Shown one piece after another: positions 1-64,000 of a DNA stretch of 64,000 nucleotides; the stretch's first letter is position 1, and every line of letters begins with the position of its first letter. The position numbers were made by a program, and so were the translations under genes. The stretch covers positions 1 through 64,000 of IMG/VR virus record IMGVR_UViG_3300032829_000002. One strand, written 5' to 3'. Under the pieces are notes generated by a model. The model was given only the letters and a program-made list of their open reading frames with translations, searched no databases and was not told the DNA's origin. Source of the stretch: a virus.

Positions 1-1
1 C

Positions 2-1552
2 CTACGTCGCAACTTGGACTTCTTCTTGGAGTCCTTCCGCGGCAGCAACTGCATTCGGTTCGATCCGACGATCTGGGTGACTTCGAACCCGATCATCCCC
101 GTGCCTCGGTTGTGGGGAGAGTACAACTACCTCGACAACCGTCCGACGATCGAAGCGAACTTCGGCATCCCCGTCGAGTTCACGCTGGATGACCTCGCGC
201 AGCTTCCGACGAGCATCGACTACCTCTCCGCCGTCCGCGGAATCTGGTACGCGTTCCTCAACGGACCGACGATGTTCAACCTGCGGGCAGGTACCCAGAT
301 TCTTCTGGGGCTGCCGTTCGCAGAAGTGGCCGGTACGATCACCGAGATCCGTACGGACTTCTCTCCGACGCAGGGGCGCATCTTGGTGCAGGACACCGAC
401 CCGCCCAACCTCGTACGCTCCTATCACTACCCGGCGGTTCTCGCGCTCGAGACCAACCCGTCGACCGGTGTGGCGTACGCCGTCGGTGACACCGTTCAGC
501 CCTTCGCGCCTCTTGTGAAGGGCGCCGATGTCATCGACTACGTCAAGCAGCCGAACTGGTTCCAGGGGTGGATGAACCAGGGCACGTTCTACGAAATCGA
601 GAAGTTCTTCCGTTTCATCGTTCGAGTCGACAGCGCTGCGTTCACGCTGCCCTCGTTGATGTTCGTGCAGAACTTCATCAAGCGCGTCAAGCCCACGTAC
701 ACCTTCCCGACGTTCATCGTCGAAGCTCGAGTCGCAGACGCGGAAGTCACGACGACAGATCTCTACGAGCAGCAGGGCATTCTCGATCTTCAAGACGGTG
801 CGATGTTCTCCGTGCCTGGCACGGTGACCGCGTTCGATGTTCCCGATCCTTCTCCTGGCGTGCTCGCGGCGCCTGGCGGTCCGATCAACATGCTGACCGG
901 CAACGCCACGGGTGCGTACCAGAACGCGTACGACACCGACACGGCGAGCATGCAGGGAAACACGCTGCCGACGAGCCCGACACCCGACGCGGCGACGTCG
1001 TTCGGTTTTGATCGACCGATGACGGCAGACCAGCAGATGGTCGGCATCGCAACAGAGACGTGGGGAGGCGGCACGCCCACCGTCGACAGCGTCTTCCGTT
1101 TCGACATCCCTGCCATCGACGACAAGGGAATCACGTTCGGTCGCAAGCACGTCACTTCCGTTCCATCGGCAGGACTCGCGCTCGAGGACCCGGTGACGAT
1201 GGGCGCGGGAGCGACCTACAACGTTCTCGTGCTCATCTACAACGGCGATCCCGGAGCGACGAGTGACGCATTCCGCCTGCGCATCTTCAAGAATGCCGTG
1301 CAGGTCATCGACGTGGCTTTTACGCTCGCGGCGCCTGGCGGAGTGCTACCCTGGGCGACCTTCTTGCCGACGGTGATTCCTGCGATTACGGTGATCGCCG
1401 GCGACGTCATCACGGCGTCCCTCGTTCCGGACGGCGGTGGAAATCGCCGTCCTTACTTGCACGATCTGGTCGTGGCCCTCTGCCACGGTACCGTGTTTCA
1501 GGTCGACACCATCCTGCCGGCGGGCAACTACTACACGCACAAGTCCCTATGA
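2..1552 (+). CDS. Virion (tail/baseplate) protein, 5' end outside the window
   Basis: The frame is open to the left edge, so the gene begins upstream; 516 residues are visible. The chain is mixed beta-rich sequence with no catalytic motif or membrane segment I recognise. From about residue 290 it becomes Gly/Thr/Ala-rich, as in phage tail and fibre proteins, and the last 150 residues look like a beta-sandwich. Its stop overlaps the next start by ATGA, which places it in the same tail/fibre operon as the genes up to 15.2 kb. A baseplate wedge or fibre-attachment role is inferred from position only. An internal TTG at 14 could be read as a start, but nothing supports initiation there. Confidence 0.6.
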   Translation, partial: LRRNLDFFLESFRGSNCIRFDPTIWVTSNPIIPVPRLWGEYNYLDNRPTIEANFGIPVEFTLDDLAQLPTSIDYLSAVRGIWYAFLNGPTMFNLRAGTQILLGLPFAEVAGTITEIRTDFSPTQGRILVQDTDPPNLVRSYHYPAVLALETNPSTGVAYAVGDTVQPFAPLVKGADVIDYVKQPNWFQGWMNQGTFYEIEKFFRFIVRVDSAAFTLPSLMFVQNFIKRVKPTYTFPTFIVEARVADAEVTTTDLYEQQGILDLQDGAMFSVPGTVTAFDVPDPSPGVLAAPGGPINMLTGNATGAYQNAYDTDTASMQGNTLPTSPTPDAATSFGFDRPMTADQQMVGIATETWGGGTPTVDSVFRFDIPAIDDKGITFGRKHVTSVPSAGLALEDPVTMGAGATYNVLVLIYNGDPGATSDAFRLRIFKNAVQVIDVAFTLAAPGGVLPWATFLPTVIPAITVIAGDVITASLVPDGGGNRRPYLHDLVVALCHGTVFQVDTILPAGNYYTHKSL

Positions 1553-2049
1553 GCGAACAAGAAGCCCCGAAGAAGGAGTTCAAGCTGCAAGGTCACACGA
1601 CCTTTCAGGGACTTCCGATCGCTATCGAGAATCGTAAGGGGTCTGTCCGTAGCGGGGTCGACAAGACCACGGGGAAAGAATGGCGTACGGTCATGAAGAA
1701 CCCGTACGGCTACGTGAAGGGGTCGAAGGGCGCTGACGGAGAAGGCGTCGATGTCTTCCTCGGGCCGCACAAGGACGCGACAGAAGCGCACGTCGTGCAC
1801 CAGCACAAGCCTTCGGGCAAGGGGTACGACGAGGACAAGGTGATGCTCGGGTTCAAGAACCGGGAGCACGCCATCAAGTCGTACCTGGCGCACTACGACA
1901 GTCCGAAGTTCTTGGGGCCGGTGAAGTCGGTGCCGATGGAGCGGCTGAAGCAGCTTCTTTCGTCGGGCAAGAAGCTCGTGAAGATCTCCTCTGCGACATG
2001 GTTGGGGTTCCTCGACGAGTTCGGTAAGATTCAAGAGGCGCGAGGCTGA
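1549..2049 (+). CDS. Inorganic pyrophosphatase-like domain protein (polyvalent-protein type)
   Basis: A 166-residue protein. Residues about 14-85 match the phage and plasmid InPase-type domain described from polyvalent proteins: GHTTFQGLPIAIENRKGS, then a Lys-Asn-Tyr-Gly-Tyr segment near residue 50 and GADGEGVDVFLGP near residue 63. The acidic DGEGVDVF stretch is the expected metal-site region. The C-terminal half (HAIKSYLAHY...) is a short helical tail. The family is usually fused to other domains or encoded near head and tail genes; here it stands alone between two virion genes. It starts by ATGA overlap. Activity on pyrophosphate is inferred from the family, and a protective or structural role on the injected or packaged genome is equally possible. 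Confidence 0.7.
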   Translation: MSEQEAPKKEFKLQGHTTFQGLPIAIENRKGSVRSGVDKTTGKEWRTVMKNPYGYVKGSKGADGEGVDVFLGPHKDATEAHVVHQHKPSGKGYDEDKVMLGFKNREHAIKSYLAHYDSPKFLGPVKSVPMERLKQLLSSGKKLVKISSATWLGFLDEFGKIQEARG

Positions 2050-2050
2050 C

Positions 2051-2710
2051 ATGCGGCTTTCCGAAATCATCGAGGCGAAGTCCAACCTGCACATCACCGT
2101 GCGAGAGCGCGGGAAGATCGTTCGCCGGCACAAGGGCCACAACATCTGGGTCAACCTCGGTCGTGGCTATCTTCCGCAGCTCATCGCGTACCAGTCGCTC
2201 CCTGCATCTGGCGTCGTTTCGCCGGTCGTCGCGCAGGAAGATCGTCGTGTTCGCTACCTCGGGTTCGGCATCGGCGGCACGCGACAGCTTCAGCTCACGA
2301 TCGCGAACAATCCGCCGTACTCGAACTACTACCCCGGTACGAACACGCAGACGGACACGGACGCGACGGTCGTGCAGCTCGAGCGCCCAGTGCGCTTCTC
2401 GAGCCCGATTCCTGGCTCTCCGGCGCTTCCGCCGTACGACGCAGGCGACGTGTGGCTCGGGCAGGTTGCTGCGCCGGCGGTGCACAACACGGCGACGTCG
2501 GTCACCTTTCAGCGCATTGTTTCGGAGTCGGAGATCAGCTACGGGCCGTTTCTCTCCGTGCCTCTCTCGGAGATCGGTCTGTTCCTGCACTCGACCAATC
2601 CGAACTACATCAACGTCTACAACAACACGTTCATCGCATACGACACCTTCGACACGATCTCGAAGACGAGCGCATTCGCCCTCGAGGTTCTGTGGACGAT
2701 CCGGTTCTAG
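2051..2710 (+). CDS. Tail fibre-associated virion protein, paralogue of the 7489 gene
   Basis: A 219-residue protein starting one base after the previous stop. The N-terminus has a short beta strand pair, then R-x-x-x-GHNIWVNLGRGYL, then a strand reading YLGFGIGG, and a C-terminal hydrophobic strand pair ending ALEVLWTIRF. The same arrangement (THNLIVNTGKRQL, FLRIG, EVALF) is seen in the protein at 7489, so the two look like divergent paralogues. This architecture is common in small beta-rich proteins beside phage tail fibres. No enzyme motif is visible. The role is probably as a fibre connector or baseplate accessory. Confidence 0.6.
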   Translation: MRLSEIIEAKSNLHITVRERGKIVRRHKGHNIWVNLGRGYLPQLIAYQSLPASGVVSPVVAQEDRRVRYLGFGIGGTRQLQLTIANNPPYSNYYPGTNTQTDTDATVVQLERPVRFSSPIPGSPALPPYDAGDVWLGQVAAPAVHNTATSVTFQRIVSESEISYGPFLSVPLSEIGLFLHSTNPNYINVYNNTFIAYDTFDTISKTSAFALEVLWTIRF

Positions 2711-2719
2711 GAGCGCGGC

Positions 2720-4675
2720 ATGACGACCTTCCATCGCCTCACCGTCCCCACGTACTACGGCGGCCTTCCTGGTGGGTACGACTACATCAACAACGCGATC
2801 TCCGGAACGCCTGCGGCGGCCGATGGTGCGAAAGTCGGTGGTCCCAACGCCGGTACGTACTTCGTCGCCTTCGGTGAAGACGCGACGAGCGCCGACATCA
2901 ATCGTCCGAACAGCGCGCTCGCGCAGAACACCGACCACCTCGACGACTTGATGCATCGAGACATCGCGTCGTTGACGCGGACAGCGGATGTCACTCCAGG
3001 CTCTCCCGTTGCGAGTGTCACGATCACCGGTCCCGGCATCTTCGTTGGCGGTATCGGAGACACTCTGCTCGACCTCTTCCACGTCACTGATGCGAACGAC
3101 GACGACATCGATGTCTCTGGCACCAAGATCGTGGTGTCCTCGATCGGACCCGATGCGCTCGGCGCGGGCTTCTCCGTCGGCAACCTCACCGTGACGTTCA
3201 ACGTCTCGATCCCGACGGGTCAGACATACCGCATCTACTACGGGCAGCGCGCGAACCTCGCGACGCTTCCAGCAGACGCCTTCATGAACATGCGCGTTCG
3301 TGGCGCCGTCGCTGTCGATGCCCAGGTCGAAGAGCTCTTCCGTCAGCTCCATGGAAACGGAGAGGCGTGGAATGCGGCGTGGGACAACACGATCTACGGC
3401 CTCAACCAAGGCGTGATCGCAAACGCAGCGGACATCACCACGATCAAGTCTCAGCTCGCGGCTCTCCACGGCAACGCCGAGGCGTGGAACGCTCCGTGGG
3501 ACAACACCATCTACACGCTGGATCAAGCCGTCAGTACGATCGAGACGCTCCTCGTGTCGCTGCACGGCAATGGAGCCTCGTGGCCGCTCTCGTCGTGGAA
3601 CAACACCGTCTACGACATGAACCTTGCGCAGATGGAGCTCCCGCCGCTGAACTTCGGTTCGGCGGTCAGCACGGCCGCGTTGAACATCAAGCGTGGGTAC
3701 TTCTACGCGGTGGACCAGCAGTGGTTCGCAGTCGGTGACGGCGGCAACGACTACCTCGTGACGTCCCCCGACTTCGGCAAGTCGTGGATCAGCCTCGTCG
3801 GTCTTCTCGGTGCTTCGCTGCCCTTGATCGACGTGTCTGCACAGACGACGGGCAACGTTCTCTCCATCCTTTGCAGCGGCACTCGTACGGTCTACTCCGG
3901 AGCGCGTTCGGCGTACCACACGTACACGTTCGCTTCACACGTGAACGCCGTCAGTCACAGCGTGTCGGATGGACGACTCGCGTGGGAGAACACCGCGGCG
4001 TTGTTCATCGCAGCGTACCGCTCGGGCGCCTCCGGCATCTACGTCGACACCTCTCCGGACAGCGTGACGTGGACGGCGCGCGCAGTGCCCGCAGCGTGGA
4101 GCGGGTACACGGGAACGGCGGCCACTCCGCAGATGAAAGCGATTCCCGGACGCGTCATCGCAGCCTTCCTCGATGACACCGCGGCGCCGACGGCGAAGAT
4201 CAACATCATGTACTCGACCAACGGCGGCGTGGGTTGGACGAACGTCCAAGTCAACCTCGACGTCGCGATGTCGGGAGCTACCTCGCACGTCGCGCACCCG
4301 ACGTACGATCGCTCGACTGGGTACTGGTACGTCCTCGTCTACGACACGATGGCGCAGGTCTCGATGATCTTGCGATCGACCGACGGCGGCGTGTCTTGGT
4401 CGAATCTCGTGACGACTCCGACGATCACGGGGTACCTCACGTCGATCGCGGCGCTTCCCGGCTGCCGCGTCTTCCTTTCGAACGACCACCGCGTCATCGT
4501 GACGAGCGACGACACGCACTACTACTTGGTCGGACAGAACGTCGAGACCAACACGGTCATCCTCGACTTGCGCGAGGGTGGCGGTGGCCTGATGGTTTGG
4601 AACCCCGCGGACAAGACTTCGTGGGCGTCCAGTCGTCTCGGCAACAACTCGAGCTCGTGGGGCGTCATCATCTAG
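2720..4675 (+). CDS. Tail fibre / receptor-binding protein with BNR (Asp-box) repeats
   Basis: A 651-residue protein with SD GGAG six bases before the ATG. Residues about 210-310 carry three copies of an LHGN-x-x-W-N-x-W-(D/N)NT-(I/V)Y motif spaced 39 and 32 residues apart. The C-terminal half contains Asp-box motifs (SPDFGKSW, SPDSVTW, STNGGVGW, STDGGVSW), typical of sialidase-like beta-propellers. Such propellers bind or cleave glycans in phage fibres. I do not see the full arginine triad of a true sialidase, so carbohydrate binding is the safer call. It lies in the fibre operon directly after a fibre-associated gene. Confidence 0.75.
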   Translation: MTTFHRLTVPTYYGGLPGGYDYINNAISGTPAAADGAKVGGPNAGTYFVAFGEDATSADINRPNSALAQNTDHLDDLMHRDIASLTRTADVTPGSPVASVTITGPGIFVGGIGDTLLDLFHVTDANDDDIDVSGTKIVVSSIGPDALGAGFSVGNLTVTFNVSIPTGQTYRIYYGQRANLATLPADAFMNMRVRGAVAVDAQVEELFRQLHGNGEAWNAAWDNTIYGLNQGVIANAADITTIKSQLAALHGNAEAWNAPWDNTIYTLDQAVSTIETLLVSLHGNGASWPLSSWNNTVYDMNLAQMELPPLNFGSAVSTAALNIKRGYFYAVDQQWFAVGDGGNDYLVTSPDFGKSWISLVGLLGASLPLIDVSAQTTGNVLSILCSGTRTVYSGARSAYHTYTFASHVNAVSHSVSDGRLAWENTAALFIAAYRSGASGIYVDTSPDSVTWTARAVPAAWSGYTGTAATPQMKAIPGRVIAAFLDDTAAPTAKINIMYSTNGGVGWTNVQVNLDVAMSGATSHVAHPTYDRSTGYWYVLVYDTMAQVSMILRSTDGGVSWSNLVTTPTITGYLTSIAALPGCRVFLSNDHRVIVTSDDTHYYLVGQNVETNTVILDLREGGGGLMVWNPADKTSWASSRLGNNSSSWGVII

Positions 4676-4684
4676 CGAGGGGCC

Positions 4685-5428
4685 ATGGGCTTCACGATTC
4701 CCGATCGCGTTGATCAATCGATGACGGGGTCGCAGTTTGTGGCCTCGATCTACCAGAACATGGGGCAGGTGCGAGAAGACGCGATTCTTCAGCAGCTCGC
4801 GCTTGGCAATGTCCCGAGCTTCATGCGGATGCCCTTTCAGGTGAGCTTGACCTCGGGCAGTCACTGCGTCGTGCTCGACGTGCTGCCCGACTACTTCTGC
4901 ATCGGAACGGATGACGACTTCATCCGAATGCCGATGTGGCCACGAACGGCCCAGCTCATCGCGGACAGCTTCGACGCGACGTTGCCCACGCGCAGGGTCG
5001 TCGATCAAATCTGGAGGCTGGCCGAGATTCAGGTCACTCCGCGTCCGCTGGCGCCCACCACGCAGATGGTCAGCACCGACGCCTTTCAGCGGCACAACGT
5101 CATCATCGAGCAGCAGCGCGCGGGGCGCGCGGGCATGCTTGCGGGGCACAAGAAGGACATCGTCCTCACTCCGCAGCTCGTTCAGCATCCGAAGCACGTC
5201 GCCATTTACGGGTGGCACGAGCTCACCGGGCACCCGATTCAGCCGCTGAATCCCGTCAGCCATTCCGACACCTACGTCGACTACAGCCACGGCGTTCGGC
5301 TGATCGCTCGAGACGTTTTGCTCGATGGACAGCCCGCGCGGTTCGAGACCATCCTGCAAAGCCCTGATTTGTGCGACTTGGTCAGCGATGAGGGGATATC
5401 GACATTTCTGCGGTATCCTACAGCCTAG
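4685..5428 (+). CDS. Conserved-motif protein of unknown function in the fibre operon
   Basis: A 247-residue protein with SD GAGGGG. It has no signal peptide or membrane segment. The first 80 residues include a strand/turn block (HCVVLDVLPDYFCIGTDDDF) with an MPMWP motif. A polar, enzyme-like stretch lies at about residues 175-215: YGWHELTGHPIQPLNPVSHSD followed by YVDYSHGVRLI. The cluster of His, Ser and Asp residues resembles an active site, but I cannot name the family. Placement among fibre genes suggests a tail-borne hydrolase acting on surface polymers. That is inference only. Confidence 0.6.
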   Translation: MGFTIPDRVDQSMTGSQFVASIYQNMGQVREDAILQQLALGNVPSFMRMPFQVSLTSGSHCVVLDVLPDYFCIGTDDDFIRMPMWPRTAQLIADSFDATLPTRRVVDQIWRLAEIQVTPRPLAPTTQMVSTDAFQRHNVIIEQQRAGRAGMLAGHKKDIVLTPQLVQHPKHVAIYGWHELTGHPIQPLNPVSHSDTYVDYSHGVRLIARDVLLDGQPARFETILQSPDLCDLVSDEGISTFLRYPTA

Positions 5429-5430
5429 CC

Positions 5431-5697
5431 ATGCCGCAGATGAGTGCGTACGAGGCGGGGTTGACCCCTGAAGAACGCGAGGAGCTCTACGCGCGCCGCG
5501 CGGAGCTGCCCGTTCGACGCTCGATCCTCGGCAACCCCTACACCGTTCGCGGTGCTCAGGCCGGCATGGCGCGGCAGCACCCCTTGGCAGCCATCTTCTT
5601 GTCGACGCTTCTAGGTCAGCCGAAGTATGCTACCGCGTTGGCGACAGGATTCGGGTCGGAGCTTGCTCGTATCGTCGCCTCGAAGGGAGACCGATGA
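5431..5697 (+). CDS. Small hypothetical protein
   Basis: An 88-residue protein with a charged N-terminal helix (LTPEEREELYARRAELP). A more hydrophobic segment near residues 50-75 (HPLAAIFLSTLLGQPKYATALATGFG) could pack against a membrane or a partner but is short for a confident transmembrane helix. There is no SD; it starts two bases after the previous stop and ends by ATGA overlap with the glycosyltransferase gene, so it is probably translationally coupled. Function unknown. Confidence 0.5.
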   Translation: MPQMSAYEAGLTPEEREELYARRAELPVRRSILGNPYTVRGAQAGMARQHPLAAIFLSTLLGQPKYATALATGFGSELARIVASKGDR

Positions 5698-7502
5698 GCG
5701 CTGCTTTTTCCGTACAGTCGAACGCACGAGAGGCGAACAGCCGTGCAAAGTGGGACCAGCTCTGGAGCGAGGAAGGTCGCTCGAGCTGGCGCGGTCAGGC
5801 GTTGGCGGACGTCTACAACCGTATCGTGGAGCTCACGCCAACCGGGTCGTCCGTGCTCGATGTCGGTGGCGGAGTCGGCATCCTTGCCAGCCTGTTGAAG
5901 GAGCAGGGCTGCGCGGTGTCCGTTGCAGATCACAGCGCGGCCGCGCTCGCGCAGGCGCGAGAGGCAGGACTGCCGACGTGGCCCGTCGATCTCGAATCCG
6001 AAGATCTTCTGCTGCCGATCACCTCCGTCTTCATCGCAACGGAGGTCATCGAGCATCTCTCCGAGCAAGCGCGAGAGCGACTCTTTCGCCACGCCGCCAA
6101 GAGCCAGTACTGCTTCTTCTCAGTTCCGAACGATCGTCTCGGTCCGGACGAAGAAGAGCAGCACACGATCAAGTACACCGCGAAGAGCTTCCTCGAAGAC
6201 TTGAAGAAGCACTTCGAGTTCGTGCGCGTCGAATGCATGGGGCCTGTGCAACCGGACACGCGGGCGCCCGCCTTCCTGCTCGGTGTCTGCGGCTTCCCGA
6301 AGAACTTCAAGATGAGCGTGACGCTCCCCGTCCGTGACGAAGAGGCAGACCTCGCGCTCACCTTGGCGTCTTTCCGTGGCGTGGCCGACGAGATGGTCGT
6401 CGGTGTCGATCCGCGCACGGTCGACAAGACGTGGGACATCGCCGAGAAGTACGCGGACGTCGTCTTCTTCCTCGAGAGCCCGGAGGGCAAAGGGGAGGAG
6501 AAGGTGAAGGCGACCAACGGCGTTCACTTCGGCAACATCCGCAACCAGTGCATGGACCGATGCACCGGGGATTGGATCTTCATGACGGAGGGGCACGAGT
6601 ACCTTCTGTCCGGAGTCAACGAGCTCTTGTCGCTCGATCGTCTTCCGCAAGAAGTGAAGGTCGTCAGTGTTCTGCGCACGGGCGGTCCGGCGGGCAATCG
6701 TCAGCGATGGGGCTTCCCGTGGCTTTGCCGCAACGATCCGAAGATTCGCTACAAGCGCTCGACGCACAACATCCTGTCGTACCCCGAGGGGTACCGTGAC
6801 GACGTCGGTCTTCCGAACGTGCAGACACTCCACGAGCGTGTTCACGAGCGTGAGGTGTCCCGTGCTGTGCAGCGCCGCGCGCAGAACCGCATCACGCTCA
6901 TGGACGACTGGCTTCACAACCAGAACGAGCAGTCGCTCTACTACTTGGCCATCGAGTGGCGCGAGCATCACCCGGAGCGCGCGATGGACCGCCTGCGGGA
7001 GTTCCTCTCCCTCAAGCGCAACAACGGCCCGATGCGCTACAACGCGCGTCTCGTTCTGGCGAAGATGCTCGCGCAGCAGGCCAAGACCTTCAAGGAAAGC
7101 GAGCCGGCGAAGTACCTCGAGCTGATGCTCGAGGCACGGCAGACGCTTCTCGAGTGCGTGTCGGACGACTGGACGCGCACCGATCATTGGGTCTGGCTCG
7201 GTGACTTGGCCTTCGAGCTCGATCGCTTCGAAGAAGCCCTTCAGTTCTACCGCTACGCGTCCCTCGGAATCGGACGTCCGCCTTTCACGATGTGGTGGAT
7301 CGACCTGTCGTACTACTCGTACATCCCGGCGATTCGTCTCGCGATGACGTACGGAGCGCTCCACATGGACCAGGAGGCGCTCTTCTGGGCTCGCAAGGTC
7401 TTGGAGATCTACCTCGAAGAAGGGGACATCCCTCAAGAGATGATCGATGAAGCCAAGCAAAACATCACCCTTCTGGAGGAGTCAGGTCATGGACAGCAGT
7501 GA
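5694..7502 (+). CDS. Methyltransferase - glycosyltransferase (GT2) - TPR fusion
   Basis: A 602-residue three-part protein. Residues about 30-200 form a class I SAM-dependent methyltransferase, with motif I VLDVGGGVG near residue 54 and ATEVIEHL further on. Residues about 205-400 resemble a family 2 glycosyltransferase: SVTLPVRDEEADL at the start, then CTGDWIFMTEGHEYL where the GT2 acidic motif is expected. The rest is helical with TPR-like repeats. Cytosolic enzymes of this kind decorate glycans or proteins. Beside tail fibre genes it may glycosylate and methylate virion proteins or alter host surface sugars. The canonical DXD is not clear, so the metal site should be checked. It overlaps both neighbours by a few bases. 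Confidence 0.75.
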   Translation: MSAAFSVQSNAREANSRAKWDQLWSEEGRSSWRGQALADVYNRIVELTPTGSSVLDVGGGVGILASLLKEQGCAVSVADHSAAALAQAREAGLPTWPVDLESEDLLLPITSVFIATEVIEHLSEQARERLFRHAAKSQYCFFSVPNDRLGPDEEEQHTIKYTAKSFLEDLKKHFEFVRVECMGPVQPDTRAPAFLLGVCGFPKNFKMSVTLPVRDEEADLALTLASFRGVADEMVVGVDPRTVDKTWDIAEKYADVVFFLESPEGKGEEKVKATNGVHFGNIRNQCMDRCTGDWIFMTEGHEYLLSGVNELLSLDRLPQEVKVVSVLRTGGPAGNRQRWGFPWLCRNDPKIRYKRSTHNILSYPEGYRDDVGLPNVQTLHERVHEREVSRAVQRRAQNRITLMDDWLHNQNEQSLYYLAIEWREHHPERAMDRLREFLSLKRNNGPMRYNARLVLAKMLAQQAKTFKESEPAKYLELMLEARQTLLECVSDDWTRTDHWVWLGDLAFELDRFEEALQFYRYASLGIGRPPFTMWWIDLSYYSYIPAIRLAMTYGALHMDQEALFWARKVLEIYLEEGDIPQEMIDEAKQNITLLEESGHGQQ

Positions 7503-7980
7503 TATCAACGACAACGTCGAGCTTCTCGGTGGGTACGTCGACATCGAAGTGATCCGCGACGGCCACAACGGCCCCGAGGTCATCGATCGACGTCGCACCC
7601 ACAACCTCATCGTCAACACCGGCAAGCGACAGCTCTGGCGCCAGGCGACGGGATTGAACGCCAAGGTGTTCCAGTTCCTCCGCATCGGCACCTCGAGCCA
7701 GGCGGCGAACTCGGGTCAGACGAACGTCACGAGCCCGGTGACCGGAACGCTCAAGACATGCGACTCGAAGACGTTGCTCTCCGGCACGCGCACCATGCAG
7801 TGGGTCATCAGCTACCCGAGCGGTGGCGGTACCAAGAGCGCGACCAACATCCAGGAAGTGGCGCTGTTCAACCAGCACACCTCGCCGGGCGGCTCGGCGC
7901 TGATGCGCGCGACGTTCACGTCGGTCAACAAGACGACGCACGACAAGCTCCGCATCACCTACAGCGCTCGCATCTCGTAA
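7489..7980 (+). CDS. Tail fibre-associated virion protein, paralogue of the 2051 gene
   Basis: A 163-residue protein. The ATG at 7489 is chosen over an upstream in-frame start because GGAGG lies nine bases before it; the gene overlaps the end of the glycosyltransferase gene by 14 bases. It has the arrangement seen at 2051: an N-terminal strand pair, THNLIVNTGKRQLWRQ, a strand FLRIGTSS, an EVALF strand and a C-terminal LRITYSARIS strand. It is beta-rich with no enzyme motif. It is likely a connector or fibre accessory, and its stop overlaps the next small gene (TAATG). Confidence 0.6.
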   Translation: MDSSDINDNVELLGGYVDIEVIRDGHNGPEVIDRRRTHNLIVNTGKRQLWRQATGLNAKVFQFLRIGTSSQAANSGQTNVTSPVTGTLKTCDSKTLLSGTRTMQWVISYPSGGGTKSATNIQEVALFNQHTSPGGSALMRATFTSVNKTTHDKLRITYSARIS

Positions 7981-8159
7981 TGGCCGACGACAACGTCGCT
8001 GCCACCGATCAAACGGTCGTGGGGTTGGCGCCGGCAGTGCCCGCGCGCCACCCCTGCGAACGTTGCGGCAGAGAGACCAAAGAGCACACGAAGGACGAGG
8101 AGGGACGGCCGCGTCGCATCTGTGCGATGCCTCTTTGCCGGCACGTGCGGCTAGCATAG
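7980..8159 (+). CDS. 59-residue zinc-ribbon-like protein
   Basis: A small gene in the gap between two virion genes. It starts by TAATG overlap with the previous stop and ends ten bases before the next GTG. The first 25 residues are low complexity. The remainder holds CERC near residue 27 and a second cysteine pair (ICAMPLC) near residues 48-53, followed by His-Val-Arg. The Cys-x2-Cys and Cys-x4-Cys spacing suggests one zinc site. It could be a small structural knuckle or a nucleic-acid binder; nothing more can be said. Confidence 0.5.
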   Translation: MADDNVAATDQTVVGLAPAVPARHPCERCGRETKEHTKDEEGRPRRICAMPLCRHVRLA

Positions 8160-8169
8160 GAGAGCGGTC

Positions 8170-10134
8170 GTGGCGCTTCACACCAAGACAGTCGAGTACG
8201 CGTTCACCGGTTCGGTCGGTCCGCAAACGGGTGGGTCGCAGCTTACCTTCTCGACGCTCACGGTGACCATCCCGGAGACCTCGAGTCGAACCTTCAAGAG
8301 CGTGATCCTCGTGATCATGTACAAGGGTTCGATCACGGCGTTGACGAGCAACACGACTGCGCCGACAGCAAGTTTGCAGCTCGGTGCCGCGTCTGCTTCG
8401 AACTACACCGTTGGCATCGACACGTCGGGCGGTGCCACGTACCTCGACATGGGGACGGAGCAGCACTGGATCGACGTCACGACGAACTTCACGACGAACT
8501 TCGGCGGCGGCACGACTCAGACCGCGGTCCTCAAGTTCCAGTGCCCGGTGGCGACGGGGAACATCTGCGCGAAGCTGATCATCACCTACGAGTGCGACGA
8601 CACAAACGACACTCGATGCAAGACGGTGCGCATTCCACTCGAAGGTGGAACGGGCGCGCTCACGGGAAGCCTCACGCAGGTCGGGGGCAGCGCCGAGATT
8701 CCGAACCTTTCGACGTTCCTCCCGGAGTCGAGCGTCACGGTGACGGACATCTTCTTCGAGGTGAACATCGCGCTGCGCAATCCGAACGCGAACAGTACGA
8801 CGTCGCTTGCGCTCGACTCAGAATCGGCCTTCACGCTCGACATTGTCCATAGCGGTGGAAGCAGTTCGAGCGATCAGGGAGTCGAGCGCTGGCTTTGGAA
8901 GCGCACGGACATGACGACGAACGCGACGCATGCGTTCAAAGCGTCGTGCAACCAGACGAACGCGAACTACGACATCTCAGTCGTGTTGCACGTGACGTAT
9001 ACGTACACGCACTCTACGAGTACGACGATCTTGAACTCGGTGATGATCCCGTTCGACATCTTGTCGTGGGGGGAGCAAGACATCACTTCTGTTACAAAGT
9101 TGATTGCGTACCCGTGCGAGTTCTGGATCGAAGAACCCGGCAGCATCACGATGGTGCAGTCGGCAATCCAAGTTAGGTGCGGGTACCAGATCGAAAGCAA
9201 CGCGGGAGACGCTCTCGAGCTGAAGGCCGGTGCCCAGGCAGGGTACACCGCGTACGCATCTCCAGACACCGCCGGATTCGTGAAGACGTGGGCGGCCGGA
9301 ACGCACGTTACACTTCAGCTTCGCTGTGACCCCAGTGCTACTGGTGGCGCAGCGTTTACGATCGCTCGAGGAAAGAACTCGACGTACTTCCAGCTCTATG
9401 CCAATGGCACGTTCAACAGCACGTATAACGTGATCAGTTGCACGTACGCCGTGCTCTACTTGAACTACACGAGCGGCAAGCACACCAACGGCGACGGTGT
9501 TCACAACAAGACAGTGTTCTGGGCTGGCTTCAACGACGTGTACAACGTCGGAGCTACGAACGACGTGTCGGTGACCGGGTTCGCGCTGAGCGAGTCGACG
9601 TCGTGGTGGAACAACGGGTTCGTGCCGCTCTACAAGACGACGCAGCACGACGGCTTCAACTTCACCTTTCAGTATCAAGGCGGTGAACTCCTTGGCAACG
9701 GATGGGGAACGGCAGCGGCGTGGGTGAACCCGAACTTCACGACGTTCCACGACCCTGGCTACGGTGCGAATCGCAAGCAGTGGGATCGTTTCTACAACGA
9801 CCCGGATACGACGCGAGCAAACCCCCTCGTGACGCGCACATGGAGAACAGTAGGCTCAGTGCCCGGAGGTTCTTCGACTGCGCTCATGTTCTACATGACG
9901 TACCACTCGATCGTGTACACGATTCAAGGCATCGTCCGTGGGTACACGGGAGCGGGGTCTGGCATCACTGTGAACGCCCACCGCTCGGACACCGGAGAGC
10001 TGATCGCTACGACCACGACAGCGAGCGGCGGCTCCTTCTCGATGTCGTGGTATGACAACACCATCCCGGTCTACACCGAGGCGTATCAAGACGCGACGCA
10101 CCTCGGAAGATCTGCCAACGCGACGGCGGTCTGA
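8170..10134 (+). CDS. Tail fibre/virion beta-sandwich protein with C-terminal carboxypeptidase-regulatory-like domain
   Basis: A 654-residue protein starting at GTG, with GGAGAG six bases upstream. It is Thr/Ser/Asn-rich, beta-strand throughout, with repeated ITYECDD / LHVTYTYTHS-type strands, which suggests tandem sandwich domains. The last 75 residues (IQGIVRGYTGAGSGITV..., then DTGELIATTTT and GGSFSMSW) resemble a carboxypeptidase-regulatory-like Ig fold that often ends phage surface proteins. No catalytic residues are recognisable. It is probably an adhesin or fibre shaft. Its stop overlaps the next ATG (TGATG). Confidence 0.6.
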   Translation: MALHTKTVEYAFTGSVGPQTGGSQLTFSTLTVTIPETSSRTFKSVILVIMYKGSITALTSNTTAPTASLQLGAASASNYTVGIDTSGGATYLDMGTEQHWIDVTTNFTTNFGGGTTQTAVLKFQCPVATGNICAKLIITYECDDTNDTRCKTVRIPLEGGTGALTGSLTQVGGSAEIPNLSTFLPESSVTVTDIFFEVNIALRNPNANSTTSLALDSESAFTLDIVHSGGSSSSDQGVERWLWKRTDMTTNATHAFKASCNQTNANYDISVVLHVTYTYTHSTSTTILNSVMIPFDILSWGEQDITSVTKLIAYPCEFWIEEPGSITMVQSAIQVRCGYQIESNAGDALELKAGAQAGYTAYASPDTAGFVKTWAAGTHVTLQLRCDPSATGGAAFTIARGKNSTYFQLYANGTFNSTYNVISCTYAVLYLNYTSGKHTNGDGVHNKTVFWAGFNDVYNVGATNDVSVTGFALSESTSWWNNGFVPLYKTTQHDGFNFTFQYQGGELLGNGWGTAAAWVNPNFTTFHDPGYGANRKQWDRFYNDPDTTRANPLVTRTWRTVGSVPGGSSTALMFYMTYHSIVYTIQGIVRGYTGAGSGITVNAHRSDTGELIATTTTASGGSFSMSWYDNTIPVYTEAYQDATHLGRSANATAV

Positions 10135-10514
10135 TGCTCTCTCCGATCTCTCCCGGTCTTCAGATTCCTGACAGCGTTCTTCACGACACGCTGCAAAGCG
10201 GCGACATCTTGAAAGAGGTGTCGACTGTCGACGGCCGTCATCTGTTGACGATCTTCCGAGAGAAGACGGGCAAGGGAAGACTCTGGTTGATGGTGCGCGA
10301 TCGAGAAGATACGAGGCAGCACCAGAACTCCGTCATGCTCGACGTGGAGCGTGCCTCGGTTGCCGTTCGTCACATTCGAGAGGCCGTCGGCTCGTTGAAG
10401 GTGGGGCACTCGGTGGCACTCATGCCGCAGCAGTTCAAGTTCAACGTTCGCGAGGCCAACGAGATTTGGCAGACGATCTCGAAGTGGATCGAAGAAGAGC
10501 TCACGAGGGAGTGA
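10134..10514 (+). CDS. Hypothetical protein of the tail operon
   Basis: A 126-residue soluble alpha/beta protein. It begins with a short Pro-rich lead, then strands HLLTIFREKTGKGRLWLMVRD and a C-terminal helix ending EIWQTISKWIEEELTRE. It starts by TGATG overlap with the fibre gene before it and is followed three bases later by the next gene, so it is expressed with the virion genes. I see no family signature. A chaperone or assembly role for the flanking fibre proteins is possible but unsupported. Confidence 0.5.
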   Translation: MLSPISPGLQIPDSVLHDTLQSGDILKEVSTVDGRHLLTIFREKTGKGRLWLMVRDREDTRQHQNSVMLDVERASVAVRHIREAVGSLKVGHSVALMPQQFKFNVREANEIWQTISKWIEEELTRE

Positions 10515-10517
10515 CCC

Positions 10518-11333
10518 ATGGCTGGCTTCACCGGATACGACGATCTCATCAACCAAATTACGACCAACGGTCAGTACGACGATGGGCAAGGCTTCAAGGT
10601 CGGCTCTGCGATGCAGGGAGCTGGCTCGTGGCATCGTCTGTGGATCGCTGCTGGTCTTCCTGCGGCTGGAGCGGAGCCGGCGACAACGCCCGGTACGTCG
10701 TACTCGGGGTCGACCACCGCGATCACTTTTGCGAACGTCAGCACGAAGCAGCGATACCTTCTGTCCTTCGGCGCGTGCGCCACGCAGAACACGATGCTGA
10801 TGGTCTACGATCGCCTCGTAGGCGTCAGCGGTATCTCGACAGCTTCGACAGGAAACAAGACGGTCAACAGCACCACCCTGCCGCGGTACACGAGTGGCAC
10901 GAACGTGCAGTGCTGGCTCGAGGTCACGACCGCTTCTACGACCACCATCGCGACCGTCAACTTGAGCTCGTACACGGGTGACGTGAACGGCGCGAGCCAA
11001 GTGGGAGGCAACATCAGCTTCCCCGCGGCTGCTACGGTGAAGGACTGCGCCATTGGCCCCTTGCCGATCGCTGCCGGCGACAAGGGCGTCAAGAGCGTGC
11101 AGGTCGGGCTCAACGTCGGCACCGCGAACACCGCGGGCGTCGTGAACGTGGTGCTCATTCGTCCGTTGGCGTACTTGCCGTTGATTGCCAACCAGTGGAA
11201 CGAGCGAGATCTTGTTCTTCAGATCGCGGCGCTTCCGCAGATCTTCGATGGAGCGTCTCTTTCGTTTTACGCTTTGGCTACTGCGACGACCGCGACGAAC
11301 TTCTGGATGAACCTGCGTACTGCGTACAACTGA
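10518..11333 (+). CDS. Virion protein, beta-rich (tail or decoration)
   Basis: A 271-residue protein with GAGGGAG before the ATG. It opens with a short helix (YDDLINQITTNGQ), then a long Gly/Ala/Thr/Ser-rich beta region with many alternating strands, and a C-terminal block (NQWNERDLVLQIAALPQIF) ending in hydrophobic strands. Composition and length fit a capsid-decoration or tail protein. Its operon position, just before the repeat adhesin, favours the tail. No enzyme motif is visible. Confidence 0.55.
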   Translation: MAGFTGYDDLINQITTNGQYDDGQGFKVGSAMQGAGSWHRLWIAAGLPAAGAEPATTPGTSYSGSTTAITFANVSTKQRYLLSFGACATQNTMLMVYDRLVGVSGISTASTGNKTVNSTTLPRYTSGTNVQCWLEVTTASTTTIATVNLSSYTGDVNGASQVGGNISFPAAATVKDCAIGPLPIAAGDKGVKSVQVGLNVGTANTAGVVNVVLIRPLAYLPLIANQWNERDLVLQIAALPQIFDGASLSFYALATATTATNFWMNLRTAYN

Positions 11334-11344
11334 CGTGGTGAAGC

Positions 11345-14300
11345 GTGGCTGGTCAAAACTTCTTCGGAGGCGTTCGAGGTAACTTCACCGGCACGGACGG
11401 TGGCTGGTACCTCGCGTTCAAGAAGTTCTCTCCGAGTCAGCCCGATACTGTCGCTACGAACACAGGTCACTGGTATCGCGAACCGAACACGCACTCGGCG
11501 TCGATTCGTGACTCATTTCCTTTCAAGCGTGCATTCTACGATCGTCCGCTAGCAACAGGTGTCGACGCTGGACTCCTGTCCACGCTGTCCATCACGGACA
11601 AGCTTGTTCTCAGCAGTGTGCCGCTTGGGTTCAAGGACACCCTTGCGGTTGTCGACGTTCTTGTCGTTGAAGACATCCGCTTCACGATCACCTTCTCGAG
11701 CGGGAACAGCGCTTCTCTCTTCGATGTTTCGTTTCCGATCAATCGGTTCGTCACGGCAGACACTGCGTCGGTCACGGACTCGGTGGCTGTCGATCGACAA
11801 GAGTTCCGCTCGAGCACGGACACTGCTTCGGTCACGGACTCAGTCACTGCGACGAAGATCAGCTCGGGTACCACCTACGATCGAGCGGCAACGGACACTG
11901 CGAGCGTCACCGATTCGGTAGCGCGCGACAAGCAAGCCTTCCGTACTGTCTCGGACACTGCGGCGGTCACGGACTCGGTAGCGCGAGATCGACAAGTCTT
12001 TCGCGCAGTCTCGGATTCGGTTTCATCTTCGGACACGGCGGCGCGGGACAAGCAGGCGTTTCGTGCAGTCTCGGACACGGCGGCGGTCACCGACTCCGCT
12101 GCTCGAGACAAGCAAGCCTTTCGCGCCATCTCCGATACCGCGGCGGTCACCGACACGGTTGCGCGCGACAAGCAAGCGTTTCGAACAGTCAGCGACACTG
12201 CGGCAGTCACCGACTCCGTCGCGCGCGACAAGCAGGCGTTCCGCGCGGTCACGGACACCGCCTCCGTAGCGGACACACTTGCGAAGACCGCGCAGTGGAA
12301 TCGCGTGCCTTCGGACACGGCGTCGGTCACCGACACTGTCGCGAGGGACAAGCAGGCGTTTCGCGCGGTGTCCGACACCGCATCGGTCACCGATACGATC
12401 GCCAGGGACAAGCAGGCGTTCCGCGCGGTCACCGACACGGCAGCCATCACCGACGCGGCTGCGCGCGACAAGCAGGCATTCCGAGCCGTAACGGATACGG
12501 CTGCTGTAACGGATGCTCTCTCGAAGAACGCGCAGTGGAACCGAGTACCTTCAGACACGGCGACGTCGACAGACACGCTGGCGCGGGATGTCCAGTACGC
12601 ACGATCAAGTAATGACACTGCGGGCGTCACCGACTCGGCTTCTGTTGCGCTCATTCGTCAGATCACCGTCACGGTCAGCGACACCGCGAGCGTCACCGAC
12701 TCTCTCGTTCGGAACGTCCAGTACATTCGAACGGCGTCGGATACTGCGGCGTCTTCTGATTCGGTCGCGCGTGACAAGCAGGCATTTCGAGCGATCACGG
12801 ACACCGCGACCGTCTCGGACACGGCTGCTCGAGATAAGCAAGCGTTCCGCACCGCGGCTGACACGGCGACTGTCTCTGACACGACGAAGAAGGACGCTCA
12901 GTTCTTGCGCCTCTTGTCGGATGCGCCGACGACTTCGGACTCGGTCGCGCGTGACAAGCAAGCCTTTCGCTCGGCGAGCGATACCGCGTCTGTCACCGAC
13001 ACGCTGCTTCGCAGCACGCAGACGAACCGAGTCGTCACCGACACGCTCGCAACAACCGACTCAGTTGCACGGGACGCTCAGAAGTTCCGTACGATCTCCG
13101 ACACCGCGAGCGTTTCAGACTCCGTCGTTCGGCTGAAGTACGGCTTCTATTCCATCTCCTTGAGTGACACCGCGACGGTGACGGACACCGTTGCGAGAGA
13201 CAAGCAAGCGTTCCGTGCTGCTTCGGATGCGCTCTCGGTCACTGACTCGATCACACGAGATCGACAAGTCTTCCGTGCGGTCACTGATACCGCTGCGCTC
13301 ACGGATACGTTGCTTCGCAACGTCCAGTACATCCGTACGATCACCGACACAGCCAGCGCAGCAGACGCAGTCGTCGTTAGCAAGGCTGGCGTCATCCTCA
13401 TCAGCGCGAACGACACGGTCACTACGAGTGACGGCGTCGTAAGAAGCACCCAGTCCATCCGAGCAACGTCGGATAGCGCCTCCGTCACGGACGCTGTCTC
13501 GGCATCGGTCCTGCGGCAGATCGATCGCACTGTCAGCGATACAGCGTCTGTTTCCGACTCCGTTCTTCGCGGAGTCGAGTACTACCGCCCGCGCACGGAC
13601 TCGGTTTCTTCTACTGACGCCGCCTCCACCAGTGCGACGTACAACAAGACGTCGACGGATTCGATTGCGGCGTCGGATACGGCAACGGCACTTCTTGCCA
13701 AGACGTACCTTCGCACCGCTTCCGATACAGCCGTGGTTCTCGACAGTGTCTCGAAGACGGTCGAGTACAACAAGCCCGTCACCGACGCTGCTTCGACGTC
13801 AGATGCGCTTACGACGGCGCGCGTCGTCAACAAGATCGTCTCCGATTCGGCGTCCACGACGGACGCAGTTAGCGCGCAGAGCGCGGGCTTCTTCAACATC
13901 GTCGTTTCGGACACGGCGTCCGTTTCGGACACGCTCAACAAGGATGTGCAGTACCGCCGTTCGTCGACGGATACTGCGGCGGTCACCGATTCGACGGCGA
14001 GAGACAAGCAGGCATTCCGAACGGTCACCGACACTGCGGCAGTCACCGACTCGGTGAAGAGAGATCGTCAGGTCTTCCGTTCCTTGTCGGACGTTGCGAC
14101 GGTCACCGACACTTCAAAGCGCGATGCGCAGTACGCACGCGCCGCTTCCGATTCTTCTAGTGTCACCGACGCGACGGCTACATCGAAGACGGCGTACCGC
14201 GCGGCAAGCGACACGGCGTCTGTCACGGACCAGGCGAGAGTCATCGTCGATCGATTCCCGCACGATGCGGTCGCGGTGGTCGACACGATTGCACGTCGTG

Positions 14301-15166
14301 TCGACTTCTATCGTCCGCTCACTGATGCAGTCGGCATCACCGAGTCGATTCAAGCGGGAACGAGCAAGAGCGAAGACATCTCTCTTTCAGACTCGATCGC
14401 TGTCTCGGATGTAACGAGTCGCTCGAGCTCCAAGAACATCAGTCGATCGGACGCGGTCTCGGCGACGGACTCGCTGAAGAAAGATGCGCAGTACCTCCGC
14501 AGTAAGACGGACGCGGTCTCGGCGACGGATGCAGCCCTTCGTAGTACGCAGACGTCGAGGTCGACGTCAGATGCCCTTGCAACGAGTGACACGCTCGTTG
14601 TTCAGCCCTTCCGTTTCTTCACTGTATCGATCGCAGACGCTGCCTCGGTGACGGACTCGTTGGCCGAGACGGAGGTGAAGGACGTCTCTCTATCGGACAG
14701 CATCACGACCTCAGACGTCTTGCTGCGCAAGGTCGAGTACGTGCGCGCAGCCGTCGAAGCTGCAACCGTCAGCGACTTTACGAAGACGGATGCCTACCGG
14801 CTGCTTCTCGTCTCCCTCTCCGACAGCGTGGCTGCTTCCGATGCGATCGCGTCAGGTCGAGAGCTCTTCCGTAAGGCTTCGGATGCTGCGGCGGTGGCCG
14901 ATACGCTTGCCCTCGCTGGCCTCTTCGAGCGCCCGCTGAGCGACGTTCTCGGCATCCACGACCTCGTAGGTGAGCTGCCGGGATTCGTGCCTCCACACGC
15001 CACGGGGAAGCCCGGACCGACCGTGGGCGCCCCCTACCTCGCAGGAGGTATTCGATCTGGGGTGGAGTCGGCTGAGCAGTTGGCGGACCCTCGCGCAAAT
15101 CGCGCTCTTCCGCCTGCGATGCAGCCGCAAAATCGCGTCAGAGCCACGAAACCATCAGGAACGTAG
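11345..15166 (+). CDS. Giant repeat protein (about fifty 20-residue repeats), probable tail adhesin
   Basis: A 1,273-residue protein starting at GTG. After a 130-residue unique N-terminus, most of the chain is a tandem repeat with consensus close to SDTAxVTDSVARDKQAFRAV. The DNA period is exactly 60 bases across about 11.9-12.6 kb. Units vary at the KQAF position (AQWNR, VQYIR, AQFLR) and drift further toward the C-terminus. The last 80 residues are unique and Pro/Gly-rich. Such Ser/Thr/Asp-rich repeats are typical of long extended fibres and adhesins and could bind ions or sugars. It is the last gene of the plus-strand fibre operon. DNA repeats this regular should expand and contract easily. 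Confidence 0.75.
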   Translation: MAGQNFFGGVRGNFTGTDGGWYLAFKKFSPSQPDTVATNTGHWYREPNTHSASIRDSFPFKRAFYDRPLATGVDAGLLSTLSITDKLVLSSVPLGFKDTLAVVDVLVVEDIRFTITFSSGNSASLFDVSFPINRFVTADTASVTDSVAVDRQEFRSSTDTASVTDSVTATKISSGTTYDRAATDTASVTDSVARDKQAFRTVSDTAAVTDSVARDRQVFRAVSDSVSSSDTAARDKQAFRAVSDTAAVTDSAARDKQAFRAISDTAAVTDTVARDKQAFRTVSDTAAVTDSVARDKQAFRAVTDTASVADTLAKTAQWNRVPSDTASVTDTVARDKQAFRAVSDTASVTDTIARDKQAFRAVTDTAAITDAAARDKQAFRAVTDTAAVTDALSKNAQWNRVPSDTATSTDTLARDVQYARSSNDTAGVTDSASVALIRQITVTVSDTASVTDSLVRNVQYIRTASDTAASSDSVARDKQAFRAITDTATVSDTAARDKQAFRTAADTATVSDTTKKDAQFLRLLSDAPTTSDSVARDKQAFRSASDTASVTDTLLRSTQTNRVVTDTLATTDSVARDAQKFRTISDTASVSDSVVRLKYGFYSISLSDTATVTDTVARDKQAFRAASDALSVTDSITRDRQVFRAVTDTAALTDTLLRNVQYIRTITDTASAADAVVVSKAGVILISANDTVTTSDGVVRSTQSIRATSDSASVTDAVSASVLRQIDRTVSDTASVSDSVLRGVEYYRPRTDSVSSTDAASTSATYNKTSTDSIAASDTATALLAKTYLRTASDTAVVLDSVSKTVEYNKPVTDAASTSDALTTARVVNKIVSDSASTTDAVSAQSAGFFNIVVSDTASVSDTLNKDVQYRRSSTDTAAVTDSTARDKQAFRTVTDTAAVTDSVKRDRQVFRSLSDVATVTDTSKRDAQYARAASDSSSVTDATATSKTAYRAASDTASVTDQARVIVDRFPHDAVAVVDTIARRVDFYRPLTDAVGITESIQAGTSKSEDISLSDSIAVSDVTSRSSSKNISRSDAVSATDSLKKDAQYLRSKTDAVSATDAALRSTQTSRSTSDALATSDTLVVQPFRFFTVSIADAASVTDSLAETEVKDVSLSDSITTSDVLLRKVEYVRAAVEAATVSDFTKTDAYRLLLVSLSDSVAASDAIASGRELFRKASDAAAVADTLALAGLFERPLSDVLGIHDLVGELPGFVPPHATGKPGPTVGAPYLAGGIRSGVESAEQLADPRANRALPPAMQPQNRVRATKPSGT
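11880..14900 (+). repeat. Tandem 60-bp coding repeat
   Basis: These are tandem units of 60 bases inside the adhesin gene, each encoding one 20-residue repeat. The gacaagca(a/g)gc core recurs at exactly 60-base spacing from about 11,926 to 12,470, with the variant gcgcagtggaa in the same slot at 12,286 and 12,526. Units become more diverged after about 13.3 kb. Reading frame is kept throughout. Confidence 0.85.
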
Positions 15167-15176
15167 GCGCCGGGGG

Positions 15177-15203
15177 CTAAAAAGAAGGGGGTCACCCCTT
15201 CTT
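15177..15203 (-). terminator. Rho-independent terminator at convergent gene ends
   Basis: A perfect nine-base stem AAGAAGGGG/CCCCTTCTT with a four-base loop at 15182-15203. Read on the minus strand it is followed by a U-rich run (TTTTT within 15177-15182). The stop codon of the minus-strand gene lies in the loop. It ends the minus-strand replication block, facing the end of the adhesin gene. Confidence 0.75.
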
Positions 15204-15788
15204 CGGCACGAACCAGCCCTCGGGGAGCTCGACCGTAAGCAGCTTGGTCTGCTCATCGCTCTTCCAGTACGGCGCGCAGAGCGCGAGCAAGTTGCTGCCG
15301 CAAATCATGAGGAGGTCGTCTCGTCCTCCTTCGCGCATGAAGAACGCAGGCGCTTGGTAGACCTTCGCCAGGGGTTCTTGCCATCCGGCCAACGTTCGCG
15401 CGAGTACGGGCACCGTGTAGTAGCTGTCCCCGATGCAGACGTTCGGTTGCTCCTTTTCCCAGATGGCCTCGACCTCCTCCTTGGTCCACGTAGGCTCCCC
15501 CACGATCTCTTTCAAAAGCAGCGCGTCGAGAACTCCGACTTCTTTGCTCTGCTCTTGGGCAGCACGTACGACCTCGAGAATCTTCTGAAACGGCTCGGTC
15601 GTGCTCGCTGTCTCGAACGTGTGCGCGCTTTCGATTCCGGGAAGAGAATGAGCCACCACGATCGAGCACAAGTCCGTGCCGAAGGTGTAGACGTCTCCGT
15701 CACTCATCAGAACGGAGAGCGGCTCACGAGGTGCTTTGGTGCCGTCGTTGTAGCGGCACAGGTTCTTGAACCATTCGAGTGTGTCCAT
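15192..15788 (-). CDS. Hypothetical protein, last gene of the replication block
   Basis: A 198-residue protein. The start is set at the ATG at 15788 because GGAGG lies just before it, and a terminator hairpin (15806-15831) occupies what would be codons of a longer frame. The N-terminal part has strands LSVLMSDGDVYTFGTDLCSIVVA, the middle a charged helix, and the C-terminal part DDLLMICGSNLLALCAPYW. The strand pattern with a GTD near residue 38 and a hydrophobic C-terminal pair faintly recalls a small sliding clamp, and position in a replication operon would fit. That is a guess; structure prediction against gp45/beta-clamp folds would decide it. Confidence 0.55.
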   Translation of the reverse strand: MDTLEWFKNLCRYNDGTKAPREPLSVLMSDGDVYTFGTDLCSIVVAHSLPGIESAHTFETASTTEPFQKILEVVRAAQEQSKEVGVLDALLLKEIVGEPTWTKEEVEAIWEKEQPNVCIGDSYYTVPVLARTLAGWQEPLAKVYQAPAFFMREGGRDDLLMICGSNLLALCAPYWKSDEQTKLLTVELPEGWFVPKKG

Positions 15789-15800
15789 TCGCCTCCAAAG

Positions 15801-15831
15801 AAGAAGGCCAGGTACCTCGCGGTACCTGGCC
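15801..15831 (-). terminator. Terminator hairpin between cassettes
   Basis: An 11-base perfect stem GGCCAGGTACC/GGTACCTGGCC with a four-base loop at 15806-15831, followed on the minus strand by TTCTTCTTT and then the GGAGG of the next gene. It ends the gene whose stop is at 15890 and proves that the next gene starts below this hairpin. Confidence 0.7.
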
Positions 15832-15889
15832 ACCCTTCATCCGAAGTCATCGGGGCGCGGCCACCGGGCACCAGGCCACGGCGGAACGC

Positions 15890-16612
15890 TCACCCCTTCT
15901 TCTTGGCTTTTCCCATGGCCACCAGGGCGTCCTGAATGCCAGGAGCCTCCTCGAGCGCAGCGGCGAGCAAGTCCTGCGTCGACGCTTCGATGTTCTGCTG
16001 GAGCCCGACGACGACCAGCCCCATGCAGACGGCGACCTGGTTGCGGAGGAACTCGAGCTCGTCCAAGATCTCCCGCTTGTCGTCCTTGGCGGACTTGGCG
16101 ACCTTGGCCTCGAGGTTGCCGATGGCCGTCAGCACGGGCGTCAGGTCGACGCTCGCGGCAACCGTCGGGACAGGGGCTGCGGGTTGAGGAGCCGGGGCCG
16201 GAGCGGCCGCGGCGGGTGCCCCGTTGTTCTGCGGCGTGCGACGAAGCTGGCGCTTGCCTTCGGACGGAGCTGCTGCCGTCGGGGCCGGAGCGGCTGCCGC
16301 GGGCACCATTGCTGCCGGCATCATCGGGGCAGTGGCGCCGTTGACGTGCGCCGGAGGCGTGAACGTCGGCTGGGGCGCGGCCGCGGGTGCCTCGGGAGTG
16401 CCACCGGCACGGTCGAAGTTCTGGAGCGCCTTGAGAATCTCCTCGGCCTGCTTCTCCGTCGGCATTCCCATGAAGGCGACGTTCTGGTCGTCGCTGTTCG
16501 TCAAGCCGAGGGCGCGTGCGAGGTTGCGCAGAGCGAAGCGGCCGGCGCGCGTGAGAAGCACGACGTCACGGGGAGCGTTCTGCGGGGTCAGCGAAGCGAT
16601 GGGGCTGGTCAT
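15890..16612 (-). CDS. Ala/Pro-linker protein with C-terminal helical domain
   Basis: A 240-residue protein starting at the ATG at 16612 by ATGA overlap, with AGAGGAAG upstream. The first 70 residues form a helical domain (RDVVLLTRAGRFALRNLARALG...). Residues about 75-155 are an Ala/Pro-rich low-complexity linker. The C-terminal 85 residues are helical, with a heptad-like stretch (VLTAIGNLEAKVAKSAKDDK) then CMGLVVVGLQQNIEASTQDLL. The domain-linker-helix plan suggests an adaptor binding two partners, such as DNA-replication proteins. No family recognised. Confidence 0.6.
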   Translation of the reverse strand: MTSPIASLTPQNAPRDVVLLTRAGRFALRNLARALGLTNSDDQNVAFMGMPTEKQAEEILKALQNFDRAGGTPEAPAAAPQPTFTPPAHVNGATAPMMPAAMVPAAAAPAPTAAAPSEGKRQLRRTPQNNGAPAAAAPAPAPQPAAPVPTVAASVDLTPVLTAIGNLEAKVAKSAKDDKREILDELEFLRNQVAVCMGLVVVGLQQNIEASTQDLLAAALEEAPGIQDALVAMGKAKKKG

Positions 16613-16989
16613 GTCGTTTTCTTCCTCTTGAGTTCGATCAACTGCTTTTTGATGAATGGTTGCATCTGCTCGTTCTCGACCAGACACGCATAGACTTGTG
16701 CGTCCACGCACCCGTAGCAGGCACGTGGGTCACCCGTCTTTGCGGGGCAGACGAGCTGACTTCGAAGCCTTGCCCAGTACTCGATGACGAACGCCATGAT
16801 GGCGTCTCGCCACATGTTGACGATGAAGTCGTTGAACTGGTCTTGCTGGGGCTCCTCGAGTCCTTCGAGTAGAGCGATGAGCTGCTCCTTCGAGTACGTC
16901 GGCACGACAGGAATACCTGCTCGCTGGCACACCTGGAGCAGCTCGGTGTGGTTGCACTTCTCCCAGCTAGAGGGCGAGTAGTTCTCCAA
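16609..16989 (-). CDS. Hypothetical protein with SAP/HeH-like helix pair and Cys cluster
   Basis: A 126-residue protein. The N-terminal 50 residues (TELLQVCQRAGIPVVPTYSKEQLIALLEGL) look like a helix-extended-loop-helix or SAP-type DNA-contact motif. The C-terminal half has a cysteine cluster, CPAKTGDPRACYGCVDAQVY then another Cys, which could bind zinc or an iron-sulfur centre. It overlaps the RusA-like gene by 23 bases and the next gene by ATGA. A DNA-associated role is inferred from context and the N-terminal helices. Confidence 0.55.
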   Translation of the reverse strand: MENYSPSSWEKCNHTELLQVCQRAGIPVVPTYSKEQLIALLEGLEEPQQDQFNDFIVNMWRDAIMAFVIEYWARLRSQLVCPAKTGDPRACYGCVDAQVYACLVENEQMQPFIKKQLIELKRKKTT

Positions 16990-17401
16990 TCGGTGGTACC
17001 TCCTCTTGCGTGTTCCAGAGGAACACCTCGGTCAAAGGCGGACCCTGTCGCTTCTCGACGATGACGATCATGTGCTGCGAATCGTCGATGCCACAGGCAT
17101 CCTTCACGCAGTCCTCCAGCAGCTTGATGCGGTTGCTGGCGTCGAGAGTCTTGTACCTGTTTTTCGTCTTCTTTGGCCAGTCCTTCGTTTCGAGACGGTC
17201 GAAGTGCAGACGGAAGTACACCACGTACGGTTCGTTTTGTCGGACCTTGGCGATCATGAGCGGGTAGCTGCGTGCTATGTACGAGACCGTTTCGTTCTTG
17301 TACTTCTGTCCCTCCTTCGTTAGGGACCGCCCGCCGCCCGCTCGATTGAAGTACGCGTGGTTGGCAGATGGGGGCAGCCCCGGAATCCTCATGTGGATCA
17401 T
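16967..17401 (-). CDS. rusA: RusA-family Holliday junction resolvase
   Basis: A 144-residue protein, the usual size for RusA. Signatures: the N-terminal IPGLPPSANHAYF block, G-x-x-LT-x-EG-x-x-YK near residue 26, and the acidic catalytic region DASNRIKLLEDCVKDACGIDD at about residues 88-108, which carries the conserved Asp residues and a Lys. The enzyme resolves four-way junctions as a dimer. GAGG lies five bases before the ATG. It sits beside recombination genes, and the window also encodes a second unrelated resolvase (21545), so the two may act at different stages such as recombination and packaging. Confidence 0.85.
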   Translation of the reverse strand: MIHMRIPGLPPSANHAYFNRAGGGRSLTKEGQKYKNETVSYIARSYPLMIAKVRQNEPYVVYFRLHFDRLETKDWPKKTKNRYKTLDASNRIKLLEDCVKDACGIDDSQHMIVIVEKRQGPPLTEVFLWNTQEEVPPIGELLAL

Positions 17402-17403
17402 GC

Positions 17404-18033
17404 TTACCTCGTGATTGGCTGAAACCGTCGGCCGCGCCGGGGCATGTTGTTTTCGTGCACGCCTCCTTCGATCTCTTGCCGGCGGATCTCCACTTGTCGT
17501 GAGATGACTGTCATGTTCCTGTCAGCGATCTCGAGCATCGCTTTCAAGCGCATCTTGTATTGGGTCATCCGCTGCACCTGGAGAAGTGCTTCTTGGTACG
17601 ATGGATGAACGAGAACCTTGTTCTTCAGCTCGTCGCTGGTGAGCTTCTCGGCCTTCGACAGGAGCTTGTTCTCTTCGTAGAGACCGTCCTTGATGGCGGC
17701 CTCGGTGAGATCGAACGTGTTCTTCGCCTCGAGGAGAGCTACCTCGACGCTTGCGAAGATGGGCGTCAGGTAGTTGAACCACGCAAGCTGCTTGGCGTAC
17801 AGGTCCGTGTACTCCTTGCTGTTCGTCGTGGTCAGGTTCTCCCGCGTGATGACGGGGAGCTCGAAGTTGGGTTTGGGCTGGTCCGTGACTCCCATCTTGA
17901 CGAGCTCCTCTTCGATTGCGGTCTGCGTGGCGAAGGTGTCCGCGATCTTGTCGAGCTTCGACTGCGGTGCGCCCACGCCGAGGGTGATCTGAAGACCACC
18001 CCCGTTGTTCACCGGCGTTCGCTCCTGCGTCAT
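17404..18033 (-). CDS. Coiled-coil protein of the recombination block
   Basis: A 209-residue, mostly helical and strongly charged protein. A conserved-looking core runs from about residue 65 (TRENLTTTNSKEYTDLY) through SKAEKLTSDELKNKVLVHPSYQEAL to a basic C-terminal helix and tail. It starts by ATGA overlap with the dNMP kinase gene. Size and helical make-up are compatible with a recombination mediator (UvsY-like) partner of the RecA-like protein at 22024, but no diagnostic motif is visible. A DNA-packaging or structural helper is equally possible. Confidence 0.55.
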   Translation of the reverse strand: MTQERTPVNNGGGLQITLGVGAPQSKLDKIADTFATQTAIEEELVKMGVTDQPKPNFELPVITRENLTTTNSKEYTDLYAKQLAWFNYLTPIFASVEVALLEAKNTFDLTEAAIKDGLYEENKLLSKAEKLTSDELKNKVLVHPSYQEALLQVQRMTQYKMRLKAMLEIADRNMTVISRQVEIRRQEIEGGVHENNMPRRGRRFQPITR

Positions 18034-19169
18034 CTCCTGCTCCTTTCGAGTACGAGCCCGACGAGGCTGCGCAGGTCATCGAGCGTCGCGTTGTTGTCGA
18101 TCACGGAGTAGAACTTCTCCGGAGGAATCAGGAGTTGTTCAGTCTCACTGGCGTGCTGAGCGGACGCTCCCTGAAGACCAGCACCGGGGCGGTTGATCTT
18201 CCAGACGATGCCGCCTGCTGCACGGATGGCGTCGATCTCGTTGAGGAAGCGAACGTCGGAGATGACGACGTCCGTCTTCGGCTTCACCCAGTCCAATTGC
18301 GACTCGAACTGCGACAGGAAGCGCACGCCGGACTTCGCGTCGTAGTAGAAGCCCCCGTCCTTGAGGATGCGCGCCACGCGCAAGGCGTAGTCGACCCACA
18401 CGTTCGGGTAGCAGTTCCGTCCGTACTCCGTCCCAAGTTGCTGCAAGGCGTACCTCGGTGTGAGGAACATCTCGCTGTTCAATCGGGCGAAGTCCCCGAA
18501 GACCTTTCTGGCTTCCGTATCGTAAGCCACGGCAGCCTCCTCTTCGGTATCGAAGCGCCCCAGGTTCTTCGTCTTACCGAAGGCCGTGAGCTTGGCGCTC
18601 CACTTGTTCCGATCGGTGTCGAGGCCGACCCCCTTGAAGACGGACGTCCCGCCTCGTCGTTTCTCCTCGTTCGCATGGTTCTCTGCGTGCGTGCAGTAGC
18701 GCAGGTTCTTGCGTCGGTTATCGAGCCCGTCTCCGTTGACGTGGTCGATGACCATGCCTTCTGGGGCCTCCCCCATGATCAACTGATGGAGCTTTAGCGA
18801 GTCGGTGGTTCGACGTACGTACGCCGTGCGCTTACCTTGTTCCTTGCGGTTGATGCACCACTTGTGCTCCAGCACGACGGCGAGGTCATCCTCGTCGATG
18901 AGAGTGTGCGCATCGTCGATGGGCAACCAGATCGAACGAGGAGGCGCCGTAGGGTACGTGAAGCGGTCGGAGCGCGGATACCTCTTGTCCGGCTTGTTCC
19001 TCTCCGCGCTCGGCCCCCAGAGCTGCTCGTCGGTGAAGGCGAAGACGTCCTTGCAGATCCGCTTGAGCGGGTCCGCAAGCGCGACCTTCACGAAGCTATG
19101 GTCGCGGACCAAGAAGTCCGCGACCGTGTCCTTTCCGCTGCCCGCTTGGCCGCAGAGTCCGATGATCAT
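18030..19169 (-). CDS. dNMP kinase (T4 gp1-like) interrupted in frame by an HNH-AP2 endonuclease
   Basis: A 379-residue protein starting at the ATG at 19169 (ATGA overlap). Residues 1-79 are the N-terminal part of a deoxynucleoside monophosphate kinase, with a P-loop GQAGSGKDT at 7-15 and RNKPDKRYPR near 57-66. Residues 236-379 continue the kinase (LTPRYALQQLGTEYGRNCYP, then VVISDVRFLNEID and INRPG). Between them, residues about 80-235 are a complete HNH endonuclease (HQLIMG, DHVNGDGLDNR, AENHAN) plus an AP2 DNA-binding domain (FKGVGLDTDRNKW ... FGDFARLN). Removing it leaves about 223 residues, the normal kinase size. The frame stays open across both joints. The kinase would make dNDPs for replication; whether it stays active, and whether the endonuclease cuts, is unknown. 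Confidence 0.85.
   Translation of the reverse strand: MIIGLCGQAGSGKDTVADFLVRDHSFVKVALADPLKRICKDVFAFTDEQLWGPSAERNKPDKRYPRSDRFTYPTAPPRSIWLPIDDAHTLIDEDDLAVVLEHKWCINRKEQGKRTAYVRRTTDSLKLHQLIMGEAPEGMVIDHVNGDGLDNRRKNLRYCTHAENHANEEKRRGGTSVFKGVGLDTDRNKWSAKLTAFGKTKNLGRFDTEEEAAVAYDTEARKVFGDFARLNSEMFLTPRYALQQLGTEYGRNCYPNVWVDYALRVARILKDGGFYYDAKSGVRFLSQFESQLDWVKPKTDVVISDVRFLNEIDAIRAAGGIVWKINRPGAGLQGASAQHASETEQLLIPPEKFYSVIDNNATLDDLRSLVGLVLERSRR
18465..18932 (-). mobile_element. In-frame HNH-AP2 homing endonuclease insertion
   Basis: About 468 bases encoding a full-length HNH_3-type nuclease with C-terminal AP2 domain, inserted without any stop, intron sequence or intein blocks into the dNMP kinase gene. 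The joints lie near PPRS/IWLP and SEMF/LTPR of the protein. Edges are estimated from where kinase and endonuclease similarity change, so they may be off by a few codons. The insertion falls just before the LQQLGTE segment that corresponds to LMQALGT of T4 gp1. Confidence 0.8.
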
Positions 19170-19540
19170 CGTCGGCCCGTGTACCCAGACGTCGACGCCG
19201 TGAACTGCTGCTTCCAGCCCCAGTCGTCTTGAACGTACTGCGCGAACTCGCTCTCGGAGATGAAGATCTCGTCTTTGGTGCACATCTCCAGCATGCGGAT
19301 CACACGATCGTAGTCCTTGGTGTGGTCCTGCGGTTCGACGAGGACGATCTGCCGACGGATCGCTTTGCCATCCCGCGCTTCTGCGAGCATGCGATCGAGC
19401 TCCTTGATGGCGTCTTCGCGGTAGCCCTTCTGAGCGTCGAGGAAGATGTTGCGATGCTCGTCGCGGTTTTTCTTCAGCACGGTGAGGAGCTCGTCCTTCT
19501 TGACCGTCACTCCTGCCATTCCATCGTTGCTCATCATCAT
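19166..19540 (-). CDS. Hypothetical protein
   Basis: A 124-residue protein. The ATG at 19540 is preferred because GGAGA lies six bases upstream; the ATG two codons earlier touches the SD. It is mostly helical and charged: a long helix EELLTVLKK-like region, QKGYREDAIKELDRMLAEA, a strand IVLVEPQDH and a C-terminal DDWGWKQQF. No motif recognised. It begins a short cassette after an intergenic hairpin and is coupled by ATGA to the kinase gene. Confidence 0.55.
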   Translation of the reverse strand: MMMSNDGMAGVTVKKDELLTVLKKNRDEHRNIFLDAQKGYREDAIKELDRMLAEARDGKAIRRQIVLVEPQDHTKDYDRVIRMLEMCTKDEIFISESEFAQYVQDDWGWKQQFTASTSGYTGRR

Positions 19541-19562
19541 GTTCATTCTCCGTTCGATTTGA

Positions 19563-19594
19563 CGCCAGGCCCGTTCGTCTGCGCGGGCCTGGCG
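19563..19594 (-). terminator. Strong intergenic hairpin, possible terminator
   Basis: An 11-base perfect stem CGCCAGGCCCG/CGGGCCTGGCG with a 10-base loop between two minus-strand genes. There is no U-run after it (TCAAATCG follows), so it may be a weak terminator, an RNA processing or stability element, or a leader structure for the downstream gene. Confidence 0.5.
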
Positions 19595-19623
19595 GTGAAG
19601 TACTTCGTGTAGTGCTGGGACGT

Positions 19624-20751
19624 TCACGACGGTAGGACTTTGCCTGCCAACCGCTGGAGCTCGAGCTTGCGCTCTTCGTCTTCCGTCTCACCCGCGAGCC
19701 ATGAGATGGCGTTCGACATGCGCCACATGGTGTTCCCCGGCGGCAGCAGCTCGACGTCCGGCTCGTTGAACTTGGAGATCGCTTTGTCGAGCTCTCCCTT
19801 GTTCATGAAGCGCTTGAGCATGTCGAGGACGCTCTTGCGACTCGCGTCGTCGAGCTTCCTCTCGTGCGCTTTGCGAACGTGCGCTTGCATCTCTTCGATG
19901 CGGGATTCGGCGAGCTGTCCGATGACCATGTCCTCGACGCCGGAGAGAACGGTCTTCATGTCGAGCTTCTGCGTGCGCACGGACCAGTCGACGTCCTCGG
20001 TGAGGCGCTTGCCGAGATGGACCTGACGCATGCTGGTCTCGCCGATCATGCCGTTGAGGCAAACGAGGCGGAGCAGGAAGAAGCTGACGTTCAGCGCCCC
20101 GTTGCCGAAGTCGCTGTTCTCGAAGGTCGCGCCGTACGCCATGATCTCCCCGGCCACCGGCTCGTAGACCTTCGGGATGAGTGCCTGGATGCTGACCTTC
20201 GTGTCGGTGACATACCCCTCGTAGGGCAACGCGCCGACCTTCGCGCAGGAGCGCGCGAACGCGTCGACCAGCGGGCGTGAGTCGAGGCGGCGGTACCGAT
20301 CCGAGAGGAAGCCCCGTGCGTCGTCGTTGACGATTCGCACGAGCGCCTTCTCGTCGACGTGCCCGAGGAGCTCGTTGAAGTTTGATGCGAGGAGCTCGAT
20401 CCCCCAGCTCCCCTTCTCCATCAGGTGGTTCACGAACACCATCGGAATCTTGGCGCGCTCGGCGGCCTGTCCGAGAGCATTGCGGTGAAGCGTGACCGCC
20501 GTGTCGTCCGGCAGGAGCATTTGCAGCCTGTCCCCGGTCTTCTTGGTCGCGAGCTCGAACTCGAGCTTGTTGACCTTCACCAGCTTGTCGACGGGCTGGA
20601 GAGTTTCGACGTACTCCATCACCTTTGCGGCGCGGCTGCGCCCACGTGTGATGATCTCCTCGAGGCGCGCGCGCCCCTTGGACGGAATGGCAGGAACCGG
20701 ACCCTGCGTGAACGCGGATGCGTCTGCTTCGAACATCGCCATCTGTTGCAT
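19624..20751 (-). CDS. DUF932-like phage protein
   Basis: A 375-residue soluble protein. The segment GFLSDRYRRLDSRPLVDAF near residue 147 and the later NSDFGNGALNVSFFLLRLVCLNG block match the DUF932 type found in phages and plasmids. This family is sometimes seen beside DNA repair and recombination genes, but its biochemistry is not established. The C-terminal third is helical (AHVRKAHERKLDDASRKSVLDM). It lies immediately downstream of the Cas4/RecB-like nuclease gene, so a role in DNA metabolism or a regulatory role on stalled DNA is plausible. Confidence 0.65.
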   Translation of the reverse strand: MQQMAMFEADASAFTQGPVPAIPSKGRARLEEIITRGRSRAAKVMEYVETLQPVDKLVKVNKLEFELATKKTGDRLQMLLPDDTAVTLHRNALGQAAERAKIPMVFVNHLMEKGSWGIELLASNFNELLGHVDEKALVRIVNDDARGFLSDRYRRLDSRPLVDAFARSCAKVGALPYEGYVTDTKVSIQALIPKVYEPVAGEIMAYGATFENSDFGNGALNVSFFLLRLVCLNGMIGETSMRQVHLGKRLTEDVDWSVRTQKLDMKTVLSGVEDMVIGQLAESRIEEMQAHVRKAHERKLDDASRKSVLDMLKRFMNKGELDKAISKFNEPDVELLPPGNTMWRMSNAISWLAGETEDEERKLELQRLAGKVLPS

Positions 20752-20760
20752 CTCTCCTCT

Positions 20761-21567
20761 CTATCTGCGGCCGAGAATCGGTTGCGGCCGCCTGTTCTGT
20801 CGTTGCGGTGTCACGGTTGTCGGGTTGCACGTCCAGGCGTACTTGCACCACCGGCAGTGCTGCCCTTCCTCTCTTTCGGGTAGCTCCTCCTTGTCCGCCA
20901 TCTCGAGGCACTCTTTCGCGCGCTGCTCGAGACTGCCCCACAGCCTCTCGTTGAAGCGAATGAGGAACGGAGTCACCGACGGCGTCATGTTCTGGTTGCC
21001 CTTGTTCCAGTACAAGAACCACATCAGCGGCAAGTCGAGGCACGCCATGTAGACGTGCGCCTGCTCGACATGTTTCTCCTTCGGCTTCTTGAGCTTGTCG
21101 AAGTCGTCGGGAGAAGCCGACTTGATCTCGAGCCCGACGCGAAGAATGGGGGATGCGGTGTCATCGTAGAAGGTGAAGACGCCATCGCAGCTCGACGTGA
21201 TGCAGAGCCGCTTGGCGATCTCAGTGTCGTTGACGGACACTTCTTCTTGGAAGTGCAGCTTGCCTCGACTGTGCCTCGACATCAGGTCGAAGTCCTTCTG
21301 GAGCATGCTGTGGATTGCATGACCTACGTTGAACCGCTTGCGGAAGGGCAGTGGAACTGCTCCCTTCTTCTCTGTGTTGAAGAGCGAGTAGACCACCTGC
21401 CGTTTGCACGTGCAGAGCTCGGATGCATGGATGCCTGCGGCTCGGGTGTGGCTGTCGTCCGGGTAGTTCTCGAGGAAGTCCTCGAAGATCCGTCCGAGTT
21501 GCATCGCCTGTTGTTCCATCAGAGCGACGCCAGGCTGCTGAAGATCAGCGATTTTTGTGAGTTGCAC
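20761..21567 (-). CDS. Cas4/RecB-like PD-(D/E)XK nuclease with Fe-S cysteines
   Basis: A 268-residue protein. The GTG at 21567 is chosen because GAGGA lies five bases before it; the next ATG (21519) has no SD. An N-terminal Cys pair (ELCTCKRQ) and the C-terminal HCRWCKYAWTC supply the four cysteines of a Cas4/AddB-type 4Fe-4S site. The nuclease core shows SSCDGVF (motif II Asp) and LRVGLEIKS (ExK). Such enzymes are 5' or 3' DNA exonucleases working with helicases and recombinases. It lies in the recombination block beside a resolvase and a RecA-like gene. Confidence 0.75.
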   Translation of the reverse strand: MQLTKIADLQQPGVALMEQQAMQLGRIFEDFLENYPDDSHTRAAGIHASELCTCKRQVVYSLFNTEKKGAVPLPFRKRFNVGHAIHSMLQKDFDLMSRHSRGKLHFQEEVSVNDTEIAKRLCITSSCDGVFTFYDDTASPILRVGLEIKSASPDDFDKLKKPKEKHVEQAHVYMACLDLPLMWFLYWNKGNQNMTPSVTPFLIRFNERLWGSLEQRAKECLEMADKEELPEREEGQHCRWCKYAWTCNPTTVTPQRQNRRPQPILGRR

Positions 21568-22039
21568 GCCAGTCCTCGTAGGGGATGAGCACCCACTTGT
21601 CTTCTTCTCGAAGGGTGCCTCTGTTGACGAACGTGATGACGAAGGCTGGCTTCTCGCCAAGGCCACACTCGCCACGAATCTTGTCGAGCTCCCGTCGTGT
21701 GACGGTGTACTGCTTCGATCGCGTGGTCTTGGACTCGATCCTGAGCTCTCCCTTCTTTCGAACGTCTCCTTTGGCCCAGGGCAGTGCGCCGGAGTTCTTT
21801 TGTTGCTTGCCCCCGACGTCCTCCGCGATCCCCTTCTCGGTGCGGCGCGCGCGTTTCAGCATGCGTCGTGACGGTGTGCCAAGCCCCTCTTGTTCTGGTC
21901 GGGAGAGCACTGCCTGAAGAAGTTGGCTCGGGTCGTTGACGTTGAACGGTCCGATGCGGTCTTGGACGCCCTCCCCGACGACGTCCACGTAGACGCCGTC
22001 GGGTTGCTTGTCGAGCCGAACGGTCAGCGGTAGGTGCAC
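21545..22039 (-). CDS. PD-(D/E)XK Holliday junction resolvase-like nuclease
   Basis: A 164-residue protein. The C-terminal 100 residues carry QQKNSGALPWAKGDV, then KGELRIESKTTRSKQYTVT and AFVITFVNRGT. This is the S-G-A / K-G-D / E-x-K pattern of phage and archaeal type Holliday junction resolvases. The first 55 residues are a separate strand-rich region. It overlaps the RecA-like gene upstream and the nuclease gene downstream. Junction cleavage is inferred from the family; a nicking VSR-like role is the main alternative. Confidence 0.7.
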   Translation of the reverse strand: MHLPLTVRLDKQPDGVYVDVVGEGVQDRIGPFNVNDPSQLLQAVLSRPEQEGLGTPSRRMLKRARRTEKGIAEDVGGKQQKNSGALPWAKGDVRKKGELRIESKTTRSKQYTVTRRELDKIRGECGLGEKPAFVITFVNRGTLREEDKWVLIPYEDWRATHKNR

Positions 22040-23229
22040 AGGTGCCCCGCAGCCGCCAAGATCTCCTGTCGAACTGCGAGTTCGAACTCGACGTTCGACT
22101 GCAAGTCTTTGACGAAGGTATCGACGCCGGGGATCTTCTCGCGCAGGATCGCTCCATCTTCCTTGCGTACGACGGACAGCATGCCCGCCTTTTCTCGGAT
22201 GACGCCTTGCGAGACACCGGCTTGGACGATCGTGTGGTAGTCATCCAAGAGACGCTCGTAGGTGAAGTCGGCTTCTCCACGAATGCCGTCGTGCGTGCCC
22301 GCCTTGCCCTTGCTGATGTCCCACTGAAGCGTGCGTCCGAGCTGCTCGCCTTTGTTCTCGCCGCTCTTCTGGCGGAGCTTCTCACCCGGCCAGATGAGCA
22401 CACGCAGCAGCGCAGCGTGACGAATCGCCCAGGGCATCACCTCTTGGTACTGCTTGATGTACTTCTGCATCGCCGACGGCGCGTTGGCGCGGTCACGGTT
22501 GGCGCGGACTTGTCCCGTGGCCAAGATCGCGGTGTGGTTGACGCCTTCGATTCCGAGCGTCAACGGGTGGTACCGCTTGGTGAAGCGCGTGAGAACGCTC
22601 GCGCTCGCAGCCTGTTGCACGTTGTCCTCGAGGCTCTCCGTTCCGGCTTCTGCGCCGCTTTGGAAGGAGTTGATGGAGTCGATGCCGATGATGCCGAACT
22701 CCTTGGATGCGAAGCAGTCGAGGATGATGTCCAGCACCTTCTCGCCGGTGTCCCCGCGGATGATGAAGAACTCGCCGGTCTGCGACTTGAAGGACTTGAT
22801 CTCCTCCTTCGTGTAGAGAGGAAGCCCTCGACCTTCTCGGATCTCTTGCGCTTGGTCGATCATCTCGTCCGGAATGGCGATGTCGACGCCGCAGTGGCGC
22901 ATGAAGAAGTAGTCGGGGAGGAACTCGATGGGAGCGAGAGCGATCGCCGACGCGTTCCCGAAGATGCGTTGGTGCATCGCCATCGTGCGGTAGAGCAGCA
23001 TCGTTTTGCCGGCGCCGTCCGGTCCGGAGATGACGCTCATGCCGCCGGCGGGGAAGCCGCCTCCAAGATCGATGTCGAGCTGCATGCACCCCGTGGGGTA
23101 GCGAAGGATGTAGGGGTTCGGTACTTCGCTGGCGAAGCAAACGACCTTGTTCTTGGCCTTGGCGTTGATCTTGTTCACGAGCGCGTTGATGCGCTTCTTC
23201 TTCTCGAGGATGTCGTCTTTCTTGCTCAT
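22024..23229 (-). CDS. RecA/UvsX-like recombinase
   Basis: A 401-residue protein starting at the ATG at 23229 with AAAGGAAG upstream. A leading helical segment (residues 1-30) precedes the ATPase core: TGCMQLDIDLGGGFPAGG near 47-63, Walker A GPDGAGKT at 69-76, Walker B-like FGIIGIDSIN near 189, and an ILATGQVRANRDR segment resembling the switch region. It forms strand-exchange filaments on single-stranded DNA in recombination-dependent replication and repair. Closest in plan to phage RecA/UvsX-type proteins. It is preceded by an intergenic hairpin and overlaps the resolvase gene by 16 bases. Confidence 0.85.
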   Translation of the reverse strand: MSKKDDILEKKKRINALVNKINAKAKNKVVCFASEVPNPYILRYPTGCMQLDIDLGGGFPAGGMSVISGPDGAGKTMLLYRTMAMHQRIFGNASAIALAPIEFLPDYFFMRHCGVDIAIPDEMIDQAQEIREGRGLPLYTKEEIKSFKSQTGEFFIIRGDTGEKVLDIILDCFASKEFGIIGIDSINSFQSGAEAGTESLEDNVQQAASASVLTRFTKRYHPLTLGIEGVNHTAILATGQVRANRDRANAPSAMQKYIKQYQEVMPWAIRHAALLRVLIWPGEKLRQKSGENKGEQLGRTLQWDISKGKAGTHDGIRGEADFTYERLLDDYHTIVQAGVSQGVIREKAGMLSVVRKEDGAILREKIPGVDTFVKDLQSNVEFELAVRQEILAAAGHLCTYR

Positions 23230-23245
23230 GATCTTCCTTTGGGCA

Positions 23246-23283
23246 AAAGCGCAGCTCGACACCCCCAGGTGTAGCGGGGTGTC
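23246..23283 (-). terminator. Weak terminator-like hairpin before the recombinase gene
   Basis: An eight-base stem GACACCCC/GGGGTGTC with a ten-base loop at 23258-23283, followed on the minus strand by GAGCTGCGCTTTTG. The U-run is short and offset, so termination would be partial. It lies in the 83-base gap between the HU-like and recombinase genes. Confidence 0.4.
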
Positions 23284-23312
23284 TGCGGCAGTCTTGTTCC
23301 TTCTCGCTCGAG

Positions 23313-23741
23313 CTACTTGCTACCGGTGCCGGGGATGCCCTCGAAGGGCTGGGTGCCGCAGCTCGAGCAAATCAACAGGTTGCCCTGCCTCTCCACCTTG
23401 CCGCCGCACATCGGGCAACCCTGGGCAGCTCGCTTCTCGAGCTTCTCTTGGTCCTGCCCCGTGGTCTCGTCTACGCCGTACTTCTGCATGGGTCTCGCTC
23501 CGTGTTGCCCCAGGTGCTCCTGGAGGTTCTTTTTGAAGTTCTTCGAACGAGAGAAGGATACCCGCAACGCGGTGACTTCGCCCTTCATTCGAAACTTCCC
23601 GAGGGTAGGCAGATAGACGCGTTCTCCACGCAGGAGGTCGTGGACGATCAGCCTCAAGAACGTCGAGGTGATCGCCGCAACTTCCTGCGTGGAGTAGTTC
23701 GTCACGGCTGCGATGCGCTGGTCGAGTTGCTTCTTGTTCAC
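23313..23741 (-). CDS. HU/IHF-like domain fused to a zinc ribbon
   Basis: A 142-residue protein. Residues 1-70 resemble a DNABII (HU/IHF) subunit: NKKQLDQRIAAVT, two N-terminal helices, then GERVYLPTLGKFRMKGE and a shortened arm. Residues about 108-134 form a zinc ribbon, CPMCGGKVERQGNLLICSSC. The usual long DNA-binding arm of HU appears reduced, so this may be a DNA-bending or adaptor protein. It is coupled by ATGA overlap to DNA polymerase, suggesting a role at the replication machinery. Confidence 0.7.
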   Translation of the reverse strand: MNKKQLDQRIAAVTNYSTQEVAAITSTFLRLIVHDLLRGERVYLPTLGKFRMKGEVTALRVSFSRSKNFKKNLQEHLGQHGARPMQKYGVDETTGQDQEKLEKRAAQGCPMCGGKVERQGNLLICSSCGTQPFEGIPGTGSK

Positions 23742-25687
23742 TTCGCATCCATCCAGCTTTTGCCCTTACCGATGGAGACCTCGAGTGGAACCGCGAGCTT
23801 GGTCGGCAGCGAGTCCTCCATGATCTCCTTGATGACCTTCAGGCACTCCTCCGTCGTCTCCTCTGGACCTTCGAAGGCGAGCTCGTCGTGAACCTGAAGC
23901 AGCATGTGGAAGCCGTACTCGTCGACGAGGTTGGCTTGATCGCAGAGAATCATGGCCATCTTCACGACGTCAGCCGCAGTGCCCTGGATCGGAACGTTGG
24001 ATGCTTGCCGCTCTGCACGCCAGCGGATGTCGTTCTGCGTGGAGTTGATCTCGGGCAGGAAGCGACGACGTCCCAACAGCGTGTACGCGTACCCCGTTTG
24101 CCGTACAACGCCGATGCTGTCCGCGTAGAACTTCTTCACCGCAGGGTAGCGGTCCATGTACCTGTTGATCAGGTTGATGGCCTCTTCCTTCGTGATACGC
24201 AGGTCGTTGGCGAGCTTCTTCTCCTTCATGCCGTAGTTGAGACCGAAGCCGATGGTCTTGACGTGCTGCCTCGCCTCCAGGCACTTGCGGTAGTAGTCCG
24301 TCATCTCCGCCTCGGGCAGCTCGCCGGCTTTGACCTTCTTGTCGACCTTCTTGGCCTTCTCCAGGTCTTCGTACGGGATGTTGAACACGAGCGAGGCGTT
24401 GCCCATGTGGATGTCCCATCCCTTGAGGAAGATGTCGATCATGTCCTTCTCGAGGGCCGCGGCAGCCAGCAGACGCATCTCGAGCTGCTCGTAGTCGGCG
24501 ACGATCAGGTTGTTCCCCGGCTCTGAGATGAACGCACGGCGGATGCGGTACTTGTCCGTGTCGGGGCGCGGGATGTTCTGGCAGTTGATCTCCGAAGAGG
24601 AAAGACGACCAGTTCGCGCGACGTCTTGGTTGAACTTGTAGTGAACGCGCCCCCACTGGTCGAGGTGGTCACGGATGCCGTCGATGTACGTGCCCTTCAG
24701 CTTGCTGAGGTCACGCTGTTTGAGCATCAGCTCCGCAACCGGGTCTCGGTACTCGCCCGCTAGAAACTCGAGCGTGTCGAAGTCCGTCGACGGCTCTTTC
24801 TTTCCTGTCTTGCCCCCCTTGGTGAGCTTCAGGGGACGGTACTTCTTTTCCTCGAAGAAGTACTGGCGAAGCTGCATCGAGCTGTTGGTGTTGAAGGGCC
24901 GCCCGACCATCTTCACGATCTCTCGTTCGATTCTTTGGAGCTCCGCGGTCACGGGAACGTCGGCAGCCTTCAGGTACTCCTCGTCGATGAAGAATCCGTT
25001 GCGTTCGCACTTCCAGAGCACCCGCGTGAACGGCGACTCGATCTTGTAGAAGACGTCGTGCAGCGTGTCGTACAACTCGGGGTAGAGGCTCCAGGTGATA
25101 GCTTCCTCGAGCTCCTTCTTCAGCTTGTTGCGGATGAAGAGGGTGCCGTACGCGTCGTTCGAAGCGTATTCGGCAAGACGACCTACGTCTTCTTGTTCGA
25201 GACGCGTGAGGAACGCCTTCGGGCCTTCCTTCTTGAAGCCAGTCTTGAAGTCGTCCTTCCATGTCCACCCCAGGACTTGGCGGGCCATGTTCTCGAGCGA
25301 GTGGCTTTCCTCTTCATAGAGCAGCGCGTGCATGACCTGGGTGTCGCAGATCGTGCCCTTCAACTCGATGCCGACGTTGTACAACATGTGCGTGTCGTAC
25401 TTCGCGTTCGCGAAGACCCACTCCTTCTTCTCGTCCTTGAAGGACTCGCGGAAGAACTGCATCGTGTCGGAGCGCATGCAAATGCGACGGAAGCGGCCGG
25501 GCATGTCCGTCTCGTAGGAGATCGACCAGTACAACGGGATGTCCCGCATGTAGTTGCGGCCGGTCGTCTCGGTGTCGATCGCAACGACACTCTTCTCTTT
25601 CACCTCTTGCACGATCTGCATCAGCGCTCGTCGATCGGTCTCCGAGGTGTACCACTCGGCGTCTGGCATCGAGATGTTCCAGGCCAT
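23738..25687 (-). CDS. Family A DNA polymerase with 3'-5' exonuclease
   Basis: A 649-residue replicative-type polymerase. The exonuclease domain has Exo I DTETTG at 38-43, an NAKYD segment (Exo II) and YASNDAYGT (Exo III). The polymerase domain has motif A DYEQLEMRLLA beginning at Asp398, motif B RQHVKTIGFGLNYGM, and motif C QVHDEL with His600/Asp601. There is no 5'-nuclease domain, as in T7-like phage enzymes. GGAGG lies just upstream of the ATG, directly after the terminator of the previous cassette. Motif B has the Phe-Gly-Leu-Asn-Tyr pattern; it carries Phe in the usual dNTP/ddNTP position region, so sugar selectivity could be normal. Confidence 0.95.
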   Translation of the reverse strand: MAWNISMPDAEWYTSETDRRALMQIVQEVKEKSVVAIDTETTGRNYMRDIPLYWSISYETDMPGRFRRICMRSDTMQFFRESFKDEKKEWVFANAKYDTHMLYNVGIELKGTICDTQVMHALLYEEESHSLENMARQVLGWTWKDDFKTGFKKEGPKAFLTRLEQEDVGRLAEYASNDAYGTLFIRNKLKKELEEAITWSLYPELYDTLHDVFYKIESPFTRVLWKCERNGFFIDEEYLKAADVPVTAELQRIEREIVKMVGRPFNTNSSMQLRQYFFEEKKYRPLKLTKGGKTGKKEPSTDFDTLEFLAGEYRDPVAELMLKQRDLSKLKGTYIDGIRDHLDQWGRVHYKFNQDVARTGRLSSSEINCQNIPRPDTDKYRIRRAFISEPGNNLIVADYEQLEMRLLAAAALEKDMIDIFLKGWDIHMGNASLVFNIPYEDLEKAKKVDKKVKAGELPEAEMTDYYRKCLEARQHVKTIGFGLNYGMKEKKLANDLRITKEEAINLINRYMDRYPAVKKFYADSIGVVRQTGYAYTLLGRRRFLPEINSTQNDIRWRAERQASNVPIQGTAADVVKMAMILCDQANLVDEYGFHMLLQVHDELAFEGPEETTEECLKVIKEIMEDSLPTKLAVPLEVSIGKGKSWMDAK

Positions 25688-25701
25688 TCATCCTCCAGAA
25701 A

Positions 25702-25735
25702 GAAAAAAGCCCGCGCCGATTCCTCAGCGCGGGCT
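25702..25735 (-). terminator. Rho-independent terminator upstream of the polymerase gene
   Basis: A nine-base perfect stem AGCCCGCGC/GCGCGGGCT (25708-25735) with a ten-base loop, followed on the minus strand by TTTTTTC, then the GGAGG and ATG of the polymerase gene. It separates the primase/zinc-ribbon cassette from the polymerase cassette. Confidence 0.85.
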
Positions 25736-25743
25736 CGTTGTGC

Positions 25744-26922
25744 TCAGTGTCCGTAGTTGGGTCCCTGCGGTCCACCGACGGGTTGTCCGCCGCCGTACGG
25801 GCGGTACCCCTGGTTCGTGACGGGTCCTGCGCCCTGCGCCTCGAAGAGACGATCCTGCACCTCGAGGGGCGTCGGAGCGTACATCTTGTCGAGAGGCAGC
25901 GGCTTTGCGATCTCCGTGAACGATGGATCGATCGGGCAGGGGTGTGACCAGTCCGTCACCATGAGCGTCGTCTGGTTGCCCCCCTCCTTCGAGTTGTTGA
26001 TGCGCTGAACGTGGATGTTGACGTCGAAGATCGAGGCACGGCGCGCATTGCCGCATGCGGTGCACTCGTACATCTCCTGCGCCATCACTCGGTTCTTGCA
26101 GGCCGGGCACTCGATTTCTCGCATCACGATCTTCGCGATGTCCGCGTCGGTCATGGTGGTGGTCGAGAGGTCGATGATCGCCTCGCCGCAGCCTTCGACG
26201 GGGCACACCCAGGCGATGGACCGGATGCTGTTCTTGGTGCCGCAGCTTGCGCACGAGTTGCCCACGAGCGGGTTGTACGCCTCGATCAGCGTGTTGAAGT
26301 GCGAGTACCCCATCGGCCAGGGGCGCACACGCCCGTGCTTCGTCTCCTTGCCGGCCTTGCACGCCGTGCAGGTTCGACCTTCGCACGGATGCCAGTCGTA
26401 GTAGGGCTCGCCACGCTCGTTCACGCGGATCTGCCCCGTGTTCTGATCGAGCGACTCCACCTTGTGGTACGGAGCCATGTGCAAGAAGTTGAAGACGAAC
26501 ATGTCGCGCTTCGACATGCGCTTCGTCGTCCCCTTCGGTGCTCCGAGGCCCTCGTAGAACATGTCGCATCCGCGGCAGTCGTCCCGCTTGCCCTTGAAGT
26601 TGTGCAGCGGACCACCCGAGCAGACGCTGGACTTGTTCGTGCGTCCGTCGAAGTGCTCGACGAACGGGAAGAACTCGAGTTGCACCTCTGCGAGGCTTTC
26701 GCCCTTCTCGTCACCGGCGATCTGCACGGTGTAGTTGCCGGGAAGCAGGCGGCCGACGTCGAGTGCGTGAGGACCCATGGGCGGCTTGTACTCGTCGCTG
26801 AAGCGACGGCCACGGGTCGTGCGCGGTCCACGCGAATGGTCCTTGAAAGCGGTAGCGCGCTGGTTGAGCGAGCCACCGAAAGCGGGCACACGGCCCAGCC
26901 TGGTGGGATCTTTTCCGAACAT
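25744..26922 (-). CDS. Multi-zinc-ribbon protein, candidate single-stranded DNA-binding protein
   Basis: A 392-residue protein with GAGG upstream. After a basic, disordered N-terminus it contains at least three Cys-rich sites: CRGC near residue 118 and ...CTAC near 190; CASCGTKNSIRSIAWVCPVEGC near 232-253; and CPACKNRVMAQEMYECTAC near 279-297. The middle has aromatic-rich strands (FNFLHMAPYHKVESL) that could be an OB-like fold. The C-terminal 60 residues are Gly/Pro/Gln-rich and flexible, as in ssDNA-binding protein tails. It is followed by a terminator and sits directly downstream of the primase gene, which supports a replisome role. Recognition is partial. Confidence 0.65.
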   Translation of the reverse strand: MFGKDPTRLGRVPAFGGSLNQRATAFKDHSRGPRTTRGRRFSDEYKPPMGPHALDVGRLLPGNYTVQIAGDEKGESLAEVQLEFFPFVEHFDGRTNKSSVCSGGPLHNFKGKRDDCRGCDMFYEGLGAPKGTTKRMSKRDMFVFNFLHMAPYHKVESLDQNTGQIRVNERGEPYYDWHPCEGRTCTACKAGKETKHGRVRPWPMGYSHFNTLIEAYNPLVGNSCASCGTKNSIRSIAWVCPVEGCGEAIIDLSTTTMTDADIAKIVMREIECPACKNRVMAQEMYECTACGNARRASIFDVNIHVQRINNSKEGGNQTTLMVTDWSHPCPIDPSFTEIAKPLPLDKMYAPTPLEVQDRLFEAQGAGPVTNQGYRPYGGGQPVGGPQGPNYGH

Positions 26923-26924
26923 TG

Positions 26925-27905
26925 TTACCTCTCTATCGGCCCGATGTAGTCCACCGCCTTCGAGACGGCCTCTTGGACTTGTTGTGGGCTCAGGTCGGTT
27001 GGTTGACGTTCTTCGTACTGCACGACGCGCACCCGCAGGGTCCGGGCGAGCCGTCGGCTGATCTGCATGACTCCTTTCTGTCCAGCCTCGTCGTTGTCGA
27101 GAAACAAGTAGACCGCACCACCCATGCGCTCAAGTACCGCGCGCTGGTACGGGGAAAGGAAGGACCCCATCAGCGCTACGGTGTTCTTGAAGCCGGCCTG
27201 CCATGACCACATGCACGCCTTGAATCCTTCGCACACGAGAATGGCAGGTGACTTGTCGAACCAGGACTCGGGGTAGACGCGCTCCGCGTTCCAGAGAATG
27301 TGACTCTTGTCCGTGGAGATGGGCGTCAGTCCCCAAGCCTTGTATTCCTTCTCCGAGTACACTTTGTACCGCGGGTGATCGTCCATCGTCGCTCTGCCAC
27401 TGATGCCGACAAGTCGCCCGAGGATGTCCCGGATAGGAAACGTGATACGGTTGTTCTTCGTGTCGTAGCCGACGTCGAAGTGCTTCAGCGTGTCTTCGGA
27501 GAAGCCCTCCTCGAGGAGGGACAGCGGGCAATGCTCGAAGAGACCGAGACTGCTCTCCTCGAGAACACCGCTGGTCAGGCCGCTGAAGATGCGCTGAGCC
27601 TTGCGAGTCTGCCGCGCTGCACGCTCCTCGATCTGCTCGAGCAACGGCTTGTAGAACGTGTCGATCGTCTTGCCGGGAACGCCGATGTCCCGCAGGAACG
27701 TTCGAAGGTTCCCCTTCTCGTGGCAGGCGTGGCACATCCACAAGCCTGTCGTGAGCGAGATTGCGAACGACGGCGTCTTCTCCGGAAGTCCTGTTTCCGC
27801 CTTCACGTGGAAGGGGCAGATGGCCATGACGTTGTCAGGGCCGCTTCGTCGTGCGCCGTCCAGGAACTTCGAGACGACGTCGAGGACTTCGGTGTTGATG
27901 GTCAT
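26925..27905 (-). CDS. DnaG-like primase (CHC2 zinc finger plus Toprim)
   Basis: A 326-residue protein. The N-terminal zinc site has C30-x2-H33 and C58-x2-C61 (CPFH, CHAC), typical of DnaG zinc-binding domains. The Toprim core is recognisable from VCEGFKAC and FLDNDEAGQKG. It synthesises RNA primers for lagging-strand replication. It is coupled by ATGA overlap to the DnaB-like helicase gene, so the two are made in step. It is about half the length of bacterial DnaG, which is normal for phage primases lacking the large C-terminal helicase-binding domain. Confidence 0.9.
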   Translation of the reverse strand: MTINTEVLDVVSKFLDGARRSGPDNVMAICPFHVKAETGLPEKTPSFAISLTTGLWMCHACHEKGNLRTFLRDIGVPGKTIDTFYKPLLEQIEERAARQTRKAQRIFSGLTSGVLEESSLGLFEHCPLSLLEEGFSEDTLKHFDVGYDTKNNRITFPIRDILGRLVGISGRATMDDHPRYKVYSEKEYKAWGLTPISTDKSHILWNAERVYPESWFDKSPAILVCEGFKACMWSWQAGFKNTVALMGSFLSPYQRAVLERMGGAVYLFLDNDEAGQKGVMQISRRLARTLRVRVVQYEERQPTDLSPQQVQEAVSKAVDYIGPIER

Positions 27906-29314
27906 ACGATGTCTTTGATGTTTTCCTTGACCTCGGAGATGGTGGAGGTCGGAACGTTGTCCTTGTTCATCTTCGTCACGGGCTGCCGCGTGATCGCTTT
28001 CTTCTTCTTTTCGTCTTCGCCACCCTCAGCGTCTTTCTCAGCGGCCTTGGAGATTTCCTTCTCCGTCATCTCGCGGTTGAATGAAAAGTCGACGCAGGGG
28101 CGCGCGTTGATCTTGACTCCGTGGAGCTTGAACTCGCGGGAGCCACCGATGACCAGTGACACGGTCGGATGCTCATCCGATCGATCGTTGATGCAACGAA
28201 TAGCCACCGTTGCGTCTTGTCCGATGGCGTCGGAGTACGCGATCTCGTCGAGCTCCGCGTTGTTGTGCTTCGCCGCGTTGCGGTTGGCTTGCATCGTAGC
28301 GACGAGCGGGATGCGCGTTCCGAGGACCATGTCGCGTGCTGCTCGAGAGATCGAGGCGACACGCTCGTGGTCTTTACCGGGTTTGCCATCGGCGCTCATC
28401 AGGTACAGGCCATCGATGAAGACGATGTCTGGTTGGTACTTGTCGACCTTGCTGCGGACCCACGACATGCTGTCCTGACCCGCAGGAGCGTCACGTCCCG
28501 AGATGCAGATGATGTTGTGGCTACCCTGCGTGGCCTTCGATTGCTCTCTGACCATCATGTAGAGATCGTTGAGCTTCTGCTCGTCTTCTGGGCTCAAGCG
28601 GCCAAGACGAAGCTCGCTGTATGGCAGGCGAGCGATGAAGGCTCCGACTCGGCGGAAGAGCTGCCAAGCGGGCATCTCCTTCGTGTAGACGAGCACCTTC
28701 TTTCCCTGGTCGTATGCGCTCGCAGCCATCGCGGACAACACGAAGGACTTCATGCTCTTCGGTCGACCGTACAGAACGATGTAGTCGTCCTCTTGGATGC
28801 CGAGTGTCTGCTCGTTGAACGGTTCCCATGGCCAGAGCAGCGAGGAGTTGCCTACGCCGTCCTTGGCGTTCTTGTAGCGAAGAAGGAGCTCCTCCATCGC
28901 GTCATCGAAGTGGGAGTCGTAGTTCTTCAACCCGACGTTCTGTAGTCGTTGCAACTCGCTGACGAGGCTGTTGAGTGCCCCCATCGGGTCGACGTCGATG
29001 TCCTCCAGACGGTTGCCGATGTACTCCTTCATTTCGAGTGCGAGACGGTTCTTTCGAACTTCGGTACAAAGCGCCTCCGTCGTCATCGACGGGTCATCAC
29101 AAAATTCGAAGGTCGGGTACGCCTCCTTGATGAGAAAGGGGCCGGGGATGGCACCCTGCGTGTCGTTCGCACGCCAGTAGCCAAGGATGTTGACGAACAG
29201 CCCGCGGCCTTCCGTGGTACGGAAGTCGTTCGGGACGATACCCCAGTCGAGGGCAGCGGCGAGGGCGCCTGTTCGTACGATGCGGCTGAGTAGCTGCATC
29301 TCGATGTGAGCCAT
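27902..29314 (-). CDS. DnaB-like replicative helicase
   Basis: A 470-residue protein starting at the ATG at 29314 with AAGGAGG upstream. The N-terminal 150 residues are a helical domain. The RecA-like core has a Walker A variant GRPKSMKS, a KEMPAWQLFRR segment, Walker B-like PDIVFIDGLYLM and a motif similar to DnaB H3/H4 (VATMQANRNA). Methionine replaces the usual Gly before Lys-Ser in the P-loop. It is the ring helicase of the phage replisome, acting with the primase encoded next. The C-terminal 70 residues are charged and flexible. Confidence 0.85.
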   Translation of the reverse strand: MAHIEMQLLSRIVRTGALAAALDWGIVPNDFRTTEGRGLFVNILGYWRANDTQGAIPGPFLIKEAYPTFEFCDDPSMTTEALCTEVRKNRLALEMKEYIGNRLEDIDVDPMGALNSLVSELQRLQNVGLKNYDSHFDDAMEELLLRYKNAKDGVGNSSLLWPWEPFNEQTLGIQEDDYIVLYGRPKSMKSFVLSAMAASAYDQGKKVLVYTKEMPAWQLFRRVGAFIARLPYSELRLGRLSPEDEQKLNDLYMMVREQSKATQGSHNIICISGRDAPAGQDSMSWVRSKVDKYQPDIVFIDGLYLMSADGKPGKDHERVASISRAARDMVLGTRIPLVATMQANRNAAKHNNAELDEIAYSDAIGQDATVAIRCINDRSDEHPTVSLVIGGSREFKLHGVKINARPCVDFSFNREMTEKEISKAAEKDAEGGEDEKKKKAITRQPVTKMNKDNVPTSTISEVKENIKDIV

Positions 29315-29398
29315 GGTGCCTCCTTGCAATAGTTGTCCTGCGCGCAGCCCTTATACCGGGTGGCGCGCAGAGTTGCGTCGGTCGTCTCGGGGGTAGAA

Positions 29399-29437
29399 AA
29401 AAGGAGAAGGGCGTACCTTGCGGCCGCCCTTCTTTTT
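29399..29437. terminator. Bidirectional rho-independent terminator
   Basis: A nine-base stem AGAAGGGCG/CGCCCTTCT (29405-29433) with T-runs on both sides: TTTTT on the plus strand and CCTTTTTTC on the minus strand. It ends the upstream minus-strand cassette and separates it from the helicase-primase cassette. Confidence 0.8.
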
Positions 29438-29531
29438 CCGTCGTCAGTGCGTCTGGGGGTAGATCATGACGCGCGCTCCGTGGACTGCTCACGATGCTCG
29501 AGGGCATCGAAGAAGTCAACCGACGCGCGCC
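29438..29531. other. Intergenic stretch without a supported gene
   Basis: These 94 bases lie between the terminator and the stop of the next minus-strand gene. They contain short open frames on both strands with no SD, and no tRNA-like fold. Probably an untranslated trailer. Confidence 0.4.
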
Positions 29532-29882
29532 TCATGCAATCGATTCGGCGTCTTCTCCTTGACTATCCAGGTGTTCCCCGAGTCCGCCAGGCGAAACGAC
29601 GCGCGAAGAGGTGGCAGGCATCGTGATTCCGCCGGGTTCTTCGATGCCCGCCTCGAGGAAGTGGGCGGCGGCCATGTCTGCCTCCATCGCGTCCTTCAAC
29701 TCGCGAAGTTTTTGAATGGTCGACGGGGACCAGGTCTGGTGCGTCGTCCATCCGTGCGTTGCGCCCGTTTCCAGATTCACGAAGGCGGCCTTCGCCGTCA
29801 TCTTCCCCGTTGGCGGGTTGATGAAGTCGGCTTCGAGGCTTGCGATCGCGAGCGCGTTTGGCTTGAGCGTGCCTTTTCTCAT
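29532..29882 (-). CDS. Hypothetical protein
   Basis: A 116-residue protein starting at the ATG at 29882, which overlaps the upstream stop (ATGA). It has strands ALAIASLEADFINPP and AKAAFVNLETG, then HGWTTHQTWSPSTIQKLRELKDAMEADMAAAHFLEAG as the main helix, and a disordered C-terminus. No family recognised. It is the last gene of the 34.3-29.5 kb cassette, just before the bidirectional terminator. Confidence 0.5.
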   Translation of the reverse strand: MRKGTLKPNALAIASLEADFINPPTGKMTAKAAFVNLETGATHGWTTHQTWSPSTIQKLRELKDAMEADMAAAHFLEAGIEEPGGITMPATSSRVVSPGGLGEHLDSQGEDAESIA

Positions 29883-30208
29883 CGGGGGGTGCCTGCCGGC
29901 GGAGGTGATGCAGCGATGTTCGGAAGAGGCGGCGCGAGATCGTCGAGGCTGCTTCGAGCGATCTCTTTCGCCGTGCGGTAGGCAATCTCTCCCGCTTCGA
30001 AGACGGTGGCCTCGTCCTGGTTGCACGTCAGGCGGACTGCGACGTGTACCTTCGCTTCACCGAAGCCCAGTGTCGTGCCAACGAGAACTTCGACCTGCGC
30101 CTTCTCGTCGCCGAGGAGGTCACGTACGCGGTCGTTCTTGATGGCTCCTCCTTCTCGTTTGATCTCGTTGCCGTCGAGGTCGGTGATCGATTTGCTGTAG
30201 TTCATCAT
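29879..30208 (-). CDS. Hypothetical protein
   Basis: A 109-residue protein that starts and ends with ATGA overlaps, so it is translationally coupled on both sides. Strands KAQVEVLVGTTLGFGEAKVHVAVRLTC suggest a small beta-sheet domain, followed by a helix VFEAGEIAYRTAKEIARSSL and a Pro-rich tail. No motif recognised. Confidence 0.55.
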   Translation of the reverse strand: MMNYSKSITDLDGNEIKREGGAIKNDRVRDLLGDEKAQVEVLVGTTLGFGEAKVHVAVRLTCNQDEATVFEAGEIAYRTAKEIARSSLDDLAPPLPNIAASPPPAGTPR

Positions 30209-30654
30209 GGCAGCTTGTACGTCTCCGGCTTCTTGTAGCTACGCTTCACGCCGACGCAGGTCTCTTTGACTTCCTGCGGAACGTGCCCTGCCTCGAGGTG
30301 GGAGATGAACCGCGTGCGATCGAGCTTGTACGTGGTCACCTTCTCGGTGTAGCCACCGACTTCTGCGAAGCCGTCCGGTCCGAGCTCGTCGAAGAGTTTC
30401 TCGACGTCGATGTCGACAGTCTCCGAGAGCTTGTTGAACGGTCCGCAGGAGACGCCGCTGGCACGAACGACTTTCTCGGCGGCTTGCAAGTACGTGTTGC
30501 GCTCTTCGACCAGCTCCGCGAGCTTCTTGTAGAAGTCCGGGTTGCTGTCGATGAGCTCCTGAATTTTCTTCTCGGTTTCGAGGAGCTGCTCGACCTCCGG
30601 GATCTCTTTGATGTCGACGACGGTCTTCGGAGTTCGCGCGTTACCCTTGGCCAT
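30205..30654 (-). CDS. Hypothetical protein with coiled-coil N-terminus
   Basis: A 149-residue protein. Residues about 15-65 form a long charged helix (VEQLLETEKKIQELIDSNPD...VEERNTYLQAAEKVVRASG). The rest contains SCGPFNKLSETVDIDVEKLF and a C-terminal LDRTRFISHLEAG segment. The helix-then-sheet plan could suit a nuclease-inhibitor or assembly protein, but I cannot identify it. It overlaps the uracil-DNA glycosylase gene by 14 bases. Confidence 0.55.
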   Translation of the reverse strand: MAKGNARTPKTVVDIKEIPEVEQLLETEKKIQELIDSNPDFYKKLAELVEERNTYLQAAEKVVRASGVSCGPFNKLSETVDIDVEKLFDELGPDGFAEVGGYTEKVTTYKLDRTRFISHLEAGHVPQEVKETCVGVKRSYKKPETYKLP

Positions 30655-31522
30655 ATTGATCCTCGTCCTCCTCCCGCTCGCGCAGGTTGTCGATCGTTTC
30701 CTCGATCTGCTCGTCCGTTGCGTTGCTGTTCGTCGTTACGGTGACACCGAACACCTCGACCATGTACTGCTCGTAGATGCGCACCGCTTTTCGGATGTCG
30801 GAAGCGAACTGGCGTAGCGCGCTGTTGTTGCGCTTGTCCGACAGCGATCGTAGGACGTACGCAGGGTGCAGCGTTGGAAGAAGAAGGTAGCGGACCTCGT
30901 TCGGTTCCGTCGGGGCAACAGTCTTGCCCCCGATCTTTCGAATCCAGGCACCCTTCTTCTCTGTGAGCGACGCACGATGCGACGCTCCTGGAATGGTGAT
31001 GTGTCGCTCCTTGCCCCTCTCCTGGGTGATCGCGACTGCCTTGCCGGTCAGTGCTTCAGCGGCTTTTGCTCCAAGACTGACGATCAGCACGGGGTCGACG
31101 AGATAGATCTCTTCGAGCAGCCGCGGCAAGCAAGCAGACACGGCTACGGCAGACGGCGGCTCGTCTCGGTATAGCGGCATCGGGGGGCGTTTGCCGAACG
31201 ACTTGCCGAACATCGGAGAGCCGTCTGCCGTCGTCATCGGCGTGCAAGAACGGCACGCTACGACGTTGGTCACGTAGAACTTGTCGAACCGGAATTGGCT
31301 GAGGACAGTGCGGAAGATTCCTCCCGACTCTCCAACGAACGGCCGGCCCTGGCGTTCTTCGTTCTTTCCAGGGCCTTCGCCAACGAAGAGGATGGCACGA
31401 GGCTCACCCTCTCCGAAGACCATCTCGCCGTTCACCGCCATCCGGTGCGTGCCAAGTTCACAGCGCGTGCAGTTCGACCACTCCTGGTTCAGCACGTGCA
31501 GCGACTTGCGGGCGTCCATCAC
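30641..31522 (-). CDS. Family 4-type uracil-DNA glycosylase (Fe-S)
   Basis: A 293-residue protein. It shows C-x2-C near residues 18-21 (CTRCELG), motif 1 GEGPGKNEERQGRPFVGESG near 49-68, NVVACR with further cysteines near 86-92, and motif 2 LHPAYVLR near 223. The cysteines would hold the 4Fe-4S cluster of family 4 enzymes. It removes uracil from DNA. Its presence suggests the phage genome uses normal thymine. The 45-residue acidic C-terminal tail (DEQIEETIDNLREREEDED) is unusual and may contact a partner such as the polymerase or clamp. The nearest alternative is a family 5 or 6 relative. Confidence 0.8.
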   Translation of the reverse strand: MMDARKSLHVLNQEWSNCTRCELGTHRMAVNGEMVFGEGEPRAILFVGEGPGKNEERQGRPFVGESGGIFRTVLSQFRFDKFYVTNVVACRSCTPMTTADGSPMFGKSFGKRPPMPLYRDEPPSAVAVSACLPRLLEEIYLVDPVLIVSLGAKAAEALTGKAVAITQERGKERHITIPGASHRASLTEKKGAWIRKIGGKTVAPTEPNEVRYLLLPTLHPAYVLRSLSDKRNNSALRQFASDIRKAVRIYEQYMVEVFGVTVTTNSNATDEQIEETIDNLREREEDEDQYGQG

Positions 31523-32025
31523 GGTTTCGGACCCTGCCCTCGCATCATCTGCGCGAGCTGCGCCATCGACATGCCCGGCGGCATCTGCGGCATCATCAGA
31601 GGCGACCCTGCCGTTTCTTTCGAAGGACCTCCTGCTTGCCGTGCGTGCTCGATGGTCCGTGCCGCTTCTTCGATGTAGCTTTGGTGGACCTTCTTGTCGG
31701 ATTCGTCCATGTCCTCGACGAAGTAGATCGAGGCGACATCTTTCAGGTAGAGCGGTGGGCTGCCGAGCGTCGTTCCGAGCGGCGTCACGAAGCTCCTCTT
31801 CACGATGCCGCCTTCGGGCGACGGCCCGAGGGACACGGCGTACTCGTGAGCGGGCAGCGCCTTCAGGACGAGCCGGCCTTTCATGAACTGCTTCATCACC
31901 GTCTCTTTCAGAGACGTGCTCACGATCGGCTGCCCTTCCTCGTCGAACACGGAGATGATGTTCATCAGGTAGAGATCGCCGCTAGCGGCGCGTACGACTG
32001 CCCAGAGTGCGTTGTCTTCGTTCAT
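31519..32025 (-). CDS. Hypothetical protein with Met/Pro/Gln-rich tail
   Basis: A 168-residue protein starting at the ATG at 32025 (ATGA overlap, AAAGGAAG upstream). The N-terminal 100 residues are mixed alpha/beta (LWAVVRAASGDLYLMNIISVF...). It ends with a helix (HQSYIEEAARTIEHARQAG) and a Met/Pro-rich disordered tail with PPGMSMAQLAQMM. No family recognised. It lies between the SF2 helicase and the uracil-DNA glycosylase genes. Confidence 0.55.
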   Translation of the reverse strand: MNEDNALWAVVRAASGDLYLMNIISVFDEEGQPIVSTSLKETVMKQFMKGRLVLKALPAHEYAVSLGPSPEGGIVKRSFVTPLGTTLGSPPLYLKDVASIYFVEDMDESDKKVHQSYIEEAARTIEHARQAGGPSKETAGSPLMMPQMPPGMSMAQLAQMMRGQGPKP

Positions 32026-33728
32026 CGTTTTCTTCCTTTGGGGTAGTTCAGTAGCTCGTACTCGTACGGACCGCCGTCGTCGATAGGCCACTGTCGAAGG
32101 TGCTTCCGCATCTTCTGGCACATGCCGATCATCGGCCCGATGTTGTCTTCTAGCACCACGACGACCGGTGCTTTCTTTCCTTCCTTGTGACGGAGAACTC
32201 GGCCCATCACCTGCTGAAGCATGTTCTTCGAGCTCATCGGCTCGAGAATGATCACGGTGTCGAGCGCGGGGTTGTCGAGGCCCTCCTTGCCGTACTTCAT
32301 GATGGCGAAGGTGACCCTCTTCTCCTTGAGCATCTTCATCCGATGCTTCGGATCGACACGGTGAATCATCAGTCCTGCGTCACTGTCCTTACGCAGGGTT
32401 CGAGCGATGTACTCACGTTGCTTTTTCCGTCGAAGGGCTTCGACTTTCTCGAACACCTCATGCGCTTTGATGGTGCTCTTGTAGATCGCGATCTCCTTCT
32501 CGAGCCCTTCGAAGACGTCCTTGTCGAGTGACGCGTCTTGCAACGCCGTCTCGAGATTGCTGATGGCCGTCAGCATCTTCGCAAGAGCGACATCGTCGAG
32601 GCGTTGCGGTTGCACGGTCTCTCCGACCTCGCTCGGATCGACACTGATGTCGGTGTAGAGCTCCGTGTTGCCATTCCAGAGCGCGAGTAGATTCACGAGC
32701 TCGTCGATGGAGTTCGAGAGCACGAGGATCTTTCGGTCTTGCGCGAGGGCGTTGCGGATCTCGTTCTGGATGAAGTCGAGGCGCGGGCGCCACTGTCCGA
32801 AGTAGACGGCGAGCTTGGACAGGTGCAGCTCACCGTTGTCCGTGCAAGTCGCGTCGACCACCGCAGGGTCTTGCATGTTCAACTCGAGTCCTGTGTACGT
32901 GAAGTAGATGCGTGGACGCATCTCCTGAACGAGGTCTCGGTAGAGAACCTTGCCGAAGTGGAACTCGTGGATGACGTGCAGGCCATCTTCTCGTTCGGGT
33001 GTCGCGGTGAGACCGTACCGGCGCCCGTAGAACAAGTCTGCGCTTCGAGAGAACGTCGGTGCGTTGACGTGATGCGCCTCGTCCCAGCCGATGATGCCGA
33101 ACCACCGACGAACTTCTTCTGGCATGTCGGCTGCGCGTCTTGCGAGGGTTTGGTATGTCGAGAGCACGACCCACTTCTTCCAGTCGAACGTCTGCTCTTG
33201 AATGAGGCCGACGCCGCCAGGAACATCCAAGAAGGTGGAGATCGCCTCCGACCACTGCTCGAGAAGCTGCGTGTTATCGACCACGATCAGTCCTGGCATG
33301 CCCGAACGAGCAATGACCTCCAGGAAGACGACTGTCTTGCCCTTACCGCAGGCAAGTTGGAGAATGCCACCGCGCGCGCTCATCAACGCATCGACCGACT
33401 TGCGTTGAACGTCGCTGCCAGTGGGAATGAGGGAGCCGTCGTTCTGCCTTTTGTGGTCCAGCGTGATGCGACTCCGAACAGGAGAGCGCGAGTAGCGCTG
33501 CGGTCGGCAATCGACGATCTCGAACGGAAGTTGGTCGCGCGGCCAGAACTCACGCGGCACGACCAGATGATCTGCCGTCTCTCGGTAGAGGGGGAGATCC
33601 GTGGGGATACGGTCCTTCCCCTCCAAGTACGAGAACGTGAGGGCGCGCTTCACGCCCTCAACGTTGAAGTGGACTTTGGGTACCCAGAGATTCGTATCCA
33701 GGTACCCTCGATCGGAGAGCTTGTTCAT
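32022..33728 (-). CDS. SF2 helicase (UvsW-like branch-migration type)
   Basis: A 568-residue protein. A 110-residue N-terminal domain precedes the helicase core: Q-rich region, motif I LACGKGKTV, motif II WDEAHH, motif III-like YGLTATPERED, and motif VI QQVMGRVLRHKEG. The order and DEAH box fit phage UvsW/RecG-like or RAD25-type branch-migration helicases that remodel recombination intermediates. A helical insert of about 80 residues lies between the two RecA-like lobes. It is the second gene of the minus-strand cassette that starts near 34.3 kb. Confidence 0.85.
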   Translation of the reverse strand: MNKLSDRGYLDTNLWVPKVHFNVEGVKRALTFSYLEGKDRIPTDLPLYRETADHLVVPREFWPRDQLPFEIVDCRPQRYSRSPVRSRITLDHKRQNDGSLIPTGSDVQRKSVDALMSARGGILQLACGKGKTVVFLEVIARSGMPGLIVVDNTQLLEQWSEAISTFLDVPGGVGLIQEQTFDWKKWVVLSTYQTLARRAADMPEEVRRWFGIIGWDEAHHVNAPTFSRSADLFYGRRYGLTATPEREDGLHVIHEFHFGKVLYRDLVQEMRPRIYFTYTGLELNMQDPAVVDATCTDNGELHLSKLAVYFGQWRPRLDFIQNEIRNALAQDRKILVLSNSIDELVNLLALWNGNTELYTDISVDPSEVGETVQPQRLDDVALAKMLTAISNLETALQDASLDKDVFEGLEKEIAIYKSTIKAHEVFEKVEALRRKKQREYIARTLRKDSDAGLMIHRVDPKHRMKMLKEKRVTFAIMKYGKEGLDNPALDTVIILEPMSSKNMLQQVMGRVLRHKEGKKAPVVVVLEDNIGPMIGMCQKMRKHLRQWPIDDGGPYEYELLNYPKGRKR

Positions 33729-34267
33729 TCTTCCTTCTTGCTGAACGCGTTGTGATCGAGCCAGGCTGCGAACGCATGCCCGAGAGCCTTGCCGCCTGCA
33801 CGAAGCATCTCGCGTCCAAGTGGAGCGAGGAAGTGCTCACCAGACCGCCTCTCTTCCGGAACGGTCAGGTACGCAGGGATTCCGTAGTTGGTCGGCATCA
33901 TCTGCACCGGCTGGCTGACCACGATTGGGTACGGATAGTGCGGGTTCGGGTACGCCGGCGGAGGCGCTGCTTGGGGAGTCATCTGCATCGGAGGCGGCTG
34001 CTGGAATCGTGGAGCATACGGCGCCGCCGGCTGCTGCGGACGGATCAGGCTCGAGGGGGCCACCAGCGCGCGCTGTTGCGCCTCGGTTTTCGCCAGAGCT
34101 GTTCGGATCTTGCAGGAGTCGAAGTAATCGCAGCGCGGGCGAACTTTGGCGCCGTTGGGTGCCACGAAGGTCGCGTCGTAGCCGCCGGCGCACTCGACCG
34201 CGCTTTGGTCCCAGATCTTGCCGTAGCACTCGGGCTGCTGAGTGGTCTGCACCGTCGTTTGGTTCAT
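33725..34267 (-). CDS. Cys-rich N-terminal protein with Pro/Gln linker
   Basis: A 180-residue protein, first gene of the leftward cassette. The N-terminal 55 residues hold four cysteines (ECYGKIWD, VECAGGYD, RCDYFDSC), a likely zinc site. Residues about 70-130 are Pro/Gln/Tyr-rich and disordered. A C-terminal helical domain (LAPLGREMLRAGGKALGHAFAAWLDHN) follows. It may act as an adaptor or regulator. Position just downstream of the divergent promoter region is also compatible with a regulatory role. Confidence 0.55.
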   Translation of the reverse strand: MNQTTVQTTQQPECYGKIWDQSAVECAGGYDATFVAPNGAKVRPRCDYFDSCKIRTALAKTEAQQRALVAPSSLIRPQQPAAPYAPRFQQPPPMQMTPQAAPPPAYPNPHYPYPIVVSQPVQMMPTNYGIPAYLTVPEERRSGEHFLAPLGREMLRAGGKALGHAFAAWLDHNAFSKKEE

Positions 34268-34386
34268 TCTTGTCCTCCTGGGTCTATGCCCGGTTGTTCG
34301 TTTCCCTTATTCCGCTGCGGCGGCTAACCTTTGCGGTATTCTTGCGGTACCGGCCGTTGGCCGATTACGCTCAGACAGGGAGCGCC
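34268..34386. promoter_or_regulatory. Divergent intergenic region, likely promoters for both blocks
   Basis: These 119 bases separate the leftward replication block from the rightward head block. They contain GGCC-GTT-GGCC, TTGCGGTATTCT and a T-rich patch, which could be operator or promoter elements. A clear sigma70 pair with correct spacing is not evident on either strand. The assignment rests on the divergent layout. Confidence 0.4.
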
Positions 34387-34920
34387 ATGGAAAAGCTCAG
34401 CGGACTTCTGCTCGACGTGTACGACGACCCCACCGGGCATCTCTTTCGAGAGATCTTCCCGAGCCGACTCGAGGTGCCGGAGCTCGTCAAGAGCGCGCAC
34501 TTGCTCAGCGAGGAAGAGCGTCGCTCGCTCCCGGACGATGTCTTCGCGCTCGTTCTCCGCGATGGTGACGTGACGCTTCGCAAGTTCGCGTGCGTCGATC
34601 CAGGCAACGTCGCGCTCTCAATGCTCTACTTTTCCAAGACCGCCGCCAAGCTGCCGAAGGAAGCGCAGAAAGCTGCTGCGCGCAACCTGCTCACCGCCGA
34701 AAGCTGGTACAAGGCAGCAGGCATCGGAGGTTCCTTGCTTGGAGCCGCCGGCAAAGGAGTCGGTGGTCTTTTGGGAAAGGGGCTGGGGTGGGCTGCCAAG
34801 AATCCGATGAGCGCGCTGAGTGGCGCGATGACGGCGTACGGCGTCGGTCAGACCGCGAAGGAGATCGGCGGCAAACTTCGCAACATCAGCGGCCAGATGG
34901 CGCCCACGATTCAAGGATGA
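34387..34920 (+). CDS. Virion-associated protein, first gene of the head block
   Basis: A 177-residue protein with GGGAG before the ATG. The N-terminal 85 residues are a mixed domain (LLSEEERRSLPDDVFALVLRD...). The middle carries the FSKTA motif shared with other head proteins here. Residues about 115-160 are a Gly/Ala-rich hydrophobic stretch (GIGGSLLGAAGKGVGGLLGKG) that could insert in a membrane. It may be a head-tail connector or ejection protein. Its stop overlaps the next start. Confidence 0.55.
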   Translation: MEKLSGLLLDVYDDPTGHLFREIFPSRLEVPELVKSAHLLSEEERRSLPDDVFALVLRDGDVTLRKFACVDPGNVALSMLYFSKTAAKLPKEAQKAAARNLLTAESWYKAAGIGGSLLGAAGKGVGGLLGKGLGWAAKNPMSALSGAMTAYGVGQTAKEIGGKLRNISGQMAPTIQG

Positions 34921-35849
34921 GCACCATGAAACAAGCAGAGCTCGCGAACACGCATACGATGCCGGCGGAGAGTACGGACACCTCGACGACGACCAAGGCG
35001 GTCGTTGCGAAGAAGACAGCGGCGATCGGACACCTGGTCAAGGGCAAGAACGGTCACCGCGGAGAGGAAGGCATCCTGCCGGAGACGAACACGGAGATCA
35101 AGGGGAAGCATCCAGGCAAGCTGCCGCAGATGCGCCTTCTTCAGCCGCACGTCGACGTTGCTGGTTTCGAGCCCCCGAAGAAGGTGCAGGAGAAGAAGGC
35201 CAGCACGTACGCGCTGGGTGCGCGCTACCCCTTGGACAGCTACGCGCAGGTCAAAGCCGCCGCGGCGTACTTCGACGAGTTCGGCAAGCGCATGGCGCCT
35301 CCCGATCGACACGAGTACTGCTGCAACCTCGTCAAGCGCGCGTCGGAGCTCGGCATCCCGGTGTCCGACGAGGTCCGCAAGTACGGTTCGGAGAAGTACG
35401 CTCCCGTCGAGGAGATCAAGGTCGCCCTCGACGCGCGTCGTTCTCTTCTCGAACCGGGCAAGTTCACGGCGGCTCTCGACAAGCTGGCGGCCGTTCGTGA
35501 GCAGCTCGAGCCGGAGATGTTCTGCCTCACGCTCAGCGAGTTCGACAAGACGGCGGGCCTCGAGTTCTGCTACGACCGCGATGTGCCCGATCCGTACTAC
35601 TCGACCTACGGCTTCGAGAAGACCGCGACCTTCAGTGAGGTCATCGGCAACATCCACGTCACCGAGGCCGACCTCGAGTACCTCGCGATGAAGCGGTTGC
35701 CCTTGGTCAAGGGGACCTTCAGCGACGACATGGCCGAAGAGTTCCGCAAGGACCCCGTCGGCATCTTCAAGTCTCTGCCGCTCGCGCAGCGCCGTATTCT
35801 GGCGAACATGGCGCGCGAACAGCACTCGGGTGCGCCTGGAAGTGGTTGA
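34917..35849 (+). CDS. Virion-associated protein with FxKTA motifs
   Basis: A 310-residue protein. The ATG at 34917 overlaps the previous stop (ATGA); an alternative ATG at 34926 has AAGGA eight bases upstream. The first 75 residues are Thr/Lys/Glu-rich and disordered. The rest is globular alpha/beta. It carries FDKTA near residue 216 and FEKTA near residue 239. No enzyme motif is visible. It sits directly upstream of portal-associated genes and is probably a head or ejection protein. Confidence 0.55.
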   Translation: MSTMKQAELANTHTMPAESTDTSTTTKAVVAKKTAAIGHLVKGKNGHRGEEGILPETNTEIKGKHPGKLPQMRLLQPHVDVAGFEPPKKVQEKKASTYALGARYPLDSYAQVKAAAAYFDEFGKRMAPPDRHEYCCNLVKRASELGIPVSDEVRKYGSEKYAPVEEIKVALDARRSLLEPGKFTAALDKLAAVREQLEPEMFCLTLSEFDKTAGLEFCYDRDVPDPYYSTYGFEKTATFSEVIGNIHVTEADLEYLAMKRLPLVKGTFSDDMAEEFRKDPVGIFKSLPLAQRRILANMAREQHSGAPGSG

Positions 35850-36652
35850 TGCCGTCGCTCCCCAGCTACGATGCGGAGCTTCTGAAGGTACTCCAGTCCG
35901 TCAGCCGGGCTGACGTGGAGCGCGGGCCTGCTGCGTCTTTCGACGAGTCGACTCCCGAGCTCGAAACGACGGGTGCGCCCGAAGCTACTTCGTCTCCCCC
36001 GGTTTCAGCAGTGGTTACGCGCGTGACTGCGCGTACGCTGCTGGCGCACCCCGAGACGCATCCGGTGATCGTGGATCTGGCGCTGCTTCAGAAGTACGGT
36101 CCGGAGTGGCTCGAGTGGGAACCGGAAACGGTGCAGCTTCGTGCGGGACAGGACTTCGGGACGATCAGCGACCTGAACTTCTCGAAGGCGATGGCGATGA
36201 AGACGCTTCATCTCGTCGACTCTTTCTGGGAGCAGTGGGAAGTCTTCAACTGGTGCGTGCACCCGTTCAACTCTCTCTTCCCGGACTTCGAGGTCATGCA
36301 GGCGCCGACGGTTGCTCAAGCGATGGCCGCGGTCGACGTCGCCAACCGTGTCCGTGAAGACGTCTCTTGGTCAGAAGAGGTGCGGTTGTTCCTCGGCGTT
36401 GTGCATCGCCACGAGGGCATGTTCGTTCCGCAGCCTCCCGTCGACAGGCTTGCGATCATCGATACGACCAACGTCGACATCGACCTCGATGCAGTGAAGA
36501 AGGCGTGGCCGAGTGTTCGTGTCAGCGGTAAAGCCCCCAGTGCGCAGACTTCAGAGGCGGAGCAGCTTCGGAGGATGTTGACTGCGCATGACTTCTTGAC
36601 CGAAAGTAGGAACAGGCTGAAGGCCCAGCTCTGCCTGGTGCAGACCGCATGA
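35849..36652 (+). CDS. Hypothetical virion-block protein
   Basis: A 267-residue protein starting by TGATG overlap. A disordered, acidic N-terminal 60 residues precede a globular part with helices (ALLQKYGPEWLEWEPETVQL, DLNFSKAMAMKTLHLVDSFWEQWEVFNW) rich in aromatics. The C-terminal 50 residues form a helix. No motif recognised. It ends by ATGA overlap with the next gene, two genes before the portal, so a connector or portal-associated role is likely. Confidence 0.5.
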   Translation: MPSLPSYDAELLKVLQSVSRADVERGPAASFDESTPELETTGAPEATSSPPVSAVVTRVTARTLLAHPETHPVIVDLALLQKYGPEWLEWEPETVQLRAGQDFGTISDLNFSKAMAMKTLHLVDSFWEQWEVFNWCVHPFNSLFPDFEVMQAPTVAQAMAAVDVANRVREDVSWSEEVRLFLGVVHRHEGMFVPQPPVDRLAIIDTTNVDIDLDAVKKAWPSVRVSGKAPSAQTSEAEQLRRMLTAHDFLTESRNRLKAQLCLVQTA

Positions 36653-37626
36653 CGCGCATGAACGAATCGATGATGCAGTCGTTCGCCGACGAGCTGAAGA
36701 AGCTCGCGAGGGTGAACCCGCGTGTTGGTTCGGCCGCGACGCTCGGTGTTCTGGGGGCGCTCACGGGCGGTGGTGTCAACTACCTGCGGCACCTGACGGG
36801 CGGAAATCCAGAAGAGTCTGGTACCGGTGCGGCGGCACGGGGCGCTCTCGCAGGTGGTCTCGGCGGCTTGGGAATCGGTGCCGCTCTTCCGTTGCGCGCG
36901 CGCCAGGCGGTGTCCCGCTTTGGTCTTCGCGAGCTGCACGGATTGACGGGGCACATGCCCGAGGGGGAGACGCTGCGAACCATGCACGCGGGCGCGTACC
37001 CATCCGAGGTGGCAGCGGTCAAGGCACGCCGGGCCGTTCTCAAAGCGCAGCGAAGTGGTGCTCCCGAAGCGGTCGAGCAAGCGTCCAAAGAGTGGGGGCG
37101 CGCGCAGGATGCGCTCAAGGCGACACGAAGCGCCGAAGAGTGGGGGCTTACGAATCTGCCAGGCGTCGTGAAGTCGATGAAGGCGCACGGTATCCTGCCG
37201 ACCGTCTATCGTGGAGCGCACGCGCAGATCGCAGGAGCAAGTCCCGCGAGCAAGGCGCTGATGCTTGGTCTCCCCGCCCTTGGCGTCGCGCAGGCAGCAC
37301 TCTCACCGGCTCCTGACGGAGGCAAGGGAGAGCAGCTCGGGTACACCACGGGCACCCTCGTTGGAGGTCTCGCGAGTGGCTTGATGCCCTTTGGTGCAGG
37401 GCAGGTTCTCCAAGAAGCGACGGGTCATCTTGGCCGCGCGGCGGGCAAGGGCGTCGATATCGCCGCGGGCAAGCTCTTTCACAAGAACGCACCACCGAAC
37501 TTCCGCTCGTACGGACCGCACCCCGTGGAGGCTAGCGACCTCACCAAGGGACCCGGTCAGTCGACCCCCAGTGAAACGATCATGACGGCCCGTGCTTCGG
37601 GCTATCCGCCGGAGACGCAAGTATGA
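36649..37626 (+). CDS. Gly/Ala-rich membrane-interacting head protein
   Basis: A 325-residue protein. It opens with MQSFADELKKLARVNP, an N-terminal tag like those of other head-block proteins here. Residues about 25-85 hold GSAATLGVLGALTGGG and a Gly/Ala-rich segment (GGLGGLGIGAALP), and a second such stretch lies near 205-255. It has alternating hydrophobic Gly-rich and charged helices, suggestive of a membrane-inserting ejection or pilot protein. It overlaps the portal gene start by four bases. Confidence 0.55.
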   Translation: MTRMNESMMQSFADELKKLARVNPRVGSAATLGVLGALTGGGVNYLRHLTGGNPEESGTGAAARGALAGGLGGLGIGAALPLRARQAVSRFGLRELHGLTGHMPEGETLRTMHAGAYPSEVAAVKARRAVLKAQRSGAPEAVEQASKEWGRAQDALKATRSAEEWGLTNLPGVVKSMKAHGILPTVYRGAHAQIAGASPASKALMLGLPALGVAQAALSPAPDGGKGEQLGYTTGTLVGGLASGLMPFGAGQVLQEATGHLGRAAGKGVDIAAGKLFHKNAPPNFRSYGPHPVEASDLTKGPGQSTPSETIMTARASGYPPETQV

Positions 37627-39674
37627 CGATGGCAGGCGGCATGGGTGTCGGCGGTCCGGCGAACGCCTTCCGCTTCTCGCAGACGCGCGGCCGCATTCAG
37701 GGCAGCCCTGTCCAGGGAGTCAACTACCCCTCGCCGTTCTTCGACGTCGCGCACACCTACTTGCCCGTCACGGTCAAGCAGATGTTCCGTTGGTGCCGGT
37801 ACTACTTCTTGACGAACCCGTTGATCAACGCGGTCGTCTTCAAGATGAGTGAGTACCCCGTCACAGACCTCATCATCGATCACGACGACGCGCGCACCAA
37901 AGATCGCTGGATGGACTTCTTCCAAGACCATCTTCAGTACCGCGCCTTTCAGGTGGAGGTCGGACTCGACTACTTCGCCTACGGCAACGCGTTCATCAGC
38001 ATCGGCTACAACTTCCACAAGTACCTGCGCTGCGCGACGTGCGGTTGGCGCGAGGTTGCGAACCGTTGCCGCAACCACTGGGTCTTCACGAACTACTCGT
38101 TCCGGCTCGCGTGCCCTGGTTGCCACACGACGGGTGATGCGATCGTCACGGACTTGTACTTGAAGAACCCGAGCGGCGTGAAGCTCATTCGCTGGAACCC
38201 GGAGGACATGGAGATCCTCTACAACGACCTCACCGGCGACTACACGTACTTCTACACGATCCCCGCGGTCATCCGGAACGACATCATCATCGGTCGCAAG
38301 GAAGTGGTCGAGACCATCCCGCAGATCTTCATCCAGGCGCTGAAGGAGCAGAAGGGACTCGTCCTCGCGAAGGACAAGGTCTTCCATCTTCGTCGTCCGT
38401 CGCTCGCTACGCAGGATCGAGGATGGGGCATCCCTCTTCTTCTGCCTGTCCTGAAGGACACGTACTACCTTCAGCTCATGAAGAAGGCGCAGGAGGCAAT
38501 CCTGCTCGAGCACATCGTGCCGCTGCGCATCCTCTTTCCGCAGCCTGCCGCCGGTACCGCCGATCCCTTCACGAGCATCAACCTTGTCGACTGGCGCGAT
38601 CATGTCGCGACCGAGATCGGTCGTTGGCGATACGACAACAACTACATCCCCATCCTGCCTTTGCCGGTGGGCAACCAGACCATCGGTGGTGACGGCAAGG
38701 CGCTCATGCTGACGCCCGAGATCCAGCAGTGGAGCGAGCAGATCGTCGTTGGCATGGGAGTGCCCCGCGAGTTCGTGTTCGGTGGCTTGTCCTACGCGGG
38801 GACGAACGTGTCGATGCGCATGCTCGAAAATGCCTTCATCGGCTACGTGTTGCGCCACAAGCATCTGTTCCGATTCGTCATGCAGGAGGTTTCCAACTTC
38901 CTCGATTGGCCGATGGCGAAGGGGCGCTTCAAGCCCTTCAAGATGGCCGACGACATCCAGCGCAAGTCGCTGATGCTCCAGTTCAACCAGCTCAACAAGA
39001 TCAGCGACTCGACGCTGCTCGCGGACTCCGACCTCTCGCAAGAGGAGGAGAACAAGCTGATGCTGAAGGAGACGAAGACGCGTCTCGAAGCAACCAAGAC
39101 GCAGCAGCTCGCGATGGCTGAGATCCAGGGCGAGTCGTCTCTCGTCATGGCCAAGTACCAAGCCAAGGCGCAGCAGGTGCAGCAGCAGGCGATGCAGCAG
39201 GGACCCGCGCCAGGAGAGCCCGGAGCTCAGGACCAGTTGGGGGCAGGAACGCCTGGTGGTCAGCAGGCCGCCGCGGCGGGCGCGCCGGCAGACCTCACCG
39301 ATCCCCAAGCCTCTCCGCTGCCGCCCGGAAGCGCACTCTTGGAAGCACCGACGCCGGATCAAGAGTTCCACAGCGCGATCTCTAGCCGTCTCGGACGCCA
39401 GCAGAACATGCAACAGAGCGGGCAGCAGAACGTCGACTTGCCTAGCATGGCGATGTCGTACGCCCAGCAGATCTCGCACCTCGACCCTGCGATGCAGCAG
39501 ATGGCCCTTCAGAATCTCCAGACCACGAGCCCCGATCTCGCCGCGCTCACGGGGCAGTATCTGAAGCAGCTCCAGAAGGACAAGGAGCAGATCATGGCCG
39601 GCTCGCAGGGGGGCGTCGACATGCGACCGCTTCCTGAGCAGCGATCGCCGCGTAGAATGACGACGCTCGTCTGA
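37623..39674 (+). CDS. Portal protein with inserted zinc ribbon
   Basis: A 683-residue protein. The core (residues about 45-470) has portal-like features: RWCRYYFLTNPLINAVVFKM near 60-80, YFAYGNAFISIGYN, then a stem/wing region through GVPREFVFGGLSYAGTN and a long helix ending near 470. Residues 137-168 are an insert with CATCGW, CRNHW and CPGC, an apparent zinc ribbon. The C-terminal 190 residues are Gln/Ala/Pro-rich and disordered. It forms the dodecameric portal that admits DNA; the terminase is encoded at 57 kb. It starts by ATGA overlap and ends before a bidirectional terminator. Confidence 0.75.
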   Translation: MTMAGGMGVGGPANAFRFSQTRGRIQGSPVQGVNYPSPFFDVAHTYLPVTVKQMFRWCRYYFLTNPLINAVVFKMSEYPVTDLIIDHDDARTKDRWMDFFQDHLQYRAFQVEVGLDYFAYGNAFISIGYNFHKYLRCATCGWREVANRCRNHWVFTNYSFRLACPGCHTTGDAIVTDLYLKNPSGVKLIRWNPEDMEILYNDLTGDYTYFYTIPAVIRNDIIIGRKEVVETIPQIFIQALKEQKGLVLAKDKVFHLRRPSLATQDRGWGIPLLLPVLKDTYYLQLMKKAQEAILLEHIVPLRILFPQPAAGTADPFTSINLVDWRDHVATEIGRWRYDNNYIPILPLPVGNQTIGGDGKALMLTPEIQQWSEQIVVGMGVPREFVFGGLSYAGTNVSMRMLENAFIGYVLRHKHLFRFVMQEVSNFLDWPMAKGRFKPFKMADDIQRKSLMLQFNQLNKISDSTLLADSDLSQEEENKLMLKETKTRLEATKTQQLAMAEIQGESSLVMAKYQAKAQQVQQQAMQQGPAPGEPGAQDQLGAGTPGGQQAAAAGAPADLTDPQASPLPPGSALLEAPTPDQEFHSAISSRLGRQQNMQQSGQQNVDLPSMAMSYAQQISHLDPAMQQMALQNLQTTSPDLAALTGQYLKQLQKDKEQIMAGSQGGVDMRPLPEQRSPRRMTTLV

Positions 39675-39679
39675 GGGCT

Positions 39680-39712
39680 AAAAAAGCAGGGCCAGAAGGC
39701 CCTGCTTTCAAC
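39680..39712. terminator. Bidirectional terminator after the portal gene
   Basis: A nine-base stem AGCAGGGCC/GGCCCTGCT with an AGAA loop at 39685-39706. The minus-strand side runs into TTTTTAG, giving strong termination of the leftward MoxR/VWA cassette. The plus-strand side has only TTTC. It separates convergent cassettes. Confidence 0.8.
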
Positions 39713-40502
39713 CAACGAGTCGCCACACTCCGTCGCTGCCGAGACGGATGTTTCCTTCTCCGGTTGCGATCTTGTACCCCCTGGATTGGTACGCGTACCG
39801 CACGCGAAGATCGAACGGCGATCGTTCTTTCACGAGCTGCGTCACGAAGTACTTTCCTTCGATGAGCCCTCCGCACCGCAGGTAGATTCGAGCCCAGGAT
39901 GCTTCGTCGAGGCTGACAGCGACGACCTGCCTCCACTTCGCTCGTCGCGCATCGAGCTTGGCAGCGATCTTGACCTCGTTTGGATAGGCTCCTCTTTTCG
40001 TGCAGGTTACAACGATCTCTCCTCTTGTGAGGAAGGGAACTGAGTAGATCTTGACGTCGTGCCCGACGTTTGGCGTCGAACGAAGCTGCCAGCGTTCGAG
40101 TACCTCCCGTGCCTTTGCAAGTACGAACGGCGAAGGGCGTAGGAAGCGTCGACCCTCGAGTGGGTCGAACACTGTCGTTCTTCGTACGTACCTCGTATTC
40201 CTAACCTCTCGAGGTTCGTTTCCTTCAAGAAGGTGCGGAATGTCGATGCGGTCCTTCAACGCGGCGAAGTAGCTACCACCGCAGAGAAGAGCGCCTACGA
40301 TCTCCAAGCAAGATGACTGTTCTATCTTCGACTGTTCCATCATGTCGACTTCGGCCGCCAGTGTCTTCAGTCGAACGCCTGGATGATCGAGAAGCGTGAC
40401 GCGATGCCCTCGAAAACGAACGGTGTGCTCTTCTCCGTTGCAGCGCACTTTGAAGAGCACCTCGTTGTTTTTCACTTCGGAACGCGAACGACGTGACCCC
40501 AT
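39708..40502 (-). CDS. Hypothetical protein downstream of the VWA gene
   Basis: A 264-residue protein. Its ATG at 40502 has AAAGGAG eight bases upstream and overlaps the VWA gene by 31 bases. It is strand-rich, with basic patches (KVRCNGEEHTVRFRGHRVTLLDH, SPFDLRVRYAYQSRGYKIA). No catalytic motif. It is the last gene of the MoxR/VWA cassette and may be a client or adaptor of that module, inferred from neighbourhood only. Confidence 0.5.
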   Translation of the reverse strand: MGSRRSRSEVKNNEVLFKVRCNGEEHTVRFRGHRVTLLDHPGVRLKTLAAEVDMMEQSKIEQSSCLEIVGALLCGGSYFAALKDRIDIPHLLEGNEPREVRNTRYVRRTTVFDPLEGRRFLRPSPFVLAKAREVLERWQLRSTPNVGHDVKIYSVPFLTRGEIVVTCTKRGAYPNEVKIAAKLDARRAKWRQVVAVSLDEASWARIYLRCGGLIEGKYFVTQLVKERSPFDLRVRYAYQSRGYKIATGEGNIRLGSDGVWRLVG

Positions 40503-41668
40503 GTCGCTGGCTCCTTTACTTGTTCTCCGACCAAGCACCAGATGACTTCCATCCCGGCCGGTGCTCGATCGGGTGCGGGACCGTACCCGTCGGTCAGGTA
40601 GATGAGAATGGAAGGCTTTGGATGAAGGCGTTGAGCTCGTTCGATGGCGGGACGAAAGTCCGTTCCACCACGCCCAACGATCTCCACTTCGACGAGCTCT
40701 GAGGCGCGTACGCGACGGATGCGTTCGTCGTACATCGCGTCGGCTTGAATGAACCAGGCGTCCTCTGCGCCTGACTGCATGATGATGCCGCGCGCTTCTC
40801 GGAGGCACGGCTTGATGTGTCGGTCGATATCCATCGAACCGCTCGTGTCGAGCACGATCGCGAACTCGATCTCCTCCCCAACCAGACCAGGACGGAAGGG
40901 TCCGGGAGGCATTCCATACGAGCGACGAGAAGGGCGCGCCATCGAGTAGTCGCTGTCGCCGTACGACAACTTGCTGACGCATGCGCGGATGGTGTTCTGG
41001 AAGAAGGTCTGCCACCGGATCGTGGACGGCGCGAGAATCGCTTTTGCCCACTGAGACCAGCCACCGCGAATCGTTCCATGCGTCTTCTCGTGACGGATGA
41101 TGTCGTCGGCAACCTGCTGTTTGATCTGCTCGACTTCGGATTCCTCTCGTCCGTACAGCTCGTCGAGTTCCTTCTCGAGCTCGTCGTTGCTCGCGTTACC
41201 GGCAACGCCGCCGCATTGCCCTGCGCATGCGCTCACTTCCTCGTTCGCCGCACTCGGCGGCACCAGTGCGTAGTACTCCTCGGCAGTCAGGTCCACGGGA
41301 AGGCCGTACTTCTCGGGGAGCAATCCGTCAGGAGAGAAGTCCCACGCGGGGTCGTGCCTTCCTGTCGTGTTGATGGCGAGGTCCTCGCAGATGTTCGCGA
41401 TGCGCTGGTTGACCCCGATCAATCGTGTGAAGGAGTGCCGCAACACGTGCTGTACTTCATGCCAGAGACGCGTACCGATTCTCTTCTCCGACTCCAGCTT
41501 CCGCAGGTAGTCGGGGTTGTAGTAGAGGATCATGCCTGGCGTGACGCCGAGCGTGGGAACGCGACGCTCGGCGTGTGGAATCAGGCTGAGCACGGCCCTA
41601 CCGAAGTAGGGCGCGTGCGCCTGCACGTACACTCGACCGAGCATGAGCAGCTCGTCTTCTACGCTCAT
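40472..41668 (-). CDS. VWA-domain protein with HExxH metallopeptidase-like N-terminus
   Basis: A 398-residue protein starting at the ATG at 41668 (ATGA overlap, GGAGG upstream). Residues 70-74 are HEVQH, an intact HExxH zinc motif within LWHEVQHVLRHS, as in DUF2201-type N-terminal metallopeptidase-like domains. A Cys-rich, acidic linker follows. The C-terminal von Willebrand A domain has a MIDAS start DTSGS at 274-278, then RGGTDFRP and YLTDG. Such proteins pair with MoxR AAA+ ATPases, here the adjacent upstream gene, as chaperone or remodelling modules. Confidence 0.8.
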   Translation of the reverse strand: MSVEDELLMLGRVYVQAHAPYFGRAVLSLIPHAERRVPTLGVTPGMILYYNPDYLRKLESEKRIGTRLWHEVQHVLRHSFTRLIGVNQRIANICEDLAINTTGRHDPAWDFSPDGLLPEKYGLPVDLTAEEYYALVPPSAANEEVSACAGQCGGVAGNASNDELEKELDELYGREESEVEQIKQQVADDIIRHEKTHGTIRGGWSQWAKAILAPSTIRWQTFFQNTIRACVSKLSYGDSDYSMARPSRRSYGMPPGPFRPGLVGEEIEFAIVLDTSGSMDIDRHIKPCLREARGIIMQSGAEDAWFIQADAMYDERIRRVRASELVEVEIVGRGGTDFRPAIERAQRLHPKPSILIYLTDGYGPAPDRAPAGMEVIWCLVGEQVKEPATWGHVVRVPK

Positions 41669-42879
41669 ACGGCCTCCTTGTTCTTGTTGTAGTCGTAGAT
41701 CTTCTTCGCGTTCTTCATCAGACGATCTCCGAATCGTCCGATCACCGGCTCGGATGCTTTCGCCAGTTTCTCTCCACCGAGAGAGCTCAGGTTCTTGTTC
41801 ACGAGCTCGACCGCCGCGGGGTAGACGAGATCGGCGAAGCCAGCCTCGCAGCCACGTTGGAGAATCGGCCATGCTTTCAGCACCGCGTCGACCTGCGCCT
41901 GCTTGTGCGGAAGTCCAGTGATGTACGCAGCGAGAGAGATGTACACGACGTAGTTGCGATCGAGGCGTTTGTCCGGCTCGAAGCCTTCGCTCAAGACCTG
42001 CTTCGGAGAAGGCAGCTTCAAGTCGCGGCGGTAGGCGAGGAACTCGTCACGTGCACCAGCGCCGATGCACGCTTTGAGCATGACGGACTCGAGCTGCCCG
42101 CCGATGTTCAGGATGCGGCACGTCGTTGCTGCGCGGACGGCCCATTCCATCGTGCGCGCGGTCGGGAACGCTTTGCTTCGCTCTGTAGAGCCCGCATCGG
42201 GAATGTCCTCGAGGGCCTTCGGGAACCTTTCTGCGTAGCCCACGAAGACAGGTGCAACCTCGAGCCACGCCCTCGCCCAGTTCTCTTTGATCTTCGTCTC
42301 GATGTCGTAGAGAGGCGTGACGTCTTCCTCCTCGTTCTTGACGCCGAGCACGTAGTTTCCCCATTCGCGAGCCGTCGGCTTGTCCATCTCGTAATGGATG
42401 AACCGATTGGCGAGAGGAGCTTCGAGCGGGTGGCCGCCGGCGCTGGTCTCGACAGGGTTGGCGGCTGCGATGATACGAACCTTGCCAGGAATCTCGACGT
42501 CGCCAGACCGTCGGTCCAGTACGACGCCAAGAAGTGTGGACTGAACGGCGCTGCGGGCGGTGTTGATCTCGTCGAGGAACAAGATGCCCTCGCCGATCTC
42601 CACGAGCTCACGCACCGCCATCAGGATGCGGACGTGGTTCACGCCCCCTTTGCCATCCTGCAGTGCGAGTCCCGCGAAGTCCTGGGGACGACGTCCTGCC
42701 GGCAGGACGACGCCCGCGTACGTTTGCAGAAGCGCCGCAAGCTTCTTGATGCGGGAGGACTTGCCGATGCCCGGATTCCCCCAGATGAGCAACGGCAACC
42801 CCCACATGCAGTTCGGATCGTTCGGGTCTCCGAGGGGAACGGAGATGGCAACTCGGATCACATCTTCGACGGTGTGCAT
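41665..42879 (-). CDS. MoxR-family AAA+ ATPase
   Basis: A 404-residue protein starting at the ATG at 42879 (TAATG overlap). Walker A GNPGIGKS is at 34-41, Walker B ILFLDEIN near 105, then LLGVVLDRRSGDVEIP and IIAAANPVETSAGGHPLEAPLANRF, the sensor 1 and arginine-finger region of MoxR ATPases. It forms a ring that works with a VWA partner (next gene) to remodel or activate protein complexes. The C-terminal half is helical. In bacteria the RavA/ViaA and related pairs act on metal and respiratory enzymes; here the target is unknown. Confidence 0.85.
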   Translation of the reverse strand: MHTVEDVIRVAISVPLGDPNDPNCMWGLPLLIWGNPGIGKSSRIKKLAALLQTYAGVVLPAGRRPQDFAGLALQDGKGGVNHVRILMAVRELVEIGEGILFLDEINTARSAVQSTLLGVVLDRRSGDVEIPGKVRIIAAANPVETSAGGHPLEAPLANRFIHYEMDKPTAREWGNYVLGVKNEEEDVTPLYDIETKIKENWARAWLEVAPVFVGYAERFPKALEDIPDAGSTERSKAFPTARTMEWAVRAATTCRILNIGGQLESVMLKACIGAGARDEFLAYRRDLKLPSPKQVLSEGFEPDKRLDRNYVVYISLAAYITGLPHKQAQVDAVLKAWPILQRGCEAGFADLVYPAAVELVNKNLSSLGGEKLAKASEPVIGRFGDRLMKNAKKIYDYNKNKEAV

Positions 42880-43175
42880 TACTTGTCCTCGTTCTTCGTG
42901 TAGACGGTGACGACGTTGCCGGCGGAGTCCACGATGGCCCACCCGTCAACGCCCATGAAGGAGATCGGAACCTTGTTCTTGCCGTCGTAGTTGACGAGCA
43001 CCGTTCCGTCTTTGAACGCCGCTGCAATCTGCTGGTTGATGTGGTTGCGCACCTCTTGCTTGTAGAGGTGACGGCTGTCGAGCCAGCGCTCCATGAAGCG
43101 CTCGACGACATGGTCCGTCACCCCGTACGGGTTCCGCGCCATCCGAGTGGCGAGGAACTTGCCCTGCCCACTCAC
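42879..43175 (-). CDS. Small conserved-looking protein of the MoxR cassette
   Basis: A 98-residue protein. The GTG at 43175 overlaps the upstream stop (GTGA) and has GGAGG five bases before it. It has a helix with DHVVERFMERWLDSRHLYKQEV, then a helix (NHINQQIAAAF) and strands (GTVLVNYDGKNKVPISFMG, GWAIVDSAGNVVTVYT). The compact helix-then-sheet plan recalls small toxin/antitoxin or DUF4258-like folds, but no diagnostic residues allow assignment. It ends by TAATG overlap with the MoxR gene. Confidence 0.55.
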   Translation of the reverse strand: MSGQGKFLATRMARNPYGVTDHVVERFMERWLDSRHLYKQEVRNHINQQIAAAFKDGTVLVNYDGKNKVPISFMGVDGWAIVDSAGNVVTVYTKNEDK

Positions 43176-43804
43176 GTGGGCCTCCAATGGCAGCGGCACA
43201 TGCAGCGGCCGTGTCGCCAGCACTTCGTTGCCGTGCATTCCTTGCATTCCCTTCCCTGCGCAAGGGTGTTCTCGAGATCGGAGTCTTCGATTCCTGCTGC
43301 TGAAAGGAAACGCCGAGCGCACGTCAGGCAGGCAACCCATAGGTCCCCTTCTGCGGCGAGAAACGTCGTGGTGGGGGAGCAGACGCCTTTCAGCGTCGGC
43401 GTTCTCGGAGAGAAGGCGACTTCTCCGATGTCGACGGCGATGCACCGTTCGCCCATTCGAATGCTGTCTCCGCAGTAGTCGCACTCGAGAACGCTGTGCG
43501 TCTCGACGTTCGGCGGCTCGTCTTCGAGTTGCTCTCGAATCGTTTCTTCCAGTTCTTCGTAGCAACTGAAGTCGAAGAAGACCGGTTCGACGAGAGGTTC
43601 GTCGTTGTCGTCTCGGAGGATCAAGTACTTCACCTCGCCGTCCTCTTTCGACAGCCAAGGCTCGACGAGTTGGAACAGCGCGACGTCCTCCCCGGTGACG
43701 ATGCGCTCCATGCAGTGAAGGCAGACGAGCTCGGTTGGGTGCCCTTCTTCTTCCTCCTCTTCGTCTTCTTCTTCAAAAGGTCCGTGCGTTAGATTCTCCG
43801 CCAT
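43172..43804 (-). CDS. Multi-zinc-ribbon acidic protein
   Basis: A 210-residue protein starting at the ATG at 43804 with AAAGGA upstream. A very acidic N-terminus (EEEDEEEEEE) precedes at least three Cys pairs: CLHC near 28, CDYC near 108, and a C-terminal cluster with CLTC, CKEC and a final Cys/His-rich stretch. Zinc binding is likely; it may be a scaffold or nucleic-acid adaptor. It overlaps the gene upstream by 16 bases and the next by four. Confidence 0.6.
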   Translation of the reverse strand: MAENLTHGPFEEEDEEEEEEGHPTELVCLHCMERIVTGEDVALFQLVEPWLSKEDGEVKYLILRDDNDEPLVEPVFFDFSCYEELEETIREQLEDEPPNVETHSVLECDYCGDSIRMGERCIAVDIGEVAFSPRTPTLKGVCSPTTTFLAAEGDLWVACLTCARRFLSAAGIEDSDLENTLAQGRECKECTATKCWRHGRCMCRCHWRPT

Positions 43805-44388
43805 TCGACTGCAATCCTTTCTACGCGTCGCCAGCGCAACTCCGCGGTCTCGACGCGGAAGTCTGGAACGCCGTTCTCGAACCACTGCTCTCCTGCGAAC
43901 AACAGGAGCTCTTCGCAATCGACTCCGGGGCTGAGGTGGATTCGCCTCGTGAGCTCGACTCCTTCAGGCAAGAGCACCGCTCCCGTTACTTCTTCCTGCA
44001 CAAGCCGCATTTCTTGCTCACGCGCGTACAGGTCGTCGGTCAGGTCATCGTCATCCATCACGAATCCGAACCAACGTTCCTTGTCGAGCGGGTCGACGTA
44101 GTCCTGCCCGAGCCATCGGCAGTACGTCCCCGGTTGACCGACTCCAAGGAGGACCTCGAGGTCACGCTGGTTGATGAACGACGCGAAGCCCTTCTGATCG
44201 GTGGCGTGCGCGCGGATGCCACCGACGAGCCTTCCGCGCACCGGCAGGTAGACGCCGTCCAGCGTCCACTGCCGGTCGGCCCGTAGCGGGTCTGTCACCT
44301 TGACGCCGACAAGGCCGAAGGTTTCCTCCAGCATCCGCCCGCCGCACGTAGTGAAGCGGCTTCTTTCCTGTTCAGGGTGTACGATCAT
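43789..44388 (-). CDS. Hypothetical protein
   Basis: A 199-residue protein starting at the ATG at 44388 with GAGG seven bases upstream. It contains a strand-rich core (WTLDGVYLPVRGRLVGGIRAHATDQ), an acidic stretch DDDDLTDDLYAREQEMRLV, and a C-terminal strand pair (ELLLFAGEQWF...VETAELRWRRVERIAVEWRR). It is acidic in the middle and basic at the end. No family recognised. It lies early in the leftward MoxR cassette, downstream of two tiny genes. Confidence 0.5.
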   Translation of the reverse strand: MIVHPEQERSRFTTCGGRMLEETFGLVGVKVTDPLRADRQWTLDGVYLPVRGRLVGGIRAHATDQKGFASFINQRDLEVLLGVGQPGTYCRWLGQDYVDPLDKERWFGFVMDDDDLTDDLYAREQEMRLVQEEVTGAVLLPEGVELTRRIHLSPGVDCEELLLFAGEQWFENGVPDFRVETAELRWRRVERIAVEWRRI

Positions 44389-44467
44389 GGCGCAGCCTCT
44401 CCAGCATCCAGGCCCGCAGGCCGTGAAGGAATCCGAACAAGAGCGCCCAGCCAAAAAGATGCAGCAT
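44372..44467 (-). CDS. 31-residue putative membrane peptide
   Basis: A very small gene: ATG at 44467, GAGGAGG about five bases upstream, and a TGATG overlap with the 42-residue gene before it. The peptide contains one hydrophobic segment, LFGWALLFGFLHGL, followed by a basic tail, so a single membrane-spanning helix is plausible. It overlaps the next gene by 17 bases. Confidence is limited by size. Confidence 0.4.
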   Translation of the reverse strand: MLHLFGWALLFGFLHGLRAWMLERLRHDRTP

Positions 44468-44595
44468 CAGTCCTCCTCTTGGTCTTCCTCGTCGCACTCG
44501 TCGTCCACGTCTTCATCGTTCCAAAACAGCCGGTCGATGATCTCTTCGAACCTCTTGCCGGCGTTGTCGCCGGGCTCGATCGGGCAGTTCGTCAT
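44467..44595 (-). CDS. 42-residue acidic peptide
   Basis: ATG at 44595 with GGAGA seven bases upstream, first gene of the leftward cassette. Sequence: a short helix (NAGKRFEEIIDRLFW) then an extremely acidic tail (DEDVDDECDEEDQEED). Such small acidic proteins can act as DNA mimics or bind basic partners, and it could be an inhibitor. It is coupled to the next tiny gene by TGATG. Confidence 0.45.
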   Translation of the reverse strand: MTNCPIEPGDNAGKRFEEIIDRLFWNDEDVDDECDEEDQEED

Positions 44596-44720
44596 CAAAT
44601 TCTCCAACGCTGCGTTTTTGCGGCGAACGCGATGTTTTTCGCCATAGTTCTTGTTCCTGCGTCTGCACTCGTCTTGCTCGACGTTCTGCGCGTGGGGTAA
44701 CTTGCTCAAGAGCACCCGCA
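44596..44720. promoter_or_regulatory. Divergent region between the MoxR cassette and the RNA polymerase gene
   Basis: These 125 bases hold the start regions of two divergent units. There is an inverted repeat GCGTT-N9-AACGC at 44612-44630 and a T-rich run. It is likely to contain promoters for both directions, but no canonical -35/-10 pair stands out, which fits use of a phage-encoded or modified polymerase. Confidence 0.4.
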
Positions 44721-47700
44721 ATGGCCTACCTGAACCCCGACGAAGCATTCGAAGACCTGCGCTCCCACGTCGTCGACACCGTGAAGACGCACTTCCCGAT
44801 CCGAGGGCGCACGCTGTCGCTTCACCTCGACAACATCGACGTGGAAGACAACCTTCGCTCGAATGACATTCGCTCGCAGCACCAAGCGAAGATCGACGGC
44901 AAGACGTGGGCGGTGCCGGTCTACGCCACGATGTCGCTGCGCGACAACGACACGAACAAGGTCATCGACCAGAAACGCGTTCGTCTGATGGAGCTCCCTC
45001 GGCCGACCGAGCGCTACAGCTACATCGTCGATGGGCAGGAGTACCAGGTCGACAACCAGTGGCAGCTCAAGCCGGGTGTCTACGTTCGTCGGCAAGACAA
45101 CGGGGAACTGAACGCGAAGTTCAACGTCGTTAGTCGAAGCAGCTTTGACATCATCTTCGATCCCGCTTCGAAGCAGTTCACCGTCAAGTACAAGAAGGCC
45201 AAGCTTCCAATCTACCCGCTCCTCAAGACGATCGGGGTGAGTGACGACGACCTCGAGAAGTCGTGGGGTAAGGAGATCTTCAGCGCGAATAAGAACGCTA
45301 AGCGTACGGCAGGAACACTCGAGCAGTTCTACAAGACGACTACGGGCAAACCGGCGACGTCTCGGAAGGAAGTCGAGGAGTTACTGTTCCACACGATGCA
45401 GGAGTCCAGGCTTCTACCCGAGGTCACGGAACGCACACTCGGTCAGCGATTCGACCACGTGACGGGGGACGCTCTTCATCTTGCAACTAAGAAGCTCCTC
45501 AAGGTGCAGGCGGGCGCTCCAGAGGATGATCGCGACTCTTTGACCTTCAAGAATTTGAGGACGGTTGGCGACTATGCGCAGGACGCTCTTCGTCGCGTCG
45601 CGCGCCCGATTACTCAGAAGGTGCAGCGGCAGCTCAACAGCCAACGCGTCAGCGGCATTCGCGACGTCGTCAAATTCGACGTCTTCAACGAGCCCATTCG
45701 ACAGTTCTTTACGGGAGCCGCAGTCTCTCGAGCAGCCAGTCAGATCAACCCTCTCGAGATGGCGTCTTCAGCGATGCAGACCACGATCATGGGTCCTGGC
45801 GGCATCAAAACGGAGCGCAGTGTCAACAACGAAGCGAAGATGATCAATCCTTCGCACATCGGGTTCCTCGATCCCATCAACACTCCGGAAGGAGAGAAGA
45901 CAGGGGTAACGCTGCGCCTGCCTCTTGGCGTGAAGAAGATCGGCAACGAAGCGAGAATCCCGCTCTACAACATGAAGACTGGGCGTATCGAGGACATCGG
46001 CCCAGACACTTTTGCTGTGAGTCGTGTCGCGCTGCCGGACCAGGTCGAGTGGAAAGATGGAAAGCCCCACGCCACCTCCGGCCGCGTAAAGATGGTGGGC
46101 AAGGGCAACAAGATCGAGGAAGGCAAGCTTCAAGAAGCGGACTACGTTCTGCGGCACTCGAGCCAGCTCTTCAACCTGACGTCGAACCTCATTCCCTTCT
46201 TGGGGAACAACTCGGGCGGCCGCGCGGGAATGGCGAGCCGCCACATGGAGCAAGCGATCTCCCTCGTCAACCGCGAGGCTCCGTTGGTGCAGGTATCGTC
46301 GGGTGTCGCAGCAGAAGGCATCGACACCTTCGAGCGCGTTCTTGGGCATCAGACGTCGCAACGTTCTCCTGTCGATGGGACGGTCAAGAAGCTGCTCAAG
46401 GATGGCGTGATCGTCACGGACAAGAACGGTGTGGATCACGAGGTGCAGACGTACCACTACTACCCGCTCAACGACGCGAAGAGCGTCCTTCACTCGACGC
46501 CGACAGTCAGCGTCGGTCAGCACGTGAAGACAGGGCAAGTTCTCGCGGACACCAACTTCTCCAAGGGCGGAGCGCTTGCGCTCGGTACGAACCTGCGCGT
46601 CTCGTACGTGCCATTCAAGGGGTACAACTTCGAGGACGGCGTGGTCATCAGCCAGGCCGCGGCGGACAAGTTGTCCAGCTTGCACCTGCACAAGCACAGT
46701 CTCGACAAGATCGACAACGTCGTCTTCGATCCCAAGCAGTTCAACCAGCAGCACCCTGGCGTCTTCAACTCGAAGCAGTTCGACAAGCTCGACGACAAGG
46801 GCGTCGTTCGCGTCGGACAGAAGGTTCATCCTGGCGATCCACTGATTGTGGCGATGCGCCCCTTCGAGGTGAAAGATCGAACCGGACTCGCTGCCATGCG
46901 CAAGCACGTACTAGGACACCACACGGACAGCTCCGTTCGTTGGGATTCCGAGTTCGAAGGCGAGGTCGTCGGTGTTCACCGCGGCCCGGACAAGATCACG
47001 GTCCACGTGCGAACCACGGAGCCGATGCAGGTCGGCGACAAGTTGGCGGGGCGATACGGCAACAAGGGCATCGTCACGATGATCTTGCCGAACCACGAGA
47101 TGCCGCACGACAAGAGCGGCAAGCCCGTCGACGTGCTGCTGAACCCGTCGGGCGTTCCCGGTCGTATGAACATCGGGCAGATGCTCGAGACTGCTGCGGC
47201 GAAGATCGCCGAAAAGACCGGCAAGCCCTACGTGGTCAAGAACTTCGATGCGAAGACGCCCGACTACCTCGAGAAGGTGAAAAGCGATCTGAAGCAGCAT
47301 GGCATCAGTGATACCGAGGAGCTCTTCGACCCGATCACGAAGAAGTCTCTCGGCAAGGCCCTCACCGGTCCGCAGTACATGCTGAAGCTCGTGCATCAAG
47401 TCGAGAAGAAGCTCTCGGTCCGCTCCGGCATGAACTTGCCGGGCATGCCTGGCTCCGAGGGCTACGACATGAATCTTCAGCCCTCGAGTGGCGGTCACGC
47501 AGGTGGGCAGAGTCTTGGTGCACTCGGCTTGTACGCGATGCTGGCGCACGGAGCTCGAGCGAACATCCGCGAGATGCAGACGTGGAAGAGCGAAGGCACC
47601 GATCCCCAATCGAACGAGGCCAAGCGTTGGCCTTCACAGCACATCGACGTGTGGAAGGCGATTCAAGAAGGGACTGCGCTTCCTCCTCCGAAGCCGACGT

Positions 47701-50700
47701 TCGCCTTCCACAAGTTCACCGAGATGCTCAAGGGCGCGGGCATCAACATCGAGAAGCATGGCAGCAACCTCGTGCTGTCCCCGTTGACGGACAAGCACAT
47801 TCTGTCGATGTCGGGCGGTGAGCTGAAGGACGCTGGCAAGCTCGTTCGCGCGAAGGCGGACAAGACGGGAGAGCTCAAGCCGATGCCGGGCGGGCTCTTC
47901 GATGAGAAGGTCACGGGAGGGCACGGCGGCACGAAGTGGTCGCACATCAAGCTTGCGGAGCCTGTTCCGAACCCGGTGTTCGAGAACGCGATCAAGAGCT
48001 TGACGGGGCTGACCCAGAAGAACTTCGATGGAGTCGTCTCCGGTGAGCTCGGCGTTCATCCGACGACGTTCAAGATCGTCTCTGCGAAGGATGGAGTCGC
48101 CGGCGGCGCGGGCATCAAGATGCTACTCGATCGCATCGAGGTTCCCGGTGAACTTCAACGAGCTCGTCGAGAGCTGCGCACAGCATCTGCGTCGAAGCTC
48201 GACTCTTCGCTCAAGCGCGTGAAGTACCTCGAGGCGCTTCATCAGCTCGATCTGAAGCCGTCGGAAGCGTACATCTTGCACAACCTTCCGATCTTGCCTC
48301 CGGTCATTCGCCCATTGACGGTGATGCAGGATGGCAACGTGAAGTACGAGGACGTGAACGGGCTCTACGCTCAGTTCGCACAGGTCAACGACAAGCTGAA
48401 GGACCCGGTTCTTCAGGCCAACCTCACGGACAAGCGCAAGCAGAAGCTCCGTGACGACTACTACGATGGCATCAAGGCGCTGGTCGGCGTCGGCTCACTC
48501 AACCGTGAGCGCAAGGAGCGCGGGCTGCTCGAGCAGATCAAGGGGTCGCAGCCGAAGGAAGGGTTCTTCCAGAAGACGCTGATCACCCGTCGACAAGATC
48601 TGACCATGCGCTCGACGATCGTTCCAGAGCCGGCTCTCGGCCTCGACGAGGTCGGCGTTCCGAAGGACGCCGCTCTCACGCTCTTTCGACCGTTCGTCGT
48701 TCGTCAGCTTGTGCTTCAGGGCCTCGCGAAGAATCCGCTCGAAGCGCAGAAGCTCTTGTCCGACGTACACAAGGGCAAGGACGATCCCACGGTGTGGCAC
48801 GCGCTCGAGCACGTCATGAGCGAGCGCCCCGTCCTGCTGAAGCGCGACCCCGCGCTGCACAAGTACTCCGTCCAGGCGTTCAAGCCCCGCCTCGTTCACG
48901 GAAGTGCGATTCAGATCCACCCGCTCGTTACGGGTGGGTACAACGCGGACTTCGACGGCGACACGATGGCGATGTTCGTTCCCATCAGCAGCGAAGCTGT
49001 TCGAGAAGCAGAGAAGATGTTCCCGTCGAACAACATCTTCAACGAGGCGTCCGGCAAGGTCATGTACCAACCGACGCTAGAGAGCGCGCTCGGGCTGTAC
49101 AAGCTGTCCCTCGTCGGGAACGAGACGAAGCATCTCTTTTCTAGCCCTGCGGAGGTCGCAGACGCTCTTCGTCGTGGCGTTGTGAGCTACACCGACGTGG
49201 TGACGATGAAGGGAAAGAAGACGACGCCTGGTCGAGTTCTTCTTGCGTCGGCGCTGCCGGAGGCGATGCAGCAGAAGATGCTCACCGACTTCTCCTTCAA
49301 GATCGACAAGAAAGGGCTCGATTCTTTGCTCACGGACGTGGGCAACAACCATCGACACGAGTTCGGTCGCATCGTCAACGACATCAAGGATATCGGCAAC
49401 GGAGCGTCCTTCGGCCTCATCAAGACGGACCTGGTGAAGGACAAGTGGTTGCCGATCGGCACGCATTCGTTGTCCCTCGATGACGTGACGCCGGACAAGG
49501 CAGCGCGCGGTCGGGTCTTGGGCGAAGCGCAGAAGAAGGTTGATGCGATCCACGCGATGAACATCTCCGAGGCAGAGAAGGAGCGTCGCTCTGTCGATGC
49601 CTGGATCAAGGCGTCCGACGATATGAAGAAGGCGCACACGGACACGATGTCGGCGCACCCGTCGAATTTGTTCCTGATGCAGGCCGCCGGCGTGAAGCCG
49701 AGCTGGGACCAGTACAAGCAGATGGTCTTGGCGCCGATGATTCTCAAGGACTCGGCGGACCGCTTCATTCCGACGCCCGTGACCAAGAGCTACGCCGAAG
49801 GACTCGATCTCGCAGGCTACTGGACGCAGCTCCATGGCGCGCGTCGAGGCGCCGTCATGAAGGTGCAAGAGGTTCAAGAGCCGGGCGCCATCTCGAAGCT
49901 CCTGATGAATACCTCGATGAACATGATGGTCGAGGGGCACGACTGCGGTACCCACAACGGTGTATCGTTGTCCATCGGCGAGAAGGACGTGCACGATCGC
50001 TACCTCGCGCAGGACTTCAAGGCAGGCAACCTGCACATTCCCCGCAATACGCTGCTCACGCCGGACCTCGTCGCTCAGATTCGAGCGGCGGACAAGAACG
50101 CGCGTGTCGTTGTTCGTAGCCCGCTCAAGTGCGAGATGCCGAAGGGCCTCTGCCAGATGGACGTCGGCCCCTCGGTCAACGGCGCTCTGCATCCTCTAGG
50201 TACGAACGTCGGCGTCATGGCCGCGCAGGCAGTTGGAGAGCGCGCGGTGCAGCTCACGCTCAAGAGCTTCCACACCGGCGGCGTGCAGGAGGCTGGTGGC
50301 GGCTCGAAGATCTTGAACCAGTTCGCTCGCTTCGAACAGCTCACCAAGCTGCCGAGGAAGATTCCCAACGCCGCGACGGTGGCGATGACGAGTGGAAAGA
50401 TCGAGCGCATCGAGAAAGACCCGACCGGCGTGAAAATCTGGGTGAACGGGCAGCCGCACCACGTCGGTCGCGACGCTGGCGGCATGCCGCTCCACGAAGA
50501 CTTGCCGCATGCGGACCGTACGGCCAAGAGCTACGTCGGATGGCAGCCGCCGGAGGTTGGTCTGCACGTCGACGCAGGGCAAGTGCTCTCCGATCCGAAT
50601 CGTACGTACGTCAACCCGCACGACTTGTACCGGGCGACGAAGTCGATCGAGAAGGTGCAGAACCATCTCGCCGCCAGCATCTACGACTTGTACAAGGACG

Positions 50701-51107
50701 AGGGGCTTCGTCGTCGCGCGGTGGAGACGCTGGTCAAGTCGATGAGCAACCTCACCAAGGTCCAGGACCCTGGTGACCACCCGCACGTTCTCCGCGGCGA
50801 GTTCTACCCGACGTCGATGATCCGCAAGATCAACGACACGGAGCTCAAAGGCAAGCAGCCGATCTTGCACGAACCGGTTCTTCAGGGAGTAGACATGCTC
50901 CCGCTGTCGCTGCAAGAAGACTGGATGGCCAAGCTTCAGCACCAGCGGTTGCGCAACACGTTGATGGAAGCGGCCTCGATGGGGCTGGCTTCGCACATCC
51001 ACGGAGCTCACCCGATTCCAGGTGTTGCGTACGGCGCCGAGTTCGGCTTGGCTACTTCCACCAAGGCGCATGGAAAGACGCCTGCGGTCGCGCCGCACCA
51101 TTACTAG
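44721..51107 (+). CDS. Fused RNA polymerase beta-beta' subunit (single chain)
   Basis: A 2,128-residue protein with both catalytic subunits of a multisubunit RNA polymerase. The beta half has PINTPEGEKTG near 385, GYNFEDG near 634, GDKLAGRYGNKG near 772, LLNPSGVPGRMNIGQ near 805 and the GGQSLGALGLYAM C-terminal region near 935. The beta' half begins about residue 1030 (GGLFDEKVTGG); it has RSTIVPEPALGL near 1297, the catalytic NADFDGD at 1408-1414 (three Asp for Mg2+) and the trigger-loop region GTNVGVMAAQAVGE near 1827 then LTLKSFHTGG near 1848. The N-terminal beta' zinc-finger cysteines are missing. It transcribes phage DNA. No alpha, omega or sigma gene is seen here; partners may be elsewhere or from the host. 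Its place among virion genes suggests a virion-packaged polymerase, as inferred for other large phages. Confidence 0.95.
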   Translation: MAYLNPDEAFEDLRSHVVDTVKTHFPIRGRTLSLHLDNIDVEDNLRSNDIRSQHQAKIDGKTWAVPVYATMSLRDNDTNKVIDQKRVRLMELPRPTERYSYIVDGQEYQVDNQWQLKPGVYVRRQDNGELNAKFNVVSRSSFDIIFDPASKQFTVKYKKAKLPIYPLLKTIGVSDDDLEKSWGKEIFSANKNAKRTAGTLEQFYKTTTGKPATSRKEVEELLFHTMQESRLLPEVTERTLGQRFDHVTGDALHLATKKLLKVQAGAPEDDRDSLTFKNLRTVGDYAQDALRRVARPITQKVQRQLNSQRVSGIRDVVKFDVFNEPIRQFFTGAAVSRAASQINPLEMASSAMQTTIMGPGGIKTERSVNNEAKMINPSHIGFLDPINTPEGEKTGVTLRLPLGVKKIGNEARIPLYNMKTGRIEDIGPDTFAVSRVALPDQVEWKDGKPHATSGRVKMVGKGNKIEEGKLQEADYVLRHSSQLFNLTSNLIPFLGNNSGGRAGMASRHMEQAISLVNREAPLVQVSSGVAAEGIDTFERVLGHQTSQRSPVDGTVKKLLKDGVIVTDKNGVDHEVQTYHYYPLNDAKSVLHSTPTVSVGQHVKTGQVLADTNFSKGGALALGTNLRVSYVPFKGYNFEDGVVISQAAADKLSSLHLHKHSLDKIDNVVFDPKQFNQQHPGVFNSKQFDKLDDKGVVRVGQKVHPGDPLIVAMRPFEVKDRTGLAAMRKHVLGHHTDSSVRWDSEFEGEVVGVHRGPDKITVHVRTTEPMQVGDKLAGRYGNKGIVTMILPNHEMPHDKSGKPVDVLLNPSGVPGRMNIGQMLETAAAKIAEKTGKPYVVKNFDAKTPDYLEKVKSDLKQHGISDTEELFDPITKKSLGKALTGPQYMLKLVHQVEKKLSVRSGMNLPGMPGSEGYDMNLQPSSGGHAGGQSLGALGLYAMLAHGARANIREMQTWKSEGTDPQSNEAKRWPSQHIDVWKAIQEGTALPPPKPTFAFHKFTEMLKGAGINIEKHGSNLVLSPLTDKHILSMSGGELKDAGKLVRAKADKTGELKPMPGGLFDEKVTGGHGGTKWSHIKLAEPVPNPVFENAIKSLTGLTQKNFDGVVSGELGVHPTTFKIVSAKDGVAGGAGIKMLLDRIEVPGELQRARRELRTASASKLDSSLKRVKYLEALHQLDLKPSEAYILHNLPILPPVIRPLTVMQDGNVKYEDVNGLYAQFAQVNDKLKDPVLQANLTDKRKQKLRDDYYDGIKALVGVGSLNRERKERGLLEQIKGSQPKEGFFQKTLITRRQDLTMRSTIVPEPALGLDEVGVPKDAALTLFRPFVVRQLVLQGLAKNPLEAQKLLSDVHKGKDDPTVWHALEHVMSERPVLLKRDPALHKYSVQAFKPRLVHGSAIQIHPLVTGGYNADFDGDTMAMFVPISSEAVREAEKMFPSNNIFNEASGKVMYQPTLESALGLYKLSLVGNETKHLFSSPAEVADALRRGVVSYTDVVTMKGKKTTPGRVLLASALPEAMQQKMLTDFSFKIDKKGLDSLLTDVGNNHRHEFGRIVNDIKDIGNGASFGLIKTDLVKDKWLPIGTHSLSLDDVTPDKAARGRVLGEAQKKVDAIHAMNISEAEKERRSVDAWIKASDDMKKAHTDTMSAHPSNLFLMQAAGVKPSWDQYKQMVLAPMILKDSADRFIPTPVTKSYAEGLDLAGYWTQLHGARRGAVMKVQEVQEPGAISKLLMNTSMNMMVEGHDCGTHNGVSLSIGEKDVHDRYLAQDFKAGNLHIPRNTLLTPDLVAQIRAADKNARVVVRSPLKCEMPKGLCQMDVGPSVNGALHPLGTNVGVMAAQAVGERAVQLTLKSFHTGGVQEAGGGSKILNQFARFEQLTKLPRKIPNAATVAMTSGKIERIEKDPTGVKIWVNGQPHHVGRDAGGMPLHEDLPHADRTAKSYVGWQPPEVGLHVDAGQVLSDPNRTYVNPHDLYRATKSIEKVQNHLAASIYDLYKDEGLRRRAVETLVKSMSNLTKVQDPGDHPHVLRGEFYPTSMIRKINDTELKGKQPILHEPVLQGVDMLPLSLQEDWMAKLQHQRLRNTLMEAASMGLASHIHGAHPIPGVAYGAEFGLATSTKAHGKTPAVAPHHY

Positions 51108-51110
51108 CTC

Positions 51111-52436
51111 ATGGCGAAACGGTTTCGAACTACGCTGCACCACCGCGCGGGGAACGACCCCGCGGAGATCGTGCATGGTCGTGTTCTGAACGTGAACATG
51201 GTGAACTGGACGGTCGACGTCATCACGCAGTTCGACCGCAAGTACTACTTGGACGTGCAGGTTGCGGCGGCGTACCTCCATTACAACAACGGCGAGGGCA
51301 TCTACGTCATGCCTGAAGTCGGTGCCGTGGTCATGCTTTGCCTGCCGAGTGACAGCTCTCCCCCCTACGTTCAGTCGTTCGTCGCGCCGATGGAGACGGC
51401 CAACGCGACCGCGAAGATGAACGACCCGAATCAGTCCATCGTGACGACGCAGCAGGGAAGCCAAACGGCGAACCCAGACAACGTCGACGATCAAGACGCT
51501 CCTGCGGGTACGCGGTCGCGCGGTGGGACGGTTCCCTATCCGAACGTCGACGCACGCTTCGACGCAGGTCGACCGCCTGCGAAGCCCGGCGACATCTTTC
51601 TGCGAACGCGCGATGGCAACTTCATCACGTTGCATCGAGGCGGCGTGATCGAGATCGGCGCGACGGAAATTGCGAAGCGCATCTACATTCCGATCGGCAA
51701 CAAGATTCTCGATCTCTCTGGTGCCTACGAACACCAGAACGTCGGCGGTTCTGTCTCGTGGGGGATTCAAGAAGGTCCTTCAGTGCAGAATCCGCCCGCA
51801 CAGGAGATGCAGACGTACCGTCTCTACGCCAACGACAAGTACGCCGATCTTCGAATCGCGAAGGGCAAGATCTTCAATCCGGTGGGCGAAGATGCAGGCT
51901 CGAGCGGAGCGGATGCGCAGAGCAACCTTGGGTTCGATCCGATCATCGTCTACGAAGTCACGCTCGCGCAGCAGGGCTTCAAGACCGTGAGCGGAGACGT
52001 CGTCAACGGCGGCGTCGTCAAGCAGGTCTCTCTGCGCTTCTACTTCGACAAGGCTGGCAACGTCTTCCTCCGATCGAAGGGCAGCGCGTACTTCGAGTTC
52101 GGAAAGAAGGTGAAGGTCAGCATCGGAGACTCGTTCGACTTCAGCGCGAAGACGATCTCCATGACCGCGACGGATGGCGCAACGATCAACGGCGGCCCCT
52201 CGACGGAGATCAAGGGGGACATCGTTCGTCTGCAACAGGGCACGACGCCTGTCGCACGACAAGGCGACGCGATTCAAGGAGGCGTCGGACTTGGCATGCC
52301 GCCGCTGGGCGCCCCTTGTATCCTTCAAATCACGGCCGGTCCGATTCAGCCTGGTGTTCCTCTCGCGGGCTTCATCACGATCCCGACGGGAGTACAAGGC
52401 AGCATCATCAGTGGGAACCCGAATTTGCTAGGCTGA
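51111..52436 (+). CDS. Baseplate/tail-spike-like protein (gp5/gpV-like)
   Basis: A 441-residue protein starting three bases after the polymerase stop. The N-terminal 90 residues have an OB-like strand pattern (HGRVLNVNMVNWTVDVITQF, GEGIYVMPEVGAVVMLCLPSD) like the OB domain of phage baseplate hub proteins. A Gln/Asn/Thr-rich linker follows, then strands (GDIFLRTRDGNFITLHRGGVIEIGATEIAKRI) and a C-terminal beta-helix-like region (ATDGATINGGPSTEIKGDIVRLQQGTTP). It is consistent with a central tail spike or hub. No lysozyme domain is seen. Confidence 0.6.
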   Translation: MAKRFRTTLHHRAGNDPAEIVHGRVLNVNMVNWTVDVITQFDRKYYLDVQVAAAYLHYNNGEGIYVMPEVGAVVMLCLPSDSSPPYVQSFVAPMETANATAKMNDPNQSIVTTQQGSQTANPDNVDDQDAPAGTRSRGGTVPYPNVDARFDAGRPPAKPGDIFLRTRDGNFITLHRGGVIEIGATEIAKRIYIPIGNKILDLSGAYEHQNVGGSVSWGIQEGPSVQNPPAQEMQTYRLYANDKYADLRIAKGKIFNPVGEDAGSSGADAQSNLGFDPIIVYEVTLAQQGFKTVSGDVVNGGVVKQVSLRFYFDKAGNVFLRSKGSAYFEFGKKVKVSIGDSFDFSAKTISMTATDGATINGGPSTEIKGDIVRLQQGTTPVARQGDAIQGGVGLGMPPLGAPCILQITAGPIQPGVPLAGFITIPTGVQGSIISGNPNLLG

Positions 52437-52532
52437 TTTTTTTCAGGGTGGAGCCTTCGGCACAATCCTCGGCTACTTCAGGCTGCCGTCCAGGTCTTGA
52501 TGCGTTCTCCTGTGGTAATCTGGCAAAACTAA
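52437..52532. other. Short intergenic region
   Basis: These 96 bases begin with a T7 run right after the stop at 52436, but lack a GC-rich stem before it, so termination is doubtful. A TTGATG and a TGGTAATCT are present but 13 bases apart, too close for a standard promoter. There is no SD before the next ATG. Nothing further is recognised. Confidence 0.3.
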
Positions 52533-53147
52533 ATGTCGGCTTTCCAAAAGACCGTCGGGCCAGTCCCCCTAGGCTCCATCAACGTTGGAGCCGCTGCGTC
52601 AGCGACAGCCCTCGCGCCACTACTCGCGCAGCTCAACTTGATGCTCACCGACCCGTTCGGTATCGGTGCGCTCAAGGCAGACTTCGTCGGACAGTTCAAG
52701 GCGCAGGTGAACTTCTCCGTTCAGTTCGCTGACCCAATCGCGTTGCTCAAAGCAACGATCTCCAGCGCTCTTTCGATCGTGGCAAGCCTGTCCGCGTCTC
52801 TTGCTCTTGGACTTCCTCCGCTGAGCATTCAGATCTCTGCGTCTCTCGGACTCGCTGCTGCGCTGTCCGTGAAGATCGGTGGCATCAATGCACTCATCGA
52901 CTTGACGCTTGGCGTTCGTTTGGCGGGAGTGAACTTCCTCGCGCAGCTCAACGCTGCTATTGGAGCGGGGCCTGTCGTCGGGTACGGCTGGAGCGGCATC
53001 TCGTTGGCTACGTTGCAGGGCGAGCTCGCGAGTTACAACTTCGGCGCCGACGGCTTCCTTCCCTTCGATACGGTCTCGGGTGTTATGCTTTTGACCAAGG
53101 ACCCTGGCGCCTTCACGGGCATGCAGTTTCTGTTCGTCACCGTTTGA
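52533..53147 (+). CDS. Hydrophobic virion protein (Ala/Leu-rich)
   Basis: A 204-residue protein, very rich in Ala, Leu, Gly and Ser, with repeating amphipathic or hydrophobic segments (LLAQLNLMLTDPFGIGAL, ISSALSIVASLSASLALGLPPLSIQ, LAAALSVKIGGINALIDLTL). It could be a coiled virion component or a membrane-active tail protein. There are no cysteines or catalytic motifs. It follows the baseplate-like gene and precedes a large virion protein, so a tail or baseplate role is most likely. The start has no SD. Confidence 0.5.
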   Translation: MSAFQKTVGPVPLGSINVGAAASATALAPLLAQLNLMLTDPFGIGALKADFVGQFKAQVNFSVQFADPIALLKATISSALSIVASLSASLALGLPPLSIQISASLGLAAALSVKIGGINALIDLTLGVRLAGVNFLAQLNAAIGAGPVVGYGWSGISLATLQGELASYNFGADGFLPFDTVSGVMLLTKDPGAFTGMQFLFVTV

Positions 53148-53158
53148 CGGAGAGCCTC

Positions 53159-55402
53159 ATGGAGCTGTTTCTCGACTCTCGAATCGATTTCCAGAAGACC
53201 GCCACCGCGGAGGTAATGCTTCCCGAAGACCCCGCGGAGTGGCCGACGGAGATTCTTCAGGAGCTCTACAAGCAGGTACCGTACGTCGCGGATTTCATGC
53301 CGGACGTCGTCATGGACCGCGTCGACGCAGAGCAGCGCTTCGGCTTCGGTCACATCGAAGTGAGCAACAAGACCGAGATCCAAGGCGAGCAGGGATCTCC
53401 GATGATGCAGGCGGCGGGCGTTCGCAACGTTCGCATTCCGATCATCATCAAGGAGGGCAAGCTCCAGCCCTTCGACGTTCTCATCACCGAGCAGTCGAAG
53501 ATGCTGCCGCTCACCGAGCGTCGTCTTCGCCAGTCGCTCTTCCGCCCGCAGCTCTTCGACGTGACGAGCCGCACGCCGGGCGACCAGTCGATGATCTCCC
53601 AGCTCTACCCGCCGTACCGTCAGAACTACGGCTTCGGTGGCGGCGGCGCGGTGATGACCGCCGGCATGGGCAAAGAGGGAGCTGCCAAGGAGAAGTGCGG
53701 CGGCATGAAGACCGCGGCGGAGAAGACGGCGCTCAACCCGAGTACCATCGGTTCGTACCTGAAGCAGCAGAAAGCCCCGCAGGCGCTCGCTCGTGCCTCG
53801 AAGTCGATGATGGGGCGCGGCGCTCAGCTCGTTCAGGAAGGCGGAGCCGCGGCTGCGAAGGGACAGAAGTACCTGACGGGAGCCAACATCGCTGCCCAGC
53901 GCGCGACGTCGGTGATGCCGAAAGCGGCTTCGATTCTTGCGACCATCCTGCCCACCATCAACGAGCAGGATTTCAACCGGTTCCTCTCGGAGGTCACCGA
54001 GCCGCGTACCAAAGCTGCGTTCGCGCTGAACAAGACTGCAACGCAAGCCGCGATCTCCGTTCTCGCCGGGTACGTGCCGCAAGATCTGAAGGCGCGTGGG
54101 GAGAAGCTGGCGGCAGCCATCCATCCCTCAGCGGTGCAGATCTCCAGAGCGAGCGGCGGTGGGTACACCATCAAGACGGCGAGTCACAAGATGTGGCAGC
54201 CCACGGAGCGCGCACTCGATCGCGGACAAGTCGTCGAGCTCGTTGGTCTCGACGGTGCCATGCTCATCGACAAGCACGGCTCGATCACCATGGCGGACGA
54301 GGCTGCCATCGGTTCTGACGCGCCGGAGGCCGATCGCCCGGAGCTCGTCAAGGACTACGGCATCTACCGGGTGCAGACCGACGACGGCAAGCAGCTCGTG
54401 GGCTTCTGCTTCCCGAACCTGCTCGATCTCGACGGCATGCCTCTGCCGATGACCCTCTTCACCAACGGCTCGCACTCGGTCGTGCAGGGGGAGATCGCAG
54501 GTATCCGCGTCGCCGACGGTGCCAGCCTGATGGAAGGCCGTCCTCGTGGGCACGGCGTGTTCTACCAGGTCTTGCCGAATGGTGCGGCGCAGGCGACGGT
54601 GCCTCTCACGATCACCACGAGCGTCACCTCGCCTGAAGAAGGCGCGGAGCTCATGGCCGAGACGATGGATGGTCGCCAGGTGGCGATCGTCGTCCAGCCT
54701 GGAGTGCAGCGCATCACGATGGCCGACGAAGATCACGTCGTCGTTCCGGACAGCTTCCGCTGGCTTCCTCTCGAGCAGACCGAGGCGGTGTCCTTGGCTG
54801 AGCATCCCGAGCAGTTCAGCAAAGAAGCGCACGCGTCCGCAGTGGGCAGTGTGTGGGTGCGCGCGGGCGGCAGCAACGTCTTCGACATCTCGGGCGCGCC
54901 CGTCGAGAAGATCGCTTCGGACGAACGCAGCTTCATCGACATCGATCAAGTCATGTTCGTGCTGAGCGGCCTCGGCGTCGACCCGCAGTACGCCATTCAG
55001 AAGGTCGGTGAGGCGATTCAATTCCAAGAGCCGATCGAGGTCAGCGTGAGCCGCGTCCTCGAACCGGCGGAGGAAGTGAAGGCCGCGATGTTGAAGAAGG
55101 CGCACGACGTTCTTCAGAAGCTGCCGAATCTTCGCCAGAACCTGGTGAAGGAAGCCGCGAGCATTCCGGACCCGGCAGCCGTCGACAACGTTCTCAGCCT
55201 CGGGTTCATCAACCCAGAGAACATGATGACCTTCGTCACCTATCTGCCGCAGCTCGACGAGACGCAGAACAAGCTCTGCGAGCTCTTGATCGCGGCGCGT
55301 TTGGGCATGCGTGAGTTGCCCGCGAACGCTCTCGAGCGCGCGATCCGCGGTCTCGAGAACACCATCGAGGGCCTCAACGTCGTGGCCTTCAACAAAGAGT
55401 AA
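53159..55402 (+). CDS. Large virion protein with repeated KTA motifs
   Basis: A 747-residue protein starting at the ATG at 53159 with GGAGA six bases upstream, in preference to a TTG at 53144. It carries FQKTA near residue 12, MKTAAEKTA near 182, NKTATQ near 288 and IKTASHK near 340. The first 170 residues are globular, a helical segment follows near 190-300, and the C-terminal half is strand-rich with VPLTITTSVTSPEEGAEL. No enzyme motif. It is likely a large structural or internal head/ejection protein. It is followed by TAATG overlap. Confidence 0.6.
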   Translation: MELFLDSRIDFQKTATAEVMLPEDPAEWPTEILQELYKQVPYVADFMPDVVMDRVDAEQRFGFGHIEVSNKTEIQGEQGSPMMQAAGVRNVRIPIIIKEGKLQPFDVLITEQSKMLPLTERRLRQSLFRPQLFDVTSRTPGDQSMISQLYPPYRQNYGFGGGGAVMTAGMGKEGAAKEKCGGMKTAAEKTALNPSTIGSYLKQQKAPQALARASKSMMGRGAQLVQEGGAAAAKGQKYLTGANIAAQRATSVMPKAASILATILPTINEQDFNRFLSEVTEPRTKAAFALNKTATQAAISVLAGYVPQDLKARGEKLAAAIHPSAVQISRASGGGYTIKTASHKMWQPTERALDRGQVVELVGLDGAMLIDKHGSITMADEAAIGSDAPEADRPELVKDYGIYRVQTDDGKQLVGFCFPNLLDLDGMPLPMTLFTNGSHSVVQGEIAGIRVADGASLMEGRPRGHGVFYQVLPNGAAQATVPLTITTSVTSPEEGAELMAETMDGRQVAIVVQPGVQRITMADEDHVVVPDSFRWLPLEQTEAVSLAEHPEQFSKEAHASAVGSVWVRAGGSNVFDISGAPVEKIASDERSFIDIDQVMFVLSGLGVDPQYAIQKVGEAIQFQEPIEVSVSRVLEPAEEVKAAMLKKAHDVLQKLPNLRQNLVKEAASIPDPAAVDNVLSLGFINPENMMTFVTYLPQLDETQNKLCELLIAARLGMRELPANALERAIRGLENTIEGLNVVAFNKE

Positions 55403-56340
55403 TGATCCGACACAGCCCTTGCGAGCGGTACATCCGCTACCTGCTCCTCGACAACCCCGAACGAGACAACGCCGAGATCCGCGGAATCCTCGAAGCTCAA
55501 GGGCTCGACTGCCTCGGCGACGCGTACCTGAATGGCCTCCGTCAGCAGTTCAATGCACTGCCGGACGGGTTCAACCCGAGGAGCAGGCGGCACTGCGACT
55601 CGTTCAACTTGGTACGAGATGCAGGCGTCCTCGAGCTCTTCCAAGGAGATCCTCGAGAGATGGCCCCGATGTACTCCATCCTCGATAACGCGCGCGCCAA
55701 GGAGTTCATCGAGGTAGCGCTCATCTTCGAAGCGCCTGCGAACGCCATCGCAGATCAGCTTCGACGCTACTACTACGTTCCCGACGCGACGCCCGCGGCG
55801 GTCGAGCGGTACCGCTGGTTCTACTGGGACGTGCGGCTCGTCGACACGACGGAGCTCCGCGGCATCATCAAGCTTCGCTACCTGCGCGCCAAGGAGAGCA
55901 GCAACAAAGAGATCGAGTTGCAGGGCAAGGCGTTGAGCTCGAGTCTTTACAGCGACCCGCGTTGGATTGCTGCCAACACGCCGCGCTCGCACTTCTCTGC
56001 GTTGCTTGGGCAGATCTCCTTGGGCATGATGCCTGCCAATATCGACATCAGCACCGCGATGTCGTACTCGCGCGCGATGATGATTCTCCGTGTCTACGAG
56101 GAATCCATCTCGCGCGTTCCGGATGCGGACCGTCGCGCGCTCAACTGGACGCACAGCATCAAGATGCTCGGTGAGCTCAACGAGCAGAAAGAGCGTCCGG
56201 AGGACAGCCTGCGAGCGCAGCTCGAGGCGATCACTCTTCGCACCGACACGCAGAAGATGCCGTACGTCTTGGCAGTCAGCAACGGAGAGCATACGGTGGA
56301 TCTTGCGTCTGTCGTGACGGAGAAAGATCCCCATGAATGA
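55402..56340 (+). CDS. Hypothetical protein two genes upstream of the terminase
   Basis: A 312-residue protein, mostly helical, starting by TAATG overlap. It has conserved-looking blocks: RYIRYLLLDNPERDNAEIRG, RRYYYVPDATPAAVERYRWFYWDVRLVD and RSHFSALLGQISLG. A helix-rich, moderately basic composition near the terminase large subunit invites a terminase small-subunit role, but there is no recognisable HTH and other structural roles are equally possible. It overlaps the next gene by eight bases. Confidence 0.5.
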   Translation: MIRHSPCERYIRYLLLDNPERDNAEIRGILEAQGLDCLGDAYLNGLRQQFNALPDGFNPRSRRHCDSFNLVRDAGVLELFQGDPREMAPMYSILDNARAKEFIEVALIFEAPANAIADQLRRYYYVPDATPAAVERYRWFYWDVRLVDTTELRGIIKLRYLRAKESSNKEIELQGKALSSSLYSDPRWIAANTPRSHFSALLGQISLGMMPANIDISTAMSYSRAMMILRVYEESISRVPDADRRALNWTHSIKMLGELNEQKERPEDSLRAQLEAITLRTDTQKMPYVLAVSNGEHTVDLASVVTEKDPHE

Positions 56341-56761
56341 ATCCTACGAAGTGCAGGGAAATGACGTCCCGGACGTCATCTCGAAAGAACCGCAGCTCGG
56401 CATCGCGCCTCCGAACTTCGTGCGTATCGAGAAGTACTCGAGCTTCGTCGCCGAGGTTGCAATCATCGACGACGACTTCGTGTTCCACTTCTTTCTTCCG
56501 AAGAGCGGCGTCGCGGACTACGTCGGCTATTGGGAGGGGTCCTTCCCGGAGTGCCTGGACGAAGTCGCGCGCAACTACTTCAAGGTCAGCTACCCGCGGC
56601 TGAAGGCAGCTCACATCAAGGAGCTCGGCATCGACTCTTGGTGGATGCGTGCCTACGGCTTCGCAGGGAACACGCTCAACCCGGAAGGCTTCGTCGAGAA
56701 GTTCTACGAGAAGCTTCACGAATCCTTGTCGGATGCCTTGCGCAACCTGAAGCGAACGTAG
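56333..56761 (+). CDS. Hypothetical protein
   Basis: A 142-residue protein starting inside the end of the previous gene. It has strands SSFVAEVAIIDDDFVFHFFLPKSG, an aromatic-rich helix (YWEGSFPECLDEVARNYFKVSYPRLKAA), and a C-terminal helix ending LHESLSDALRNLKRT. No motif recognised. The end overlaps an antisense small gene by 46 bases. Confidence 0.5.
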   Translation: MNESYEVQGNDVPDVISKEPQLGIAPPNFVRIEKYSSFVAEVAIIDDDFVFHFFLPKSGVADYVGYWEGSFPECLDEVARNYFKVSYPRLKAAHIKELGIDSWWMRAYGFAGNTLNPEGFVEKFYEKLHESLSDALRNLKRT

Positions 56762-57006
56762 GCGCGCTTCAGACTGATGTTTTTGACGCACCACCCAGAC
56801 TCCTTCGCGTACTCGCGCAGGTAGGTGCGAAGAGCGTCTCGGGCGGGCTTCGGAATGGAATCCGTCAACCCTACCGTGACCCGAAGTTCTTGATCTTCGG
56901 TGTCGACAAGAACATCCTGACGAAATCCCCCTCCGGCTCTTCCCAAGGAGCCGAGCACGTTCTGCAAGAGCGTGTACGGGTCGTCAGTCTTCTGCGGAGG
57001 AAACAT
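56716..57006 (-). CDS. Antisense small protein between two plus-strand genes
   Basis: A 96-residue minus-strand frame in the 244-base gap before the terminase gene. Its codon usage looks like the neighbours, and its sequence has convincing strands and a helix: QDVLVDTEDQELRVTVGL, PKPARDALRTYLREYAKESG, then CVKNISLKRAYVRFRLRK. Its ATG overlaps the terminase TTG start region, and its end overlaps the previous plus-strand gene by 46 bases. There is no SD. It may be a real small gene, perhaps with a modulating or antisense effect on terminase expression. Confidence 0.5.
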   Translation of the reverse strand: MFPPQKTDDPYTLLQNVLGSLGRAGGGFRQDVLVDTEDQELRVTVGLTDSIPKPARDALRTYLREYAKESGWCVKNISLKRAYVRFRLRKASDKDS

Positions 57007-58802
57007 TGGTTGATGAGACTGTAGAGCAGTCGGAGCCGAGCGTCGACGAGGACCCGCTCGATGACAGCGCCGAGGAGGCTGCCTTCTTTGCGGAGCCTGT
57101 AGTCGTCGAAAACATCTTCGATGGACTCGAGAAGAAGGGGCCTGTCGATCGACGTCTGTCCGTCACGATTTCCCAGTTCACCGAGGCGGCCTTTCGCATG
57201 CCTCGGGAGGATGGTCTTCCCGGCTTCAAGAACTTCTCCTTCGAAGGCCGGCGTCATCTTCGAATGCCGTACGACACGTCGTCGCGACGCATCCTTCTCT
57301 GCACGGGCCGTCAGGTCGAGAAGTCCACTCTTCTTGGCAACCGCGCGATCGCGTACTGCTGCCTGGTCCCCTCTTTCAAGGTCCTCTACGTCTCCCCGAC
57401 GTCGACGCAGACCAAGACGTTCTCGACAGATCGTCTGAAGGAGCCGATCGAGACCAGCGACATTCTGCGTGGCTTCACTAACCGTGCACTCTCGCAGAAC
57501 GTCTTCGAGAAGCAGTTCAGCAACTGGTCGAAGATCACGTTGCGCAACGCCTTCCTCAACGCAGACCGCACCCGCGGTATCCCTGCATGGATGCTACTGC
57601 TCGACGAGTTCCAGGACATTCTCTCGGACAACGTTCCTGTCATCGAGCAGTGCACGGGTCACGCACCCAAGCGATGGCGGCAGTTCGTCTACGCCGGTAC
57701 TCCGAAGAGTCTCGACAACAACATCGAGTACTACCGCGCGCAGCAGTCGACACAGGGCGAGTGGATGGTTCCGTGCGATCATCACGGAGGAGAAGGTGGT
57801 CGCTACTGGAACATCCTCGGTGAACGAAACATCGGCAGGACGAGCCTCATCTGCGAGAAGTGCGGAGGCCAGATCTACGCGCAGCATCCAGATGCGGTCT
57901 GGGCGGGGCAGGTCGAGAACGCGCCGTTCGAGAGCTACCGCATTCCGCAGCTCATGGTTCCGTGGAAGCCGTGGGAAGAGATTCTTCTCGACTACGAGCG
58001 CTATCCTCGTGACAAGTTCTACAACGAGGTTCTCGGGCTCTCGTACGACTCAGGCATGCGACCGCTCACGATGGCGCAGGTGCAGGCGTGCTGCCGGTCG
58101 GACATCACGATGCATCCGGACACTCTCGAGAAGTACAAGGAGAAGGCCGTCGACAATCCAGTCTTCGCCGGTCTCGATTGGGGTACGGGCGAGAACACGT
58201 ACACCGTGCTGACACTCGGCACGTACGTAAACATGAAGTTCCGCGTCATCTACATGCATCGTTTCACGGGCGTCGAGCTCGATCCGCAGCTCCAGCTTCG
58301 TACGCTCGATGAGATCTTGAACGACTTCCGTGTGCTCATCATCGGCGCCGACTACGGTGGCGGCTTCGACCGCAACGACCACCTCACCCGCAAGTTTGGT
58401 CCGAACCGTCTTGCGAAGTTTCAGTACATGGCGCGTGCCAAGCGCAAGGTCGAGTTCGACGCGAAGTTGCGCCGCTACAAGGTCTTTCGTACCGAGGTGA
58501 TGAGCGACATCTTCAACGCGATCAAGCGCAGCAACGTCTTCGAGTTTCCTCGCTGGGAGGAGTTCAAGCAGCCGTTCGCGCAGGACATGTGCAACATCCA
58601 CTCGGAGTACAACGAGACGCTCCGAATGATCCAGTACGACCACGGCCCCGACAGGCCGGACGACTCTTTCCACTCCCTGCTCTACTGCTTCCTCGCCTCG
58701 TGCATCAAGTTCCCGCGTCCCGACATCATCGCGCCGCTGCGTGAAGATCAGAACCGCGGGCCGATGATGTCGGTCTACTCTGGCCCGGTGAATCAGGGCT
58801 AG
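57006..58802 (+). CDS. terL: Terminase large subunit (ATPase/nuclease)
   Basis: A 598-residue protein starting at TTG 57006 with GGAGG five bases upstream. The ATPase domain has a Walker A variant GRQVEKST at 101-108, and Walker B LLLDEF with Asp200 and Glu201. A zinc-like CDHH...CEKCGG cluster lies near residues 257-285. The RNase H-like nuclease domain has GLDWGTG with Asp391, a second acidic group near GADYGGGFD, and DDSFHSLLY near 553. It packages DNA into proheads through the portal. The first 40 residues are acidic and likely disordered. It ends in a shared CTAG with the convergent regulator gene. Confidence 0.9.
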   Translation: MVDETVEQSEPSVDEDPLDDSAEEAAFFAEPVVVENIFDGLEKKGPVDRRLSVTISQFTEAAFRMPREDGLPGFKNFSFEGRRHLRMPYDTSSRRILLCTGRQVEKSTLLGNRAIAYCCLVPSFKVLYVSPTSTQTKTFSTDRLKEPIETSDILRGFTNRALSQNVFEKQFSNWSKITLRNAFLNADRTRGIPAWMLLLDEFQDILSDNVPVIEQCTGHAPKRWRQFVYAGTPKSLDNNIEYYRAQQSTQGEWMVPCDHHGGEGGRYWNILGERNIGRTSLICEKCGGQIYAQHPDAVWAGQVENAPFESYRIPQLMVPWKPWEEILLDYERYPRDKFYNEVLGLSYDSGMRPLTMAQVQACCRSDITMHPDTLEKYKEKAVDNPVFAGLDWGTGENTYTVLTLGTYVNMKFRVIYMHRFTGVELDPQLQLRTLDEILNDFRVLIIGADYGGGFDRNDHLTRKFGPNRLAKFQYMARAKRKVEFDAKLRRYKVFRTEVMSDIFNAIKRSNVFEFPRWEEFKQPFAQDMCNIHSEYNETLRMIQYDHGPDRPDDSFHSLLYCFLASCIKFPRPDIIAPLREDQNRGPMMSVYSGPVNQG

Positions 58803-59545
58803 TGCACGGCGGACTTCGGGTCCTTGCTGTCGGCAAGGTGAATCAGGCTGAGCAAGGAGCTGACGAGGTCGCCATCGACGGTCGGAAAAATCCGGTCTGC
58901 TTTTCGCGGCCCCTTGGCTTGTCGGCAGTGCAGGTAGGCGCAGTTCTCCATGAAGCGAGCAGCAGCCGCGAAGTAGTTGTAGGCGACACGCACTTCGGGC
59001 AGCGGGTACTCGGGCGCGTTCCTTCGAATGAGATTCGCGAGCTGCACAAACGGCTCCCAGGGCTCATCCGTCTCGAGGACGTGGCTCGCCAGGAAAAGGA
59101 ATCCGGTGTCGATCTCGTAGAAGAAGCGCGCCCACTCCATCACTTCGGAGGCGGTCAAGGCGTCGAAGCGAAGGTGCAAGGACTCGTGTACTTTCTCCCA
59201 CGTCTTCAGAACACGATCTTCGTTCAACGGCGGAGTGTCGTACCGCGTTCCGAAAACGAAGGCGATGTCGTTGAGACGTCGCTCGAGCCGGCTGATCCCC
59301 GCCAGAGCTCGCAGCGCATTTTGGTTGGCGGTGACGACGTTGATCCCACGCGAGAGAACGTGCGCGGCTGCGTTCACGTCGGAGAGGTAGAAGTACTGCT
59401 TGCCACGAACCTGTACGACCTCGAGAACGCCTTGAGAGACCAGGCGGCGAATGATCGCGTTCGAAACCCCGAGGTGCTCGGCTGCCTCTTTTTTGGTCAG
59501 CAGGTCGTCGTCGGTTCGTTGCCTTCCCTTGCTCGAAGAGCCCAT
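58799..59545 (-). CDS. HTH (MerR/excisionase-like) regulator on the opposite strand
   Basis: A 248-residue protein. Residues about 15-60 are a helix-turn-helix of the MerR/excisionase type: LLTKKEAAEHLGVSNAIIRRLV then GVLEVVQVRGKQYFYLSDV. The remaining 190 residues are a helical effector-like domain (FEIDTGFLFLASHV..., WEPFVQLANLIRRN). Such domains regulate transcription. It lies divergently 35 bases from the gene at 59581 and convergent with terL, the two stop codons sharing CTAG. It is the only regulator seen in the plus-strand virion block. Confidence 0.75.
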   Translation of the reverse strand: MGSSSKGRQRTDDDLLTKKEAAEHLGVSNAIIRRLVSQGVLEVVQVRGKQYFYLSDVNAAAHVLSRGINVVTANQNALRALAGISRLERRLNDIAFVFGTRYDTPPLNEDRVLKTWEKVHESLHLRFDALTASEVMEWARFFYEIDTGFLFLASHVLETDEPWEPFVQLANLIRRNAPEYPLPEVRVAYNYFAAAARFMENCAYLHCRQAKGPRKADRIFPTVDGDLVSSLLSLIHLADSKDPKSAVH

Positions 59546-59580
59546 GCTATTCCTTAGCTATCTCACGACTGGAGTGCCGG
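59546..59580. promoter_or_regulatory. Short divergent region under likely control of the HTH regulator
   Basis: Only 35 bases separate the two divergent starts. It holds TGGAG as SD for the plus-strand gene and CTATTCCTTAGCTATC, which contains TAGCTA, a possible regulator site. There is no room for two separate standard promoters, so the two units may overlap in their promoters, or readthrough may serve the plus strand. Confidence 0.4.
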
Positions 59581-60888
59581 ATGCACGACCTTCCGTTTCA
59601 GAGCCTCCTTCAACAATCGCACGCTCGTCCGATTTCGGGAGAAGAGCTCGAAGCTTTCGGCAAGAAAGCAGCCGATCTCTACACGCGCGGCGACGGTGAC
59701 CTGACGCAAGCAGTGGTCGAGACCGTCAAGCACGCGGGGCTTTCTCCGGAGCAAGTTCGTCGCGTCGTCGAGTTCGCCAACACGACCGCGTACTTGACCG
59801 AGTTCAAGAAAGAAGGCTCGCCCCATCGCGTCATCGAGTTCCAGGGCGGCCCGGCAGATCCGGCCGCGGTCCTTCAGGACCTGAACGATGGCGGAGGTGG
59901 GTCGACTTACGACCGTGGGATGCTCGACTACGCGTCACCTCCGGCGGAGACGAAGGTCGCGTCGGCCGCAGCCGAAGAGGCATTCGCTTCGGCACTCTCT
60001 CGCCCCGAAGCGGCGATGGTGCAGCACAACCCGTTCGGGGAAGTGATCGAGCTGAAGGACAAGCTTGCGTCGCTCTACGAGCACGAGACGTCGGTCCTCA
60101 GCGGTCTCGAGGGCATGTACATGGACCTCGCGGAGCAGCTCTACGGGCACGTCAAGCAGGCGGCCATGTCGGGCACGACGCTCGGGGAGGTGGTTCAGGC
60201 GTGGGCGCCGTTCGTCGCTGACCCCCTCTATGTCAAGACGGCATTCGAGATGATCGGACCGCGCCTCGTGCAGGAGGAGGTCTTCCGCACCCTCATCGAC
60301 GTCGACGACTCGATCAGCAAGACCGCCAGCGAGCACCGGATGGTCAACGAGCAGCATCCGCTCGTCGTGACGATGACCGAGTTCTGCGAGACGCTCGACA
60401 AGCTCGCGGCGGTCCGCGAGACCCGAGAGCAGACCAAGCTCGCGTTGGACGAGACCGTGAGCTTCTTGCGCAAGGCGACGCCGGAGCGCGTTTCGGCCTT
60501 CTACGACAAGCTGGCGGAGATCGCTGGCGTGAAGGAGGCCGCACCGAAAATGCCGCGTCCTGGCCTGCTTCGAAGTGTGGTTGACACCTTCGAGGAGGGC
60601 GGAAAGCTCGTGGGAAAAGGCGGTAGGGCCGTGGGCGACCTGCTTTTCGGCCCCGGAAGCTCCGCGGCCGAGACCATGGGCAGAATCGCTGGCGGAGCGG
60701 TCACGCATATTCCGCACGCTATCGGTGGACTCGCTGCGGTCCGCGGCGCGCAGCACCTCTCTGCGCTCGGCGCTTCTCCTGTCGGCCAGACACTGAAGTC
60801 GTTCATTCCCGGCACGCCGGAGTATCAGCAAAAGAGCCAAGAGCTCGCGTACCAGTACAGCGGCTACCCCTTCCCCATGGGCTACTGA
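59581..60888 (+). CDS. Virion protein with KTA motifs and Gly-rich C-terminus
   Basis: A 435-residue protein with TGGAG before the ATG. The first 130 residues are mixed, then a helical region carrying VKTAFEMIG and SKTASEHRM near 220-255. Residues about 330-405 are Gly/Ala-rich (GGKLVGKGGRAVGDLLFG, then GRIAGGAVTHIPHAIGGLAAV), perhaps membrane-interacting, and the C-terminus is Tyr/Pro-rich. A head or ejection protein is likely. It starts the run of head genes leading to the protease. Confidence 0.55.
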   Translation: MHDLPFQSLLQQSHARPISGEELEAFGKKAADLYTRGDGDLTQAVVETVKHAGLSPEQVRRVVEFANTTAYLTEFKKEGSPHRVIEFQGGPADPAAVLQDLNDGGGGSTYDRGMLDYASPPAETKVASAAAEEAFASALSRPEAAMVQHNPFGEVIELKDKLASLYEHETSVLSGLEGMYMDLAEQLYGHVKQAAMSGTTLGEVVQAWAPFVADPLYVKTAFEMIGPRLVQEEVFRTLIDVDDSISKTASEHRMVNEQHPLVVTMTEFCETLDKLAAVRETREQTKLALDETVSFLRKATPERVSAFYDKLAEIAGVKEAAPKMPRPGLLRSVVDTFEEGGKLVGKGGRAVGDLLFGPGSSAAETMGRIAGGAVTHIPHAIGGLAAVRGAQHLSALGASPVGQTLKSFIPGTPEYQQKSQELAYQYSGYPFPMGY

Positions 60889-60894
60889 GGCAAC

Positions 60895-61485
60895 ATGAAC
60901 CCTCTCGAGAAGTACTTGGCGGAGAAGCACGGGACGAAGACGGCGGCGGGTCCGCTCGATGGTCTTCGTGGATTCGGGCAGCAGGTCGGTCGAGCGGCCG
61001 CAACCGGTGCGGGAACCGCCGTCGCCGGCGCCGCGATCGCAGGTGCTGGCGTCGCCGCTTCGAAGATTTGGGATGCAGTCACCAAGGGTCGTGACTTCCG
61101 AGCGATGATGGGATCTTCATTCAACGCGGACCTGCACGAGTTCCTGGCGACGCGCCCGAAGGAGTTCAACGAGTCCTTCAGCTCTCTGCGCACGATCAAT
61201 CCGGAGTTCACCAAGGACCCGATGATCGCGGGTACGTACATGCGCCGCATGATGATGTTGCGCCCGGACAGCGCTGGTGGCGCGCTCATCGAAGCGCTGT
61301 CGCACCGCAAGGCTCTTCCCGAGTCGGAGATCGGCGAAGCCTTTCTTCACAGCGCCGGCGGCGGCGTGATGGAGGGCACCAAGGCGCACATGCGGGAGCA
61401 GCAGCAAGCTACCCGTCGTCGCCCGGAAGGAGAGCACGGTCGTGGCGGAAGCGAGTACTTCCACGTGCCGTCCGGCCGCGAATGA
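60895..61485 (+). CDS. Small virion protein with N-terminal KTA motif
   Basis: A 196-residue protein with GAGG before the ATG. The N-terminus reads LEKYLAEKHGTKTAAGPL, followed by an Ala/Gly-rich hydrophobic stretch (GRAAATGAGTAVAGAAIAGAG) that could be a membrane helix, then helical and charged residues. It ends by ATGA overlap with the protease-like gene. Probably a minor head protein or a protease substrate. Confidence 0.5.
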   Translation: MNPLEKYLAEKHGTKTAAGPLDGLRGFGQQVGRAAATGAGTAVAGAAIAGAGVAASKIWDAVTKGRDFRAMMGSSFNADLHEFLATRPKEFNESFSSLRTINPEFTKDPMIAGTYMRRMMMLRPDSAGGALIEALSHRKALPESEIGEAFLHSAGGGVMEGTKAHMREQQQATRRRPEGEHGRGGSEYFHVPSGRE

Positions 61486-63221
61486 TCAAGACGAGCTTCT
61501 TCTCGAGTCATGCGGCGTACGGGCCAGCGGCGATCCCGCTGTTCACGCGTGCCGATGAGTACCTCGAGAAGGTCGCGTCTCCTGACTTGTTGCCGGAAGT
61601 CGTTCGTTACATCCACACGCTTCGTCCACGCAGCGACGCGCAGTACGTTCTGCTGAACGCGATGGGTGCTGGCGAGTTCTGGGGCTCGAACGTCAACGGC
61701 GACTACTTCCCCGAGGCTGCGCTCATCCACGCTCCGGATGACTGGAGCGGCAATCCGCTGCTTGATCGCGAGAAGGCCAAGACGTGGGGCTACGGCTACC
61801 CGACGTTCTACTTGGCGCACCCGTACGCGCACCATCGGAACAAGGACGCGACGCGCGCCTTCGGAGAAGTCGAGCTCGCTCTCTGGAACAACCGGATGAA
61901 GCGCGTCGAATTGGTCACCCGCGTCGACAAGGACAAGTGCGACCAGTTCGGCGGTACGGGCGTCTGGGACAAACTCAAGGCCGGACACTTCCCGGACGTT
62001 TCGATGGGCTGCAAGGTTCCCTTCGATACGTGTTCGATCTGCCTCGACTGGGAGGCGTACCGAAAGGCGATGGCGACGTTCAAGAAGGATCGTCATCGTA
62101 CGCCCGGAGAGGCAATCCTCGAGGTTCACAAGCAGCTCAAGGCGAAGAACGGCAAGGGCATCCGCGGCTTGTCGATCACGCGCGCCGACTACTGCGAGCA
62201 CGCGCGCGGCTCGATGAACAAGATCTTGTCCGACGGACGAAAGGTCTTCGTCTACAACGACTACCCGAAGTTCTTCGACATCAGCTTCGTCTTCATCGGT
62301 GCCGACAAGACGGCGAAGGTGATGATGAAGATCGCCGACGGCGAGAGCAAATTGTGGTCGTTGCCCTCAGCGGAAATCGCAGAGAAGCTCGGGTACGTCG
62401 AAGAAGACGAACAAGAAGAAAAGACTGCGAGCGCTTCTGAAGAAGACGCGTTCAAGATGGCCTTCCTCGGGAAAGCCGCGAAGCTGAAGAAGAGCGAGAT
62501 CGTGAAAGACACGGTCCCCTCGCAGTTCGCTGGCAAGGCTGTTCCGCTGCTCACTCGTCACGAGCCGGATCTACCCGAGGAGGTGCTCGATGCGCTTGCG
62601 TCGCGTCCGCTTGGTGAAGCGCTCTCTACGACCACTGGGCTCGGTATGGTTCTTCGACCGAAGGAGTTCCAGCGGATCATCCTCGTTCGCGGAGGTCAAA
62701 AAGACGTCGCGGACGATCTCGAGCAACGTGGAGTCGTCTTTCCAAAGAGCGAAGAAACGGACCCCGTTTCCCTTCGTTCCGACCTCTTTCACTCCGCGCT
62801 CGCGAAGCTGCTTCTCCCGCTTCTTTCCGATCGATCTGCCTTCGGACCTGCCATCGAGAAGCGGGTTTTGGTCATCATTGGGAAGGGGTCGCCGGTAGCC
62901 CGAAAAACAGATTCTTCCCATTCGTCAGATCTGCTGCGTAAGATTGGGAGTGCGTACAACGGCTATCGCCAAGCGATTCTTCATCTCGTTCCTGAAGTGC
63001 AGGACATGATCGATCGCTCCGGTCTTTCCGACGGTAGTCTCAAGAAACTTGCACAGGCCCACGTGAACGAGCTATTCACATCCTTGTCGGCTGCCTATCT
63101 CAAGAACGCGTTCTTGGACGAGGTCGGCCACTCCAAACAGGCGAACGCCGGCGTGGAGAGGGGACTCCCCTCGAGGAACACGTGGAACTCACCAACCCTC
63201 GATGAAGGAGTCCACTCATGA
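61482..63221 (+). CDS. Prohead protease-like protein with C-terminal extension
   Basis: A 579-residue protein. Residues about 60-190 have NVNGDYFPE, then LAHPYAHHRNKD with conserved-looking His, GEVELALWNNRMKRVELVTRVDKDKC and the VSMGCKVPFDTCSIC block, where VSMG corresponds to the Ser of prohead proteases (His-Ser type). The next 200 residues are mixed, with two more KTA-type motifs (DKTAKV, EEKTAS). The C-terminal third is helical. It would cleave the scaffold and head proteins during maturation. The family match is by pattern, not by full alignment. Confidence 0.6.
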   Translation: MIKTSFFSSHAAYGPAAIPLFTRADEYLEKVASPDLLPEVVRYIHTLRPRSDAQYVLLNAMGAGEFWGSNVNGDYFPEAALIHAPDDWSGNPLLDREKAKTWGYGYPTFYLAHPYAHHRNKDATRAFGEVELALWNNRMKRVELVTRVDKDKCDQFGGTGVWDKLKAGHFPDVSMGCKVPFDTCSICLDWEAYRKAMATFKKDRHRTPGEAILEVHKQLKAKNGKGIRGLSITRADYCEHARGSMNKILSDGRKVFVYNDYPKFFDISFVFIGADKTAKVMMKIADGESKLWSLPSAEIAEKLGYVEEDEQEEKTASASEEDAFKMAFLGKAAKLKKSEIVKDTVPSQFAGKAVPLLTRHEPDLPEEVLDALASRPLGEALSTTTGLGMVLRPKEFQRIILVRGGQKDVADDLEQRGVVFPKSEETDPVSLRSDLFHSALAKLLLPLLSDRSAFGPAIEKRVLVIIGKGSPVARKTDSSHSSDLLRKIGSAYNGYRQAILHLVPEVQDMIDRSGLSDGSLKKLAQAHVNELFTSLSAAYLKNAFLDEVGHSKQANAGVERGLPSRNTWNSPTLDEGVHS

Positions 63222-64000
63222 GTGGGATGCACGAATACCTCGCGCACGCGTACGGCACGACCCAGCCTCAGCAGACCGCTGACGCCGAGAAGGTCGCTCA
63301 AGCCGAGCTCTTCGCGAAGATGGCCGCCGAGAACGGCATCGACCTGAGCACGCTGAACGACAGCCAGATCACCGAGCTCTGGAACGCCACGTTCGCCAAG
63401 ACGGCGGGCGAGGAAGAGAAGAAAGAGCACGGCCACGCGCACAAGGACAAGAAGGCTGCGCAGCACGGCCACAAGCACCACGGCGAGAAGAAGGCCGAGG
63501 CGCAGGCGATGAACGAGTGGCTCCAGACCAAGGAAGCGCAGGCGAAGTTCGCCGAGGCCGACTTCTTCGGTCGTCAGATGGCGCACGCCTACGTGGCGGA
63601 GCTCCGCAAGATCGCCTCCGAAGGCGGCTTCGACTTCCTGGGCTCGAAAGAGGCGGCGATGCCGCCGCAGCTCGCGGCCGCGCTCGGCAAGAAGGACGGC
63701 GGCGGCGAGAAGGAAGAGAAGAAGGACGAGGAGAAGAAGGAAGAGAAGAAGGAGGAGAAGAAAGCCTCCGTGAGCAAGAAGGCGTCGCCTTCGGCGCTCA
63801 CCCAAGTCTCTGCCGCCTTCGCCATCGAGAAAGCGGCCTCGGCCGGTTTCGATCGCGACGAGGCGACCGCGCGCGTGTCGGCGGTCCTCACCCTCGGCTT
63901 CAACGAGGACAACAGCAAGGTGGCCGCCGCCACCGAGTTCCCGCAGGCCAAGGAGATCCGCGCTCTCGAGCTCCTCGAGGCGGCGGGTTACCCCGTGACC
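63218..64000 (+). CDS. Scaffold-like head assembly protein, 3' end outside the window
   Basis: 261 residues are visible, open to the right edge. It starts by ATGA overlap with the protease-like gene. It has a helical N-terminus with AELFAKMAAENG and FAKTAGEE, a His-rich stretch (HGHAHKDKKAAQHGHKHH), a further helix with VAELRKIASEGG, and a very acidic/Lys-rich coiled region (EKEEKKDEEKKEEKKEEKKAS). Lying directly after the protease, a scaffolding protein or a protease-processed internal protein is the best guess. The major capsid gene is probably downstream. Confidence 0.5.
   Translation, partial: MSGMHEYLAHAYGTTQPQQTADAEKVAQAELFAKMAAENGIDLSTLNDSQITELWNATFAKTAGEEEKKEHGHAHKDKKAAQHGHKHHGEKKAEAQAMNEWLQTKEAQAKFAEADFFGRQMAHAYVAELRKIASEGGFDFLGSKEAAMPPQLAAALGKKDGGGEKEEKKDEEKKEEKKEEKKASVSKKASPSALTQVSAAFAIEKAASAGFDRDEATARVSAVLTLGFNEDNSKVAAATEFPQAKEIRALELLEAAGYPVT

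Follow-up and report, generated by a model that had tools for sequence, protein, structure and literature searches.

A single-chain beta-beta' RNA polymerase among the structural genes of a tailed-phage clade, with a candidate sigma factor and promoter

Does a tailed phage that encodes both large subunits of a bacterial-type RNA polymerase in one chain read its own genes with that enzyme, and might it carry the enzyme into the cell? The gene that raises this question belongs to a tailed phage of ~185 kb and lies in the window, a stretch of 64,000 nucleotides comprising positions 1-64,000 of IMG/VR record IMGVR_UViG_3300032829_000002, to which all coordinates refer unless prefixed with G. The gene and its parts are:

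44721..51107, plus strand: single-chain beta-beta' RNA polymerase (RNAP), 2,128 aa, one uninterrupted ORF
44721..47753, plus strand: beta part, residues 1-1011, ending in GINIE as does the C-terminus of E. coli beta
47754..47798, plus strand: junction, residues 1012-1026, from the beta C-terminus to the beta' segment ILSMSGGEL (E. coli IRSWSFGEV)
47799..51104, plus strand: beta' part, residues 1027-2128, without the first zinc site
48942..48962, plus strand: catalytic NADFDGD, residues 1408-1414, located in the translation
50160..50162, plus strand: codon of Asp1814, which in the alignment replaces the fourth zinc cysteine (E. coli beta' C898)

The original prediction of a single frame of 2,128 residues agrees with what is found: the frame is open throughout, and the translation contains every beta motif claimed (PINTPEGE at residue 385, GYNFEDG at 634, GDKLAGRYGNKG at 772 and LLNPSGVPGRMNIGQ at 806) followed, in the order claimed, by the beta' motifs (RSTIVPEP at 1297, NADFDGD at 1408-1414, GTNVGVMAAQAVGE at 1827 and SFHTGG at 1849), with hardly any linker at the junction. 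A Pfam search of the chain finds the conserved beta and beta' domains in order, with Rpb2_6 (1e-60), Rpb1_2 (6e-30), Rpb1_5 (3e-15) and Rpb2_3 (1e-8) above cut-off and Rpb1_1 at 28.2 bits, under its cut-off of 39.7. AlphaFold models of the two halves match bacterial RNAP: residues 1-1085 (pLDDT 80) resemble bacterial beta chains with a best E of 3e-72, and residues 1060-2128 (pLDDT 78) resemble bacterial beta' with a best E of 2e-55. Among the 16 phage sequences aligned, all keep the catalytic Asp triad of NADFDGD, a motif that is also an intein-like insertion site in relatives, and all keep the seven beta active-site residues checked, except that H1237 is K in two isolates. The N-terminal zinc site of beta', previously suspected to be lost, is absent from all 16; the second zinc site retains three of four cysteines in the window and all four in the other 15. 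Most rifampicin contact residues are replaced. Judged by its sequence, the polymerase is most likely a catalytically intact core, with the whole of beta and nearly the whole of beta' in one chain; Pfam domains, residues and the folds of both halves all support the earlier view of a one-chain enzyme close to cellular RNAP.

A second contig of the same phage (G001; 185 kb, with overlapping ends) is 99.99% identical to the window contig and carries a polymerase gene that is 100% identical, with neither stop nor frameshift between the halves, and the same one-piece ORF occurs in ~56 IMG/VR contigs. The homology search of the phage collection also matched unannotated records resembling bacterial contamination (Listeria, Staphylococcus and similar contigs). 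Throughout the phage clade sampled here, isolates included, beta runs on into the beginning of beta'. Salmonella phage Arash and Vibrio phages D69, D148 and D181 possess a homologous enzyme (~31% identity) with the joint at the same place and the gene directly after the portal gene, as in the window; unlike in the window, their beta' is cut ~85 residues past NADFDGD and the remainder is a separate gene, the Arash products being gp206 and gp216. A Cobetia phage beta alignment was dropped for poor conservation. In a quick tree of beta' only, with long branches, 24 bacterial sequences and no archaea, the fused family and the isolates stand on one side of a branch with support 79, and bacteria and eukaryotic-type viral beta' lie across another branch with support 99, so that the phage clade is set apart from bacterial RNAP.

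Fused rpoB-rpoC genes are known from a few bacteria such as Helicobacter and Wolbachia, where the product is one chain as here but bacterial, and one might therefore suspect a normal cellular rpoBC picked up by accident, a degenerate copy, or two genes fused in assembly. We regard this as extremely improbable: the neighbouring genes are those of a phage, the catalytic residues are intact and the tree separates the clade from the 24 bacterial sequences. Because ~56 contigs share the single ORF and the second contig agrees, it is not an assembly accident, and both an assembly join and a pseudogene are ruled out. The polymerase is part of a large phage clade, not a singleton.

Compared by published description, the clade resembles the mReC phages that Weinheimer and Aylward reported in 2020 (PMC7481178), so this kind of polymerase is already known. 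These are likewise uncultivated tailed phages with alignable beta and beta' and NADxDGD, with RNAP genes amid virion genes, in a clade apart from cellular RNAP. The main text of that study treats beta and beta' as subunits, mentions fusion for crAssphage only and describes no sigma factor or promoter; it reports a major capsid protein (MCP) of PF07068, with an MCP detected in only 8 of 97 contigs, and our PF07068 search gave no match, but no control matched either. RNAP1 of rep_vMAG_21 (PMC10159854, Nat Microbiol 2023), which falls at the base of the mReC clade, is similarly entered under a single gene name as 'beta and beta prime'; in the parts of that article consulted it is studied for diversifying selection, and sigma, promoter and fusion are not discussed. 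The phiKZ/AR9-type jumbo phages (PMC7598289) also have enzymes related to cellular RNAP, one of their two being packaged in the virion, but each subunit is encoded there in several separate pieces, and the sequences have diverged much further. The crAss-like and P23-45 virion RNAPs (PMC10770324) are single-chain two-barrel enzymes as here, and the virion of P23-45 delivers its polymerase as a fusion with the tape measure; but these enzymes are separate and very divergent, without readily recognisable bacterial beta/beta' sequence. Beyond these papers, the open-access literature gave us no account of such a phage enzyme with beta and beta' fused. The accompanying sigma gene, the failure to find alpha or omega genes, the lost rifampicin contacts and the promoter-like signal described below are new here.

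The polymerase gene was predicted to lie in the structural block, and does, between the portal and terminase genes:

37623..39674, plus strand: portal, 683 aa (weak PHROG portal match, E 3e-4; homolog of annotated Arash portal gp204)
51111..52436, plus strand: 441-aa protein with no assigned function, 3 bases past the RNAP gene
57006..58802, plus strand: terminase large subunit, TerL (phrog_675, E 2e-51)

Of the loci compared, 58 have a portal homolog upstream of the RNAP gene, 48 have TerL downstream of it and 55 have a homolog of the 441-aa protein; there are also matches to a major head protein (G000:66270) and a tail sheath (G000:76151). The RNAP neighbours of 441, 204, 747, 312 and 142 aa had no family match above cut-off.

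The phage also encodes its own candidate initiation factor:

G000:115450-116196: sigma70-family gene, with Pfam sigma regions 3 and 4 above cut-off

Its product resembles SigA/HrdB over residues 32-187; region 2 is seen only through this wider alignment and not by the Pfam model PF04542, which missed the sigma gene in most phages. By Pfam regions 3 and 4 together with direct protein search, a sigma70-family gene is present in 17 of 18 phages. Alpha and omega had no family match in 14 phage genomes, in a search whose positive controls matched. In the phage core, the flap tip (the docking site of sigma region 4 in bacteria) is shortened to a plain hairpin in both model and alignment, and in the alignment the clamp-helix contacts that sigma makes in bacteria are not retained; sigma binding would therefore differ from the bacterial mode.

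A promoter-like signal, GCAA-N19-ATAAG, was discovered de novo in G001, where 16 sites compare with 0-2 in shuffled sequence. Its gap peaks sharply at 19 in five genomes; 16 contigs hold 174 sites versus 28 for the reversed pattern and 22 for gaps of 24-26, and the 15 contigs outside the discovery set hold 158 versus 26 and 22, respectively. The signal stands upstream of non-structural genes, mostly 45-54 bases from the start codon, and precedes the sigma gene itself in G001 and G004, whereas on the sense strand of the structural block our reading of the site list finds none of 70 sites in seven genomes. It is retained between phages whose polymerases share 40-66% identity and whose genomes differ in GC; Arash, D69 and G008 show no enrichment, though each has the polymerase and a sigma relative. 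Sites in the window include:

34306..34334, minus strand: GCAA-N20-ATAAG, ahead of the leftward replication-gene block (mapped from G001:43980-44008)
29350..29376, minus strand: GCAA-N18-ATAAG, ahead of a DnaB-like helicase gene, 27902-29314 (mapped from G001:48938-48964)
44650..44677, minus strand: weak copy facing away from the RNAP gene, at 44 bases from its start

A site occupies the position of this weak copy in 6 of 7 genomes scanned, and no sense-strand site precedes the polymerase gene. A word-pair scan anchored on ribosome sites was discarded as noise in genomes other than G001, because the shuffled expectation was near zero. No clear late-promoter motif emerged from the regions preceding the MCP, portal, RNAP and sheath genes. 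Sigma70-type promoters are as scarce as had been claimed: one non-structural stretch of 20 kb has 0 where 3.0 would be expected, the surroundings of the RNAP gene have 1 where 2.6 would be, and in all seven genomes such promoters are no commoner than chance; the host enzyme could use two sigma70-like sites in intergenic regions of G001 (97916 and 101697). The original prediction attributed this scarcity to a virion enzyme: the scarcity stands, and to the explanation must be added the phage's own sigma70-family factor and candidate promoter.

With a polymerase, a sigma factor and a shared promoter-like signal of its own, the phage therefore probably reads genes with its own machinery, and it may carry the enzyme into the cell. 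We infer, with somewhat better than even confidence, a scheme in which the one-chain core joins the phage sigma factor at GCAA promoters and is made late, packaged and delivered with the DNA. Since the phage appears not to encode alpha or omega, the physical linkage of beta to beta' would probably replace assembly by these subunits, and the core would most likely work with the sigma70-family factor as a two-component holoenzyme, directed by the phage-specific bipartite promoter to non-structural and replication genes. The polymerase itself would probably be made late, because its gene sits among the structural genes and is preceded by no sense-strand GCAA promoter. Carriage in the virion is plausible given this late-type block and a signal that marks genes outside the block but none within it; the delivered core would then serve the early-type promoters, a label that is a guess from position and size because genes were called with a simple purpose-made caller.

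Two other schemes dispense with part of this arrangement. Host RNAP might read the earliest genes, with the phage core and sigma made later to read GCAA (middle) or late genes and nothing packaged. The sigma gene is itself under a GCAA signal and therefore needs some earlier activity, for which the two sigma70-like sites of G001 are candidates; moreover, in phages of Cobetia and Yersinia that have separate and divergent subunits, the RNAP genes belong to a metabolism/replication block, adjoining a sigma gene in the Cobetia phage. We consider this scheme possible but rather unlikely, as the conserved placement between portal and TerL and the missing sense-strand GCAA site are what is expected of a virion polymerase, and sigma70 sites are at chance level overall. 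Less likely still, the phage sigma might redirect host polymerase to GCAA promoters, leaving the phage polymerase another job with another (late) promoter. Many phages do pair their own sigma with host RNAP, as T4 does with gp55 and SPO1 with gp28, and a sigma with conserved region 4 might prefer the host core to one with so short a flap tip; yet the sigma gene's near-constant company with the polymerase and the persistence of the signal across divergent enzymes and base compositions argue for a phage-encoded reader.

More tentatively, and with rather less than even confidence, the packaged one-chain core with its own sigma and bipartite promoter may characterize a widespread lineage that does without host RNAP from the outset of infection, in which the beta-beta' joint formed once and beta' was re-cut later in sister lineages. 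Being deep, abundant and represented in culture, the clade is relevant to the question of how viruses acquired cellular RNAP, and to whether transcription free of the host enzyme is common in phages other than jumbo phages. Its polymerase is a minimal one-chain enzyme of bacterial type that seems to do without alpha and omega and comes with a candidate sigma factor and a candidate promoter. Accordingly, sigma-dependent initiation by a two-protein enzyme becomes directly testable, and the replacement of most rifampicin contacts would make an experiment with rifampicin informative.

The window encodes a beta-beta' RNA polymerase (RNAP) as a single chain, in one frame of 2,128 codons, among genes whose order is as follows:

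37623-39674: portal, first in the local order
between portal and RNAP: divergent group including an HNH protein and an AAA ATPase
44721-51107 (+): single-chain beta-beta' RNAP
directly after RNAP: 441-aa protein with no assigned function, then further such proteins
57006-58802: terminase large subunit (TerL)

Beyond the window, past TerL, lie a major-head-protein match and then a tail-sheath match; this gene order identifies a phage of myovirus type. The left side of the genome encodes a PolA-type DNA polymerase, a DnaB-like helicase and a UvsX-like recombinase, and a dNMP kinase match at 18030-19169 (-) carries an HNH endonuclease domain inserted in frame (residues ~120-234).

The one-piece RNAP gene is real. 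The 120-kb record that holds the window (G000) aligns through positions 1-78313 and 78154-120082 to a second contig (G001; 184,953 bases) of the same phage at 99.99% identity; 160 bases are common to both ends of G001, so the map closes at a genome of ~184.8 kb. A search of IMG/VR yielded 65 RNAP loci at 40-100% identity, in ~56 of which a single unbroken ORF encodes the enzyme. Upstream of RNAP there is a portal homolog in 58 loci, Salmonella phage Arash and Vibrio phage D69 among them, and downstream there is TerL in 48. Every RNAP motif named in the original prediction was found in the protein, with beta domains followed in order by beta' domains (Pfam). The beta subunit occupies residues 1-1011, ending in GINIE as E. 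coli beta does, and beta' extends from ~1027 to the end; only ~15 residues separate GINIE from the first alignable beta' segment (ILSMSGGEL; IRSWSFGEV in E. coli), leaving practically no linker.

When the halves were modelled separately with AlphaFold (pLDDT 80 and 78), their best structural matches were bacterial beta and beta' chains. The catalytic Asp triad is conserved, as are those beta active-site residues that were checked; beta' zinc site 1 is absent from all 16 phage rows of the alignment, and 15 of them retain all of zinc site 2, the window having Asp for the fourth Cys. Most of the residues that contact rifampicin differ in the phage rows (in the window Q513R, F514A, D516S, H526S, R529Q, S531T, I572T and R687E, E. 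coli numbering), replacements from which resistance of the phage RNAP would be expected. The flap has no tip: a bacterial stretch of 22 letters is shrunk to VHRGPDKITVHV, which the predicted structure shows as a simple hairpin. Searches of 14 phage genomes detected neither alpha nor omega genes; the control genomes gave matches.

This kind of RNAP is already known from the multi-subunit RNAP-encoding Caudovirales (mReC), to which the window family, likened via the published description, probably belongs. In a quick beta' tree with 24 bacterial and 7 eukaryotic-type viral sequences for comparison but no archaea, one branch, with a support of only 79, separates the fused family and the isolates from the others, and some branches are long; the same separate-clade picture was published for mReC (PMC7481178). 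Arash and D69 have the same joint between beta and beta' as the window, but their beta' is cut ~85 residues past NADFDGD and continues as a second gene. Among the best 80 of 465 matched relatives, three layouts occur (L269-L347):

one gene: one full beta-beta' chain
two genes: beta plus N-terminal beta', with the C-terminal beta' part separate
three genes: beta plus a short beta' piece, then further genes

Wherever a locus of this set has both parts, beta runs on into the first part of beta', and cuts never fall at the joint, which thus looks like one old event, the cuts elsewhere having come later. Several one-chain RNAPs (L037, L041, L049, L050, L058, L066) carry extra in-frame segments, 338-522 residues long and bounded by intein-like ends, sometimes two at once, within the best-conserved motifs, PINTPEG|, GDKL| and NADFDGD| (after window residues 391, 775/786 and 1414). 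One study (PMC10159854) already names a phage RNAP gene as covering beta and beta prime; in the literature searched, we found no description of the one-chain architecture as a clade character, of recurrent re-cutting of beta', of a conserved sigma partner or of a common promoter-like signal.

The candidate partner is a sigma70-family protein of 248 aa (G000:115450-116196), in which regions 3 and 4 exceed Pfam cut-offs and residues 32-187 align with SigA/HrdB. Of 18 phages searched, 17 have a relative, that of the related contig G008 being among the most divergent; the exception, G009, is a 171-kb record that may be incomplete. Some relatives have a second, more canonical sigma70-family gene beside the common one:

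G003:9320-9844 (L036)
G010:157921-158433 (L019)
G004:129499-129597 (L022)

Words over-represented in the intergenic DNA of G001 yielded the pattern GCAA-N19-ATAAG. G001 has 16 GCAA/ATAAG sites at gaps of 18-20 and none at other gaps from 10 to 30, and five genomes show a sharp peak at 19. Sixteen contigs hold 174 sites, versus 28 when the pattern is reversed and 22 at gaps of 24-26; without the discovery contig the counts are 158 versus 26 and 22. With a weight matrix (consensus GCAA N15 cGGG-n-ATAAGA, often followed by TG and a ribosome site), 70 sites are recovered across seven genomes, and the start codon mostly lies 45-54 bases downstream from the first base of GCAA. Judged from sequence, the signal has the geometry of a sigma70-family promoter, but its boxes differ. 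The enrichment is absent in Arash, D69 and G008.

Consensus sigma70 promoters show no excess over shuffled sequence in any of the seven genomes. Two intergenic sigma70-like sites on G001, at 97916 (-; TTGACA-17-TTACGC-like) and 101697 (-; TTGAAC-17-TAGGCT), could be immediate-early promoters read by the host. Terminator-like hairpins reach twice the expectation in L078 (G001 120001-140000; 30 versus 15.5), and several elsewhere in G001 end in TTCTTCTTAGCCC.

The RNAP core and the phage sigma would probably act together as a holoenzyme of two proteins reading the GCAA promoters, a pairing proposed solely from co-occurrence; the lack of a flap tip is a real objection to sigma docking in the simple bacterial manner. 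Linkage of beta to beta' would replace the assembly role of alpha and omega. The signal lies in non-structural and replication regions, in G001 and G004 also immediately upstream of the sigma gene. The eight of 70 sites within the structural block (portal-sheath span) are all antisense, and in six of seven genomes a site 42-116 bases from the RNAP start points away from it (the G001 copy is weak). With the core gene in a late-type block and the signal on other genes, the enzyme would have to either arrive with the virion or be made by another route before the GCAA promoters can be used; at somewhat better than even odds, we favour an RNAP brought in by the virion, on the model of the virion-borne enzymes of N4, phiKZ and P23-45.
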